Part shown: positions 1-64,000 of the stretch, piece by piece | How the letters are laid out: the number at the start of each line of letters is the position of its first letter | Numbering within the stretch: position 1 is the first letter of the stretch | NCBI GenBank assembly: GCA_035236585.1 | Contig: CP141128.1 | Coordinates: forward strand, 25,511,618 to 25,575,617 | From: Warburgia ugandensis | Taxonomy: Eukaryota > Streptophyta > Magnoliopsida > Canellales > Canellaceae | Length of the DNA: 64,000 nt | Direction of reading: 5' to 3' | Program-made: the position numbers and the translations under genes | The notes under the pieces: generated by a model | Database searches by the model: none | What the model was told of the DNA's origin: nothing | The model's input: the letters and a program-made list of their open reading frames with translations, nothing else

Positions 1-2360
1 TAATGAGAAAGTAGTGTTTCATGACACAAATAAGAATGGAGTACTTTGGACTGAATTAGTAAGGGCTATAGTTAGTAGGACAATATAAGGATTATCAAAT
101 CCTTGGCCCAAACTAGGAAAAAAATAATAAACCCCATGGATGACATTATAAATAATCATGGACTTAATTAAAATCCATTAGAAAGAGTACTTAGGGTAAA
201 CATGCTTATAGGATCCTTATGAAAGGTTGACCTATGGTCATTCTAGTGAATGATGACCATAGTGGTTAACGGAGTTATCTAATAGAGCCTCACTCTTCCC
301 TTACCTTCCATTGACGTTTGTGAGGTCTAAATGCCTCCTTACATGAGGATTGAAGTAACCACTTTGTGTTCACCCATTCGGCTAGTAAGCCTTACCCCAT
401 TGGAAATAAGAGGAGCAGTCTAGATTTAGGCTTGAATAAGTTACCCCCAACCAGCACATTAACTGGTTGAATAATAATTATAAGAGCATAAAAAGTTACT
501 AAATTACCTAACCCTAATAAAAATAGTAAGTAAGATAAGGATGATCAAACAAGATCCATTAGATCTTGGATGATCAAGAACAATAAGAAATAGAACATTA
601 TATTGTACTTAGTATGCATGTTTATTAGTATGCTAGTTATAGTTCATTAGATTAGATAATCCAAACCCTTGATCAAAAATGATTCAAGGAAGAAAACTAA
701 GATCATCCTCCTTAAGGATGATCCAATAACTGAACTTAGATCAAAGAAGAACTAGATGATGGAAGATCTAGGCCCCTGATATTTATCAACATGTGTAGCT
801 TATAAATCAATGGATCTATGAAAGATCAAGATCAAGGAGATGGACACACAAAGACTTAGAGATAGAAAAATACTTAGATATGAATTATCTAAAGATCATT
901 CTAAACATTAGATCTTGTGATCAATAGGATTGTTCAAAATTTATATATTGACAATATGTATGGATGCACATATTAGATACATCAGTCAGGATTATGGAAG
1001 ATTGGGGAAAAGAGATCAATCCTTAAAGGTAGGAGGATTTGATGAATGCATTTACATGAGATATACATGATTGTACTCATGATCTTATGTTGACAAGAGT
1101 AATGTTAATACTTGTATTAAATCTCTTGAAAACCTTATAATCCAACCAAACACATATAAGATGGTTAAGGACTAAACTATAAGTGAATAGGGAACTAGAA
1201 AATATTTCAGCCCTAACTAAACAGACATATGGTCTGATACATATGAAATCTATTTTACATACAAGCTTAGAGGCTTGTGAGTTTGTTTTAATAGGCATAA
1301 GCCTAAGGGGATGCTATTACTAGAGGAGTTATGAGGGTTTGGCCACCTACTCCTTGAAATTTGATGATATGATGATACCTTGCCCAAAGAGAGGCTAAAA
1401 GTCAGGTCGTGGCAATTATGGGAAGGCCACCACTATGAAAGTCTTGACCCCCCCATACGGGCAGTGACATAATATTTTCCACCGTGGTATCAGTGGTGAA
1501 CAAGGCAGTTATTCGAGTTCACTAGTACGGATCAGACTGCAACATAGTAACCTTTCTGATTATTTTGCACTATGATGTATATGAGAATAGGCATAGTGAA
1601 ATGCCTTATGTTGTAGCATAATGAAATGCTAGGTAATTGTATATTACCAATATTTCCCAAGAAGGGAAATTCCCAGTATAAGATTAGCTGTAATACTAAA
1701 TTCTCATAATGGAGAGAATTGATCAGCTTAGTTGGGAATGATATTTGACTACTTTCATAAATTTAACTGGTTTACTCATGAAGAGCATGTATGTATATAG
1801 ATATACATAAATTACAAAGTAAAGAATAGAGACATGAATATGTTAAGGGATAATGGGATTATGAAGTATTAGAATTACTTTGTCAATTATTATGTTTCTT
1901 GAATCCCCTACCAAGCATTGCTTGCTGAGATATTGTAAATGTTACAATATCTCAGATACAGGGAAGGAGAGTTAGGAGCTGAAGATGATAGAAGACTTGA
2001 AGAGAATAATCTTCAAGGTATACCCTTGAAGACATGTATTTTTCTTTGTTGAGAGTTTTATTGTATGGTGAGCTTAAGTTTTGGATTATGTAATTTGGAC
2101 AAGTACTACAATAGATTTGGTTGTACTGTGAACCACTGAATGGATCCTGGAATTTAATAAAAGTATATTCCTTCAATGGAATTTTATTTTGTGCACAAAT
2201 TATACTTATGTTATGTATGAAGTCTTGACTTGGGTTTTCAAAACAAGTTCTAAAGAAAAGAATTTATGCTGCTTTGTTTTGCAAAAAAATTTTTTACTCT
2301 TAAGGGCCCTGCCTTTCAAAATACTTTACAAATCATGTTACAAAAACCCAAGTCGTCACA
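1..2360 (+). mobile_element. Probable 5' LTR of element 1, right-hand part
   Basis: The right end is well supported: it finishes in GTCGTCACA, the same terminal bases as the other LTR ends here, and a tRNA primer site follows two bases later. The left end is not defined, because element 1 has no surviving 3' LTR for comparison and the LTR may begin before the window. The region is AT-rich with no convincing coding sequence. A possible polyadenylation signal (AATAAA) lies near 2156. Most of it does not visibly match the other LTRs, so this is a different family of the same lineage. Some of the first kilobase could be flanking DNA or another insertion. Confidence 0.55.
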
Positions 2361-2362
2361 GT

Positions 2363-2374
2363 TGGTATCAGAGC
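2363..2374 (+). other. Primer binding site (initiator Met-tRNA type), element 1
   Basis: TGGTATCAGAGC is the classic plant LTR-retrotransposon primer site, complementary to the 3' end of initiator methionine tRNA. It starts two bases after the LTR terminus, as expected for minus-strand DNA priming. Confidence 0.88.
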
Positions 2375-2490
2375 GATTCATCCAGTCACAGTATAGTATA
2401 AATATGTCCAAAGGAGAGATTATAATCCAAGTCTAGATTAAGATAGAAGTAGTTGTATAGAGGACTGATAGAATTTTGGTTTATGAGCAG

Positions 2491-3354
2491 ATGCCACCAA
2501 AGAGAGTCACAAGGCAGACAGTTCAAAATACTCTAGAAGACAATATGGAGAGAGTAACCATGAGTAATATGGAAGATGTGATGACAAGGATGTTAAGGAA
2601 CCTCCTTCCTCACCTACAACAACCCCAAGGTTCATCACCTCCTGTAGAAATACCAAGTACGCAGGCTCAGGCTCAGGCTCAGCCTAAGGTGAGACATACT
2701 ACACCAACACCACCACCAACTACTCCCACACTAGGACAAGGGCAATCTTCCCTTGTACCAAGTGAAGAAGTTGGAAATTCCCTATTAGCACCAGAAAAAG
2801 TTGACAAAATGATGGAGAGATTTCAAAAGAGGACTATAGAGTATAACAGCAAGGGTGAAGTTGAAAAGGCTGAGGAATGGATATATGAAGTTGAAAAGAC
2901 TTTTAGTGCACTACGTACTCCTTCAGAGTTGAAGGTGAAATTTGCCACATACTTATTCAAACAAGAAGCTGCATTTTGGTGGAGATCAGCTAACAACACC
3001 TTCTATTCGAATTTTGAAGATATTACATGGGAAGAATTTAAGGAAGTATTCAACCATAAATATTTTCCTTCTCATGTACAACAAAGGAAGTTGATAGAGT
3101 TTTTGGACCTAAAGCGAGGGAATATGTTAGTGGTGGATTATGATAACAAGTTCACACAACTAAGGAGATTCATGACTCATGTGTGTGACATAGAAACACA
3201 CACCGTGGATCGATTCATTGAAGGGCTACACCCAGGGCTGAAAATAAAAGTGTTGGGTACTAAACCCACTACCTTAGCAGACTGTGTGGAAATGGCCTCC
3301 AAGTTTGAGGAAGAGTACAAAAAGGATCAAATCACCAAGTCAGTGGAGGAGTAA
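2491..3354 (+). pseudogene. gag: Gag capsid region, element 1 (frameshifted at its end)
   Basis: Open frame of 287 codons from ATG 2491. This start is preferred over an upstream in-frame TTG because it opens with the basic MPPK-type Gag N-terminus. A proline/glutamine-rich linker with a short Gln-Ala hexanucleotide repeat (about 2664-2681) precedes a Retrotrans_gag-like domain at about residues 125-250. Recognisable pieces are AEEWIYEVEKTF, FWWR, WEEFKEVFNHKYFP and DRFIEGLHPGL. Gag packages the element RNA into virus-like particles. The frame ends at TAA 3352, but coding similarity continues in another frame, so a small indel lies around 3340-3354. The zinc-knuckle part therefore became separated from the capsid. 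Confidence 0.85.
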
Positions 3355-3662
3355 ACAATAACCCAAGGCCTTTCCAGAGGAATAAAAGACCTTGGAACAA
3401 TTTTAAGCCTCAAAGAAATCAAAGGAACAATGCACCAAGGCCAAATAGACAGCCATGTCTAAGATGTAGAAAATTTCACCAAGGCAATATCTGCCCACGA
3501 CCTATACAACAACAACCACAACGATTTTCAATCAAGTGCCACAATTGTGGGGAGTATGGACATGTCGCCACCCACTGTACCAAACCATTGACAGTCAAGG
3601 AGGCAAAACTAGAATTTGCTCCTCGACAGCAAGGAAGGGTCTTTGCCATCACTGACAGCTAA
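3342..3662 (+). pseudogene. Gag nucleocapsid (zinc knuckle) segment, element 1
   Basis: Continuation of Gag in a different frame. It is rich in Asn, Arg, Pro and Gln and carries a CCHC knuckle, CHNCGEYGHVATHC, at 3537-3578 (spacing C-X2-C-X4-H-X4-C), which binds nucleic acid during packaging. An upstream cysteine pair (about 3456-3470) resembles the CLRC motif seen before the knuckle in this lineage. The segment ends at TAA 3660-3662, immediately before the protease and in the same frame. The stop is one C-to-T change from a Gln codon, so an originally continuous Gag-Pol frame is likely. Confidence 0.82.
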
Positions 3663-4227
3663 GCTGGACCATCCAATGCGGTAATTGAAGGAACACTACT
3701 TGTAGCAGAAATCTATGCCAAAGTACTATTTGATTCTGGATCTACACATTCCTTTATATCTTGTCAATTTGCATCCAGTATACAACTATCAGTGAAAAAC
3801 TTGGGATTTGATCTCGATGTAACAACTCTAGTTGGAAAAATAGTTAAACTACAAGAATACTTGCATAATGTACCTCTAGAAGTATTGGACAAAAGAATGG
3901 ACATAGACCACATTTTATTGAACATGGAGGATTTTGACATCATACTGGGTATGAACTGGTTAGCAAAATACTGGGTAGTTATGGACTGTCACAAGAAGAA
4001 ACTCACATTTAATATACTAGGGGAGAAAGTATTAATACTGTATGAAAAACACAATGACTTAGACAAATCCATCATCTCAGCTATGAAGGCAATCAAACAT
4101 ATGTCCAAGTTGTGTCAGGCATTTATAGCAACAGTGGTTTCCTTAAATGTTGAACAGCCCTGGATAACAGAAATTGACGTGGTCAGGGAATTCCAAGATG
4201 TTTTTCCTGAAGAACTACCGGGGTTAT
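3663..4227 (+). pseudogene. Protease and start of RT region, element 1, cut by an LTR insertion
   Basis: Same frame as the nucleocapsid. The retropepsin active site is intact as VLFDSGSTHSFIS, with the catalytic aspartate codon at 3732-3734. The downstream ILGMNWL motif typical of these proteases is at about 3941-3961. After the protease come the MKAIKHM and DVFPEELPGL stretches that lead into reverse transcriptase. The frame is broken at 4227/4228 by the solo LTR. The reading resumes at 6946 with PPHREIEF, which fits directly onto ...ELPGL. Protease cleaves the Gag-Pol polyprotein during particle maturation. Confidence 0.85.
4223..4227 (+). repeat. Target-site duplication, left copy (GTTAT)
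   Basis: Matches GTTAC at 6941-6945 at four of five bases. The mismatch is C to T in this copy. Five-base duplications are standard for Ty3/gypsy integration. Confidence 0.7.
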
Positions 4228-6940
4228 TATAATGCCCCGAGCAATTTACGCTATTGAATTGGACATTCTATAGGAAATGAACTGTCTTAAATGTTTTACC
4301 GTATTTAAAAAAGTAAATGAAGGGATTTGTAAGAAAACTTCATACCATTAGATTCTACTCGAAAAATGGAATCCAACGCCTCAAAGAACGCCGAAAATGG
4401 AGTTCGTATGAAGAAGTTACGGCCGTCTAAAGATTAGGGGCAATTCTGTAAATTACACTCAAAAACGAAAAAGACAGAAAACGTAGGGGCTGTTTTCATA
4501 ACGGTACCCCGTCTTCTTCTTCCTGTAGATTTCTCTAGACGCCATAGTTTTCAGAGGTTTCTGCCACCACCAATGGTGGCACCGCCATAGCATGGCCATA
4601 AAAAGCCCTATCGCCCTCCTCTTCGAATCACAATTTTTTTGGCCATTTGAGGCTGGGGTTTTTGGCAAAAAATTGTACAACCCCCACAATGGTTTTCCCT
4701 GCACATTCTGGCCAGGCCTGAGTTGTCCCTATAGGCGGGCCACTCCCATCTCTTCACCCCGTCTTCTTCTTCCTCTGACCGCAATGGAAGTTTGGGTTTT
4801 CCCCCTTCTTCAAGGGTTTTGGCGACATATGGCTTTCAGAAAAAAAAGAGGGAGCTGCACATCGGAAGAGGGCACCGTATTGGGGTTGCCCAGGTAGGTT
4901 TTCACCCCTCTCCTTAGTTTTTCCTTCTTCCAGGCTAGATCCGTGCTAGATTTAGCATTTCCCGGCTGAAAAACACGATGAGTAAAGCCAGTTCCAACCG
5001 GCTCTGTGCGAACAAGGCGTCCCAGGGACGCCATGCTTCACGTGCACTTGGGACAGGGTCCCTAGGATGGGTTCCAGGCATGCGACAGTGCGCACACGGT
5101 CCCTGGTGCTGCCTTCGGGTGCGTACGCCACGTGGGGCACAGGTCTTGGCTCGACCGGGATGCACGGGGTGCCCTAAGACCTGAGACGTGCCATGCTGCA
5201 CTAATGATGTGTCTACGTGACGCCATCCAGTAAGCGCATCATAGCACGTCGCTTGGCCATGCATGTGAGGGTGCAAACGCGGTCCCTGGCACGGCCTTTG
5301 GGCCGCACGATGTGCAGGCATGGGTCCTGGTTCAACCAAGGCACGCACACGTCTTGGAAACCATGATGTGCGGACCTAATAAGACTATAAAATTAGGATC
5401 ATAGGACCATTTATAGAGTCTAACCATTGAAAAGTAGATCCATATTATAGGATCTAGCCTGACAATGAATTAGGTAAGGAACCATGGACCCTAAAAGGTA
5501 AATCTAGCGATATAATTTCTAAATAGATCGAAATTGATAAGGACTCCTTGTTATCCATTCATATTCAGGAGTTTATAAATGAGACCCAGGGTCGCGTTCA
5601 GTGATGAAGGACGCGACTCAAGGAGACTTCGAGGTAGGTGCTCTATCACTACTAGACTTTTAAAAAAAAAGGGCCCACGATTGTTTTGAGAATGCATGTT
5701 TTAAGTATAAGTTATATAACTTGTTTAACATGAATAAATTAAATAAATGAATTCAGCATGCACATGATAAATACATTATGCATAGACATGTTTTACGATT
5801 GCATAAATTACATGATTTGTGGTTATTGAGTTTTGAAAAATTGCATGTCCTTTAGGGTTACCAAAAGACGCTGGAGTGCCCAGAAGACGCTAGATAGGCA
5901 GTTGTGAGGGCTAAGCAGTTGTGAGGGACCCAAAGAGGACAGGTTTTGAAAAAGAGGTTTTTGCTTGTTTGATCATATATGATTTGGGCTAGTAAGCTCG
6001 TGGGCGCTACGCCGAGCGGTCTAGGGTGGCCTCCCAGCCTCTACCACTATTAGGTGGAAGGGGTACCATGCCGAAAAAAGGCATGTCCCTACGTCGACTG
6101 CATGTGGTATAGGGGGCTACCACTGGTGTCACGACACTGGGTCGATGTATCATATGCCCCGTGGAGGCTATGACCGAGTGTCCCCAGGTACCCGGGGACC
6201 ACACGGCGAGGAGCTCGTGGGCATAGTGGGCCCTATGTTTTTGAGGATTTATTTGCATTGCATATGGCATGACATGGGGTTGGTCGACCATACCATATAT
6301 CCATGACTTGGATTCAGTTGAACATCTTATGCATATCATTATGTTTATGATATATATGATACTTTCAACTTGGATTATGCGATTCTTTAAGTCGTCAGTA
6401 TTCCAATTTGACAATGGTTTTTAATATCGATATTGAACATGAGTGTTCAAACATGCACATGTTTTAAAAAGCATATGATTTTAAACAGAACATGCATTGT
6501 AAAACTGGTAGTGATAGACTCCTACTGAGTGTAGTATATACTCACCCAATCCTTAACATTTTTCAGGACAGCTCCACTCACGAGTAGAAGATGGCTCAGG
6601 AAATGTTAGTGCTACGAGCAAGTAAATAAAAAGGAGACAATTGTACATGTAAATAAACACTCTACCCTTTGGATATGTATTTGTATTTATTTATAGTTGG
6701 GCTGTGAACTGTGACTAGATAGACTTGGGAAGACATTTATGATTTCTAAAGTTTTTCAAAAAAACTATTTTGATTGATGTGAAAGCAAATGACACATGGG
6801 GTTTTCAAAATGAGTTTAAATGAAAAGATTTTTTGCTACATTGCATGGTTTTTATAAAATGGTTTTCAAATAGGGATGCATCCCGCCTTAGGAATTAGAT
6901 CTTGCATTTAAAAATGCATGGGAAAACTCGGGTCGTCACA
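4228..6940 (+). mobile_element. Solo LTR of a chromovirus, inserted in element 1 pol
   Basis: A 2713-bp LTR with no internal region. It starts TATAATGCC, a decayed form of the TGTAATGAC start of the 3' LTR at 15048, and ends GGTCGTCACA. It shares long blocks with the other LTRs, notably around 5990-6560: the segment reading GGGCGCTACGCCGAG and the one reading CTCACCCAATCCTTAAC. Its section at about 4490-5400 is its own. It interrupts the coding sequence between the Leu and Pro codons of the pre-RT region. Solo LTRs arise by recombination between the two LTRs of a full element. The block at 4344-4422 resembles the satellite monomer further right. Confidence 0.88.
4960..5345 (+). repeat. GC-rich, CpG-containing LTR segment with an imperfect ~182-bp duplication
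   Basis: This part is far richer in G+C than the rest of the LTR. The stretch from about 5089 (GTGCGCACACGGTCCCTGG) recurs in altered form from about 5271 (GTGCAAACGCGGTCCCTGG), each followed by a similar GTGC/CCTTC-GGG/GTCTTGG-type order of motifs. Short open frames on both strands here have no recognisable protein features. Confidence 0.55.
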
Positions 6941-6945
6941 GTTAC
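6941..6945 (+). repeat. Target-site duplication, right copy (GTTAC)
   Basis: Immediately follows the LTR terminus at 6940. It retains the presumed original target bases, since it reads in frame into the Pro-Pro-His codons of the interrupted pol. Confidence 0.7.
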
Positions 6946-7327
6946 CCCCACACCGAGAAATTGAGTTTACCATTGAAGTAATTCTTGGTACAACTCCAAT
7001 TTCTAAAGCACCTTATAGGATGGCCCCAGCAGAGTTGAAAGAGTTAAAAGGACAATTGCAAGAATTGTTAGAAAAAGGGTTTGTTAGACCAAGTACTTCC
7101 CTATGGGGAGCACAATGAGATTATGCATCGATTATAGAATGTTGAATAGTGTCACAGTGAAAAATAGGTATCCCTTACCTCGCATTGATGATCTCTTTGA
7201 TCAACTCCAATTTGCTAAGGTCTTTTTTGAAATTGACGTTAGATCAGGATATCATCAATTGTGTATTAAGGATGAAGACATACCCAAGTCAACATTTAGA
7301 ACTCGATATGGGCATTACGAGTTTCTA
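6946..7327 (+). pseudogene. Reverse transcriptase N-terminal part, element 1 (deleted and truncated)
   Basis: Continues the pol frame after the solo [34 protein letters not shown] and [16 protein letters not shown] are typical of Tekay/Del-like chromoviruses. About 30-35 bp is missing near 7112 compared with the homologous part of element 2 (12368-12405). That removes the VLFVKKKDG stretch and shifts the frame. The sequence then continues as [10 protein letters not shown] and [11 protein letters not shown], which keeps the first catalytic aspartate, up to GHYEF at about 7323. The YVDD-type motif, RNase H and integrase are absent, because the sequence switches to LTR DNA. Confidence 0.85.
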
Positions 7328-7897
7328 GTTGAGCATCTTATGCATATCATAGTATATGTTTATGATATCTATGTTACTTTTGACTTGGATTATGCAATTC
7401 TTTAAGTTGTTAGTATTCTATTTTGACAATGGCTTTTAATATCGATATTGAACATGAGTGTCCAAATATGCACATGGTTTAAAACATAGCATGCATTGTA
7501 AAACTCGTCGTGATAGACTCCTACTTAGTATAGTGTATACTCACCCAATCCTTAACATTTTTCAGATACAAGTAAACACTTAAGGACAGGATACACCCGT
7601 GATAGAGAACATCCAAATTAAGTATAAGTAAGTAAACCCCTACCTTATATTTTAGTGAATGTTACTTGATTGTAGTTACTCTCTGTAGCTGGGCCTGTGA
7701 CTAACACTTTCTTGGGAATAGAGTTGGTTTAAAACTATGCCATGGCTATATGATTTGAAAATGTGTTTTAACACTCGAGGTTTTATATGAAAGATTACTT
7801 TTCAAAACAAAATATTTTCATGCATTTCAAATTTCTAAAGCAAGAGATCTCGCCCCTTTTTATGAAATTTGCATCATATGAAACCCGGGTCGTCACA
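7328..7897 (+). mobile_element. Remnant of the 5' LTR of element 2 (last ~570 bp)
   Basis: From AGTTGAGCATCTTATGCAT to the terminal CGGGTCGTCACA this matches 17168-17729, the end of the 3' LTR, with few differences (roughly 95% by eye, mostly transitions plus a 4-bp indel near 7622). A primer site follows directly, so this is the 3' end of a 5' LTR whose first ~2.1 kb is gone. The exact left edge is uncertain by about 10 bp because GAGTT occurs in both joined sequences. Confidence 0.88.
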
Positions 7898-7899
7898 GT

Positions 7900-7911
7900 T
7901 GGTATCAGAGC
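7900..7911 (+). other. Primer binding site (initiator Met-tRNA type), element 2
   Basis: TGGTATCAGAGC again, two bases after the LTR terminus at 7897. It is followed by an untranslated leader at 7912-8022 that resumes at 10620-10635, interrupted by the inverted solo LTR. Confidence 0.88.
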
Positions 7912-8017
7912 CCGGTTTGACGTTACTCACAGCCTAGTTATGAGGAGAATAACTTATAATCAAGTTTCATCCATGAAAGATTAAGGGGTAATATGATAAC
8001 ACATACTAAGGTCCTAT

Positions 8018-8022
8018 AAATT
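8018..8022 (+). repeat. Target-site duplication, left copy (AAATT)
   Basis: Pairs with GAATT at 10615-10619, four of five bases identical. Confidence 0.6.
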
Positions 8023-10614
8023 TGTGACGACCTGGGTTTTAAATGATGCAAATTTCATAAAAAGGCGAGATCTCTTATTTTAGAAATATGAAATGCATGA
8101 AAATCTTTTGTTATGAAAAACAATCTTTCGTATAAAACCTCGAGTGTCAAAACACATTTTCAAATCATATAGCCATGGCATAGTTTTAAATCAACTCTAT
8201 TCCCAAGAAAGTCACAGCCCCATTTACAGAGAGTAAATACAATCAAGTAACATTCAGTGAAAGATAAGGTAGGGGTTTACTTACTTGTACTTAATTTAGA
8301 TGTTCTCTGTCGTGGGTCTGTTGCGGATATATCCTGTCCTTAAGTTTTTACTTGTATCTGGAAAATATTAAGGATTGGGTGAGTACACACTATACATGGT
8401 AGGAGTCTATCACTACTAGTTTTACAATGCATGCTACATTTTAAACCATATGTCCTTTAAACCATGTGCATGTTTGATCACTAATCTTGAATATTGATAT
8501 TAAAATCCATTGTCGAAATAGAATACTGACGACTTAAAGAATCGCATAATCCAAGTCTAAAGTAACATAGATATCATAAACATAATGATATGCATAAGAT
8601 GCTCAACTGAATCGAACTCATGGATATATGGTATGGTATGGTCGACCATCCTCATGTCATACCATATGCAATGCAAGTAAATCCTCAAAACCATAGGCAC
8701 ACTATGCCCATGACCTCATCGCCGTGTGGTCCTTGAGTACCTAGGTACTCTCGGTCATAGCCTCCATGGGGCATATGACACTTCGACCTAGTGTCGTGAT
8801 ACCAATGGTAGTCCTCTGTACCACATGCAATCGAAGTAAGGACATACCTTTTTGGCATGGTACCCTTTCCACCTAATAGTGGTAGAGGCTGGGAGGCCAC
8901 CTTGAACCTCTCGGCATAGCGCCCACGAGCTTACTACTCCAAATCATATATGAACAAACAGGCAGAAACCTCTTTTTCTAAATATGTCCTCTTTGGGTCC
9001 CTCACAACTGCCTACCGAGTGTCTTTTGGGCACTCCTGCGTCTTTTCGTAACCCTCAAGGATATGCAATTTTTCAAAACTCAATAATCACAAATCATGCA
9101 ATTTATGCACTTATTTATTGTAAATAATACAATTTATGCAATCATTTACAAAACATGTATGCAATGCATAAAATTTACTCTTGCTAGTATCGCATTCAAG
9201 GTCATAACCCTGCCTAAAAGCCTGTTAGCTCTCTTTGGCCCACCCTCATCAGCCCGCCCTCATTGGCCAAGGCCACACTTATCATGCAGACAAGAATCAT
9301 TTTTCAAAACATATCTATGCATAATGTATTTTTCATATGCATGCTAAATTCATTTACGAAATCAATTAATGCTAAATAGGTCATGTAACTTAAAACTTAA
9401 AACATGCATTCTCAAATCAATCATGAGTTCTTTTTTTGAAAGTCTAGTGGCGATAGAGCACATACCTGGTTTGATCGCGTTAATCCCCTTGTCCTCGTAC
9501 GTTTCTGGTCATGGTTTAGGGACAAAGGTTAGCTTCACCTATTTTTATAGGTTCTAGAATAGTTTTCCTCTCTACTTAGGTATTATAGGTTCATTCCCAT
9601 GCCTAAGGGCCTCCTAAGGACCCTAACTGGGCCTTGATATAGTCAGGTTTGCAAAGGTTTAGTGGCCCTGTGCCACTACCACTGTTTAAGGGTCATGCCA
9701 ACCTTAAATAGGGATTGATCAGATATTTTATGGTTTGGATGTATTTGCATCATCAATACGGACACAACGCCTTTCGTGGTACCTCAATCGGAGTCCTAGA
9801 ACTCATGGTATAGGCATTTTAGCATTAAGAGTACATAGAAGGCCCACAAGGTGCGTCCGCCGATGCACCGGGCCTTCCGCCCGTTCTTTCGTTTGCAGCC
9901 GCATCCACGGACACTCCTTGTTTGACCCTATCAAACCAGTACACCCTAGGCACTTGCCCTGGGTCTATTGTGGCTCCCTGGAGCTCCATTTTGCATGGTT
10001 TTGCATGCAAAAACTTAGGGGAATTCAACCTAAGACTGAGGGGGAGATGGGTTTGGAGGGTTTAAGGCGTACCTGGTTCATGGCTGGGTATTTTTTCGCA
10101 GTTTTCTACTCTTGCACACTGCTCCCAGATGGGTTTTTCCCAGGGTTTTGGGCTGCCATTGGAGGTGCCCAAGAGCTCTATTCATAGAGCTTGAAGAGGG
10201 TTCTAGAGGGGGCTTCTACTGCCATGGAATGGCGATGGAGAAACCTCCAGAATGGCAGTGGTTTCTCCCATGCACACTGCCATTCTAGAAACCTCCAGTA
10301 TGTTTGGGAAGAAGAGGGTGCCCGTATCAAAACGTGTCCCTATTTTCTCAGGCCAATTCGTTTCTAAATTTAATTACCATTTTGCCCTTGAACTTCAAAG
10401 GACCATAACTTGCTCATTTTAACTCCGTTTTGGGTGATTCTGGTCTTGTTGGATTCCTTCTTTTGAGACACACTTGATGGTACCATTCTAAGGAGCAAAT
10501 ATCTAAGTCTAGTCAGGATGAACAGTGAAATGACCAAAATACCCTTATCTCCAAAAAGTGAACTTTTCATTACCAACATGGGATTTCATGATTACCATAA
10601 ATGAAGTCATTACA
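8023..10614 (-). mobile_element. Inverted solo LTR in the leader of element 2
   Basis: On the minus strand it runs from a TGTAATGAC-like start (seen here as GTCATTACA ending at 10614) to a GTCGTCACA end (seen as TGTGACGAC at 8023), about 2592 bp. It parallels the 3' LTR at 15048-17729 almost throughout, for example 8880-8940 against 16855-16915 reversed and 9560-9800 against 16120-16360 reversed. It carries no internal region and has a near-perfect 5-bp target duplication. It separates the primer site of element 2 from its gag. Open frames on either strand inside it show no protein motifs. Confidence 0.87.
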
Positions 10615-10619
10615 GAATT
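10615..10619 (+). repeat. Target-site duplication, right copy (GAATT)
   Basis: Directly abuts the outer end of the inverted LTR. It has one mismatch (A/G) to 8018-8022. Confidence 0.6.
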
Positions 10620-10635
10620 ACCTTGTGATTTATAG

Positions 10636-11347
10636 ATGCCTATAAAGAAAGTAAGTGATGCTCCAAGACCTGAAGCCCCACTAGTGGACTCCACTAGGCC
10701 AGGCAATGGGATGGCTGAATTATTCCAGCGTTTCCTACAGCATATGGAACAATACATGAGTAATCAACAAACCCAAACCCCTGCCACATGAGATCCTTCC
10801 CCTGATAAAGCAATAGATAGGACTGATGTTCAGTTAAAAAGGTTTCAGAAATTAGCTCCCTCATTCACAGGAGAAGATGAAGCATCTACAGCTGAAAAAT
10901 GGTTAATTGATATTGAAAAGATATTTAAAGCCATGAACATAGATGAAGAAAGAAAAGTACCCGTGGCCACGTTTGTGTTTAGGGGAGAGGCTACCTTTTG
11001 CGGGGAAACAACGGAAAGGACTTATTTTGACCAGCAAGAAACATTAGGATGGGAAGAATTTAAAATGGTCTTTAATGACAAATATTATCCTAAACACATA
11101 AGAAAATAGAAGGAAAAAGAATTTATGGACTTAGAACAAGGAAACATGACTGTCCACTAGTATGAAAATAAATTCATCAACTTCTGAAGATTTGCACCAC
11201 ATGCTTGTGCTGATGAGGAAGACGTGGCGGAAAGATTTGTAGATGGGCTCAACCCAGGACTCAGGAATAGAGTTCTAGGTTTCCAACCTTCCATCGTAGC
11301 CAAAGCCATAGAGATGCCAAAGGAATCAGGCAATAAAGGAAACTAAG
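10636..11347 (+). pseudogene. gag: Gag capsid region, element 2 (five in-frame stops)
   Basis: Starts at ATG 10636 (MPIKKVSDAPRPEAP). Reading one frame gives a Retrotrans_gag-like region containing AEKWLIDIEKIFKAM, WEEFKMVFNDKYYP, FMDLEQGNMTV and ERFVDGLNPGLRNRVLG. That frame is interrupted at 10789 (TGA), 11107 (TAG), 11158 (TAG), 11185 (TGA) and 11344 (TAA). Each stop is one C-to-T change from CGA, CAG or CAA, as expected from deamination of methylated cytosine. A one-base shift follows at about 11347-11360, before the nucleocapsid. No functional Gag can be made. Confidence 0.85.
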
Positions 11348-11359
11348 AACACCAACACC

Positions 11360-11575
11360 ATGAGAAATAAAGGAAAGAGACCATTTCAGTCATCTGGACC
11401 CAGGCCACCTTTCGAGAAGCCGTTTGAAAACAAAGGAAGAAGACCAGACTGGAAGACATGCCCTAGGTGTAAGAGGAATCATTCAAGCAAACCATGTCCC
11501 ACTTTCAACATCACTTGCTATACTTGTGGAGAATTAGGACATCTTGCTAGGAATTGTCCTGAAAGGAAAGTTTAA
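11360..11575 (+). pseudogene. Gag nucleocapsid (zinc knuckle) segment, element 2
   Basis: A short open stretch, frameshifted relative to the capsid. It has a basic Pro/Arg/Lys-rich start, a CPRC...HSSKPC partial cysteine motif, and a full CCHC knuckle, CYTCGELGHLARNC, at 11516-11557. It ends at TAA 11573, which is one C-to-T change from CAA. Similarity to the element 1 linker, including the GRVFAL stretch, continues beyond the stop. Confidence 0.85.
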
Positions 11576-11936
11576 GAGCGTAAAGAAGATCGGGTTCCAA
11601 AGAGGCAAGGACGTGTCTTTGCCCTCACTTCGAGTCAAGCTTAGGCTTCAAATGCAGTAGATGAAGGTATTCTTTCTATCTATGATACACCTGCTCAAGT
11701 TCTATTCAATACAGGCTACACTCATTCTTTCATATCTTGGGAGTTTGCATCAACCTTGGACATTATAGCACAGGACCTGGACTTCACTCTAGAAGTCATG
11801 ACTGCTGTAGGCCAGGCACTTCCCACCTATTTCTTATCTCCAGGATGTCCTCATTTTGGTCAAAGATCATTTGCTACATGCCAATCTTATTCACTTAGAT
11901 ATGAATGACTTTGACGCCATCCTAGGGATGGACTAG
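11576..11936 (+). pseudogene. Retropepsin-like protease, element 2 (catalytic Asp lost)
   Basis: Continues from the nucleocapsid through TAG 11642-11644. The active-site stretch reads VLFNTGYTHSFIS: the catalytic aspartate codon at 11708-11710 is AAT (Asn), a G-to-A change from the GAT present in element 1, and the following Ser is Tyr. A frame change occurs between 11710 and about 11880. The later ILGMD-LA motif has a TAG (11934-11936) where element 1 has Trp, explained by a G-to-A change. The protease is dead both by mutation and by broken frame. Confidence 0.85.
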
Positions 11937-13358
11937 CTAGCCCTTCATCAAGCCTTTGTTGATTGTCGCCAGAAACGTGTCACTTTTACCCTACCTAATG
12001 GAGACACTTTCACCCTCCAAGGAAGAAAGGATTATTCTGGAGCGTGTGTTATTTCTTCCATGAAAGCAATTAAGCACATTGCTCAGGGATGTCCCTTCTT
12101 CTTGGCCAAGATTGAATCTGACAAGAGTCCCCAACCAAAGCTAGAAGATGTCGAGGTAGTCCAAGAATTTCCTGACGTATTCCCTGAGGACTTACCAGGT
12201 CTACCCCCACCAAGAGAAATTGAGTTTACCATTGACTTTATACCCGGTACTTCCCCTATTTCCAAAGCTCCTTACCGAATGGCTCCTGTAGAACTAAAAG
12301 AATTGAAGACCCAGTTACAAGAACTACTTGACAAAGGGTTCATATGGCCTAGGGTATCTCTGTGGGGAGCTTCAGTCCTTTTTGTTAAGAAAAAGGATGG
12401 CTCCAAGAGATTGTGCATAGACTATCGGATGCTAAATAGGGTCACCATTATGAATAAGTACCCCCTTTCCCAAATTGATGATCTTTTCGATCAACTTCAG
12501 TCAGCCAGAGTCTTCTCTAAGATTGATCTACGATCCGGCTACCATCAACTTCGAGTTAGAGAAGAAGATATCCCCAAGACAACCTTCAGGACTCGATATG
12601 GCCATTATGAATTCAGAGTGATGTCCTTAGGTTTAACTAATGGTCCAGCTGTGTTTATGGACCTCATGAATAGGGTGTTCAAGGAGTACTTAGACAAATT
12701 CATCATAGTGTTTGTAGATGATATCTTGATATATTCAGAAACTCCTGAAGACCATAAGGAACATCTAAGGATAACATTAAGCACCCTGCGAGCACACAAG
12801 TTATATGCAAAATTCAGTAAGTGTGAGTTTTGGCTGGAAAAGGTTAATTTCTTAGGACACATTATTTCTCAAGATGGCATGGCAGTTGACCCTGCTAAGT
12901 TTGAATCAGTACAGAAATGGGAAAGACCTATGACAGTCACAGAAATCAGAAGCTTCTTAGGACTTGCCGGATATTACAGGAGATTCATCGAGGGTTTTTC
13001 ACGAATTGCTTTACCTTTAACTAAGCTGACCAGGAAAGACACAAGATTTGAATGGACTGATAAATGTGAGGAAAGCTTCAAGGAACTAAAGAGAAGGTTA
13101 ACTACAGCACCTGTCCTTACCTTACCTTCAGGAAGTGGTGGATTTGAGATATACAGCGATGCCTCACAACAAGGATTAGGCTGCATACTTATGCAACGTG
13201 GGAAGGTAATTGCTTATGCTTCTCGGCAACTCAAGAAGCATGAAGTCAATTACTTGACCCATGACTTGGAATTAGCGGCCATAGTCTTTGCCTTGCGAAT
13301 CTGGAGACATTATCTATATGGGGAAAAGTTTGAAGTTTTCACAGATCATAAGTCTTAA
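11937..13358 (+). pseudogene. pol: Reverse transcriptase and RNase H, element 2
   Basis: The longest surviving pol frame. Numbering from ATG 12060 (an internal Met, not a true start), the linker [12 protein letters not shown] is at 39-50. The RT palm has Asp156 in [11 protein letters not shown] and the catalytic FVDD at 218-221. The connection LGHIIS...[11 protein letters not shown] follows at about 265-309. RNase H keeps Asp367 (YSDAS), Glu404 (HDLELA) and Asp429 (FTDH). It copies element RNA into DNA and degrades the RNA strand. RT and early RNase H are close to the family norm. One oddity is GLTNGP, where GLTNAP is usual. The frame ends at TAA 13356 through a small indel inside the TDHKS-L motif. 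Confidence 0.93.
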
Positions 13359-14481
13359 ATATATCTTTTCCCAACAAGATTTAAACATGCGACAAAGAAG
13401 ATGGATGGAATACTGAAAAGGCTATGACTTCTCCATTCATTATCACCCTGGAAAAACTAATGTGGTAGCTGATGCATTAAGTAGAAAAACCAAAGGGATG
13501 TGTGCAAGTTTATTTACTAAGAGATGGAAGCTATTCCAAGAAGTAATAACGTGGAAACCAGACATGAGTAAGTGCAAGATTAGTATGGCAGGTCTAACGA
13601 TAAAGTCGGCTGTTATTAAAATGGTTAAGCAAGTACAAGCTTTAATAGGAAAACTAGGGTTTACTAAAGGGGAGGATGGTAGCGTTTACATGCAAGGAAG
13701 ATTAGTGATACTGACTAATGAAGAATTAAGACAAGAATTCTTAAAAGAAGCTCATAGGTCTAAGTATGCTATACACCCGGGAGGAACTAAGATGTATCAA
13801 GACTTAAAGAGACAATATTGGTGGGATGGTATGAAAAGAGGCATGGGAGAATTTGTGGCAAAGTGTCTAACATGTCAACAAGTAAAGGCTGAACATCAAA
13901 GACCTGCGGGATTGTTACAACCCCTTGAGTTACCCGAATGGAAATGGGATCATATGACCATGGACTTCATCGTAGGATTACCCAAGACCTCTAAGGGTCA
14001 TGACATGATATCGGTAATTGTTGATAGATTGACTAAGACAGCCCATTTCCTTCCTATACGCCATACCCAATCCACTAACAGCCTATCTCAGCTATACATT
14101 AAAGAGATAGTGAGTTTACATGGCATACCCCTTAGTATCACTTCAGATAGGGATAGTTGCTTCACTTCACAACTCTGGAAGTCCATCCAAAAATCCTTAG
14201 GATCTTCCTTGAACTTTAGCATAGCCTTCCATCCACAGACTAATGGACAGTCAAAGCGCACGATCCAGATAATAGAGGATATGCTGAGAGCTTGTGCCCT
14301 CGATTGGAAGCAGAGCTGGGATGAAAATTTGCTGCTAGTGGAGTTTGCATACAACAACAACTTTCAATCAAGCATTGGCATGGATCTGTATGAGGCGCTC
14401 TATGGGAGACCCTGTCGATCACCCACCAGTTGGAGTGAAGTTGGAGAGTCTAGGGTGCTACAGTCCGAGCTGGTGGAGTAA
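13359..14481 (+). pseudogene. RNase H tail and integrase core, element 2 (catalytic Glu changed to Lys)
   Basis: After the indel the coding frame resumes (KYIFSQQDLNMRQRRW, TGA at 13414, then HYHPGKTNVVADALSRK). Numbered from codon 13462, the integrase zinc domain has His98, His105, Cys135 and Cys138. The core has Asp168 (MDFIVGLP) and Asp229 (TSDRD). The third acidic residue of DD35E, expected at 265, is Lys (codon 14254-14256, AAG). That is a G-to-A change that abolishes catalysis in this enzyme class. YAIHPGGTKMYQDLK and CQQVKAEHQRPAGLLQPL are typical of Tekay/Del-like chromoviruses. The stretch ends at TAA 14479. Confidence 0.92.
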
Positions 14482-14996
14482 TGTGCCAAGAAGGTGAAAC
14501 TCATAAAGAAATGCCTCCTCACAGCTCAAAGCTGGCAAAAGAGCTATGCTGATCAAAGGAGGAGACCATTAGAATTCGACATAGGAGAGTACGTTTTCCT
14601 GAAGATATCTCCCATTAAAGGAGTTATTCGGTTTGGTATCAAAGGCAAGCTTAGTCCACGTTACATAGGACCTTTGGAAATCTTGGAGAAAGTGGAAAAG
14701 TGGCCTGCAGGATCGCACTACCCCCTCAGCTATCTGAAGTGCATAACATATTCCATATATCTATGCTAAGGAGGTACGTGCCTGACCCTGCTCATGTCAT
14801 CACCCAGGTACCCATGGAGTTGATGGAGGATCTCAAGCTAGAGACGAGACCAATCGAGATTTTGGATCGTAAGAGTAAGAAGCTGCAGAACAAAGACATA
14901 CACTTAGTTAAAGTTTTGTGGAGAAATGCGCTCATGGAAGAAGAGACTAGGGAACTGGAGCCAGAAATGTGAGAAAAGTACCCCGAGATCTTTTGA
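14482..14996 (+). pseudogene. Integrase C-terminus with chromodomain, element 2
   Basis: Coding similarity continues past the stop: SYADQRRRPLEF, then the GPY/F-type stretch KGKLSPRYIGPLEILEKV up to about 14697. A one-base loss shifts the frame at about 14690-14700. The frame then reads ALPPQLSEVHNIFHISMLRR, followed by a chromodomain (about 14850-14969) with IEILDRKSKKLQNK and LVKVLWRN. The position usually occupied by Trp near its end is Arg. A TGA at 14970, one change from CGA, precedes the natural end at TGA 14994. In chromoviruses this domain is thought to guide insertion into heterochromatin by binding modified histone tails. Confidence 0.87.
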
Positions 14997-15034
14997 CTGT
15001 ATATATTGTAGAATTTTGGGGGCGAAATTCCCCT

Positions 15035-15047
15035 AAGGGGGTAAGAA
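15035..15047 (+). other. Polypurine tract, element 2
   Basis: A purine-rich run (AAGGGGGTAAGAA, one T) directly before the 3' LTR start at 15048, in the position where plus-strand DNA priming occurs. Confidence 0.7.
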
Positions 15048-17729
15048 TGTAATGACTCCATTTTTATAACCTTGAAATCCCATGTTCATTGTTTGAGATA
15101 AGGGTATTTTGGTCATTTCACTGTTCACTCTGACTAGACCCAAAAATTTTGTCCTTAGAATGGTACCCTTAGGTGTGTCTTGGAAAAAGGAATCCAACAA
15201 GATTGGAATCACCCAAAACGGAGTTAAAATGAGCAAGTTATGGCCCTTTGAAGTTCAAGGGCAAAATTATAATTAAATTTAAAACGAATTGGCCTAAGAA
15301 ATCAGGGACTCGTTTTGATACGAGCACCCCCTTCTTCCCAAACATACTGCATCACTGACATTCTAGAACGTCGGTGTACAAGGGGAAAACCACCACCATT
15401 CTGGAGGTTTCTCCACCGCCATTCCTTGGCTGTGGAAACCCCCCTCCAGAACCCTCCTTAAGCTCTATAAATACAGCTCTTGGGTGCTTCCAATGGCATC
15501 CCAAAACCCTGAAAAAAACCAGACTTGGAGTTGCAAGCAAGAGGAGAAATCGTGAAAAATACCCAACCACGACCCAGGTACGCCTTAAACAACTCCAAAC
15601 CCATCTCCCCCTAAGTCTTAGGTCGATTGTCCCTAAGTTTCTGCATGAGAAACCATGCAAAATGGGGCTCTAGGGAGCCACAACAGACCCAGGGTAGGTG
15701 CCTGGGGTGTTCTGGTTCAACAGGGTCGAACTAGGGCATCCCGAGGATGCCCAGGTCACCACAGAACCAAAACGCACCCAGTGTGTTAAAGGGAAACTGA
15801 TGAGCACGTCCGTGGACGCGCTCTCAAATGAGGAAAGGGGTGGAGGCTCGGTGCAAAGGCGGACGCACCCTGTGGGGCGCACACCGCTGACATGGGAGGC
15901 GTTAGCATCTCGGATGCCCGCCTAGTGTGGACCTGCGATGGTGGCGCCGCGTAGAACGCACAGGCTGATGATGCTCGGGAGCATGCGACTGCATGTGTGG
16001 GCCGGTCGCCATTCAACCTAGACGCAGGTGTGTCTCGGGAGCAGTGATGCAGGGCCCGTTTTGGTCCTTCTATGTATTCTTAACACTAAAATACCCATAA
16101 CTTGAGTTCTACGACTATGATTGAGGCGCTACGAGAGGTGTTGTGTCCATATCGACAGCGCAGACACACCCAAACCATAAAATACCTGACCAAGCCCCTA
16201 TCTAAGGCTAGCATGACCCTTAAACCATGATAGTGGAGCGGGCCCACTAAACCTTTGCAAACCTAACTATACCAAGGCCCAGTTAGGGACCTTAGGAGGC
16301 CCTTAGGCATGGGAATGAACCCTTAATGCCTAAGTAGTGAGGTAAACTATTCTAGAACTTATAGAAATATGCCAAGCCAACCTTTTTCCCCTAAACCATG
16401 TCCAGGAACGTACTAGGACAAGGGGACTAGCGCGATCAAACTAGGTAGGTGTCCTATCGATACTAGACTTTTAAAAAGAAACCATGATACTTTGAGAATG
16501 CATGTTTTGAGTCATGGTTGCTTTTCTAGTGCATGTTTTAAGTTTTTAAGTTACATTTCCTGTCTTTATGCGTATATCATATAAACTTATGTTACATCCT
16601 TATGCACATGACCTATGTAGCATGAATTGATTTCATAAATGAACTTAGCATGCATATGAAAAATACATTGCGCATATATTGCCAAGACATGTGTTACATG
16701 CATAGATATGTTTTGAAAAAGGATTCTTGTCTGCATGATACATGCATAGACATGTTTTGAAAAAGGGTTCTTGTCTGCATGATACATGCATAGACATGTT
16801 TTGAAAAAAAAAGGTTCTTGCCTGCTTGATAGTATATGATTTGGGCTAGTAAGCTCGTGGGCGCTATGCCGAGAGTTTTGGGGTGGCCACCCAGCCTCTA
16901 CCACTATAGGTGAAAAGGGTACCACGCCAAAAAGGCTTGTCCTTACTTCAATTGCTGTGGTAAATGAGGACTACCACTGGAGGTGTCACAACACCCGTCG
17001 AAGTGTCATATGCCCCGTGGAGGCTATGACTGAGAGTCCCTAGGTACCCGGGGACCACACGATGCTGAGGTCGTGGGCATAGTGTGCCCTATGTTTTTCA
17101 GGATTTACCTACATGCATATGGCATGACATGAGTATGGTCGACCATAGATCCATGAGTTGGATTCAGTTGAGCATCTTATGCATATCATAATATATGTTT
17201 ATGATATCTATGTTACTTTTGACTTGGATTATGCGATTCTTTAAGTCATTAGTATTCTATTTTGACAATGGCTTTTAATATCGATATTGAACATGAGTGT
17301 CCAAATATGCACATGGTTTAAAACATAGCATGCATTGTAAAACTAGTAGTGATAGACTCCTACTGAGTATAGTGTATACTCACCCAATCCTTAACATTTT
17401 TTAGATTCAAGTAAACACTTAAGGACAGGATACACCTGTGATAGAGAACATCCAAATTAAGTAAGTAAACCCCTACCTTATCTTTTAGTGAATGTTACTT
17501 GATTGTAGTTACTCTCTGTAGCTGGGGCTATGACTAACACTTTCTTGGGAACAGAGTTGATGTAAAACTATGCCGCGGCTATATGATTTGAAAATGTGTT
17601 TTGACACTCGTGGTTTTATACGAAAGATTGCTTTCCAAAAGAAAAGATTTTCATGCATTTCATATTTCTAAAGCAAGAGATCTCGTCTTTTTTAAGAAAT
17701 TCGCATCATGTGAAACTCGAGTCATCACA
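15048..17729 (+). mobile_element. 3' LTR of element 2
   Basis: It starts TGTAATGACTCC right after the polypurine tract and ends GTCATCACA at 17729, 2682 bp. Its last ~560 bp match the 5' LTR remnant at 7328-7897. It contains a GGAATCCAAC block at 15189-15198 that also occurs in the solo LTRs and in the satellite monomers, a GC-rich middle (about 15690-16060), and a 44-bp tandem repeat. It is followed at once by satellite DNA, starting inside a monomer. Confidence 0.93.
16695..16829 (+). repeat. 44-bp tandem repeat, three copies, inside the 3' LTR
   Basis: Copies begin at 16695, 16739 and 16783 with TACATGCATAGA. Each carries TGTTTTGAAAAA followed by TTCTTG(T/C)CTGC. The third copy has a longer A-run. 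The corresponding part of the solo LTR at 4228-6940 (near 5943) has a single copy, so the amplification is specific to this LTR or its subfamily. Confidence 0.85.
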
Positions 17730-19740
17730 TTACTTAATTAAAAGTGAAAAAAAAAACATAGAAACCTCATGGGTCATTTTTGATATTGGCAAGGCTCACC
17801 GGTGTAACAACCTTAAAACTTAACTATTCCATGATTAGGTTATGAGCTTTCAACAAGTATATCTTTTAATTGTATGATAATTTAGAATTCAAATGGAAAC
17901 CATTAGATAATGCACATAAAATGGAATCCAACGACCCAAGGAATGCAAAAAATAGAGTCAGTATGAAGAAGTTATGGGACTTCAAAGTCAGGGCTCTTTC
18001 ATTAATTAAAAGTGAAAAAAAAACATAGAAACCTCATGGGGCAATTTTGATATTGGCCATGCTTACTGGTGTAACAACCTTAAAATTTCACTATTCCATG
18101 ATCAGGTTACGACTATTTAAGAAGTATATCTTTTAATAGCATAATAATTTCAATTTAATCTTGAAACCATTAGATAGTACTCAGAAAATGGAATCCAACC
18201 AGCCAAGGAATGCGAAACATAGAGTTCGTATGAAGGACTTAAGGGACCTCAAAGTTAGAGCTATTTCATTAATTAAAAGTGAAAAGAAAAACATAAAAAC
18301 CTCAAGGAGCCATTTCGATAATGGCAGGGCTCGCTGGTGTAACAACCTTAATATTTTAGTATTCCATGACCAGGTCATGAGCTTTCAAAAAGTATATATT
18401 TTAATTGCATAATAATTTGGAATTAAAACTAAAACCATTAGATAATACTCAGAAAATGTACTCCAACGAGCTAAGGAATGCTGAAAATAGTGTCCGTATG
18501 AAGGAGTTGTGGGACTTCAAAGTCGGGGCTATTTCATTAATTAAAAGTGAAAAAAAAAACATAAAAACCTCATGGGTCAATTTTGATATTGGTGAGGCTC
18601 ACCAGTGTAACAACCTTAAAATTCTACTATTCCATGATCAGGTTACGAGTATTTAAGGAGTATAACTTTTAATAGCATATTAATTTGACATTAAAGCTAA
18701 ATCCATTAGATAGTACTCAGAAAATGGAATCCAACCAGCCAAGGAATGCGAAACATAGAGTTCGTATGAAGGACTTAAGGGACCTCAAAGTTAGAGCTAT
18801 TTCATTAATTAAAAGTGAAAAGAAAAACATAAAAACCTCAAGGAGCCATTTCGATAATGGCAGGGCTCGCTGGTGTAACAACCTTAATATTTTAGTATTC
18901 CATGACCAGGTCATGAGCTTTCAAAAAGTATATATTTTAATTGCATAATAATTTGGAATTAAAACTCAAACCATTAGATAATACTCAGAAAATGTACTCC
19001 AACGAGCTAAGGAATGCTGAAAATAGTGTCCGTATGAAGGAGTTGTGGGACTTCAAAGTCGGGGCTATTTCATTAATTAAAAGTGAAAAAAAAAACATAG
19101 AAACCTCATGGGTCAATTTTGATATTGGCGAGGCTCACCAGTGTAACAACCTTAAAATTCTACTATTCCATGATCAGGTTACGAGTATTTAAGGAGTATA
19201 ACTTTTAATAGCATATTAATTTGACATTAAAGCTAAATCCATTAGATAGTACTCAGAAAATGGAATCCAACCAGCCAAGGAATGCAGAAAATAGAGTTCA
19301 TATGATGGAGTTATGGGACTTCAAAGTCAGGGCTATTTAAGTAATTAAAAGTGAAAGAAAAAACATAGAAACCTCGAGGAGGCATTTTGATAATGGCAGG
19401 GCTCGCTGGTGTTGCAACCTTAATATTTTAGTATTCCATGACCAGGTCATGAGCTTTCAAAAAGTATATATTTTAATTGCATAATAATTTGGAATTAAAA
19501 CTCAAACCATTAGATAATACTCAGAAAATGGACTCCAACGTGTTAAGGAATGCTGAAAATAGAGTCCATATGAAGGAGTTGTGGGACTTCAAAGTCAGGG
19601 ATATTTCATTAATTAAAAGTGAAAAAAAAAACATAGAAACCTCATGGGTCAATTTTGATATTGGCAAGGCTCACCGATGTAACAACCTAAAAATTTATAT
19701 ATTCCATGATCAGGTTACGAGTATTTAAGAAGCATATCTT
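17730..19740 (+). repeat. Left edge of the array: diverged monomers
   Basis: About 7.5 monomers, the first one partial. They differ visibly from the core: both A-like and B-like monomers keep GTGTAACAACCTTA, where core B has GTTGCAACC, and A-like copies read ATGGGTCAATTTTGAT. A 536-bp dimer is present twice almost identically (about 18150-18680 and 18686-19216). Edge divergence is expected where unequal exchange rarely reaches. Confidence 0.85.
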
Positions 19741-22700
19741 TTAATAGCACAATAATTTCAAATTAAAGCTGAAACCATTAGATAGTACTCAAAAAATTGA
19801 ATCCAACAAGCCAAGGAACTCAGAAAATAGAGTTCGTATGAAGGAGTGATGGGACTTCAATGTCAGGCCTACTTCATTAATTAAAAGTGAAAAAAAGACA
19901 GAGAAACCTCGAGGAACCATTTCGATAATGGCAGGGCTCGCTGGTGTTGCAACCTTAATATTTTACTATTCCATGATCAGGTCATGAGGTTTCAAGAAGT
20001 AGATCGTTTAATTGCATAATAGTTTGGAATTGAAACACAAAACCATTTGGTAATACTCAGAAAATGGAATTCAACGACCCAAGGAATGCAGAAAATAGAG
20101 TTTGTATGAAGGAGTTGTGCGACTTCAAAGTCAGGGCTCTTTCATTAATTAAAAGTGAAAAGAAAAACATAGAATCCTCATGGGGCAATTTTGATATTGG
20201 CCAGGCTTACCTGTGTAACAACCTAAAAATTTATATATTCCATGATCAGGTTACGAGTATTTAAGAAGCATATCTTTTAATAGCACAATAATTTCAAATT
20301 AAAGCTGAAACCATTAGATAGTACTCAAAAAATTGAATCCAACAAGCCAAGGAACTCAGAAAATAGAGTTCGTATGAAGGAGTGATGGGACTTCAATGTC
20401 AGGCCTACTTCATTAATTAAAAGTGAAAAAAAGACAGAGAAACCTCGAGGAACCATTTCGATAATGGCAGGGCTCGCTGGTGTTGCAACCTTAATATTTT
20501 ACTATTCCATGATCAGGCCATGAGGTTTCAAGAAGTAGATCGTTTAATTGCATAATAGTTTGGAATTGAAACAGAAACCATTTGGTAATACTCAGAAAAT
20601 GGAATTCAACGACCCAAGGAATGCAGAAAATAGAGTTTGTATGAAGGAGTTGTGCGACTTCAAAGTCAGGGCTCTTTCATTAATTAAAAGTGAAAAGAAA
20701 AACATAGAATCCTCATGGGGCAATTTTGATATTGGCCAGGCTTACCTGTGTAACAACCTGAAAATTTATATATTCCATGATCAGGTTATGAGTATTTAAG
20801 AAGCATATCTTTTAATAGCACAATAATTTCAAATTAAAGCTGAAACCATTAGATAGTACTCAAAAAATTGAATCCAACAAGCCAAGGAACTAAGAAAATA
20901 GAGGTCGTATGAAGGAGTGATGGGACTTCAAAGTCAGGCCTACTTCATTAATTAAAAGTGAAAAAAAGACAGAGAAACCTCGAGGAACCATTTCGATAAT
21001 GGCAGGGCTCGCTGGTGTTGCAACCTTAATATTTTACTATTCCATGATCAGGCCATGAGGTTTCAAGAAGTAGATCGTTTAATTGCATAATAGTTTGGAA
21101 TGGAAACAGAAACCATTTGATAATACTCAGAAAATGGAATTCAACGACCCAAGGAATGCAGAAAATAGAGTATGTATGAAGGAGTTGTGCGACTTCAAAG
21201 TCGTGGCTCTTTCATTAATTAAAAGTGAAAAGAAAAACATAGAATCCTCATGGGGCAATTTTGATATTGGCCGAGGCTTACTGTGTAACAACCTGAAAAT
21301 TTATATATTCCATGATCGGGTTATGAGTATTTAAGAAGCATATCTTTTAATAGCACAATAATTTCAAATTAAAGCTGAAACCATTAGATAGTACTCAAAA
21401 AATTGAATCCAACAAGCCAAGGAACTCGAGAAAATAGAGTTCGTATGAAGGAGTGATGGGACTTCAATGTCGGGCCTACTTCATTAATTAAAAGTGAAAA
21501 AAGACAGAGAAACCTCGAGGAACCATTTCGATAATGGCAGGGGCTCATTGGTGTTGCAACCTTAATATTTTACTATTCCATGATCAGGCCATGAGGTTTC
21601 AAGAAGTAGACCGTTTAATTGCATAATAGTTTGGAATTGAAACAGAAACCATTTGGTAATACTCAGAAAATGGAATTCAACGACCCAAGGACTGCAGAAA
21701 ATAGAGTTTGTATGAAGGAGTTGTGCGAATTCAAAGTCAAGGCTCATTCATTAATTAAAAGTGAAAAGAAAAACATAGAATCCTCATGGGGCAATTTTGA
21801 TATTGGCCAGGCTTACCTGTGTAACAACCTGAAAATTTATATATTCCATGATCAGGTTATGAGTATTTAAGAAGCATATCTTTTAATAGCACAATAATTT
21901 CAAATTAAAGCTGAAACCATTAGATAGTACTCAAAAAACTGAATCCAACAAGCCAAGGAACTCAGAAAATAGAGTTCGTATGAAGGAGTGATGGGACTTC
22001 AATGTCAGGCCTACTTCATTAATTAAAAGTGAAAAAAAGACAGAGAAACCTCGAGGAACCATTTCGATAATGGGAGGGCTCGTTGGTGTTGCAACCTTAA
22101 TATTTTACTATTCCATGATCAGGTCATGAGGTTTCAAGAAGTAGATCGTTTAATTGCATAATAATTTGGAATTGAAACAGAAACCATTTGCTAATACTCA
22201 GAAAATGGAATTCAAAGACCCAAGGAATGCAGGAAATAGAGTTTGTATGAAGGAGTTGTGCGACTTCAAAGTCAGGGCTCTTTCATTAATTAAAAGTGAA
22301 AAGAAAAACATAGAATCCTCATGGGGCAATTTTGATATTGGCCAGGCTTACCTGTGTAACAACCTGAAAATTTATATATTCCATGATCAGGTTATGAGTA
22401 TTTAAGAAGCATATCTTTTAATAGCACAATAATTTCAAATTAAAGCTGAAACCATTAGATAGTACTCAAAAAATTGAATCCAACAAGCCAAGGAACTCAG
22501 AAAATAGAGTTCGTATGAAGGAGTGATGGGACTTCAATGTCAGGCCTACTTCATTAATTAAAAGTGAAAAAAAGACAGAGAAACCTCGAGGAACCATTTC
22601 GATAATGGCAGGGCTCGCTGGTGTTGCAACCTTAATATTTTACTATTCCATGATCAGGCCATGAGGTTTCAAGAAGTAGATCGTTTAATTGCATAATAGT

Positions 22701-23254
22701 TTGGAATTGAAACAGAAACCATTTGGTAATACTCAGAAAATGGAATTCAACGACCCAAGGAATGCAGAAAATAGAGTTTGTATGAAGGAGTTGTGCGAAT
22801 TCAAAGTCAAGGCTCTTTCATTAATTAAAAGTGAAAAGAAAAACATAGAATCCTCATGGGGCAATTTTGATATTGGCCAGGCTTACCTGTGTAACAACCT
22901 GAAAATTTATATATTCCATGATCAGGTTATGAGTATTTAAGAAGCATATCTTTTAATAGCACAATAATTTCAAATTAAAGCTGAAACCATTAGATAGTAC
23001 TCAAAAAATTGAATCCAACAAGCCAAGGAACTCAGAAAATAGAGTTCGTATGAAGGAGTGATGGGACTTCAATGTGAGGCCTACTTCATTAATTAAAAGT
23101 GAAAAAAAGACAGAGAAACCTCGAGGAACCATTTCGATAATGGCAGGGCTCGCTGGTGTTGCAACCTTAATATTTTACTATTCCATGATCAGGCCATGAG
23201 GTTTCAAGAAGTAGATCGTTTAATTGCATAATAGTTTGGAATTGAAACAGAAAC

Positions 23255-23522
23255 CATTTGGTAATACTCAGAAAATGGAATTCAACGACCCAAGGAATGC
23301 AGAAAATAGAGTTTGTATGAAGGAGTTGTGCGACTTCAAAGTCAGGGCTCTTTCATTAATTAAAAGTGAAAAGAAAAACATAGAATCCTCATGGGGCAAT
23401 TTTGATATTGGCCAGGCTTACCTGTGTAACAACCTGAAAATTTATATATTCCATGATCAGGTTATGAGTATTTAAGAAGCATATCTTTTAATAGCACAAT
23501 AATTTCAAATTAAAGCTGAAAC
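23255..23522 (+). repeat. Representative monomer A, 268 bp
   Basis: A typical core I monomer A, running from CATTTGGTAATACTCAG to AAAGCTGAAAC. It holds an EcoRI-type GAATTC (about 23278), TTAATTAA, and the ATGATCAGGTTATG segment. Confidence 0.85.
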
Positions 23523-23789
23523 CATTAGATAGTACTCAAAAAATTGAATCCAACAAGCCAAGGAACTCAGAAAATAGAGTTCGTATGAAGGAGTGATGGG
23601 ACTTCAATGTCAGGCCTACTTCATTAATTAAAAGTGAAAAAAAGACAGAGAAACCTCGAGGAACCATTTCGATAATGGGAGGGCTCGTTGGTGTTGCAAC
23701 CTTAATATTTTACTATTCCATGATCAGGCCATGAGGTTTCAAGAAGTAGATCGTTTAATTGCATAATAGTTTGGAATTGAAACAGAAAC
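23523..23789 (+). repeat. Representative monomer B, 267 bp
   Basis: A typical core I monomer B, running from CATTAGATAGTACTC to TTGAAACAGAAAC. It holds CTCGAG, TTAATTAA and the ATGATCAGGCCATG segment. It aligns along its whole length to monomer A at roughly 70-75% by eye. Confidence 0.85.
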
Positions 23790-26700
23790 CATTTGGTAAT
23801 ACTCAGAAAATGGAATTCAACGACCCAAGGAATGCAGAAAATAGAGTTTGTATGAAGGAGTTGTGCGACTTCAAAGTCAGGGCTCTTTCATTAATTAAAA
23901 GTGAAAAGAAAAACATAGAATCCTCATGGGGCAATTTTGATATTGGCCAGGCTTACCTGTGTAACAACCTGAAAATTTATATATTCCATGATCAGGTTAT
24001 GAGTATTTAAGAAGCATATCTTTTAATAGCACAATAATTTCAAATTAAAGCTGAAACCATTAGATAGTACTCAAAAAATTGAATCCAACAAGCCAAGGAA
24101 CTCAGAAAATAGAGTTCGTATGAAGGAGTGATGGGACTTCAATGTCAGGCCTACTTCATTAATTAAAAGTGAAAAAAAGACAGAGAAACCTCGAGGAACC
24201 ATTTCGATAATGGCAGGGCTCGCTGGTGTTGCAACCTTAATATTTTACTATTCCATGATCAGGCCATGAGGTTTCAAGAAGTAGATCGTTTAATTGCATA
24301 ATAGTTTGGAATTGAAACAGAAACCATTTGGTAATACTCAGAAAATGGAATTCAACGACCCAAGGAATGCGAGAAAATAGAGTTTGTATGAAGGAGTTGT
24401 GCGACTTCAAAGTCAGGGCTCTTTCATTAATTAAAAGTGAAAAGAAAAACATAGAATCCTCATGGGGCAATTTTGATATTGGCCTGGCTTTCCTGTGTAT
24501 CAACCTTTATATTTATATTTTCCATGATCAGGTTACGAGTATTTAAGAAGCATATCTTTTAATAGCACAATAATTTCAAATTAAAGCTGAAACCATTAGA
24601 TAGTACTCAAAAAATTGAATCCAACAAGCCAAGGAACTCAGAAAATAGAGTTCGTATGAAGGAGTGATGGGACTTCAATGTCAGGCCTACTTCATTAATT
24701 AAAAGTGAAAAAAGACAGAGAAACCTCGAGGAACCATTTCGATAATGGCAGGGCTCGCTGGTGTTGCAACCTTAATATTTTACTATTCCATGATCAGGCC
24801 ATGAGGTTTCAAGAAGTAGACCGTTTAATTGCATAATAGTTTGGAATTGAAACAGAAACCATTTGGTAATACTCAGAAAATGGAATTCAACGACCCAAGG
24901 AATGCAGAAAATAGAGTTTGTATGAAGGAGTTGTGCGAATTCAAAGTCAGGGCTCTTTCATTAATTAAAAGTGAAAAGAAAAACATACAATCCTCATGGG
25001 GCAATTTTGATATTGGCCAGGCTTACCTGTGTAACAACCTGAAAATTTATATATTCCATGATCAGGTTATGAGTATTTAAGAAGCATATCTTTTAATAGC
25101 ACAATAATTTCAAATTAAAGCTGAAACCATTAGATAGTACTCAAAAAATTGAATCCAACAAGCCAAGGAACTCAGAAAATAGAGTTCGTATGAAGGAGTG
25201 ATGGGACTTCAATGTCAGGCCTACTTCATTAATTAAAAGTGAAAAAAAGACAGAGAAACCTCGAGGAACCATTTCGATAATGGCAGGGCTCGCTGGTGTT
25301 GCAACCTTAATATTTTACTATTCCATGATCAGGCCATGAGGTTTCAAGAAGTAGACCGTTTAATTGCATAATAGTTTGGAATTGAAACAGAAACCATTTG
25401 GTAATACTCAAAAAATGGAATTCAACGACCCAAGGAATGCAGAAAATAGAGTTTGTATGAAGGAGTTGTGCGACTTCAAAGTCAGGGCTCTTTCATTAAT
25501 TAAAAGTGAAAAGAAAAACATAGAATCCTCATGGGGCAATTTTGATATTGGCCAGGCTTACCTGTGTAACAACCTGACAATTTATATATTCCATGATCAG
25601 GTTATGAGTATTTAAGAAGCATATCTTTTAATAGCACAATAATTTCAAATTAAAGCTGAAACCATTAGATAGTACTCAAAAAATTGAATCCAACAAGCCA
25701 AGGAACTCAGAAAATAGAGTTCGTATGGAGGCGTGATGGTACTTCAATGTCAGGCCTACTTCATTAATTAAAAGTGAAAAAAAGACAGAGAAACCTCGAG
25801 GAACCATTTCGATAATGGCAGGGCTCGCTGGTGTTGCAACCTTAATATTTTACTATTCCATGATCAGGCCATGAGGTTTCAAGAAGTAGATCGTTTAATT
25901 GCATAATAGTTTGGAATTGAAACAGAAACCATTTGGTAATACTCAGAAAATGGAATTCAACGACCCAAGGAATGCAGAAAATAGAGTTTGTATGAAGGAG
26001 TTGTGCGACTTCAAAGTCAGGGCTCTTTCATTAATTAAAAGTGAAAAGAAAAACATAGAATCCTCATGGGGCAATTTTGATATTGGCCAGGCTTACCTGT
26101 GTAACAACCTGAAAATTTATATATTCCATGATCAGGTTATGAGTATTTAAGAAGCATATCTTTTAATAGCACAATAATTTCAAATTAAAGCTGAAACCAT
26201 TAGATAGTACTCAAAAAATTGAATCCAACAAGCCAAGGAACTCAGAAAATAGAGTTCGTATGAAGGAGTGATGGGACTTCAATGTCAGGCCTACTTCATT
26301 AATTAAAAGTGAAAAAAAGACAGAGAAACCTCGAGGAACCATTTCGATAATGGCAGGGCTCGCTGGTGTTGCAACCTTAATATTTTACTATTCCATGATC
26401 AGGCCATGAGGTTTCAAGAAGTAGATCGTTTAATTGCATAATAGTTTGGAATTGAAACAGAAACCATTTGGTAATACTCAGAAAATGGAATTCAACGACC
26501 CAAGGAATGCAGGAAATAGAGTTTGTATGAAGGAGTTGTGCGACTTCAAAGTCAGGGCTCTTTCATTAATTAAAAGTGAAAAGAAAAACATAGAATCCTC
26601 ATGGGGCAATTTTGATATTGGCCAGGCTTACCTGTGTAACAACCTGAAAATTTATATATTCCATGATCAGGTTATGAGTATTTAAGAAGCATATCTTTTA

Positions 26701-29700
26701 ATAGCACAATAATTTCAAATTAAAGCTGAAACCATTAGATAGTACTCAAAAAATTGAATCCAACAAGCCAAGGAACTCGAGAAAATAGAGTTCGTATGAA
26801 GGAGTGATGGGACTTCAATGTCGGGCCTACTTCATTAATTAAAAGTGAAAAAAAGACAGAGAAACCTCGAGGAACCATTTCGATAATGGCAGGGCTCGCT
26901 GGTGTTGCAACCTTAATATTTTACTATTCCATGATCAGGCCATGAGGTTTCAAGAAGTAGATCGTTTAATTGCATAATAGTTTGGAATTGAAACAGAAAC
27001 CATTTGGTAATACTCAGAAAATGGAATTCAACGACCCAAGGAATGCGAGAAAATAGAGTTTGTATGAAGGAGTTGTGCGACTTCAAAGTCAGGGCTCTTT
27101 CATTAATTAAAAGTGAAAAGAAAAACATAGAATCCTCATGGGGCAATTTTGATATTGGCCAGGCTTACCTGTGTAACAACCTGAAAATTTATATATTCCA
27201 TGATCAGGTTATGAGTATTTAAGAAGCATATCTTTTAATAGCACAATAATTTCAAATTAAAGCTGAAACCATTAGATAGTACTCAAAAAATTGAATCCAA
27301 CAAGCCAAGGAACTCGAGAAAATAGAGTTCGTATGAAGGAGTGATGGGACTTCAATGTCAGGCCTACTTCATTAATTAAAAGTGAAAAAAAGACAGAGAA
27401 ACCTCGAGGAACCATTTCGATAATGGCAGGGCTCGCTGGTGTTGCAACCTTAATATTTTACTATTCCATGATCAGGCCATGAGGTTTCAAGAAGTAGATC
27501 GTTTAATTGCATAATAGTTTGGAATTGAAACAGAAACCATTTGGTAATACTCAGAAAATGGAATTCAACGACCCAAGGAATGCAGAAAATAGAGTTTGTA
27601 TGAAGGAGTTGTGCGACTTCAAAGTCAGGGCTCTTTCATTAATTAAAAGTGAAAAGAAAAACATAGAATCCTCATGGGGCAATTTTGATATTGGCCAGGC
27701 TTACCTGTGTAACAACCTGAAAATTTATATATTCCATGATCAGGTTACGAGTATTTAAGAAGCATATCTTTTAATAGCACAATAATTTCAAATTAAAGCT
27801 GAAACCATTAGATAGTACTCAAAAAATTGAATCCAACAAGCCAAGGAACCCAGAAAATAGAGTTCGTATGAAGGAGTGATGGGACTTCAATGTCAGGCCT
27901 ACTTCATTAATTAAAAGTGAAAAAAAGACAGTGAAACCTCGAGGAACCATTTCGATAATGGCAGGGCTCGCTGGTGTTGCAACCTTAATATTTTACTATT
28001 CCATGATCAGGCCATGAGGTTTCAAGAAGTAGACCGTTTAATTGCATAATAGTTTGGAATTGAAACAGAAACCATTTGGTAATACTCAGAAAATGGAATT
28101 CAACGACCCAAGGAATGCAGAAAATAGAGTTTGTATGAAGGAGTTGTGCGACTTCAAAGTCAGGGCTCTTTCATTAATTAAAAGTGAAAAGAAAAACATA
28201 GAATCCTCATGGGGCAATTTTGATATTGGCCAGGCTTACCTGTGTAACAACCTAAAAATTTATATATTCCATGATCAGGTTACGAGTATTTAAGAAGCAT
28301 ATCTTTTAATAGCACAATAATTTCAAATTAAAGCTGAAACCATTAGATAGTACTCAAAAAATTGAATCCAACAAGCCAAGGAACTCAGAAAATAGAGTTC
28401 GTATGAAGGAGTGATGGGACTTCAATGTCAGGCCTACTTCATTAATTAAAAGTGAAAAAAAGACAGAGAAACCTCGAGGAACCATTTCGATAATGGCGCA
28501 GTTGGATGGTGTTGCAACCTTAATATTTTACTATTCCATGATCAGGCCATGAGGTTTCAAGAAGTAGATCGTTTAATTGCATAATAGTTTGGAATTGAAA
28601 CAGAAACCATTTGGTAATACTCAGAAAATGGAATTCAACGACCCAAGGAATGCAGAAAATAGAGTTTGTATGAAGGAGTTGTGCGACTTCAAAGTCAGGG
28701 CTCTTTCATTAATTAAAAGTGAAAAGAAAAACATAGAATCCTCATGGGGCAATTTTGATATTGGCCAGGCTTACCTGTGTAACAACCTGAAAATTTATAT
28801 ATTCCATGATCAGGTTATGAGTATTTAAGAAGCATATCTTTTAATAGCACAATAATTTCAAATTAAAGCTGAAACCATTAGATAGTACTCAAAAAATTGA
28901 ATCCAACAAGCCAAGGAACTCAGAAAATAGAGTTCGTATGAAGGAGTGATGGGACTTCAATGTCAGGCCTACTTCATTAATTAAAAGTGAAAAAAAGACA
29001 GAGAAACCTCGAGGAACCATTTCGATAATGGCAGGGCTCGCTGGTGTTGCAACCTTAATATTTTACTATTCCATGATCAGGCCATGAGGTTTCAAGAAGT
29101 AGATCGTTTAATTGCATAATAGTTTGGAATTGAAACAGAAACCATTTGGTAATACTCAGAAAATGGAATTCAACGACCCAAGGAATGCAGAAAATAGAGT
29201 TTGTATGAAGGAGTTGTGCGACTTCAAAGTCAGGGCTCTTTCATTAATTAAAAGTGAAAAGAAAAACATAGAATCCTCATGGGGCAATTTTGATATTGGC
29301 CAGGCTTACCTGTGTAACAACCTGAAAATTTATATATTCCATGATCAGGTTATGAGTATTTAAGAAGCATATCTTTTAATAGCACAATAATTTCAAATTA
29401 AAGCTGAAACCATTAGATAGTACTCAAAAAATTGAATCCAACAAGCCAAGGAACTCGAGAAAATAGAGTTCGTATGAAGGAGTGATGGGACTTCAATGTC
29501 AGGCCTACTTCATTAATTAAAAGTGAAAAAAGACAGAGAAACCTCGAGGAACCATTTCGATAATGGCAGGGGCTCATTGGTGTTGCAACCTTAATATTTT
29601 ACTATTCCATGATCAGGTCATGAGGTTTCAAGAAGTAGATCGTTTAATTGCATAATAGTTTGGAATTGAAACAGAAAGCATTTGATAATACTCAGAAAAT

Positions 29701-32700
29701 GGAATTCAACGACCCAAGGAATGCAGAAAATAGAGTTTGTATGAAGGAGTTGTGCGACTTCAAAGTCAGGGCTCTTTCATTAATTAAAAGTGAAAAGAAA
29801 AACATAGAATCCTCATGGGGCAATTTTGATATTGGCCAGGCTTACCTGTGTAACAACCTGAAAATTTATATATTCCATGATCAGGTTATGAGTATTTAAG
29901 AAGCATATCTTTTAATAGCACAATAATTTCAAATTAAAGCTGAAACCATTAGATAGTACTCAAAAAATTGAATCCAACAAGCCAAGGAACTCAGAAAATA
30001 GAGTTCGTATGAAGGAGTGATGGGACTTCAATGTCAGGCCTACTTCATTAATTAAAAGTGAAAAAAAGACAGAGAAACCTCGAGGAACCATTTCGATAAT
30101 GGCAGGGCTCGCTGGTGTTGCAACCTTAATATTTTACTATTCCATGATCAGGCCATGAGGTTTCAAGAAGTAGATCGTTTAATTGCATAATAGTTTGGAA
30201 TTGAAACAGAAACCATTTGGTAATACTCAGAAAATGGAATTCAACGACCCAAGGAATGCGAGAAAATAGAGTTTGTATGAAGGAGTTGTGCGACTTCAAA
30301 GTCAGGGCTCTTTCATTAATTAAAAGTGAAAAGAAAAACATAGAATCCTCATGGGGCAATTTTGATATTGGCCAGGCTTACCTGTGTAACAACCTGAAAA
30401 TTTATATATTCCATGATCAGGTTATGAGTATTTAAGAAGCATATCTTTTAATAGCACAATAATTTCAAATTAAAGCTGAAACCATTAGATAGTACTCAAA
30501 AAATTGAATCCAACAAGCCAAGGAACTCAGAAAATAGAGTTCGTATGAAGGAGTGATGGGACTTCAATGTCAGGCCTACTTCATTAATTAAAAGTGAAAA
30601 AAAGACAGAGAAACCTCGAGGAACCATTTCGATAATGGCAGGGCTCGCTGGTGTTGCAACCTTAATATTTTACTATTCCATGATCAGGCCATGAGGTTTC
30701 AAGAAGTAGACCGTTTAATTGCATAATAGTTTGGAATTGAAACAGAAACCATTTGGTAATACTCAGAAAATGGAATTCAACGACCCAAGGAATGCAGAAA
30801 ATAGAGTTTGTATGAAGGAGTTGTGCGAATTCAAAGTCAGGGCTCTTTCATTAATTAAAAGTGAAAAGAAAAACATAGAATCCTCATGGGGCAATTTTGA
30901 TATTGGCCAGGCTTACCTGTGTAACAACCTGAAAATTTATATATTCCATGATCAGGTTATGAGTATTTAAGAAGCATATCTTTTAATAGCACAATAATTT
31001 CAAATTAAAGCAGAAACCATTAGATAGTACTCAAAAAATTGAATCCAACAAGCCAAGGAACTCAGAAAATAGAGTTCGTATGAAGGAGTGATGGGACTTC
31101 AATGTCAGGCCTACTTCATTAATTAAAAGTGAAAAAAAGACAGAGAAACCTCGAGGAGCCATTTCGATAATGGCAGGGCTCGCTGATGTTGCAACCTTAA
31201 TATTTTACTATTCCAAGATCATGTCAGGAGGTTTCAAGAAGTAGATCGTTTAATTGCATAATAGTTTGGAATTGAAACAGAAAGCATTTGATAATACTCA
31301 GAAAATGGAATTCAACGACCCAAGGAATGCAGAAAATAGAGGTTGTATGAAGGAGTTGTGCGACTTCAAAGTCAGGGCTCTTTCATTAATTAAAAGTGAA
31401 AAGAAAAACATAGAATCCTCATGGGGCAATTTTGATATTGGCCAGGCTTACCTGTGTAACAACCTGAAAATTTATATATTCCATGATCAGGTTATGAGTA
31501 TTTAAGAAGCATATCTTTTAATAGCACAATAATTTCAAATTAAAGCTGAAACCATTAGATAGTACTCAAAAAATTGAATCCAACAAGCCAAGGAACTCAG
31601 AAAATAGAGTTCGTATGAAGGAGTGATGGGACTTCAATGTCAGGCCTACTTCATTAATTAAAAGTGAAAAAAAGACAGAGAAACCTCGAGGAACCATTTC
31701 GATAATGGGAGGGCTCGTTGGTGTTGCAACCTTAATATTTTACTATTCCATGATCAGGTCATGAGGTTTCAAGAAGTAGATCGTTTAATTGCATAATAAT
31801 TTGGAATTGAAACAGAAACCATTTGATAATACTCAGAAAATGGAATTCAACGACCCAAGGAATGCAGAAAATAGAGTTTGTATGAAGGAGTTGTGCGACT
31901 TCAAAGTCAGGGCTCTTTCATTAATTAAAAGTGAAAAGAAAAACATAGAATCCTCATGGGGCAATTTTGATATTGGCCAGGCTTACCTGTGTAACAACCT
32001 GAAAATTTATATATTCCATGATCAGGTTATGAGTATTTAAGAAGCATATCTTTTAATAGCACAATAATTTCAAATTAAAGCTGAAACCATTAGATAGTAC
32101 TCAAAAAATTGAATCCAACAAGCCAAGGAACTCAGAAAATAGAGTTCGTATGAAGGAGTGATGGGACTTCAATGTCAGGCCTACTTCATTAATTAAAAGT
32201 GAAAAAAAGACAGAGAAACCTCGAGGAGCCATTTCGATAATGGCAGGGCTCGCTGGTGTTGCAACCTTAATATTTTACTATTCCAAGATCAGGTCAGGAG
32301 GTTTCAAGAAGTAGATCGTTTAATTGCATAATAGTTTGGAATTGAAACAGAAACCATTTGGTAATACTCAGAAAATGGAATTCAACGACCCAAGGAATGC
32401 AGAAAATAGAGTTTGTATGAAGGAGTTGTGCGACTTCAAAGTCAGGGCTCTTTCATTAATTAAAAGTGAAAAGAAAAACATAGAATCCTCATGGGGCAAT
32501 TTTGATATTGGCCAGGGCTCACTGGTGTAACAACCTGAAAATTTATATATTCCATGATCAGGTTATGAGTATTTAAGAAGCATATCTTTTAATAGCACAA
32601 TAATTTCAAATTAAAGCTGAAACCATTAGATAGTACTCAAAAAATTGAATCCAACAAGCCAAGGAACTCAGAAAATAGAGTTCGTATGAAGGAGTGATGG

Positions 32701-34225
32701 GACTTCAATGCCAGTCCTACTTCATTAATTAAAAGTGAAAAAAAGACAGAGAAACCTCGAGGAACCATTTCGATAATGGCAGGGCTCGCTGGTGTTGCAA
32801 CCTTAATATTTTACTATTCCATGATCAGGTCATGAGGTTTCAAGAAGTAGATCGTTTAATTGCATAATAGTTTGGAATTGAAACAGAAACCATTTGGTAA
32901 TACTCAGAAAATGGAATTCAACGACCCAAGGAATGCAGAAAATAGAGTTTGTATGAAGGAGTTGTGCGACTTCAAAGTCAGGGCTCTTTCATTAATTAAA
33001 AGTGAAAAGAAAAACATAGAATCCTCATGGGGCAATTTTGATATTGGCCGGGCTTACTGTGGAACAACCCGAAAATTTATATATTCCATGATCAGGTTAT
33101 GAGTATTTAAGAAGCATATCTTTTAATAGCACAATAATTTCAAATTAAAGCTGAAACCATTAGATAGTACTCAAAAATTGAATCCAACAAGCCAAGGAAC
33201 TCAGAAAATAGAGTTCGTATGAAGGAGTGATGGGACTTCAATGTCAGGCCTACTTCATTAATTAAAAGTGAAAAAAAGACAGAGAAACCTCGAGGAACCA
33301 TTTCGATAATGGCAGGGCTCGCTGGTGTTGCAACCTTAATATTTTACTATTCCATGATCAGGTCATGAGGTTTCAAGAAGTAGATCGTTTAATTGCATAA
33401 TAGTTTGGAATTGAAACAGAAACCATTTGGTAATACTCAGAAAATGGAATTCAACGACCCAAGGAATGCAGAAAATAGAGTTTGTATGAAGGAGTTGTGC
33501 GACTTCAAAGTCAGGGCTCTTTCATTAATTAAAAGTGAAAAGAAAAACATAGAATCCTCATGGGGCAATTTTGATATTGGCCAGGCTTACCTGTGTAACA
33601 ACCTGAAAATTTATATATTCCATGATCAGGTTATGAGTATTTAAGAAGCATATCTTTTAATAGCACAATAATTTCAAATTAAAGCTGAAACCATTAGATA
33701 GTACTCAAAAAATTGAATCCAACAAGCCAAGGAACTCGAGAAAATAGAGTTCGTATGAAGGAGTGATGGGACTTCAATGTCGCCTACTTCATTAATTAAA
33801 AGTGAAAAAAAGACAGAGAAACCTCGAGGAACCATTTCGATAATGGCAGGGCTCGCTGGTGTTGCAACCTTAATATTTTACTATTCCATGATCAGGTCAT
33901 GAGGTTTCAAGAAGTAGATCGTTTAATTGCATAATAGTTTGGAATTGAAACAGAAACCATTTGGTAATACTCAGAAAATGGAATTCAACGACCCAAGGAA
34001 TGCAGAAAATAGAGTTTGTATGAAGGAGTTGTGCGACTTCAAAGTCAGGGCTCTTTCATTAATTAAAAGTGAAAAGAAAAACATAGAATCCTCATGGGGC
34101 AATTTTGATATTGGCCAGGCTTACCTGTGGAAGAACCTGAAAATTTATATATTCCATTATCAGGTTATGAGTATTTAAGAAGCATATCTTTTAATAGCAC
34201 AATAATTTCAAATTAAAGCTGAAAC

Positions 34226-34493
34226 CATTAGATAGTACTCAAAAAATGGAATTCAACGACCCAAGGAATGCAGAAAATAGAGTTTGTGTGAAGGAGTTGT
34301 GCAACTTCAAAGTCAGGGCTCTTTCATTAATTAAAAGTGAAAAGAAAAACATAGAATCCTCATGGGGCAGTGTTGACATTGGCCAGGCTTACCTGTGGAA
34401 GAACCTGAAAATTTATATATTCCATTATCAGGTTATGAGTATTTAAGAAGCATATCTTTTAATAGCACGATAATTTCAAATTAAAGCTGAAAC
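34226..34493 (+). repeat. Extra monomer A2 (A-A2-B trimer)
   Basis: Opens with the B-type CATTAGATAGTACTCAAAAA, then switches to A-type ATGGAATTCAACG. It reads GGCAGTGTTGACATTGG. It is followed by a B with a marked haplotype: GCACGATAATTTC just before it, TACTAAAAAAATTG and GAGATCGTATG within it. Confidence 0.85.
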
Positions 34494-36097
34494 CATTAGA
34501 TAGTACTAAAAAAATTGAATCCAACAAGCCAAGGAACTCAGAAAATAGAGATCGTATGAAGGAGTGATGGGACTTCAATGTCAGGCCTACTTCATTAATT
34601 AAAAGTGAAAAAAAGACAGAGAAACCTCGAGGAACCATTTCGATAATGGCAGGGCTCGCTGGTGTTGCAACCTTAATATTTTACTATTCCATGATCAGGT
34701 CATGAGGTTTCAAGAAGTAGATCGTTTAATTGCATAATAGTTTGGAATTGAAACAGAAACCATTTGGTAATACTCAGAAAATGGAATTCAACGACCCAAG
34801 GAATGCAGAAAATAGAGTTTGTATGAAGGAGTTGTGCGACTTCAAAGTCAGGGCTCTTTCATTAATTAAAAGTGAAAAGAAAAACATAGAATCCTCATGG
34901 GGCAATTTTGATATTGGCCAGGCTTACCTGTGGAAGAACCTGAAAATTTATATATTCCATGATCAGGTTATGAGTATTTAAGAAGCATATCTTTTAATAG
35001 CACAATAATTTCAAATTAAAGCTGAAACCATTAGATAGTACTCAAAAAATTGAATCCAACAAGCCAAGGAACTCAGAAAATAGAGTTCGTATGAAGGAGT
35101 GATGGGACTTCAATGTCAGGCCTACTTCATTAATTAAAAGTGAAAAAAAGACAGAGAAACCTCGAGGAACCATTTCGATAATGGCAGGGCTCGCTGGTGT
35201 TGCAACCTTAATATTTTACTATTCCATGATCAGGTCATGAGGTTTCAAGAAGTAGATCGTTTAATTGCATAATAGTTTGGAATTGAAACAGAAACCATTT
35301 GGTAATACTCAGAAAATGGAATTCAACGACCCAAGGAATGCGGAAAATAGAGTTTGTATGAAGGAGTTGTGCGACTTCAAAGTCAGGGCTCTTTCATTAA
35401 TTAAAAGTGAAAAGAAAAACATAGAATCCTCATGGGGCAATTTTGATATTGGCCAGGCTTACCTGTGGAAGAACCTGAAAATTTATATATTCCATGATCA
35501 GGTTATGAGTATTTAAGAAGCATATCTTTTAATAGCACAATAATTTCAAATTAAAGCTGAAACCATTAGATAGTACTCAAAAAATTGAATCCAACAAGCC
35601 AAGGAACTCAGAAAATAGAGTTCGTATGAAGGAGTGATGGGACTTCAATGTCAGGCCTACTTCATTAATTAAAAGTGAAAAAAAGACAGAGAAACCTCGA
35701 GGAACCATTTCGATAATGGCAGGGCTCGCTGGTGTTGCAACCTTAATATTTTACTATTCCATGATCAGGTCATGAGGTTTCAAGAAGTAGATCGTTTAAT
35801 TGCATAATAGTTTGGAATTGAAACAGAAACCATTTGGTAATACTCAGAAAATGGAATTCAACGACCCAAGGAATGCAGAAAATAGAGTTTGTATGAAGGA
35901 GTTGTGCGACTTCAAAGTCAGGGCTCTTTCATTAATTAAAAGTGAAAAGAAAAACATAGAATCCTCATGGGGCAGTTTTGACATTGGCCAGCTTACTGTG
36001 GAAGAACCTCGAAAATTTATATATTCCATTATCGGGTTATGGGTATTTAAGAAGCATATCTTTTAATAGCACAATAATTTCAAATTAAAGCTGAAAC

Positions 36098-36365
36098 CAT
36101 TAGATAGTACTCAAAAAATGGAATTCAACGACCCAAGGAATGCAGAAAATAGAGTTTGTGTGAAGGAGTTGTGCAACTTCAAAGTCAGGGCTCTTTCATT
36201 AATTAAAAGTGAAAAGAAAAACATAGAATCCTCATGGGGCAGTTTTGTCATTGGCCAGGCTTACCTGTGGAAGAACTTGAAAATTTATATATTCCATGAT
36301 CAGGTTATGAGTATTTAAGAAGCATATCTTTTAATAGCACAATAATTTCAAATTAAAGCTGAAAC
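36098..36365 (+). repeat. Extra monomer A2 (A-A2-B trimer)
   Basis: Same B-to-A switch at its start, 1872 bp after the previous A2. It reads CAGTTTTGTCATTGG and lacks the GCACGATAA-linked haplotype, so it is a related but separate version. Confidence 0.8.
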
Positions 36366-39300
36366 CATTAGATAGTACTCAAAAAATTGAATCCAACAAG
36401 CCAAGGAACTCAGAAAATAGAGTTCGTATGAAGGAGTGATGGGACTTCAATGTCAGGCCTACTTCATTAATTAAAAGTGAAAAAAAGACAGAGAAACCTC
36501 GAGGAACCATTTCGATAATGGCAGGGCTCGCTGGTGTTGCAACCTTAATATTTTACTATTCCATGATCAGGTCATGAGGTTTCAAGAAGTAGATCGTTTA
36601 ATTGCATAATAGTTTGGAATTGAAACAGAAACCATTTGGTAATACTCAGAAAATGGAATTCAACGACCCAAGGAATGCGAGAAAATAGAGTTTGTATGAA
36701 GGAGTTGTGCGACTTCAAAGTCAGGGCTCTTTCATTAATTAAAAGTGAAAAGAAAAACATAGAATCCTCATGGGGCAGTTTTGACATTGGCCAGGCTTAC
36801 CTGTGGAAGAACCTGAAAATTTATATATTCCATGATCAGGTTATGAGTATTTAAGAAGCATATCTTTTAATAGCACAATAATTTCAAATTAAAGCTGAAA
36901 CCATTAGATAGTACTCAAAAAATTGAATCCAACAAGCCAAGGAACTCGAGAAAATAGAGTTCGTATGAAGGAGTGATGGGACTTCAATGTCAGGCCTACT
37001 TCATTAATTAAAAGTGAAAAAAAGACAGAGAAACCTCGAGGAACCATTTCGATAATGGCAAGGCTCGCTGGTGTTGCAACCTTAATATTTTACTATTCCA
37101 TGATCAGGTCATGAGGTTTCAAGAAGTAGATCGTTTAATTGCATAATAGTTTGGAATTAAAACAGAAACCATTTGATAATACTCGAAAATGGAATTCAAC
37201 GACCCAAGGAATGCGAGAAAATAGAGTTTGTATGAAGGAGTTGTGTGACTTCAAAGTCAAGGCCCTTTCATTAATTAAAAGTGAAAAGAATAACATAGAA
37301 TCCTCATGGGGCAGTTTTGACATTGGCCGGGCTTACTGTGGAAGAACCTGAAAATTTATATATTCCATGATCGGGTTATGAGTATTTAAGAAGCATATCT
37401 TTTAATAGCACAATAATTTCAAATTAAAGCTGAAACCATTAGATAGTACTCAAAAAATTGAATCCAACAAGCCAAGGAACTCGAGAAAATAGAGTTCGTA
37501 TGAAGGAGTGATGGGACTTCAATGTCGGGCCTACTTCATTAATTAAAAGTGAAAAAAAGACAGAGAAACCTCGAGGAACCATTTCGATAATGGCAGGGCT
37601 CGCTGGTGTTGCAACCTTAATATTTTACTATTCCATGATCAGGTCATGAGGTTTCAAGAAGTAGATCGTTTAATTGCATAATAGTTTGGAATTGAAACAG
37701 AAACCATTTGGTAATACTCAGAAAATGGAATTCAACGACCCAAGGAATGCGAGAAAATAGAGTTTGTATGAAGGAGTTGTGCGACTTCAAAGTCAGGGCT
37801 CTTTCATTAATTAAAAGTGAAAAGAAAAACATAGAATCCTCATGGGGCAGTTTTGACATTGGCCAGGCTTACCTGTGGAAGAACCTGAAAATTTATATAT
37901 TCCATGATCAGGTTATGAGTATTTAAGAAGCATATCTTTTAATAGCACAATAATTTCAAATTAAAGCTGAAACCATTAGATAGTACTCAAAAAATTGAAT
38001 CCAACAAGCCAAGGAACTCAGAAAATAGAGTTCGTATGAAGGAGTGATGGGACTTCAATGTCAGGCCTACTTCATTAATTAAAAGTGAAAAAAAGACAGA
38101 GAAACCTCGAGGAACCATTTCGATAATGGCAGGGCTCGCTGGTGTTGCAACCTTAATATTTTACTATTCCATGATCAGGTCATGAGGTTTCAAGAAGTAG
38201 ATCGTTTAATTGCATAATAGTTTGGAATTGAAACAGAAACCATTTGGTAATCCTCATATAATGGAATTCAACGACCCAAGGAATGCAAGAAAATAGAGAT
38301 CGTATGAAGGAGTTGTGCGACTTCAAAGTCAGGGCTCTTTCATTAATTAAAAGTGAAAAGAAAAACATAGAATCCTCATGGGGCAGTTTTGACATTGGCC
38401 AGGCTTACCTGTGGAAGAACCTGAAAATTTATATATTCCATGATCCGGTTATGAGTATTTAAGAAGCATATCTTTTAATAGCACAATAATTTCAAATTAA
38501 AGCTGAAACCATTAGATAGTACTCAAAAAATTGAATCCAACAAGCCAAGGAACTCGAGAAAATAGAGTTCGTATGAAGGAGTGATGGGACTTCAATGTCA
38601 TGCCTACTTCATTAATTAAAAGTGAAAAAAAGACAGAGAAACCTCGAGGAACCATTTCGATAATGGCAGGGCTCGCTGGTGTTGCAACCTTAATATTTTA
38701 CTATTCCATGATCAGGTCATGAGGTTTCAAGAAGTAGATCGTTTAATTGCATAATAGTTTGGAATTGAAACAGAAACCATTTGGTAATACTCAGAAAATG
38801 GAATTCAACGACCCAAGGAATGCAGAAAATAGAGTTTGTATGAAGGAGTTGTGCGACTTCAAAGTCAGGGCTCTTTCATTAATTAAAAGTGAAAAGAAAA
38901 ACATAGAATCCTCATGGGGCAGTTTTGACATTGGCCAGGCTTACCTGTGGAAGAACCTGAAAATTTATATATTCCATGATCAGGTTATGAGTATTTAAGA
39001 AGCATATCTTTTAATAGCACAATAATTTCAAATTAAAGCTGAAACCATTAGATAGTACTCAAAAAATTGAATCCAACAAGCCAAGGAACTCGAGAAAATA
39101 GAGTTCGTATGAAGGAGTGATGGGACTTCAATGTCGGCCTACTTCATTAATTAAAAGTGAAAAAAAGACAGAGAAACCTCGAGGAACCATTTCGATAATG
39201 GGAGGGCTCATTGGTGTTGCAACCTTAATATTTTACTATTCCATGATCAGGTCATGAGGTTTCAAGAAGTAGATCGTTTAATTGCATAATAGTTTGGAAT

Positions 39301-41185
39301 TGAAACAGAAACCATTTGGTAATACTCAGAAAATGGAATTCAACGACCCAAGGAATGCGTAAAATAGTGTTTGTATGAAGGAGTTGTGCGACTTCAAAGT
39401 CAGGGCTCTTTCATTAATTAAAAGTGAAAAGAAAAACATAGAATCCTCATGGGGCAGTTTTGACATTGGCCAGGCTTACCTGTGGAAGAACCTGAAAATT
39501 TATATATTCCATGATCAGGTTATGAGTATTTAAGAAGCATATCTTTTAATAGCACAATAATTTCAAATTAAAGCTGAAACCATTAGATAGTACTCAAAAA
39601 ATTGAATCCAACAAGCCAAGGAACTCAGAAAATAGAGTTCGTATGAAGGAGTGATGGGACTTCAATGTCAGGCCTACTTCATTAATTAAAAGTGGAAAAA
39701 AGACAGAGAAACCTCGAGGAACCATTTCGATAATGGCAGGGCTCGCTGGTGTTGCAACCTTAATATTTTACTATTCCATGATCAGGTCATGAGGTTTCAA
39801 GAAGTAGATCGTTTAATTGCATAATAGTTTGGAATTGAAACACAAAACCATTTGGTAATACTCAGAAAATGGAATTCAACGACCCAAGGAATGTAGAAAA
39901 TAGAGTTTGTGTGAAGGAGTTGTGCAACTTCAAAGTCAGGGCCCTTTCATTAATTAAAAGTGAAAAGAAAAACATAGAATCCTCATGGGGCAGTTTTGAC
40001 ATTGGCCAGGCTTACCTGTGGAAGAACCTGAAAATTTATATATTCCATGATCAGGTTATGAGTATTTAAGAAGCATATCTTTTAATAGCACAATAATTTC
40101 AAATTAAAGCTGAAACCATTAGATAGTACTCAAAAAATTGAATCCAACAAGCCAAGGAACTCAGAAAATAGAGTTCGTATGAAGGAGTGATGGGACTTCA
40201 ATGTCAGGCCTACTTCATTAATTAAAAGTGAAAAAAAGACAGAGAAACCTCGAGGAACCATTTCGATAATGGCAGGGCTCGCTGGTGTTGCAACCTTAAT
40301 ATTTTACTATTCCATGATCAGGTCATGAGGTTTCAAGAAGTAGATCGTTTAATTGCATAATAGTTTGGAATTGAAACAGAAACCATTTGGTAATACTCAG
40401 AAAATGGAATTCAACGACCCAAGGAATGGAGAAAATAGAGTTTGTATGAAGGAGTTGTGCGACTTCAAAGTCAGGGCTCTTTCATTAATTAAAAGTGAAA
40501 AGAAAAACATAGAATCCTCATGGGGCAGTTTTGACATTGGCCGAGGCTTACTGTGGAAGAACACGAAAATTTATATATTCCATTATCAGGTTATGAGTAT
40601 TTAAGAAGCATATCTTTTAATAGCACAATAATTTCAAATTAAAGCTGAAACCATTAGATAGTACTCAAAAAATTGAATCCAACAAGCCAAGGAACTCGAG
40701 AAAATAGAGTTCGTATGAAGGAGTGATGGGACTTCAATGTCAGGCCTACTTCATTAATTAAAAGTGAAAAAAAGACAGAGAAACCTCGAGGAACCATTTC
40801 GATAATGGCAGGGCTCGCTGGTGTTGCAACCTTAATATTTTACTATTCCATGATCAGGTCATGAGGTTTCAAGAAGTAGATCGTTTAATTGCATAATAGT
40901 TTGGAATTGAAACAGAAACCATTTGGTAATACTCAGAAAATGGAATTCAACGACCCAAGGAATGCAGAAAATAGAGTTTGTATGAAGGAGTTGTGCGACT
41001 TCAAAGTCAGGGCTCTTTCATTAATTAAAAGTGAAAAGAAAAACATAGAATCCTCATGGGGCAGTTTTGACATTGGCTGCTTACCTGTGGAAGAACCTGA
41101 AAATTTATATATTCCATTATCAGGTTATGAGTATTTAAGAAGCATATCTTTTAATAGCACAATAATTTCAAATTAAAGCTGAAAC

Positions 41186-41453
41186 CATTAGATAGTACTC
41201 AAAAAATGGAATTCAACGACCCAAGGAATGCAGAAAATAGAGTTTGTGTGAAGGAGTTGTGCAACTTCAAAGTCAGGGCTCTTTCATTAATTAAAAGTGA
41301 AAAGAAAAACATAGAATCCTCATGGGGCAGTGTTGACATTGGCCAGGCTTACCTGTGGAAGAACTTGAAAATTTATATATTCCATTATCAGGTTATGAGT
41401 ATTTAAGAAGCATATCTTTTAATAGCACAATAATTTCAAATTAAAGCTGAAAC
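41186..41453 (+). repeat. Extra monomer A2 (A-A2-B trimer)
   Basis: Has the B-to-A switch and GGCAGTGTTGACATTGG. The following B is of ordinary type. Confidence 0.82.
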
Positions 41454-44400
41454 CATTAGATAGTACTCAAAAAATTGAATCCAACAAGCCAAGGAACTCA
41501 GAAAATAGAGTTCGTATGAAGGAGTGATGGGACTTCAATGTCAGGCCTACTTCATTAATTAAAAGTGAAAAAAAGACAGAGAAACCTCGAGGAACCATTT
41601 CGATAATGGCAGGGCTCGCTGGTGTTGCAACCTTAATATTTTACTATTCCATGATCAGGTCATGAGGTTTCAAGAAGTAGATCGTTTAATTGCATAATAG
41701 TTTGGAATTGAAACAGAAACCATTTGGTAATACTCAGAAAATGGAATTCAACGACCCAAGGAATGCAAAAAATAGAGTTTGTGTGAAGGAGTTGTGCAAC
41801 TTCAAAGTCAGGGCTCTTTCATTAATTAAAAGTGAAAAGAAAAACATAGAATCCTCATGGGGCAGTTTTGACATTGGCCAGGCTTACCTGTGGAAGAACC
41901 TAAAAATTTATATATTCCATGATCAGGTTATGAGTATTTAAGAAGCATATCTTTTAATAGCACAATAATTTCAAATTAAAGCTGAAACCATTAGATAGTA
42001 CTCAAAAAATTGAATCCAACAAGCCAAGGAACTCAGAAAATTGAGTTCGTATGAAGGAGTGATGGGACTTCAATGTCGCCTACTTCATTAATTAAAAGTG
42101 AAAAAAGACGGAGAAACCTCGAGGAGCCATTTCGATAATGGCTGGGCTCGCTGGTGTTGCAACCTTAATATTTTACTATTCCATGATCAGGTCATGAGGT
42201 TTCAAGAAGTAGATCGTTTAATTGCATAATAGTTTGGAATTGAAACAGAAACCATTTGGTAATACTCAGAAAATGGAATTCAACGACCCAAGGAATGCGA
42301 GAAAATAGAGTTTGTATGAAGGAGTTGTGCGACTTCAAAGTCAGGGCTCTTTCATTAATTAAAAGTGAAAAGAAAAACATAGAATCCTCATGGGGCAGTT
42401 TTGACATTGGCCAGGCTTACCTGTGGAAGAACCTGAAAATTTATATATTCCATTATCAGGTTATGAGTATTTAAGAAGCATATCTTTTAATAGCACAATA
42501 ATTTCAAATTAAAGCTGAAACCATTAGATAGTACTCAAAAAATTGAATCCAACAAGCCAAGGAACTCGAGAAAATAGAGTTCGTATGAAGGAGTGATGGG
42601 ACTTCAATGTCGGGCCTACTTCATTAATTAAAAGTGAAAAAAGACAGAGAAACCTCGAGGAACCATTTCGATAATGGCAGGGGCTCGCTGGTGTTGCAAC
42701 CTTAATATTTTACTATTCCATGATCAGGTCATGAGGTTTCAAGAAGTAGATCGTTTAATTGCATAATAGTTTGGAATTGAAACAGAAACCATTTGGTAAT
42801 ACTCAGAAAATGGAATTCAACGACCCAAGGAATGCAGAAAATAGAGTTTGTATGAAGGAGTTGTGCGACTTCAAAGTCAGGGCTCTTTCATTAATTAAAA
42901 GTGAAAAGAAAAACATAGAATCCTCATGGGGCAGTGTTGACATTGGCCAGGCTTACCTGTGGAAGAACCTGAAAATTTATATATTCCATTATCAGGTTAT
43001 GAGTATTTAAGAAGCATATCTTTTAATAGCACAATAATTTCAAATTAAAGCTGAAACCATTAGATAGTACTCAAAAAATTGAATCCAACAAGCCAAGGAA
43101 CTCAGAAAATAGAGTTCGTATGAAGGAGTGATGGGACTTCAATGTCAGGCCTACTTCATTAATTAAAAGTGGAAAAAAGACAGAGAAACCTCGAGGAGCC
43201 ATTTCGATAATGGCAAGGCTCGTTGGTGTTGCAACCTTAATATTTTACTATTCCATGATCAGGTCATGAGGTTTCAAGAAGTAGATCGTTTAATTGCATA
43301 ATAGTTTGGAATTGAAACAGAAACCATTTGGTAATACTCAGAAAATGGAATTCAACGACCCAAGGAATGCAGAAAATAGAGTTTGTATGAAGGAGTTGTG
43401 CAACTTCAAAGTCGTGGCTCTTTCATTAATTAAAAGTGAAAAGAAAAACATAGAATCCTCATGGGGCAATTTTGACATTGGCCGGGCTTACTGTGGAAGA
43501 ACACGAAAATTTATATATTCCATTATCAGGTTATGAGTATTTAAGAAGCATATCTTTTAATAGCACAATAATTTCAAATTAAAGCTGAAACCATTAGATA
43601 GTACTCAAAAAATTGAATCCAACAAGCCAAGGAACTCAGAAAATAGAGTTCGTATGAAGGAGTGATGGGACTTCAATGTCATGCCTACTTCATTAATTAA
43701 AAGTGGAAAAAAGACAAAGAAACCTCGAGGAACCATTTCGATAATGGCAGGGCTCGCTGGTGTTGCAACCTTAATATTTTACTATTCCATGATCAGGTCA
43801 TGAGGTTTCAAGAAGTAGATCGTTTAATTGCATAATAGTTTGGAATTGAAACAGAAACCATTTGGTAATACTCAGAAAATGGAATTCAACGACCCAAGGA
43901 ATGCAAAAAATAGAGTTTGTGTGAAGGAGTTGTGCAACTTCAAAGTCAGGGCTCTTTCATTAATTAAAAGTGAAAAGAAAAACATAGAATCCTCATGGGG
44001 CAATTTTGATATTGGCCAGGCTTACCTGTGGAAGAACCTAAAAATTTATATATTCCATGATCAGGTTATGAGTATTTAAGAAGCATATCTTTTAATAGCA
44101 CAATAATTTCAAATTAAAGCTGAAACCATTAGATAGTACTCAAAAAATTGAATCCAACAAGCCAAGGAACTCAGAAAATAGAGTTCGTATGAAGGAGTGA
44201 TGGGACTTCAATGTCAGGCCTACTTCATTAATTAAAAGTGAAAAAAGACAGAGAAACCTCGAGGAACCATTTCGATAATGGCAGGGCTCGCTGGTGTTGC
44301 AACCTTAATATTTTACTATTCCATGATCAGGTCATGAGGTTTCAAGAAGTAGATCGTTTAATTGCATAATAGTTTGGAATTGAAACAGAAACCATTTGGT

Positions 44401-47336
44401 AATACTCAGAAAATGGAATTCAACGACCCAAGGAATGCGTAAAATAGAGTTTGTATGAAGGAGTTGTGCGACTTCAAAGTCAGGGCTCTTTCATTAATTA
44501 AAAGTGAAAAGAAAAACATAGAATCCTCATGGGGCAGTTTTGACATTGGCCAGGCTTACCTGTGGAAGAACCTGAAAATTTATATATTCCATTATCAGGT
44601 TATGAGTATTTAAGAAGCATATCTTTTAATAGCACAATAATTTCAAATTAAAGCTGAAACCATTAGATAGTACTCAAAAAATTGAATCCAACAAGCCAAG
44701 GAACTCAGAAAATAGAGTTCGTATGAAGGAGTGATGGGACTTCAATGTCAGGCCTACTTCATTAATTAAAAGTGAAAAAAAGACAGAGAAACCTCGAGGA
44801 ACCATTTCGATAATGGCAGGGCTCGCTGGTGTTGCAACCTTAATATTTTACTATTCCATGATCAGGTCATGAGGTTTCAAGAAGTAGATCGTTTAATTGC
44901 ATAATAGTTTGGAATTGAAACAGAAACCATTTGGTAATACTCAGAAAATGGAGTTCAACGACCCAAGGAATGCAGAAAATAGAGTTTGTATGAAGGAGTT
45001 GTGCGACTTCAAAGTCAGGGCTCTTTCATTAATTAAAAGTGAAAAGAAAAACATAGAATCCTCATGGGGCAGTTTTGACATTGGCCAGGCTTACCTGTGG
45101 AAGAACCTGAAAATTTATATATTCCATTATCAGGTTATGAGTATTTAAGAAGCATATCTTTTAATAGCACAATAATTTCAAATTAAAGCTGAAACCATTA
45201 GATAGTACTCAAAAAATTGAATCCAACAAGCCAAGGAACTCAGAAAATAGAGTTCGTATGAAGGAGTGATGGGACTTCAATGTCAGGCCAACTTCATTAA
45301 TTAAAAGTGGAAAAAAGACAGAGAAACCTCGAGGAACCATTTCGATAATGGCAGGGCTCGCTGGTGTTGCAACCTTAATATTTTACTATTCCATGATCAG
45401 GTCATGAGGTTTCAAGAAGTAGATCGTTTAATTGCATAATAGTTTGGAATTGAAGTAGAAACCATTTGGTAATACTCAGAAAATGGAATTCAACGACCCA
45501 AGGAATGCAGAAAATAGAGTTTGTGTGAAGGAGTTGTGCAACTTCAAAGTCAGGGCTCTTTCATTAATTAAAAGTGAAAAGAAAAACATAGAATCCTCAT
45601 GGGGCAGTTTTGACATTGGCCAGGCTTACCTGTGGAAGAACCTGAAAATTTATATATTCCATTATCAGGTTATGAGTATTTAAGAAGCATATCTTTTAAT
45701 AGCACAATAATTTCAAATTAAAGCTGAAACCATTAGATAGTACTCAAAAACTTGAATCCAACAAGCCAAGGAACTCAGAAAATAGAGTTCGTATGAAGGA
45801 GTGATGGGACTTCAATGTCAGGCCTACTTCATTAATTAAAAGTGGAAAAAAGACAGAGAAACCTCGAGGAACCATTTCGATAATGGCAGGGCTCGCTGGT
45901 GTTGCAACCTTAATATTTTACTATTCCATGATCAGGTCATGAGGTTTCAAGAAGTAGATCATTTAATTGCATAATAGTTTGGAATTGAAACAGAAACCAT
46001 TTGGTAATACTCAGAAAATGGAATTCAACGACCCAAGGAATGCAGAAAATAGAGTTTGTGTGAAGGAGTTGTGCAACTTCAAAGTCAGGGCTCTTTCATT
46101 AATTAAAAGTGAAAAGAAAAACATAGAATCCTCATGGGGCAGTTTTGACATTGGCCAGGCTTACCTGTGGAAGAACCTAAAAATTTATATATTCCATGAT
46201 CAGGTTATGAGTATTTAAGAAGCATATCTTTTAATAGCACAATAATTTCAAATTAAAGCTGAAACCATTAGATAGTACTCAAAAAATTGAATCCAACAAG
46301 CCAAGGAACGCTGAAAATAGAGTTCGTATGAAGGAGTGATGGGACTTCAATGTCAGGCCTACTTCATTAATTAAAAGTGAAAAAAAGACAGAGAAACCTC
46401 GAGGAACCATTTCGATAATGGCAGGGCTCGCTGGTGTTGCAACCTTAATATTTTACTATTCCATGATCAGGTCATGAGGTTTCAAGAAGTAGATCGTTTA
46501 ATTGCATAATAGTTTGGAATTGAAACAGAAACCATTTGGTAATACTCAGAAAATGGAGTTCAACGACCCAAGGAATGCAGAAAATAGAGTTTGTATGAAG
46601 GAGTTGTGCGACTTCAAAGTCAGGGCTCTTTCATTAATTAAAAGTGAAAAGAAAAACATAGAATCCTCATGGGGCAGTTTTGACATTGGCCAGGCTTACC
46701 TGTGGAAGAACTTGAAAATTTATATATTCCATTATCAGGTTATGAGTATTTAAGAAGCATATCTTTTAATAGCACAATAATTTCAAATTAAAGCTGAAAC
46801 CATTAGATAGTACTCAAAAAATTGAATCCAACAAGCCAAGGAACCCAGAGAAAATAGAGTTCGTATGAAGGAGTGATGGGACTTCAATGTCAGGCCTACT
46901 TCATTAATTAAAAGTGAAAAAAGACAGAGAAACCTCGAGGAACCATTTCGATAATGGCAGGGCTCGCTGGTGTTGCAACCTTAATATTTTACTATTCCAT
47001 GATCAGGTCATGAGGTTTCAAGAAGTAGATCGTTTAATTGCATAATAGTTTGGAATTGAAACAGAAACCATTTGGTAATACTCAGAAAATGGAGTTCAAC
47101 GACCCAAGGAATGCAGAAAATAGAGTTTGTATGAAGGAGTTGTGCGACTTCAAAGTCAGGGCTCTTTCATTAATTAAAAGTGAAAAGAAAAACATAGAAT
47201 CCTCATGGGGCAGTTTTGACATTGGCCAGGCTTACCTGTGGAAGAACCTGAAAATTTATATATTCCATTATCAGGTTATGAGTATTTAAGAAGCATATCT
47301 TTTAATAGCACAATAATTTCAAATTAAAGCTGAAAC

Positions 47337-47604
47337 CATTAGATAGTACTCAAAAAATGGAATTCAACGACCCAAGGAATGCAGAAAATAGAGTTTGTGT
47401 GAAGGAGTTGTGCAACTTCAAAGTCAGGGCTCTTTCATTAATTAAAAGTGAAAAGAAAAACATAGAATCCTCATGGGGCAGTGTTGACATTGGCCAGGCT
47501 TACCTGTGGAAGAACCTGAAAATTTATATATTCCATTATCAGGTTATGAGTATTTAAGAAGCATATCTTTTAATAGCACGATAATTTCAAATTAAAGCTG
47601 AAAC
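47337..47604 (+). repeat. Extra monomer A2 (A-A2-B trimer)
   Basis: Has the B-to-A switch, GGCAGTGTTGACATTGG and the full linked haplotype (GCACGATAATTTC, then TACTAAAAAAATTG and GAGATCG). Confidence 0.85.
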
Positions 47605-50600
47605 CATTAGATAGTACTAAAAAAATTGAATCCAACAAGCCAAGGAACTCAGAAAATAGAGATCGTATGAAGGAGTGATGGGACTTCAATGTCAGGCCTA
47701 CTTCATTAATTAAAAGTGAAAAAAAGACAGAGAAACCTCGAGGAACCATTTCGATAATGGCAGGGCTCGCTGGTGTTGCAACCTTAATATTTTACTATTC
47801 CATGATCAGGTCATGAGGTTTCAAGAAGTAGATCGTTTAATTGCATAATAGTTTGGAATTGAAACAGAAACCATTTGGTAATACTCAGAAAATGGAATTC
47901 AACGACCCAAGGAATGCAGAAAATAGAGTTTGTGTGAAGGAGTTGTGCAACTTCAAAGTCAGGGCTCTTTCATTAATTAAAAGTGAAAAGAAAAACATAG
48001 AATCCTCATGGGGCAGTTTTGACATTGGCCAGGCTTACCTGTGGAAGAACCTAAAAATTTATATATTCCATGATCAGGTTATGAGTATTTAAGAAGCATA
48101 TCTTTTAATAGCACAATAATTTCAAATTAAAGCTGAAACCATTAGATAGTACTCAAAAAATTGAATCCAACAAGCCAAGGAACTCAGAAAATAGAGTTCG
48201 TATGAAGGAGTGATGGGACTTCAATGTCAGGCCTACTTCATTAATTAAAAGTGAAAAAAAGACAGAGAAACCTCGAGGAACCATTTCGATAATGGCAGGG
48301 CTCGCTGGTGTTGCAACCTTAATATTTTACTATTCCATGATCAGGTCATGAGGTTTCAAGAAGTAGATCGTTTAATTGCATAATAGTTTGGAATTGAAAC
48401 AGAAACCATTTGGTAATACTCAGAAAATGGAGTTCAACGACCCAAGGAATGCGTAAAAATAGAGTTTGTATGAAGGAGTTGTGCGACTTCAAAGTCAGGG
48501 CTCTTTCATTAATTAAAAGTGAAAAGAAAAACATAGAATCCTCATGGGGCAGTTTTGACATTGGCCGGGCTTACTGTGGAAGAACACGAAAATTTATATA
48601 TTCCATTATCAGGTTATGAGTATTTAAGAAGCATATCTTTTAATAGCACAATAATTTCAAATTAAAGCTGAAACCATTAGATAGTACTCAAAAAATTGAA
48701 TCCAACAAGCCAAGGAACTCAGAAAATAGAGTTCGTATGAAGGAGTGATGGGACTTCAATGTCAGGCCTACTTCATTAATTAAAAGTGAAAAAAAGACAG
48801 AGAAACCTCGAGGAACCATTTCGATAATGGCAGGGCTCGCTGGTGTTGCAACCTTAATATTTTACTATTCCATGATCAGGTCATGAGGTTTCAAGAAGTA
48901 GATCGTTTAATTGCATAATAGTTTGGAATTGAAACAGAAACCATTTGGTAATACTCAGAAAATGGAATTCAACGACCCAAGGAATGCAGAAAATAGAGTT
49001 TGTATGAAGGAGTTGTGCGACTTCAAAGTCAGGGCTCTTTCATTAATTAAAAGTGAAAAGAAAAACATAGAATCCTCATGGGGCAGTTTTGACATTGGCC
49101 AGGCTTACCTGTGGAAGAACCTGAAAATTTATATATTCCATTATCAGGTTATGAGTATTTAAGAAGCATATCTTTTAATAGCACAATAATTTCAAATTAA
49201 AGCTGAAACCATTAGATAGTACTCAAAAAATTGAATCCAACAAGCCAAGGAACTCAGAAAATAGAGTTCGTATGAAGGAGTGATGGGACTTCAATGTCAG
49301 GCCTACTTCATTAATTAAAAGTGAAAAAAAGACAGAGAAACCTCGAGGAACCATTTCGATAATGGCAGGGCTCGCTGGTGTTGCAACCTTAATATTTTAC
49401 TATTCCATGATCAGGTCATGAGGTTTCAAGAAGTAGATCGTTTAATTGCATAATAGTTTGGAATTGAAACAGAAACCATTTGGTAATACTCAGAAAATGG
49501 AATTCAACGACCCAAGGAATGCAGAAAATAGAGTTTGTGTGAAGGAGTTGTGCAACTTCAAAGTCAGGGCTCTTTCATTAATTAAAAGTGAAAAGAAAAA
49601 CATAGAATCCTCATGGGGCAGTTTTGACATTGGCCGGGCTTACTGTGGAAGAACACGAAAATTTATATATTCCATTATCAGGTTATGAGTATTTAAGAAG
49701 CATATCTTTTAATAGCACAATAATTTCAAATTAAAGCTGAAACCATTAGATAGTACTCAAAAAATTGAATCCAACAAGCCAAGGAACTCAGAAAATAGAG
49801 TTCGTATGAAGGAGTGATGGGACTTCAATGTCAGGCCTACTTCATTAATTAAAAGTGAAAAAAAGACAGAGAAACCTCGAGGAACCATTTCGATAATGGC
49901 AGGGCTCGCTGGTGTTGCAACCTTAATATTTTACTATTCCATGATCAGGTCATGAGGTTTCAAGAAGTAGATCGTTTAATTGCATAATAGTTTGGAATTG
50001 AAACAGAAACCATTTGGTAATACTCAGAAAATGGAATTCAACGACCCAAGGAATGCAGAAAATAGAGTTTGTATGAAGGAGTTGTGCGACTTCAAAGTCA
50101 GGGCTCTTTCATTAATTAAAAGTGAAAAGAAAAACATAGAATCCTCATGGGGCAGTTTTGACATTGGCCAGGCTTACCTGTGGAAGAACCTGAAAATTTA
50201 TATATTCCATTATCAGGTTATGAGTATTTAAGAAGCATATCTTTTAATAGCACAATAATTTCAAATTAAAGCTGAAACCATTAGATAGTACTCAAAAAAT
50301 TGAATCCAACAAGCCAAGGAACTCAGAAAATAGAGTTCGTATGAAGGAGTGATGGGACTTCAATGTCAGGCCTACTTCATTAATTAAAAGTGAAAAAAAG
50401 ACAGAGAAACCTCGAGGAACCATTTCGATAATGGCAGGGCTCGCTGGTGTTGCAACCTTAATATTTTACTATTCCATGATCAGGTCATGAGGTTTCAAGA
50501 AGTAGATCGTTTAATTGCATAATAGTTTGGAATTGAAACAGAAACCATTTGGTAATACTCAGAAAATGGAATTCAACGACCCAAGGAACGGAGAAAATAG

Positions 50601-52420
50601 AGTTTGTATGAAGGAGTTGTGCGACTTCAAAGTCAGGGCTCTTTCATTAATTAAAAGTGAAAAGAAAAACATAGAATCCTCATGGGGCAGTTTTGACATT
50701 GGCCAGGCTTACCTGTGGAAGAACCTGAAAATTTATATATTCCATTATCAGGTTATGAGTATTTAAGAAGCATATCTTTTAATAGCACAATAATTTCAAA
50801 TTAAAGCTGAAACCATTAGATAGTACTCAAAAAATTGAATCCAACAAGCCAAGGAACTCAGAAAATAGAGTTCGTATGAAGGAGTGATGGGACTTCAATG
50901 TCAGGCCTACTTCATTAATCAAAAGTGAAAAAAAGACAGAGAAACCTCGAGGAACCATTTCGATAATGGCTGGGCTCGCTGGTGTTGCAACCTTAATATT
51001 TTACTATTCCATGATCAGGTCATGAGGTTTCAAGAAGTAGATCGTTTAATTGCATAATAGTTTGGAATTGAAACAGAAACCATTTGGTAATACTCAGAAA
51101 ATGGAATTCAACGACCCAAGGAATGCAGAAAATAGAGTTTGTGTGAAGGAGTTGTGCAACTTCAAAGTCAGGGCTCTTTCATTAATTAAAAGTGAAAAGA
51201 AAAACATAGAATCCTCATGGGGCAGTTTTGACATTGGCCAGGCTTACCTGTGGAAGAACCTGAAAATTTATATATTCCATTATCAGGTTATGAGTATTTA
51301 AGAAGCATATCTTTTAATAGCACAATAATTTCAAATTAAAGCTGAAACCATTAGATAGTACTCAAAAAATTGAATCCAACAAGCCAAGGAACTCAGAAAA
51401 TAGAGTTCGTATGAAGGAGTGATGGGACTTCAATGTCAGGCCTACTTCATTAATTAAAAGTGAAAAAAAGACAGAGAAACCTCGAGGAACCATTTCGATA
51501 ATGGCAGGGCTCGCTGGTGTTGCAACCTTAATATTTTACTATTCCATGATCAGGTCATGAGGTTTCAAGAAGTAGATCGTTTAATTGCATAATAGTTTGG
51601 AATTGAAACAGAAACCATTTGGTAATACTCAGAAAATGGAATTCAACGACCCAAGGAATGCGAGAAAATAGAGTTTGTATGAAGGAGTTGTGCGACTTCA
51701 AAGTCAGGGCTCTTTCATTAATTAAAAGTGAAAAGAAAAACATAGAATCCTCATGGGGCAGTTTTGACATTGGCCAGGCTTACCTGTGTTACAACCTGAA
51801 AATTTATATATTCCATTATCAGGTTATGAGTATTTAAGAAGCATATCTTTTAATAGCACAATAATTTCAAATTAAAGCTGAAACCATTAGATAGTACTCA
51901 AAAAATTGAATCCAACAAGCCAAGGAACTCAGAAAATAGAGTTCGTATGAAGGAGTGATGGGACTTCAATGTCAGGCCTACTTCATTAATTAAAAGTGGA
52001 AAAAAGACAGAGAAACCTCGAGGAACCATTTCGATAATGGCAGGGCTCGCTGGTGTTGCAACCTTAATATTTTACTATTCCATGATCAGGTCATGAGGTT
52101 TCAAGAAGTAGATCGTTTAATTGCATAATAGTTTGGAAGTGAAATGAAACCATTTGGTAATACTCGAGAAAATGGAGTTCAACGACCCAAGGAATGCGAG
52201 AAAATAGAGTTTGTATGAAGGAGTTGTGCGACTTCAAAGTCGTGGCTCTTTCATTAATTAAAAGTGAAAAGAAAAACATAGAATCCTCATGGGGCGGTTT
52301 TGACATTGGCCGAGGCTTACTGTGGAAGAACACGAAAATTTATATATTCCATTATCGGGTTATGAGTATTTAAGAAGCATATCTTTTAATAGCACAATAA
52401 TTTCAAATTAAAGCTGAAAC

Positions 52421-52687
52421 CATTAGATAGTACTCAAAAAATGGAATTCAACGACCCAAGGAATGCAGAAAATAGAGTTTGTGTGAAGGAGTTGTGCAAC
52501 TTCAAAGTCAGGGCTCTTTCATTAATTAAAAGTGAAAAGAAAAACATAGAATCCTCATGGGGCAGTGTTGTCATTGGCCAGGCTTACTGTGGAAGAACCT
52601 GAAAATTTATATATTCCATTATCAGGTTATGAGTATTTAAGAAGCATATCTTTTAATAGCACGATAATTTCAAATTAAAGCTGAAAC
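52421..52687 (+). repeat. Extra monomer A2, first of four at ~1872-bp spacing
   Basis: Reads GGCAGTGTTGTCATTGG, with GCACGATAATTTC and TACTAAAAAAATTG following. The next B keeps ordinary GAGTTCG. Confidence 0.82.
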
Positions 52688-54293
52688 CATTAGATAGTAC
52701 TAAAAAAATTGAATCCAACAAGCCAAGGAACTCAGAAAATAGAGTTCGTATGAAGGAGTGATGGGACTTCAATGTCAGGCCTACTTCATTAATTAAAAGT
52801 GAAAAAAAGACAGAGAAACCTCGAGGAACCATTTCGATAATGGCAGGGCTCGCTGGTGTTGCAACCTTAATATTTTACTATTCCATGATCAGGTCATGAG
52901 GTTTCAAGAAGTAGATCGTTTAATTGCATAATAGTTTGGAATTGAAACAGAAACCATTTGGTAATACTCAGAAAATGGAATTCAACGACCCAAGGAATGC
53001 AAAAAATAGAGTTTGTGTGAAGGAGTTGTGCAACTTCAAAGTCAGGGCTCTTTCATTAATTAAAAGTGAAAAGAAAAACGTAGAATCCTCATGGGGCAGT
53101 TTTGACATTGGCCAGGCTTACCTGTGGAAGAACCTAAAAATTTATATATTCCATGATCAGGTTATGAGTATTTAAGAAGCATATCTTTTAATAGCACAAT
53201 AATTTCAAATTAAAGCTGAAACCATTAGATAGTACTCAAAAAATTGAATCCAACAAGCCAAGGAACTCAGAAAATAGAGTTCGTATGAAGGAGTGATGGG
53301 ACTTCAATGTCAGGCCTACTTCATTAATTAAAAGTGAAAAAAAGACAGAGAAACCTCGAGGAACCATTTCGATAATGGCAGGGCTCGCTGGTGTTGCAAC
53401 CTTAATATTTTACTATTCCATGATCAGGTCATGAGGTTTCAAGAAGTAGATCGTTTAATTGCATAATAGTTTGGAATTGAAACAGAAACCATTTGGTAAT
53501 ACTCAGAAAATGGAGTTCAACGACCCAAGGAATGCGAGAAAATAGAGTTTGTATGAAGGAGTTGTGCGACTTCAAAGTCAGGGCTCTTTCATTAATTAAA
53601 AGTGAAAAGAAAAACATAGAATCCTCATGGGGTAGTTTTGACATTGGCCAGGCTTACCTGTGGAAGAACCTGAAAATTTATATATTCCATTATCAGGTTA
53701 TGAGTATTTAAGAAGCATATCTTTTAATAGCACAATAATTTCAAATTAAAGCTGAAACCATTAGATAGTACTCAAAAAATTGAATCCAACAAGCCAAGGA
53801 ACTCAGAAAATAGAGTTCGTATGAAGGAGTGATGGGACTTCAATGTCAGGCCTACTTCATTAATTAAAAGTGCAAAAAAGAAAGAGAAACCTCGAGGAGC
53901 CATTTCGATAATGGCAAGGCTCGTTGGTGTTGCAACCTTAATATTTTACTATTCCATGATCAGGTCATGAGGTTTCAAGAAGTAGATCGTTTAATTGCAT
54001 AATAGTTTGGAATTGAAACTGAAACCATTTGGTAATACTCAGAAAATGGAGTTCAACGACCCAAGGAATGCAGAAAATAGAGTTTGTATGAAGGAGTTGT
54101 GCGACTTCAAAGTCAGGGCTCTTTCATTAATTAAAAGTGAAAAGAAAAACATAGAATCCTCATGGGGCAGTTTTGACATTGGCCAGGCTTACCTGTGGAA
54201 GAACACGAAAATTTATATATTCCATTATCAGGTTATGAGTATTTAAGAAGCATATCTTTTAATAGCACAATAATTTCAAATTAAAGCTGAAAC

Positions 54294-54560
54294 CATTAGA
54301 TAGTACTCAAAAAATGGAATTCAACGACCCAAGGAATGCAGAAAATAGAGTTTGTGTGAAGGAGTTGTGCAACTTCAAAGTCAGGGCTCTTTCATTAATT
54401 AAAAGTGAAAAGAAAAACATAGAATCCTCATGGGGCAGTGTTGACATTGGCCAGGCTTACCTGTGGAAGAACCTGAAAATTTATATATTCCATTATCGTG
54501 TTATGAGTATTTAAGAAGCATATCTTTTAATAGCACGATAATTTCAAATTAAAGTGAAAC
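54294..54560 (+). repeat. Extra monomer A2, second of four
   Basis: Full linked haplotype. Two bases are missing at the AGCTGAAAC site at its end (AGTGAAAC). Confidence 0.85.
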
Positions 54561-56165
54561 CATTAGATAGTACTAAAAAAATTGAATCCAACAAGCCAAG
54601 GAACTCAGAAAATAGAGATCGTATGAAGGAGTGATGGGACTTCAATGTCAGGCCTACTTCATTAATTAAAAGTGAAAAAAAGACAGAGAAACCTCGAGGA
54701 ACCATTTCGATAATGGCAGGGCTCGCTGGTGTTGCAACCTTAATATTTTACTATTCCATGATCAGGTCATGAGGTTTCAAGAAGTAGATCGTTTAATTGC
54801 ATAATAGTTTGGAATTGAAACAGAAACCATTTGGTAATACTCAGAAAATGGAATTCAACGACCCAAGGAATGCAAAAAATAGAGTTTGTGTGAAGGAGTT
54901 GTGCAACTTCAAAGTCAGGGCTCTTTCATTAATTAAAAGTGAAAAGAAAAACGTAGAATCCTCATGGGGCAGTTTTGACATTGGCCAGGCTTACCTGTGG
55001 AAGAACCTAAAAATTTATATATTCCATGATCAGGTTATGAGTATTTAAGAAGCATATCTTTTAATAGCACAATAATTTCAAATTAAAGCTGAAACCATTA
55101 GATAGTACTCAAAAAATTGAATCCAACAAGCCAAGGAACTCAGAAAATAGAGTTCGTATGAAGGAGTGATGGGACTTCAATGTCAGGCCTACTTCATTAA
55201 TTAAAAGTGAAAAAAAGACAGAGAAACCTCGAGGAACCATTTCGATAATGGCAGGGCTCGCTGGTGTTGCAACCTTAATATTTTACTATTCCATGATCAG
55301 GTCATGAGGTTTCAAGAAGTAGATCGTTTAATTGCATAATAGTTTGGAATTGAAACAGAAACCATTTGGTAATACTCAGAAAATGGAGTTCAACGACCCA
55401 AGGAATGCGAGAAAATAGAGTTTGTATGAAGGAGTTGTGCGACTTCAAAGTCAGGGCTCTTTCATTAATTAAAAGTGAAAAGAAAAACATAGAATCCTCA
55501 TGGGGCAGTTTTGACATTGGCCGGGCTTACTGTGGAAGAACACGAAAATTTATATATTCCATTATCGGGTTATGAGTATTTAAGAAGCATATCTTTTAAT
55601 AGCACAATAATTTCAAATTAAAGCTGAAACCATTAGATAGTACTCAAAAAATTGAATCCAACAAGCCAAGGAAGTCGAGAAAATAGAGTTCGTATGAAGG
55701 AGTGATGGGACTTCAATGTCGGGCCTACTTCATTAATTAAAAGTGAAAAAAGACAGAGAAACCTCGAGGAGCCATTTCGATAATGGCTGGGCTCGCTGGT
55801 GTTGCAACCTTAATATTTTACTATTCCATGATCAGGTCATGAGGTTTCAAGAAGTAGATCGTTTAATTGCATAATAGTTTGGAATTGAAAGCGAAACCAT
55901 TTGGTAATACTCAGAAAATGGAGTTCAACGACCCAAGGAATGCAGAAAATAGAGTTTGTATGAAGGAGTTGTGCGACTTCAAAGTCAGGGCTCTTTCATT
56001 AATTAAAAGTGAAAAGAAAAACATAGAATCCTCATGGGGCAGTTTTGACATTGGCCAGGCTTACTGTGGAAGAACACGAAAATTTATATATTCCATTATC
56101 GAGGTTATGAGTATTTAAGAAGCATATCTTTTAATAGCACAATAATTTCAAATTAAAGCTGAAAC

Positions 56166-56433
56166 CATTAGATAGTACTCAAAAAATGGAATTCAACGAC
56201 CCAAGGAATGCAGAAAATAGAGTTTGTGTGAAGGAGTTGTGCAACTTCAAAGTCAGGGCTCTTTCATTAATTAAAAGTGAAAAGAAAAACATAGAATCCT
56301 CATGGGGCAGTGTTGACATTGGCCAGGCTTACCTGTGGAAGAACACGAAAATTTATATATTCCATTATCAGGTTATGAGTATTTAAGAAGCATATCTTTT
56401 AATAGCACGATAATTTCAAATTAAAGCTGAAAC
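56166..56433 (+). repeat. Extra monomer A2, third of four
   Basis: Full linked haplotype. The segment before ATTTATATA reads GAACACGAAA where GAACCTGAAA is usual. Confidence 0.85.
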
Positions 56434-58035
56434 CATTAGATAGTACTAAAAAAATTGAATCCAACAAGCCAAGGAACTCAGAAAATAGAGATCGTATGAA
56501 GGAGTGATGGGACTTCAATGTCGGGCCTACTTCATTAATTAAAAGTGAAAAAAGACAGAGAAACCTGGAGGAACCATTACGATAATGGCGGGGCTCGCTG
56601 GTGTTGCAACCTTAATATTTTACTATTCCATGATCAGGTCATGAGGTTTCAAGAAGTAGATCGTTTAATTGCATAATAGTTTGGAATTGAAACAGAAACC
56701 ATTTGGTAATACTCAGAAAATGGAATTCAACGACCCAAGGAATGCAAAAAATAGAGTTTGTGTGAAGGAGTTGTGCAACTTCAAAGTCAGGGCTCTTTCA
56801 TTAATTAAAAGTGAAAAGAAAAACGTAGAATCCTCATGGGGCAGTTTTGACATTGGCCAGCTTACTGTGGAAGAACCTAAAAATTTATATATTCCATGAT
56901 CAGGTTATGAGTATTTAAGAAGCATATCTTTTAATAGCACAATAATTTCAAATTAAAGCTGAAACCATTAGATAGTACTCAAAAAATTGAATCCAACAAG
57001 CCAAGGAACTCAGAAAATAGAGTTCGTATGAAGGAGTGATGGGACTTCAATGTCAGGCCTACTTCATTAATTAAAAGTGAAAAAAAGACAGAGAAACCTC
57101 GAGGAACCATTTCGATAATGGGAGGGCTCATTGGTGTTGCAACCTTAATATTTTACTATTCCATGATCAGGTCATGAGGTTTCAAGAAGTAGATCGTTTA
57201 ATTGCATAATAGTTTGGAATTGAAACAGAAACCATTTGGTAATACTCAGAAAATGGAGTTCAACGACCCAAGGAATGCAGAAAATAGAGTTTGTATGAAG
57301 GAGTTGTGCGACTTCAAAGTCAGGGCTCTTTCATTAATTAAAAGTGAAAAGAAAAACATAGAATCCTCATGGGGTAGTTTTGACATTGGCCAGGCTTACC
57401 TGTGGAAGAACCTGAAAATTTATATATTCCATTATCAGGTTATGAGTATTTAAGAAGCATATCTTTTAATAGCACAATAATTTCAAATTAAAGCTGAAAC
57501 CATTAGATAGTACTCAAAAAATTGAATCCAACAAGCCAAGGAACTCAGAAAATAGAATTCGTATGAAGGAGTGATGGGACTTCAATGTTAGGCCTACTTC
57601 ATTAATTAAAAGTGAAAAAAAGACAGAGAAACCTCGAGGAACCATTTCGATAATGGCAGGGCTCGCTGGTGTTGCAACCTTAATATTTTACTATTCCATG
57701 ATCAGGTCATGAGGTTTCAAGAAGTAGATCGTTTAATTGCATAATAGTTTGGAATTGAAACTGAAACCATTTGGTAATACTCAGAAAATGGAGTTCAACG
57801 ACCCAAGGAATGCAGAAAATAGAGTTTGTATGAAGGAGTTGTGCGACTTCAAAGTCAGGGCTCTTTCATTAATTAAAAGTGAAAAGAAAAACATAGAATC
57901 CTCATGGGGCAGTTTTGACATTGGCCAGGCTTACCTGTGGAAGAACCTGAAAATTTATATATTCCATTATCAGGTTATGAGTATTTAAGAAGCATATCTT
58001 TTAATAGCACAATAATTTCAAATTAAAGCTGAAAC

Positions 58036-58303
58036 CATTAGATAGTACTCAAAAAATGGAATTCAACGACCCAAGGAATGCAGAAAATAGAGTTTGTGTG
58101 AAGGAGTTGTGCAACTTCAAAGTCAGGGCTCTTTCATTAATTAAAAGTGAAAAGAAAAACATAGAATCCTCATGGGGCAGTGTTGACATTGGCCAGGCTT
58201 ACCTGTGGAAGAACCTGAAAATTTATATATTCCATTATCAGGTTATGAGTATTTAAGAAGCATATCTTTTAATAGCACGATAATTTCAAATTAAAGCTGA
58301 AAC
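58036..58303 (+). repeat. Extra monomer A2, fourth of four
   Basis: Full linked haplotype, 1870 bp after the third copy. Confidence 0.85.
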
Positions 58304-61300
58304 CATTAGATAGTACTAAAAAAATTGAATCCAACAAGCCAAGGAACTCAGAAAATAGAGATCGTATGAAGGAGTGATGGGACTTCAATGTCAGGCCTAC
58401 TTCATTAATTAAAAGTGAAAAAAAGACAGAGAAACCTCGAGGAACCATTTCGATAATGGCAGGGCTCGCTGGTGTTGCAACCTTAATATTTTACTATTCC
58501 ATGATCAGGTCATGAGGTTTCAAGAAGTAGATCGTTTAATTGCATAATAGTTTGGAATTGAAACAGAAACCATTTGGTAATACTCAGAAAATGGAATTCA
58601 ACGACCCAAGGAATGCAAAAATAGAGTTTGTGTGAAGGAGTTGTGCAACTTCAAAGTCAGGGCTCTTTCATTAATTAAAAGTGAAAAGAAAAACGTAGAA
58701 TCCTCATGGGGCAGTTTTGACATTGGCCAGGCTTACCTGTGGAAGAACCTAAAAATTTATATATTCCATGATCAGGTTATGAGTATTTAAGAAGCATATC
58801 TTTTAATAGCACAATAATTTCAAATTAAAGCTGAAACCATTAGATAGTACTCAAAAAATTGAATCCAACAAGCCAAGGAACTCAGAAAATAGAGTTCGTA
58901 TGAAGGAGTGATGGGACTTCAATGTCAGGCCTACTTCATTAATTAAAAGTGAAAAAAAGACAGAGAAACCTCGAGGAACCATTTCGATAATGGCAGGGCT
59001 CGCTGGTGTTGCAACCTTAATATTTTACTATTCCATGATCAGGTCATGAGGTTTCAAGAAGTAGATCGTTTAATTGCATAATAGTTTGGAATTGAAACAG
59101 AAACCATTTGGTAATACTCAGAAAATGGAGTTCAACGACCCAAGGAATGCGAGAAAATAGAGTTTGTATGAAGGAGTTGTGCGACTTCAAAGTCAGGGCT
59201 CTTTCATTAATTAAAAGTGAAAAGAAAAACATAGAATCCTCATGGGGCAGTTTTGACATTGGCCAGGCTTACTGTGGAAGAACACGAAAATTTATATATT
59301 CCATTATCAGGTTATGAGTATTTAAGAAGCATATCTTTTAATAGCACAATAATTTCAAATTAAAGCTGAAACCATTAGATAGTACTCAAAAAATTGAATC
59401 CAACAAGCCAAGGAACTCAGAAAATAGAGTTCGTATGAAGGAGTGATGGGACTTCAATGTCAGGCCTACTTCATTAATTAAAAGTGAAAAAAAGACAGAG
59501 AAACCTCGAGGAACCATTTCGATAATGGCCGGGCTCGCTGGTGTTGCAACCTTAATATTTTACTATTCCATGATCAGGTCATGAGGTTTCAAGAAGTAGA
59601 TCGTTTAATTGCATAATAGTTTGGAATTGAAACTGAAAACATTTGGTAATACTCAGAAAATGGAGTTCAACGACCCAAGGAATGCAGAAAATAGAGTTTG
59701 TATGAAGGAGTTGTGCGACTTCAAAGTCAGGGCTCTTTCATTAATTAAAAGTGAAAAGAAAAACATAGAATCCTCATGGGGCCATTTTGACATTGGCCGG
59801 GCTTACTGTGGAAGAACACGAAAATTTATATATTCCATTATCCGGTTATGAGTATTTAAGAAGCATATCTTTTAATAGCACAATAATTTCAAATTAAAGC
59901 TGAAACCATTAGATAGTACTCAAAAAATTGAATCCAACAAGCCAAGGAACTCAGAAAATAGAGTTCGTATGAAGGAGTGATGGGACTTCAATGTCAGGCC
60001 TACTTCATTAATTAAAAGTGAAAAAAAGACAGAGAAACCTCGAGGAACCATTTCGATAATGGCAGGGCTCGCTGGTGTTGCAACCTTAATATTTTACTAT
60101 TCCATGATCAGGTCATGAGGTTTCAAGAAGTAGATCGTTTAATTGCATAATAGTTTGGAATTGAAACAGAAACCATTTGGTAATACTCAGAAAATGGAAT
60201 TCAACGACCCAAGGAATGCAGAAAATAGAGTTTGTGTGAAGGAGTTGTGCAACTTCAAAGTCAGGGCTCTTTCATTAATTAAAAGTGAAAAGAAAAACAT
60301 AGAATCCTCATGGGGCAGTTTTGACATTGGCCAGGCTTACCTGTGGAAGAACCTGAAAATTTATATATTCCATGATCAGGTTATGAGTATTTAAGAAGCA
60401 TATCTTTTAATAGCACAATAATTTCAAATTAAAGCTGAAACCATTAGATAGTACTCAAAAAATTGAATCCAACAAGCCAAGGAACTCAGAAAATAAAGTT
60501 CATATGAAGGAGTGATGGGACATCAAAGTCAGGCCTCCTTCATTAATTAAAAGTGAAAAAAAGACAGAGAAACCTCGAGGAACCATTTCGATAATGGGAG
60601 GGCTCGTTGGTGTTGCAACCTTAATATTTTACTATTCCATGATCAGGTCATGAGGTTTCAAGAAGTAGATCGTTTAATTGCATAATAGTTTGGAATTGAA
60701 ACAGAAACCATTTGGTAATACTCAGAAAATGGAGTTCAACGACCCAAGGAATGCAGAAAATAGAGTTTGTATGAAGGAGTTGTGCGACTTCAAAGTCAGG
60801 GCTCTTTCATTAATTAAAAGTGAAAAGAAAAACATAGAATCCTCATGGGGCAGTTTTGACATTGGCCAGGCTTACCTGTGGAAGAACCTGAAAATTTATA
60901 TATTCCATTATCAGGTTATGAGTATTTAAGAAGCATATCTTTTAATAGCACAATAATTTCAAATTAAAGCTGAAACCATTAGATAGTACTCAAAAAATTG
61001 AATCCAACAAGCCAAGGAACTCAGAAAATAGAGTTCGTATGAAGGAGTGATGGGACTTCAATGTCAGGCCTACTTCATTAATTAAAATTGAAAAAGATTA
61101 GACACCTCGAGGAACCATTTCGATAATGGCAGGGCTCGCTGGTGTTGCAACCTTAATATTTTACTATTCCATGATCAGGTCATGAGGTTTCAAGAAGTAG
61201 ATCGTTTAATTGCATAATAGTTTGGAATTGAAGTAGAAACCATTTGGTAATACTCAGAAAATGGAATTCAACGACCCAAGGAATGCAGAAAATAGAGTTT

Positions 61301-62650
61301 GTGTGAAGGAGTTGTGCAACTTCAAAGTCAGGGCTCTTTCATTAATTAAAAGTGAAAAGAAAAACATAGAATCCTCATGGGGCAGTTTTGACATTGGCCA
61401 GGCTTACCTGTGGAAGAACCTAAAAATTTATATATTCCATGATCAGGTTATGAGTATTTAAGAAGCATATCTTTTAATAGCACAATAATTTCAAATTAAA
61501 GCTGAAACCATTAGATAGTACTCAAAAAATTGAATCCAACAAGCCAAGGAACTCAGAAAATAAAGTTCATATGAAGGAGTGATGGGACATCAAAGTCAGG
61601 CCTCCTTCATTAATTAAAAGTGAAAAAAAGACAGAGAAACCTCGAGGAACCATTTCGATAATGGGAGGGCTCGTTGGTGTTGCAACCTTAATATTTTACT
61701 ATTCCATGATCAGGTCATGAGGTTTCAAGAAGTAGATCGTTTAATTGCATAATAATTTGGAATTGAAACAGAAACCATTTGCTAATACTCAGAAAATGGA
61801 ATTCAAAGACCCAAGGAATGCAGGAAATAGAGTTTGTATGAAGGAGTTGTGCGACTTCAAAGTCAGGGCTCTTTCATTAATTAAAAGTGAAAAGAAAAAC
61901 ATAGAATCCTCATGGGGCAATTTTGATATTGGCCAGGCTTACCTGTGGAAGAACCTGAAAATTTATATATTCCATTATCAGGTTATGAGTATTTAAGAAG
62001 CATATCTTTTAATAGCACAATAATTTCAAATTAAAGCTGAAACCATTAGATAGTACTCAAAAAATTGAATCCAACAAGCCAAGGAACTCAGAAAATAGAG
62101 TTCGTATGAAGGAGTGATGGGACTTCAATGTCAGGCCTACTTCATTAATTAAAAGTGAAAAAAAGACAGAGAAACCTCGAGGAACCATTTCGATAATGGG
62201 AGGGCTCGTTGGTGTTGCAACCTTAATATTTTACTATTCCATGATCAGGTCATGAGGTTTCAAGAAGTAGATCGTTTAATTGCATAATAATTTGGAATTG
62301 AAACAGAAACCATTTGGTAATACTCAGAAAATGGAATTCAACGACCCAAGGAATGCAGAAAATAGAGTTTGTGTGAAGGAGTTGTGCAACTTCAAAGTCA
62401 GGGCTCTTTCATTAATTAAAAGTGAAAAGAAAAACATAGAATCCTCATGGGGCAGTGTTGACATTGGCCAGGCTTACCTGTGGAAGAACCTGAAAATTTA
62501 TATATTCCATTATCAGGTTATGAGTATTTAAGAAGCATATCTTTTAATAGCACGATAATTTCAAATTAAAGCTGAAACCATTAGATAGTACTAAAAAAAT
62601 TGAATCCAACAAGCCAAGGAACTCAGAAAATAGAGATCGTATGAAGGAGT

Positions 62651-64000
62651 TGTGCGACTTCAAAGTCAGGTCTACTTCATTAATTAAAAGTGAAAAAAAA
62701 ACATAGAAACCTCATGGGTAAATTTTGATATTTGCGAGGCTCACCGGTGTAACAACCTTAAAATTTTACTATTCCATGATCATGTTACGAGTATTTAAGG
62801 AGTATATCTTTTAATAGCACAATAATATCAAATTAAAGTTGAAACCATTAGATAGTACTCAGAAAATGGCATCCAACCAGCCAAGGCGCACAGAAAATAG
62901 AATTCGTATGAAGGAGTTGTGGGACATCAAAGTCGGTCTATTTCATTCATAAAAGGCAAAAGAAAAAACCCAGAAACCTCATGGGTTAATTTTGATATTG
63001 GCGAGGCTCACCAGTGTAACAAGCTTAAAATTTTAATGTTCCATAATCAGGTTACGAGTATTTAAGACGTATATCTTTTAATAGCATAATATGTTCAAAT
63101 TAAAGTTGAAACCATTAGATAGCACTCAGAAAATGGAATCCAACCAGCCAAGGAAAGCAAAAAAGAGAGTCCGTATGAAGGAGTTATGGGACTTCAAAGT
63201 CGTGGCTATTTCATTAATTAAAAGTGAAAAAAACTAGAAACCTCAAGGAACCATAACGATAATGGCAGGTCACGCTGGTGTAACAATTTTAATTTCTTAC
63301 TATTCCACGATCAGGTCATGAGACTTCAAGACGTATATATTTTAATTACAAACTAATTTGGAATTAAAACTAAAAACATTAGATAATACTTAGAAAATGG
63401 ACTCTAATGAGCTAAGGAATGCTATAAATAGAGTTTGTATGAAAGAGTTGTGGGACATCAATGTCGGGGCAATTTCATTAATTAAAAGTGAAAAGAAACA
63501 ATTGGAAGCTCATGGGTCAATTTTGATATTGGTGAGGCTCGCGAGTGTAAGAACCTAGGAATTTTACTATTCCTTAATTAGGTTACGAGTATTTAAGATG
63601 TTTATATTTTAATAGGATAATAATTTCAAATTAAAGCTAAAACCATTAGATAGTACTCAAGAAAAGGAATCCAACTAGCCAAGGAATGCAGAAAATAAAG
63701 TTCGTATGAAGGAGTTATGGGACTTCAAAGCCAGGGCTATTCCATTATTTGAAACTGAAAAAAAAAAACATAGAAACCTCGAGGAGCCATTTTGACAATG
63801 GCAGGGCTCGCTGGTGTTACAACCTCAATATTTTACTATTCCAAGATCAGGTCATGAGCTTTCAAGAAGTATATCTTTTAATTGCATAATAATTTGGAAT
63901 TGAAACGGCAACCATTAGATAATACTCAAAAAATGGAATCCAATGACCCAAGGAATGCAGAAAATAGAGTCTGTATGAAGGAGTTATGGGACTACAAAGT
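62651..64000 (+). repeat. Right edge of the array (in window): diverged monomers
   Basis: About five monomers unlike the core and resembling the left edge: GTGTAACAACCTTAAAAT, ATGGGT(A/C)AATTTTGAT and GGAATCCAACCAGCCAAGG reappear. The change-over is sharp, inside the B monomer beginning near 62580, where core B sequence passes into GAGTTGTGCGACTTCAAAG. The array continues past the window end. Confidence 0.85.

What the first reader, a model, noticed from the sequence alone, without database searches (positions are those of the whole stretch)
4228..18244. The satellite monomer looks related to the 5' end of the chromovirus LTRs beside it
Seen directly: solo-LTR bases 4344-4422 align without gaps to satellite bases 18166-18244 at 62 of 79 positions (hand count), including ACCATTAGAT, TGGAATCCAAC and AGTTCGTATGAAG. 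The 3' LTR of element 2 has the same block at 15189-15243 (GGAATCCAAC ... GAGTT ... AAGTTATGG) with identical internal spacing. The inverted LTR has it near 10448. The order is also conserved. LTRs start TGTAATGAC or TATAATGCC and reach GGAATCCAAC about 140-150 bp later. Edge satellite monomers have TGTAACAACC and reach GGAATCCAAC about 120-130 bp later. A further match lies between: ACCGTATTTAAAAAAGTA in the LTR against ACGAGTATTTAAGAAGTA in the satellite. Inference: a ~267-bp segment from the start of an LTR was amplified into a satellite. The reverse (an LTR that captured satellite) or a shared older module is possible.
Basis: partly seen in the sequence, partly recalled or inferred. Interest (0 to 1): 0.88.

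Follow-up and report, generated by a model that had tools for sequence, protein, structure and literature searches.

The report
Satellite DNA born from retrotransposon LTR
A 267-bp tandem repeat on a plant chromosome is, over nearly its whole length, an amplified relative of the first stretch of a retrotransposon's long terminal repeat, a new and well-documented example of mobile DNA turning into satellite DNA.

Summary
The 79-bp block matches at exactly 62 of 79 positions; the best block in 1000 shuffles has 44. A profile of the satellite hits 30 of 30 LTR-B copies fetched by similarity to the solo LTR (99.7-121 bits); 2400 shuffled LTR modules reach at most 6.2 bits. The homology is wider than the block. 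In a third family found elsewhere in the genome ("C"), a module inside the LTR matches the satellite at 76.5-82.6% over 183-251 bp in 11 copies, in three of them to profile position 254-256 of 265. In the family-D copy L076 the match begins at TGTAACAACC, an LTR-type terminus. So the monomer corresponds to about the first 265 bp of an LTR, joined head to tail. The nearest LTRs are C, not the A and B LTRs beside the array. The 40 scored places of B and of C lie on 11 of 14 contigs each; the 100 listed of 415 satellite places lie on two. With LTR outgroups the satellite falls as one clade inside LTR diversity, though a tree placing it outside is not rejected. LTR to satellite is well supported; how the first junction formed is inferred. 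The kind is known.

The parts
17730..64000 (+). Satellite array, 267/268-bp monomer, dimeric higher-order repeat (535 bp); continues to about window coordinate 72589 outside the window
   Evidence: TRF period 268; profile hits; identity at lag 1 0.781, lag 2 0.952
4228..6940 (+). Solo LTR of family B, inserted in the pol region of an older Ty3-type element; 5-bp target duplication GTTAT (4223-4227) / GTTAC (6941-6945), 4 of 5 bases
   Evidence: sequence; 40 scored relatives on 11 contigs
4326..4505 (+). Satellite-homologous module in the solo LTR (profile positions 78-255, 106.6 bits)
8023..10614 (-). Inverted LTR of family A
   Evidence: self-comparison with 15049-17729; ends read by eye
10319..10485 (-). 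Satellite-homologous module in the inverted LTR (28.1 bits)
15049..17729 (+). 3' LTR (family A) of element 2; abuts the satellite at profile position ~193
15036..15048 (+). Polypurine-type tract before the 3' LTR
   Evidence: read by eye
15146..15321 (+). Satellite-homologous module in the 3' LTR (32.1 bits)
12060..14478 (+). Element 2 reverse transcriptase/RNase H and integrase pieces (Ty3 type)
   Evidence: Pfam RVT_1 3.8e-36, RT_RNaseH_2 2.1e-31, Integrase_H2C2 1.1e-17, rve 2.6e-7 just below its cut-off
14655..14969 (+). C-terminal integrase piece; some relatives carry a chromodomain
   Evidence: SH3_Tf2-1 6e-11; 6 of 39 relatives list PF00385; no Pfam chromodomain hit in the piece itself

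Best explanation
The satellite descends from the 5' end (U3 start) of a Ty3-type, probably chromoviral, LTR close to today's dispersed family C. A copy of roughly the first 265 bp, beginning at the TGTAAC terminus, became joined head to tail and then grew by unequal exchange into arrays with their own higher-order repeats on at least two chromosomes. Shown: homology over nearly the whole monomer, register with an LTR-type terminus in family D, dispersed LTR families against local arrays, one satellite clade inside LTR diversity (favoured, not proved), and tandem duplication of LTR starts inside existing LTR copies. Inferred: the founding junction, either by an LTR inserting into a related LTR some 270-290 bp from its start or by duplication of LTR starts through template switching or recombination, followed by unequal crossing-over. 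A and B LTRs now found in and beside the arrays are taken as later arrivals.
For: Profile scores: 30 of 30 B copies fetched by similarity to the solo LTR hit at 99.7-121 bits; 6 of 6 C copies picked by DNA similarity to L064 hit at E 2e-53 to 2e-41. In the control set: A 28-44 bits (10 of 10, but 8 of these were found by the profile itself), B 66-114 (13 of 13), C module 2 88-170 (11 of 11), D 96-100 (2 of 2); 2400 dinucleotide shuffles of 48 modules max 6.2. Best pairwise identities to the satellite, C: L089 82.6%/224 bp, L073 81.7%/224, L085 81.7%/202, L074 80.8%/203, L088 80.8%/250, L087 79.5%/244, L079 79.0%/224, L090 77.8%/248, L077 77.7%/251, L080 77.0%/183, L086 76.5%/251; D 76.4% and 75.5%; B 67.6% (solo 66.5%); A 61.6%. 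L077, L086 and L088 match to profile position 254-256 and run on into GGCACCCC or GGAACCCC, as A and B LTRs do in similar form at that place. D copy L076 aligns from TGTAACAACC, with a short purine run before it. LTR-C behaves as an LTR family: of 40 scored places on 11 contigs, 12 include the polypurine tract, 24 begin within 2 bases of the LTR terminus (query 12-14) and 4 between, as 3' versus 5'/solo LTRs should. Satellite pattern: 415 places, control 0; of the 100 listed, 96 on C3 and 4 on C7; the C7 piece is the same satellite with the same junction, 86%. Tree: S 100/99 one clade; S+C2+A+B excluding D 95/90 with LTR outgroups. LTR copies with tandem starts: C modules 1+2, L080 96-bp x2, L054 89-bp x3.
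Against: The tree does not reject the satellite as sister to all ingroup LTRs (p-AU 0.355), and S+C2 has only 87/71 support. No related species could be searched, so polarity rests on outgroup LTRs, distribution and parsimony. No LTR copy above 82.6% identity was found, so the direct parent is not in hand. Of 27 LTR starts fetched with the tract-plus-TGTAAC pattern only 9 hit the profile at E below 1e-11; the other 18, among them three picked for a D-like start and one for a C-like start, hit weakly or not at all. C module 1 scores -1.3 to 30 bits and so overlaps the shuffles. The last ~12 bp of the monomer before TGTAAC align only loosely with the LTR and could be flanking DNA. The satellite pattern was made from the window's own monomers, so diverged arrays are missed, and 315 of 415 places were not listed. 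Candidate totals (5450 for B, 3469 for C) are first-look figures of which 40 each were scored; they may include other repeats, for C the satellite itself.
Confidence: 0.82

Rival explanations
1. Reverse direction: the satellite is older and an ancestral LTR captured about one monomer as its U3 start, after which LTR families diversified.
For: A tree with A+B+C2+D as one clade apart from the satellite is not rejected (p-AU 0.355).
Against: Families E-H and C module 1, LTR starts with weaker similarity, fall outside and are LTRs too. B and C are on 11 contigs each among 40 scored places, the satellite on two in the 100 listed places. The monomer edge coincides with an LTR-type terminus in family D.
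Confidence: 0.08
2. Round trip: an A/B/D-like LTR gave rise to the satellite, and family C later captured a satellite monomer as its second module.
For: C module 2 is the LTR segment closest to the satellite; C's upstream module 1 is only 59-65% similar to it in five copies and groups with other LTR families; module 2 begins at profile position 5 to 12 in the 11 copies.
Against: In L077, L086 and L088 module 2 runs at its 3' end into the GGCACCCC/GGAACCCC motif that A and B LTRs have in similar form at that spot and the satellite lacks, so it looks like the native LTR start. The satellite clade holds no C rows (100/99).
Confidence: 0.07
3. Both descend from an older shared module (for example a non-autonomous element) with no direct LTR-to-satellite step.
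For: The direct parent LTR was not found; best identity 82.6%.
Against: The 13 non-array hits of the profile in 204 kb lie behind an LTR-type start; no free-standing module was seen there.
Confidence: 0.03

Closest known systems
CRM1TR / CRM4TR of maize (PMC3648361, abstract and passages seen)
   Same: Tandem repeats entirely derived from a Ty3/gypsy centromeric retrotransposon, including LTR; arrays interrupted by later LTR insertions; nested insertion and illegitimate recombination discussed as origin.
   Different: Those monomers span LTR plus UTR, start inside the LTR and are 97-98% identical to the parent; here the monomer matches the LTR start alone, is ~80% identical to the nearest LTR found, and is 267 bp long.
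Ogre-derived satellites of Lathyrus sativus and PisTR-A of pea (PMC7004042, PMC9659126, passages seen)
   Same: Short tandem duplications inside dispersed retrotransposon copies, long arrays elsewhere; abnormal strand transfer or illegitimate recombination proposed for the first duplication.
   Different: Those come from the 3' untranslated region of Ogre elements; here the duplicated stretch lies just inside the LTR, from its first bases.
LTR-derived satellites such as MALREP and RPCS (table passage of PMC9659126); Sobo of potato (title seen in reference lists, content recalled)
   Same: Satellite monomers derived from LTR sequence.
   Different: Other organisms and LTR families; register to the LTR terminus was not compared here.

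Membership tests
LTR-retrotransposon-derived satellite DNA | Long head-to-tail arrays of one monomer | tested here: met
   About 54.9 kb continuous array, 207 profile hits; dimer HOR
LTR-retrotransposon-derived satellite DNA | Monomer homologous over its length to part of a retrotransposon | tested here: met
   C LTRs match profile 5/7/9 to 254/256 of 265 in three copies, D 1-195 and 3-208; the last ~12 bp are undecided
LTR-retrotransposon-derived satellite DNA | Parent elements dispersed while arrays are local | tested here: met
   only 40 scored places per LTR family and the first 100 of 415 satellite places were listed
LTR-retrotransposon-derived satellite DNA | Parent older than satellite (related species) | not testable with these tools
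   no plant relatives held for this genome; within-genome trees only
Ty3/gypsy retrotransposon (element 2 in the window) | RT-RNaseH before integrase; polypurine tract; 5-bp target duplications | tested here: met
   RT, RNaseH and integrase of element 2; the gag hit of that call lies in the neighbouring element 1; tract read by eye; target duplication seen for the B solo LTR only, 4 of 5
Chromovirus | Chromodomain after integrase | tested here: inconclusive
   No Pfam chromodomain hit in the piece itself; 6 of 39 relatives carry PF00385
Tekay clade | Placement in an RT/INT tree with named clades | not tested

The most novel reading that the evidence does not exclude
In this LTR lineage the first 50-270 bp of U3 is a module prone to tandem duplication and exchange: LTRs repeatedly gain a second start upstream of the old one (C dimers, D double start, 89-bp and 96-bp repeats), and the satellite is the one case in which this process ran away. 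The window would then show a cycle in which LTR starts make satellites and the same lineage later inserts into them, with new LTR starts landing near the old junction (L009 ~12 bp before, L022 6 bp after).
Probability: 0.3. Interest if true: 0.65.

Novelty: new member of a known kind. Interest (0 to 1): 0.46.

Why it matters
Where satellites come from is often hard to tell, because they diverge fast and parents vanish. Here cousin LTR families are still widespread in the same genome, the monomer register can be read against an LTR terminus, and LTR copies with incipient tandem starts exist, so steps from mobile element to satellite can be compared in one assembly.

Tried and rejected
Chance or low complexity: rejected by shuffles. 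Parentage by the neighbouring LTRs: rejected, as C and D are closer. An LTR 'in register' at L009 looked at first like a founding junction; the flanks GGTGG/GGCGG (4 of 5) point to an ordinary solo-LTR insertion ~12 bp before satellite position 1. L085 and L086, 8.4 kb apart, looked like the two LTRs of one element, but at 86% identity and with different 3' parts this is not shown. The first tree had 16 LTR-B rows on the wrong strand and was discarded; the trees keep 13 of its 32 B rows. I tried to read the ~12-bp linker as LTR sequence (CTCAC..GG); too short to decide. A search for family A across the genome did not complete, so A's distribution is unknown. Listings of paper searches (one found none) showed no paper that I recognised as this satellite, but the species is unknown to me and the library holds open-licence papers only.

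Full report
What was checked. The window is C3:25511618-25575617 of a 1.12-Gb genome in 14 contigs. Gapped alignment extends it to 177 columns for the solo LTR and 257 for the 3' LTR, with scores beyond the best of 200 shuffles each.

Satellite. TRF gives a 268-bp unit from 17734 to the window end. With flanks the array runs to about window coordinate 72589, 207 profile hits; further arrays lie left of the window and from about 88.6 kb to at least 134 kb, with a run of N at about 90.8-91.3 kb. The window array is a dimeric higher-order repeat (identity 0.781 at lag 1, 0.952 at lag 2); the array at 91-134 kb has another pattern with peaks at lags 3, 7 and 15.

LTR starts hit by the satellite. 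A profile of the array (265 positions) run over the window and 14 flanking loci (204 kb) gave, apart from array monomers, 13 hits, all behind an LTR-type start by eye. Two local families are seen: A (TGTAATGACTCC...) and B (TGTAATGCCC...). The 30 B copies fetched by similarity to the solo LTR hit at 99.7-121 bits, 30 of 30. The solo LTR at 4228-6940 is B; the inverted and 3' LTRs are A.

Closer LTRs elsewhere. A pattern for polypurine tract plus TGTAACRACCTT found 390+372 places (control 18+18), 100 of them listed. I chose 20 of the 100 for variety and then 7 more for C-like or D-like starts. 6 of the 20 and 3 of the 7 hit the profile at E below 1e-11; the other 18 had weak or no hits. The best belong to one family, C, whose LTR carries two tandem start modules: module 1, weakly similar, and module 2, satellite-like. 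Six more C copies, chosen from the 40 scored places, hit 6 of 6. Family D (two copies) has a short LTR start, a repeated purine run, and a satellite-like module; in L076 the alignment begins at TGTAACAACC.

Register. D places satellite position 1 at an LTR-type terminus. Three C copies (L077, L086, L088) match to profile position 254-256 (GATATTGG). There the LTRs go on with GGCACCCC or GGAACCCC, while the satellite has about 12 more bases and starts again at TGTAAC. Whether those bases are LTR or flanking DNA is open.

Controls. 2400 dinucleotide shuffles of 48 LTR modules gave at most 6.2 bits; real values are 28-44 (A), 66-114 (B), 88-170 (C module 2), 96-100 (D), and -1.3 to 30 for C module 1, which overlaps the noise at its low end. 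Part of these rows were found with the profile itself (8 of 10 A rows, two of 13 B rows, five C and both D copies), so the independent figures are those (30 of 30; 6 of 6).

Tree. 95 rows: the satellite is one clade (100/99), A+B one (100/98), C2 one (88/98); S+C2 87/71; S+C2+A+B without D 95/90, rooted on other LTR starts. On the earlier 83-row set, S+C2 held together was not rejected (p-AU 0.656), nor was S outside all of A+B+C2+D (p-AU 0.355). So nesting is favoured, not proved.

Distribution. A satellite-specific pattern has 258+157 matches (control 0+0). Of the 100 listed, 96 lie on C3 (25.3-25.6, 34.2, 53.9-54.1 Mb) and 4 on C7 (55.4 Mb); the other 315 were not listed, and diverged arrays, such as the one at 24.88 Mb on C3, are not among the 100. 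The C7 piece is the same satellite with the same junction. Families B and C show 5450 and 3469 first-look candidates, the 40 scored of each on 11 contigs; family A could not be searched.

Mechanism. Shown inside LTRs: tandem starts in C, a 96-bp duplication in L080, an 89-bp triplicate of tract plus LTR start in L054, and a double start in D. Inferred: the same tendency, or an LTR inserted in a related LTR about 270-290 bp from its start, made the first dimer; unequal exchange did the rest. LTRs now abut or interrupt the arrays at several positions.

Known ground. Passages seen show LTR- and UTR-derived satellites are an established kind: CRM1TR/CRM4TR (PMC3648361), Ogre-derived arrays (PMC7004042), reviews PMC9659126 and PMC12628747. 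Clade features of chromoviruses were seen in passages of PMC6317226. This case adds a member whose monomer is the LTR start itself.

Noticed in passing
L022:1-9300 and L084 (C3:24.8586-24.869 Mb): A block [LTR end - satellite dimer - LTR start] occurs twice 7.64 kb apart, 98.6% identical over at least 2698 bp, with the dimers identical over 530 bp.
   Followed up: partly
L019:4496-7952 with flanks: A short satellite array is flanked by inverted LTR-like copies (82%), the junctions at profile positions 190 and 191.
   Followed up: no
L054 (C1:30462491-30462950): Polypurine tract plus LTR start repeated three times with an 89-bp period.
   Followed up: no
window 7327-8608: Large imperfect palindrome, 82% over 1331 bp, made by a direct LTR 3' part facing the inverted LTR.
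   Followed up: no
L009:6300-6370 (C3:25.488 Mb): At the left array edge an inverted B-type LTR is cut near LTR position 262 and abuts the satellite just before its position 1.
   Followed up: partly
window-based coordinate 72590 (outside the window, C3:25584207) and L022:60: Two LTRs, one inverted, join the satellite directly after GTGTAAC, six bases into the monomer.
   Followed up: no
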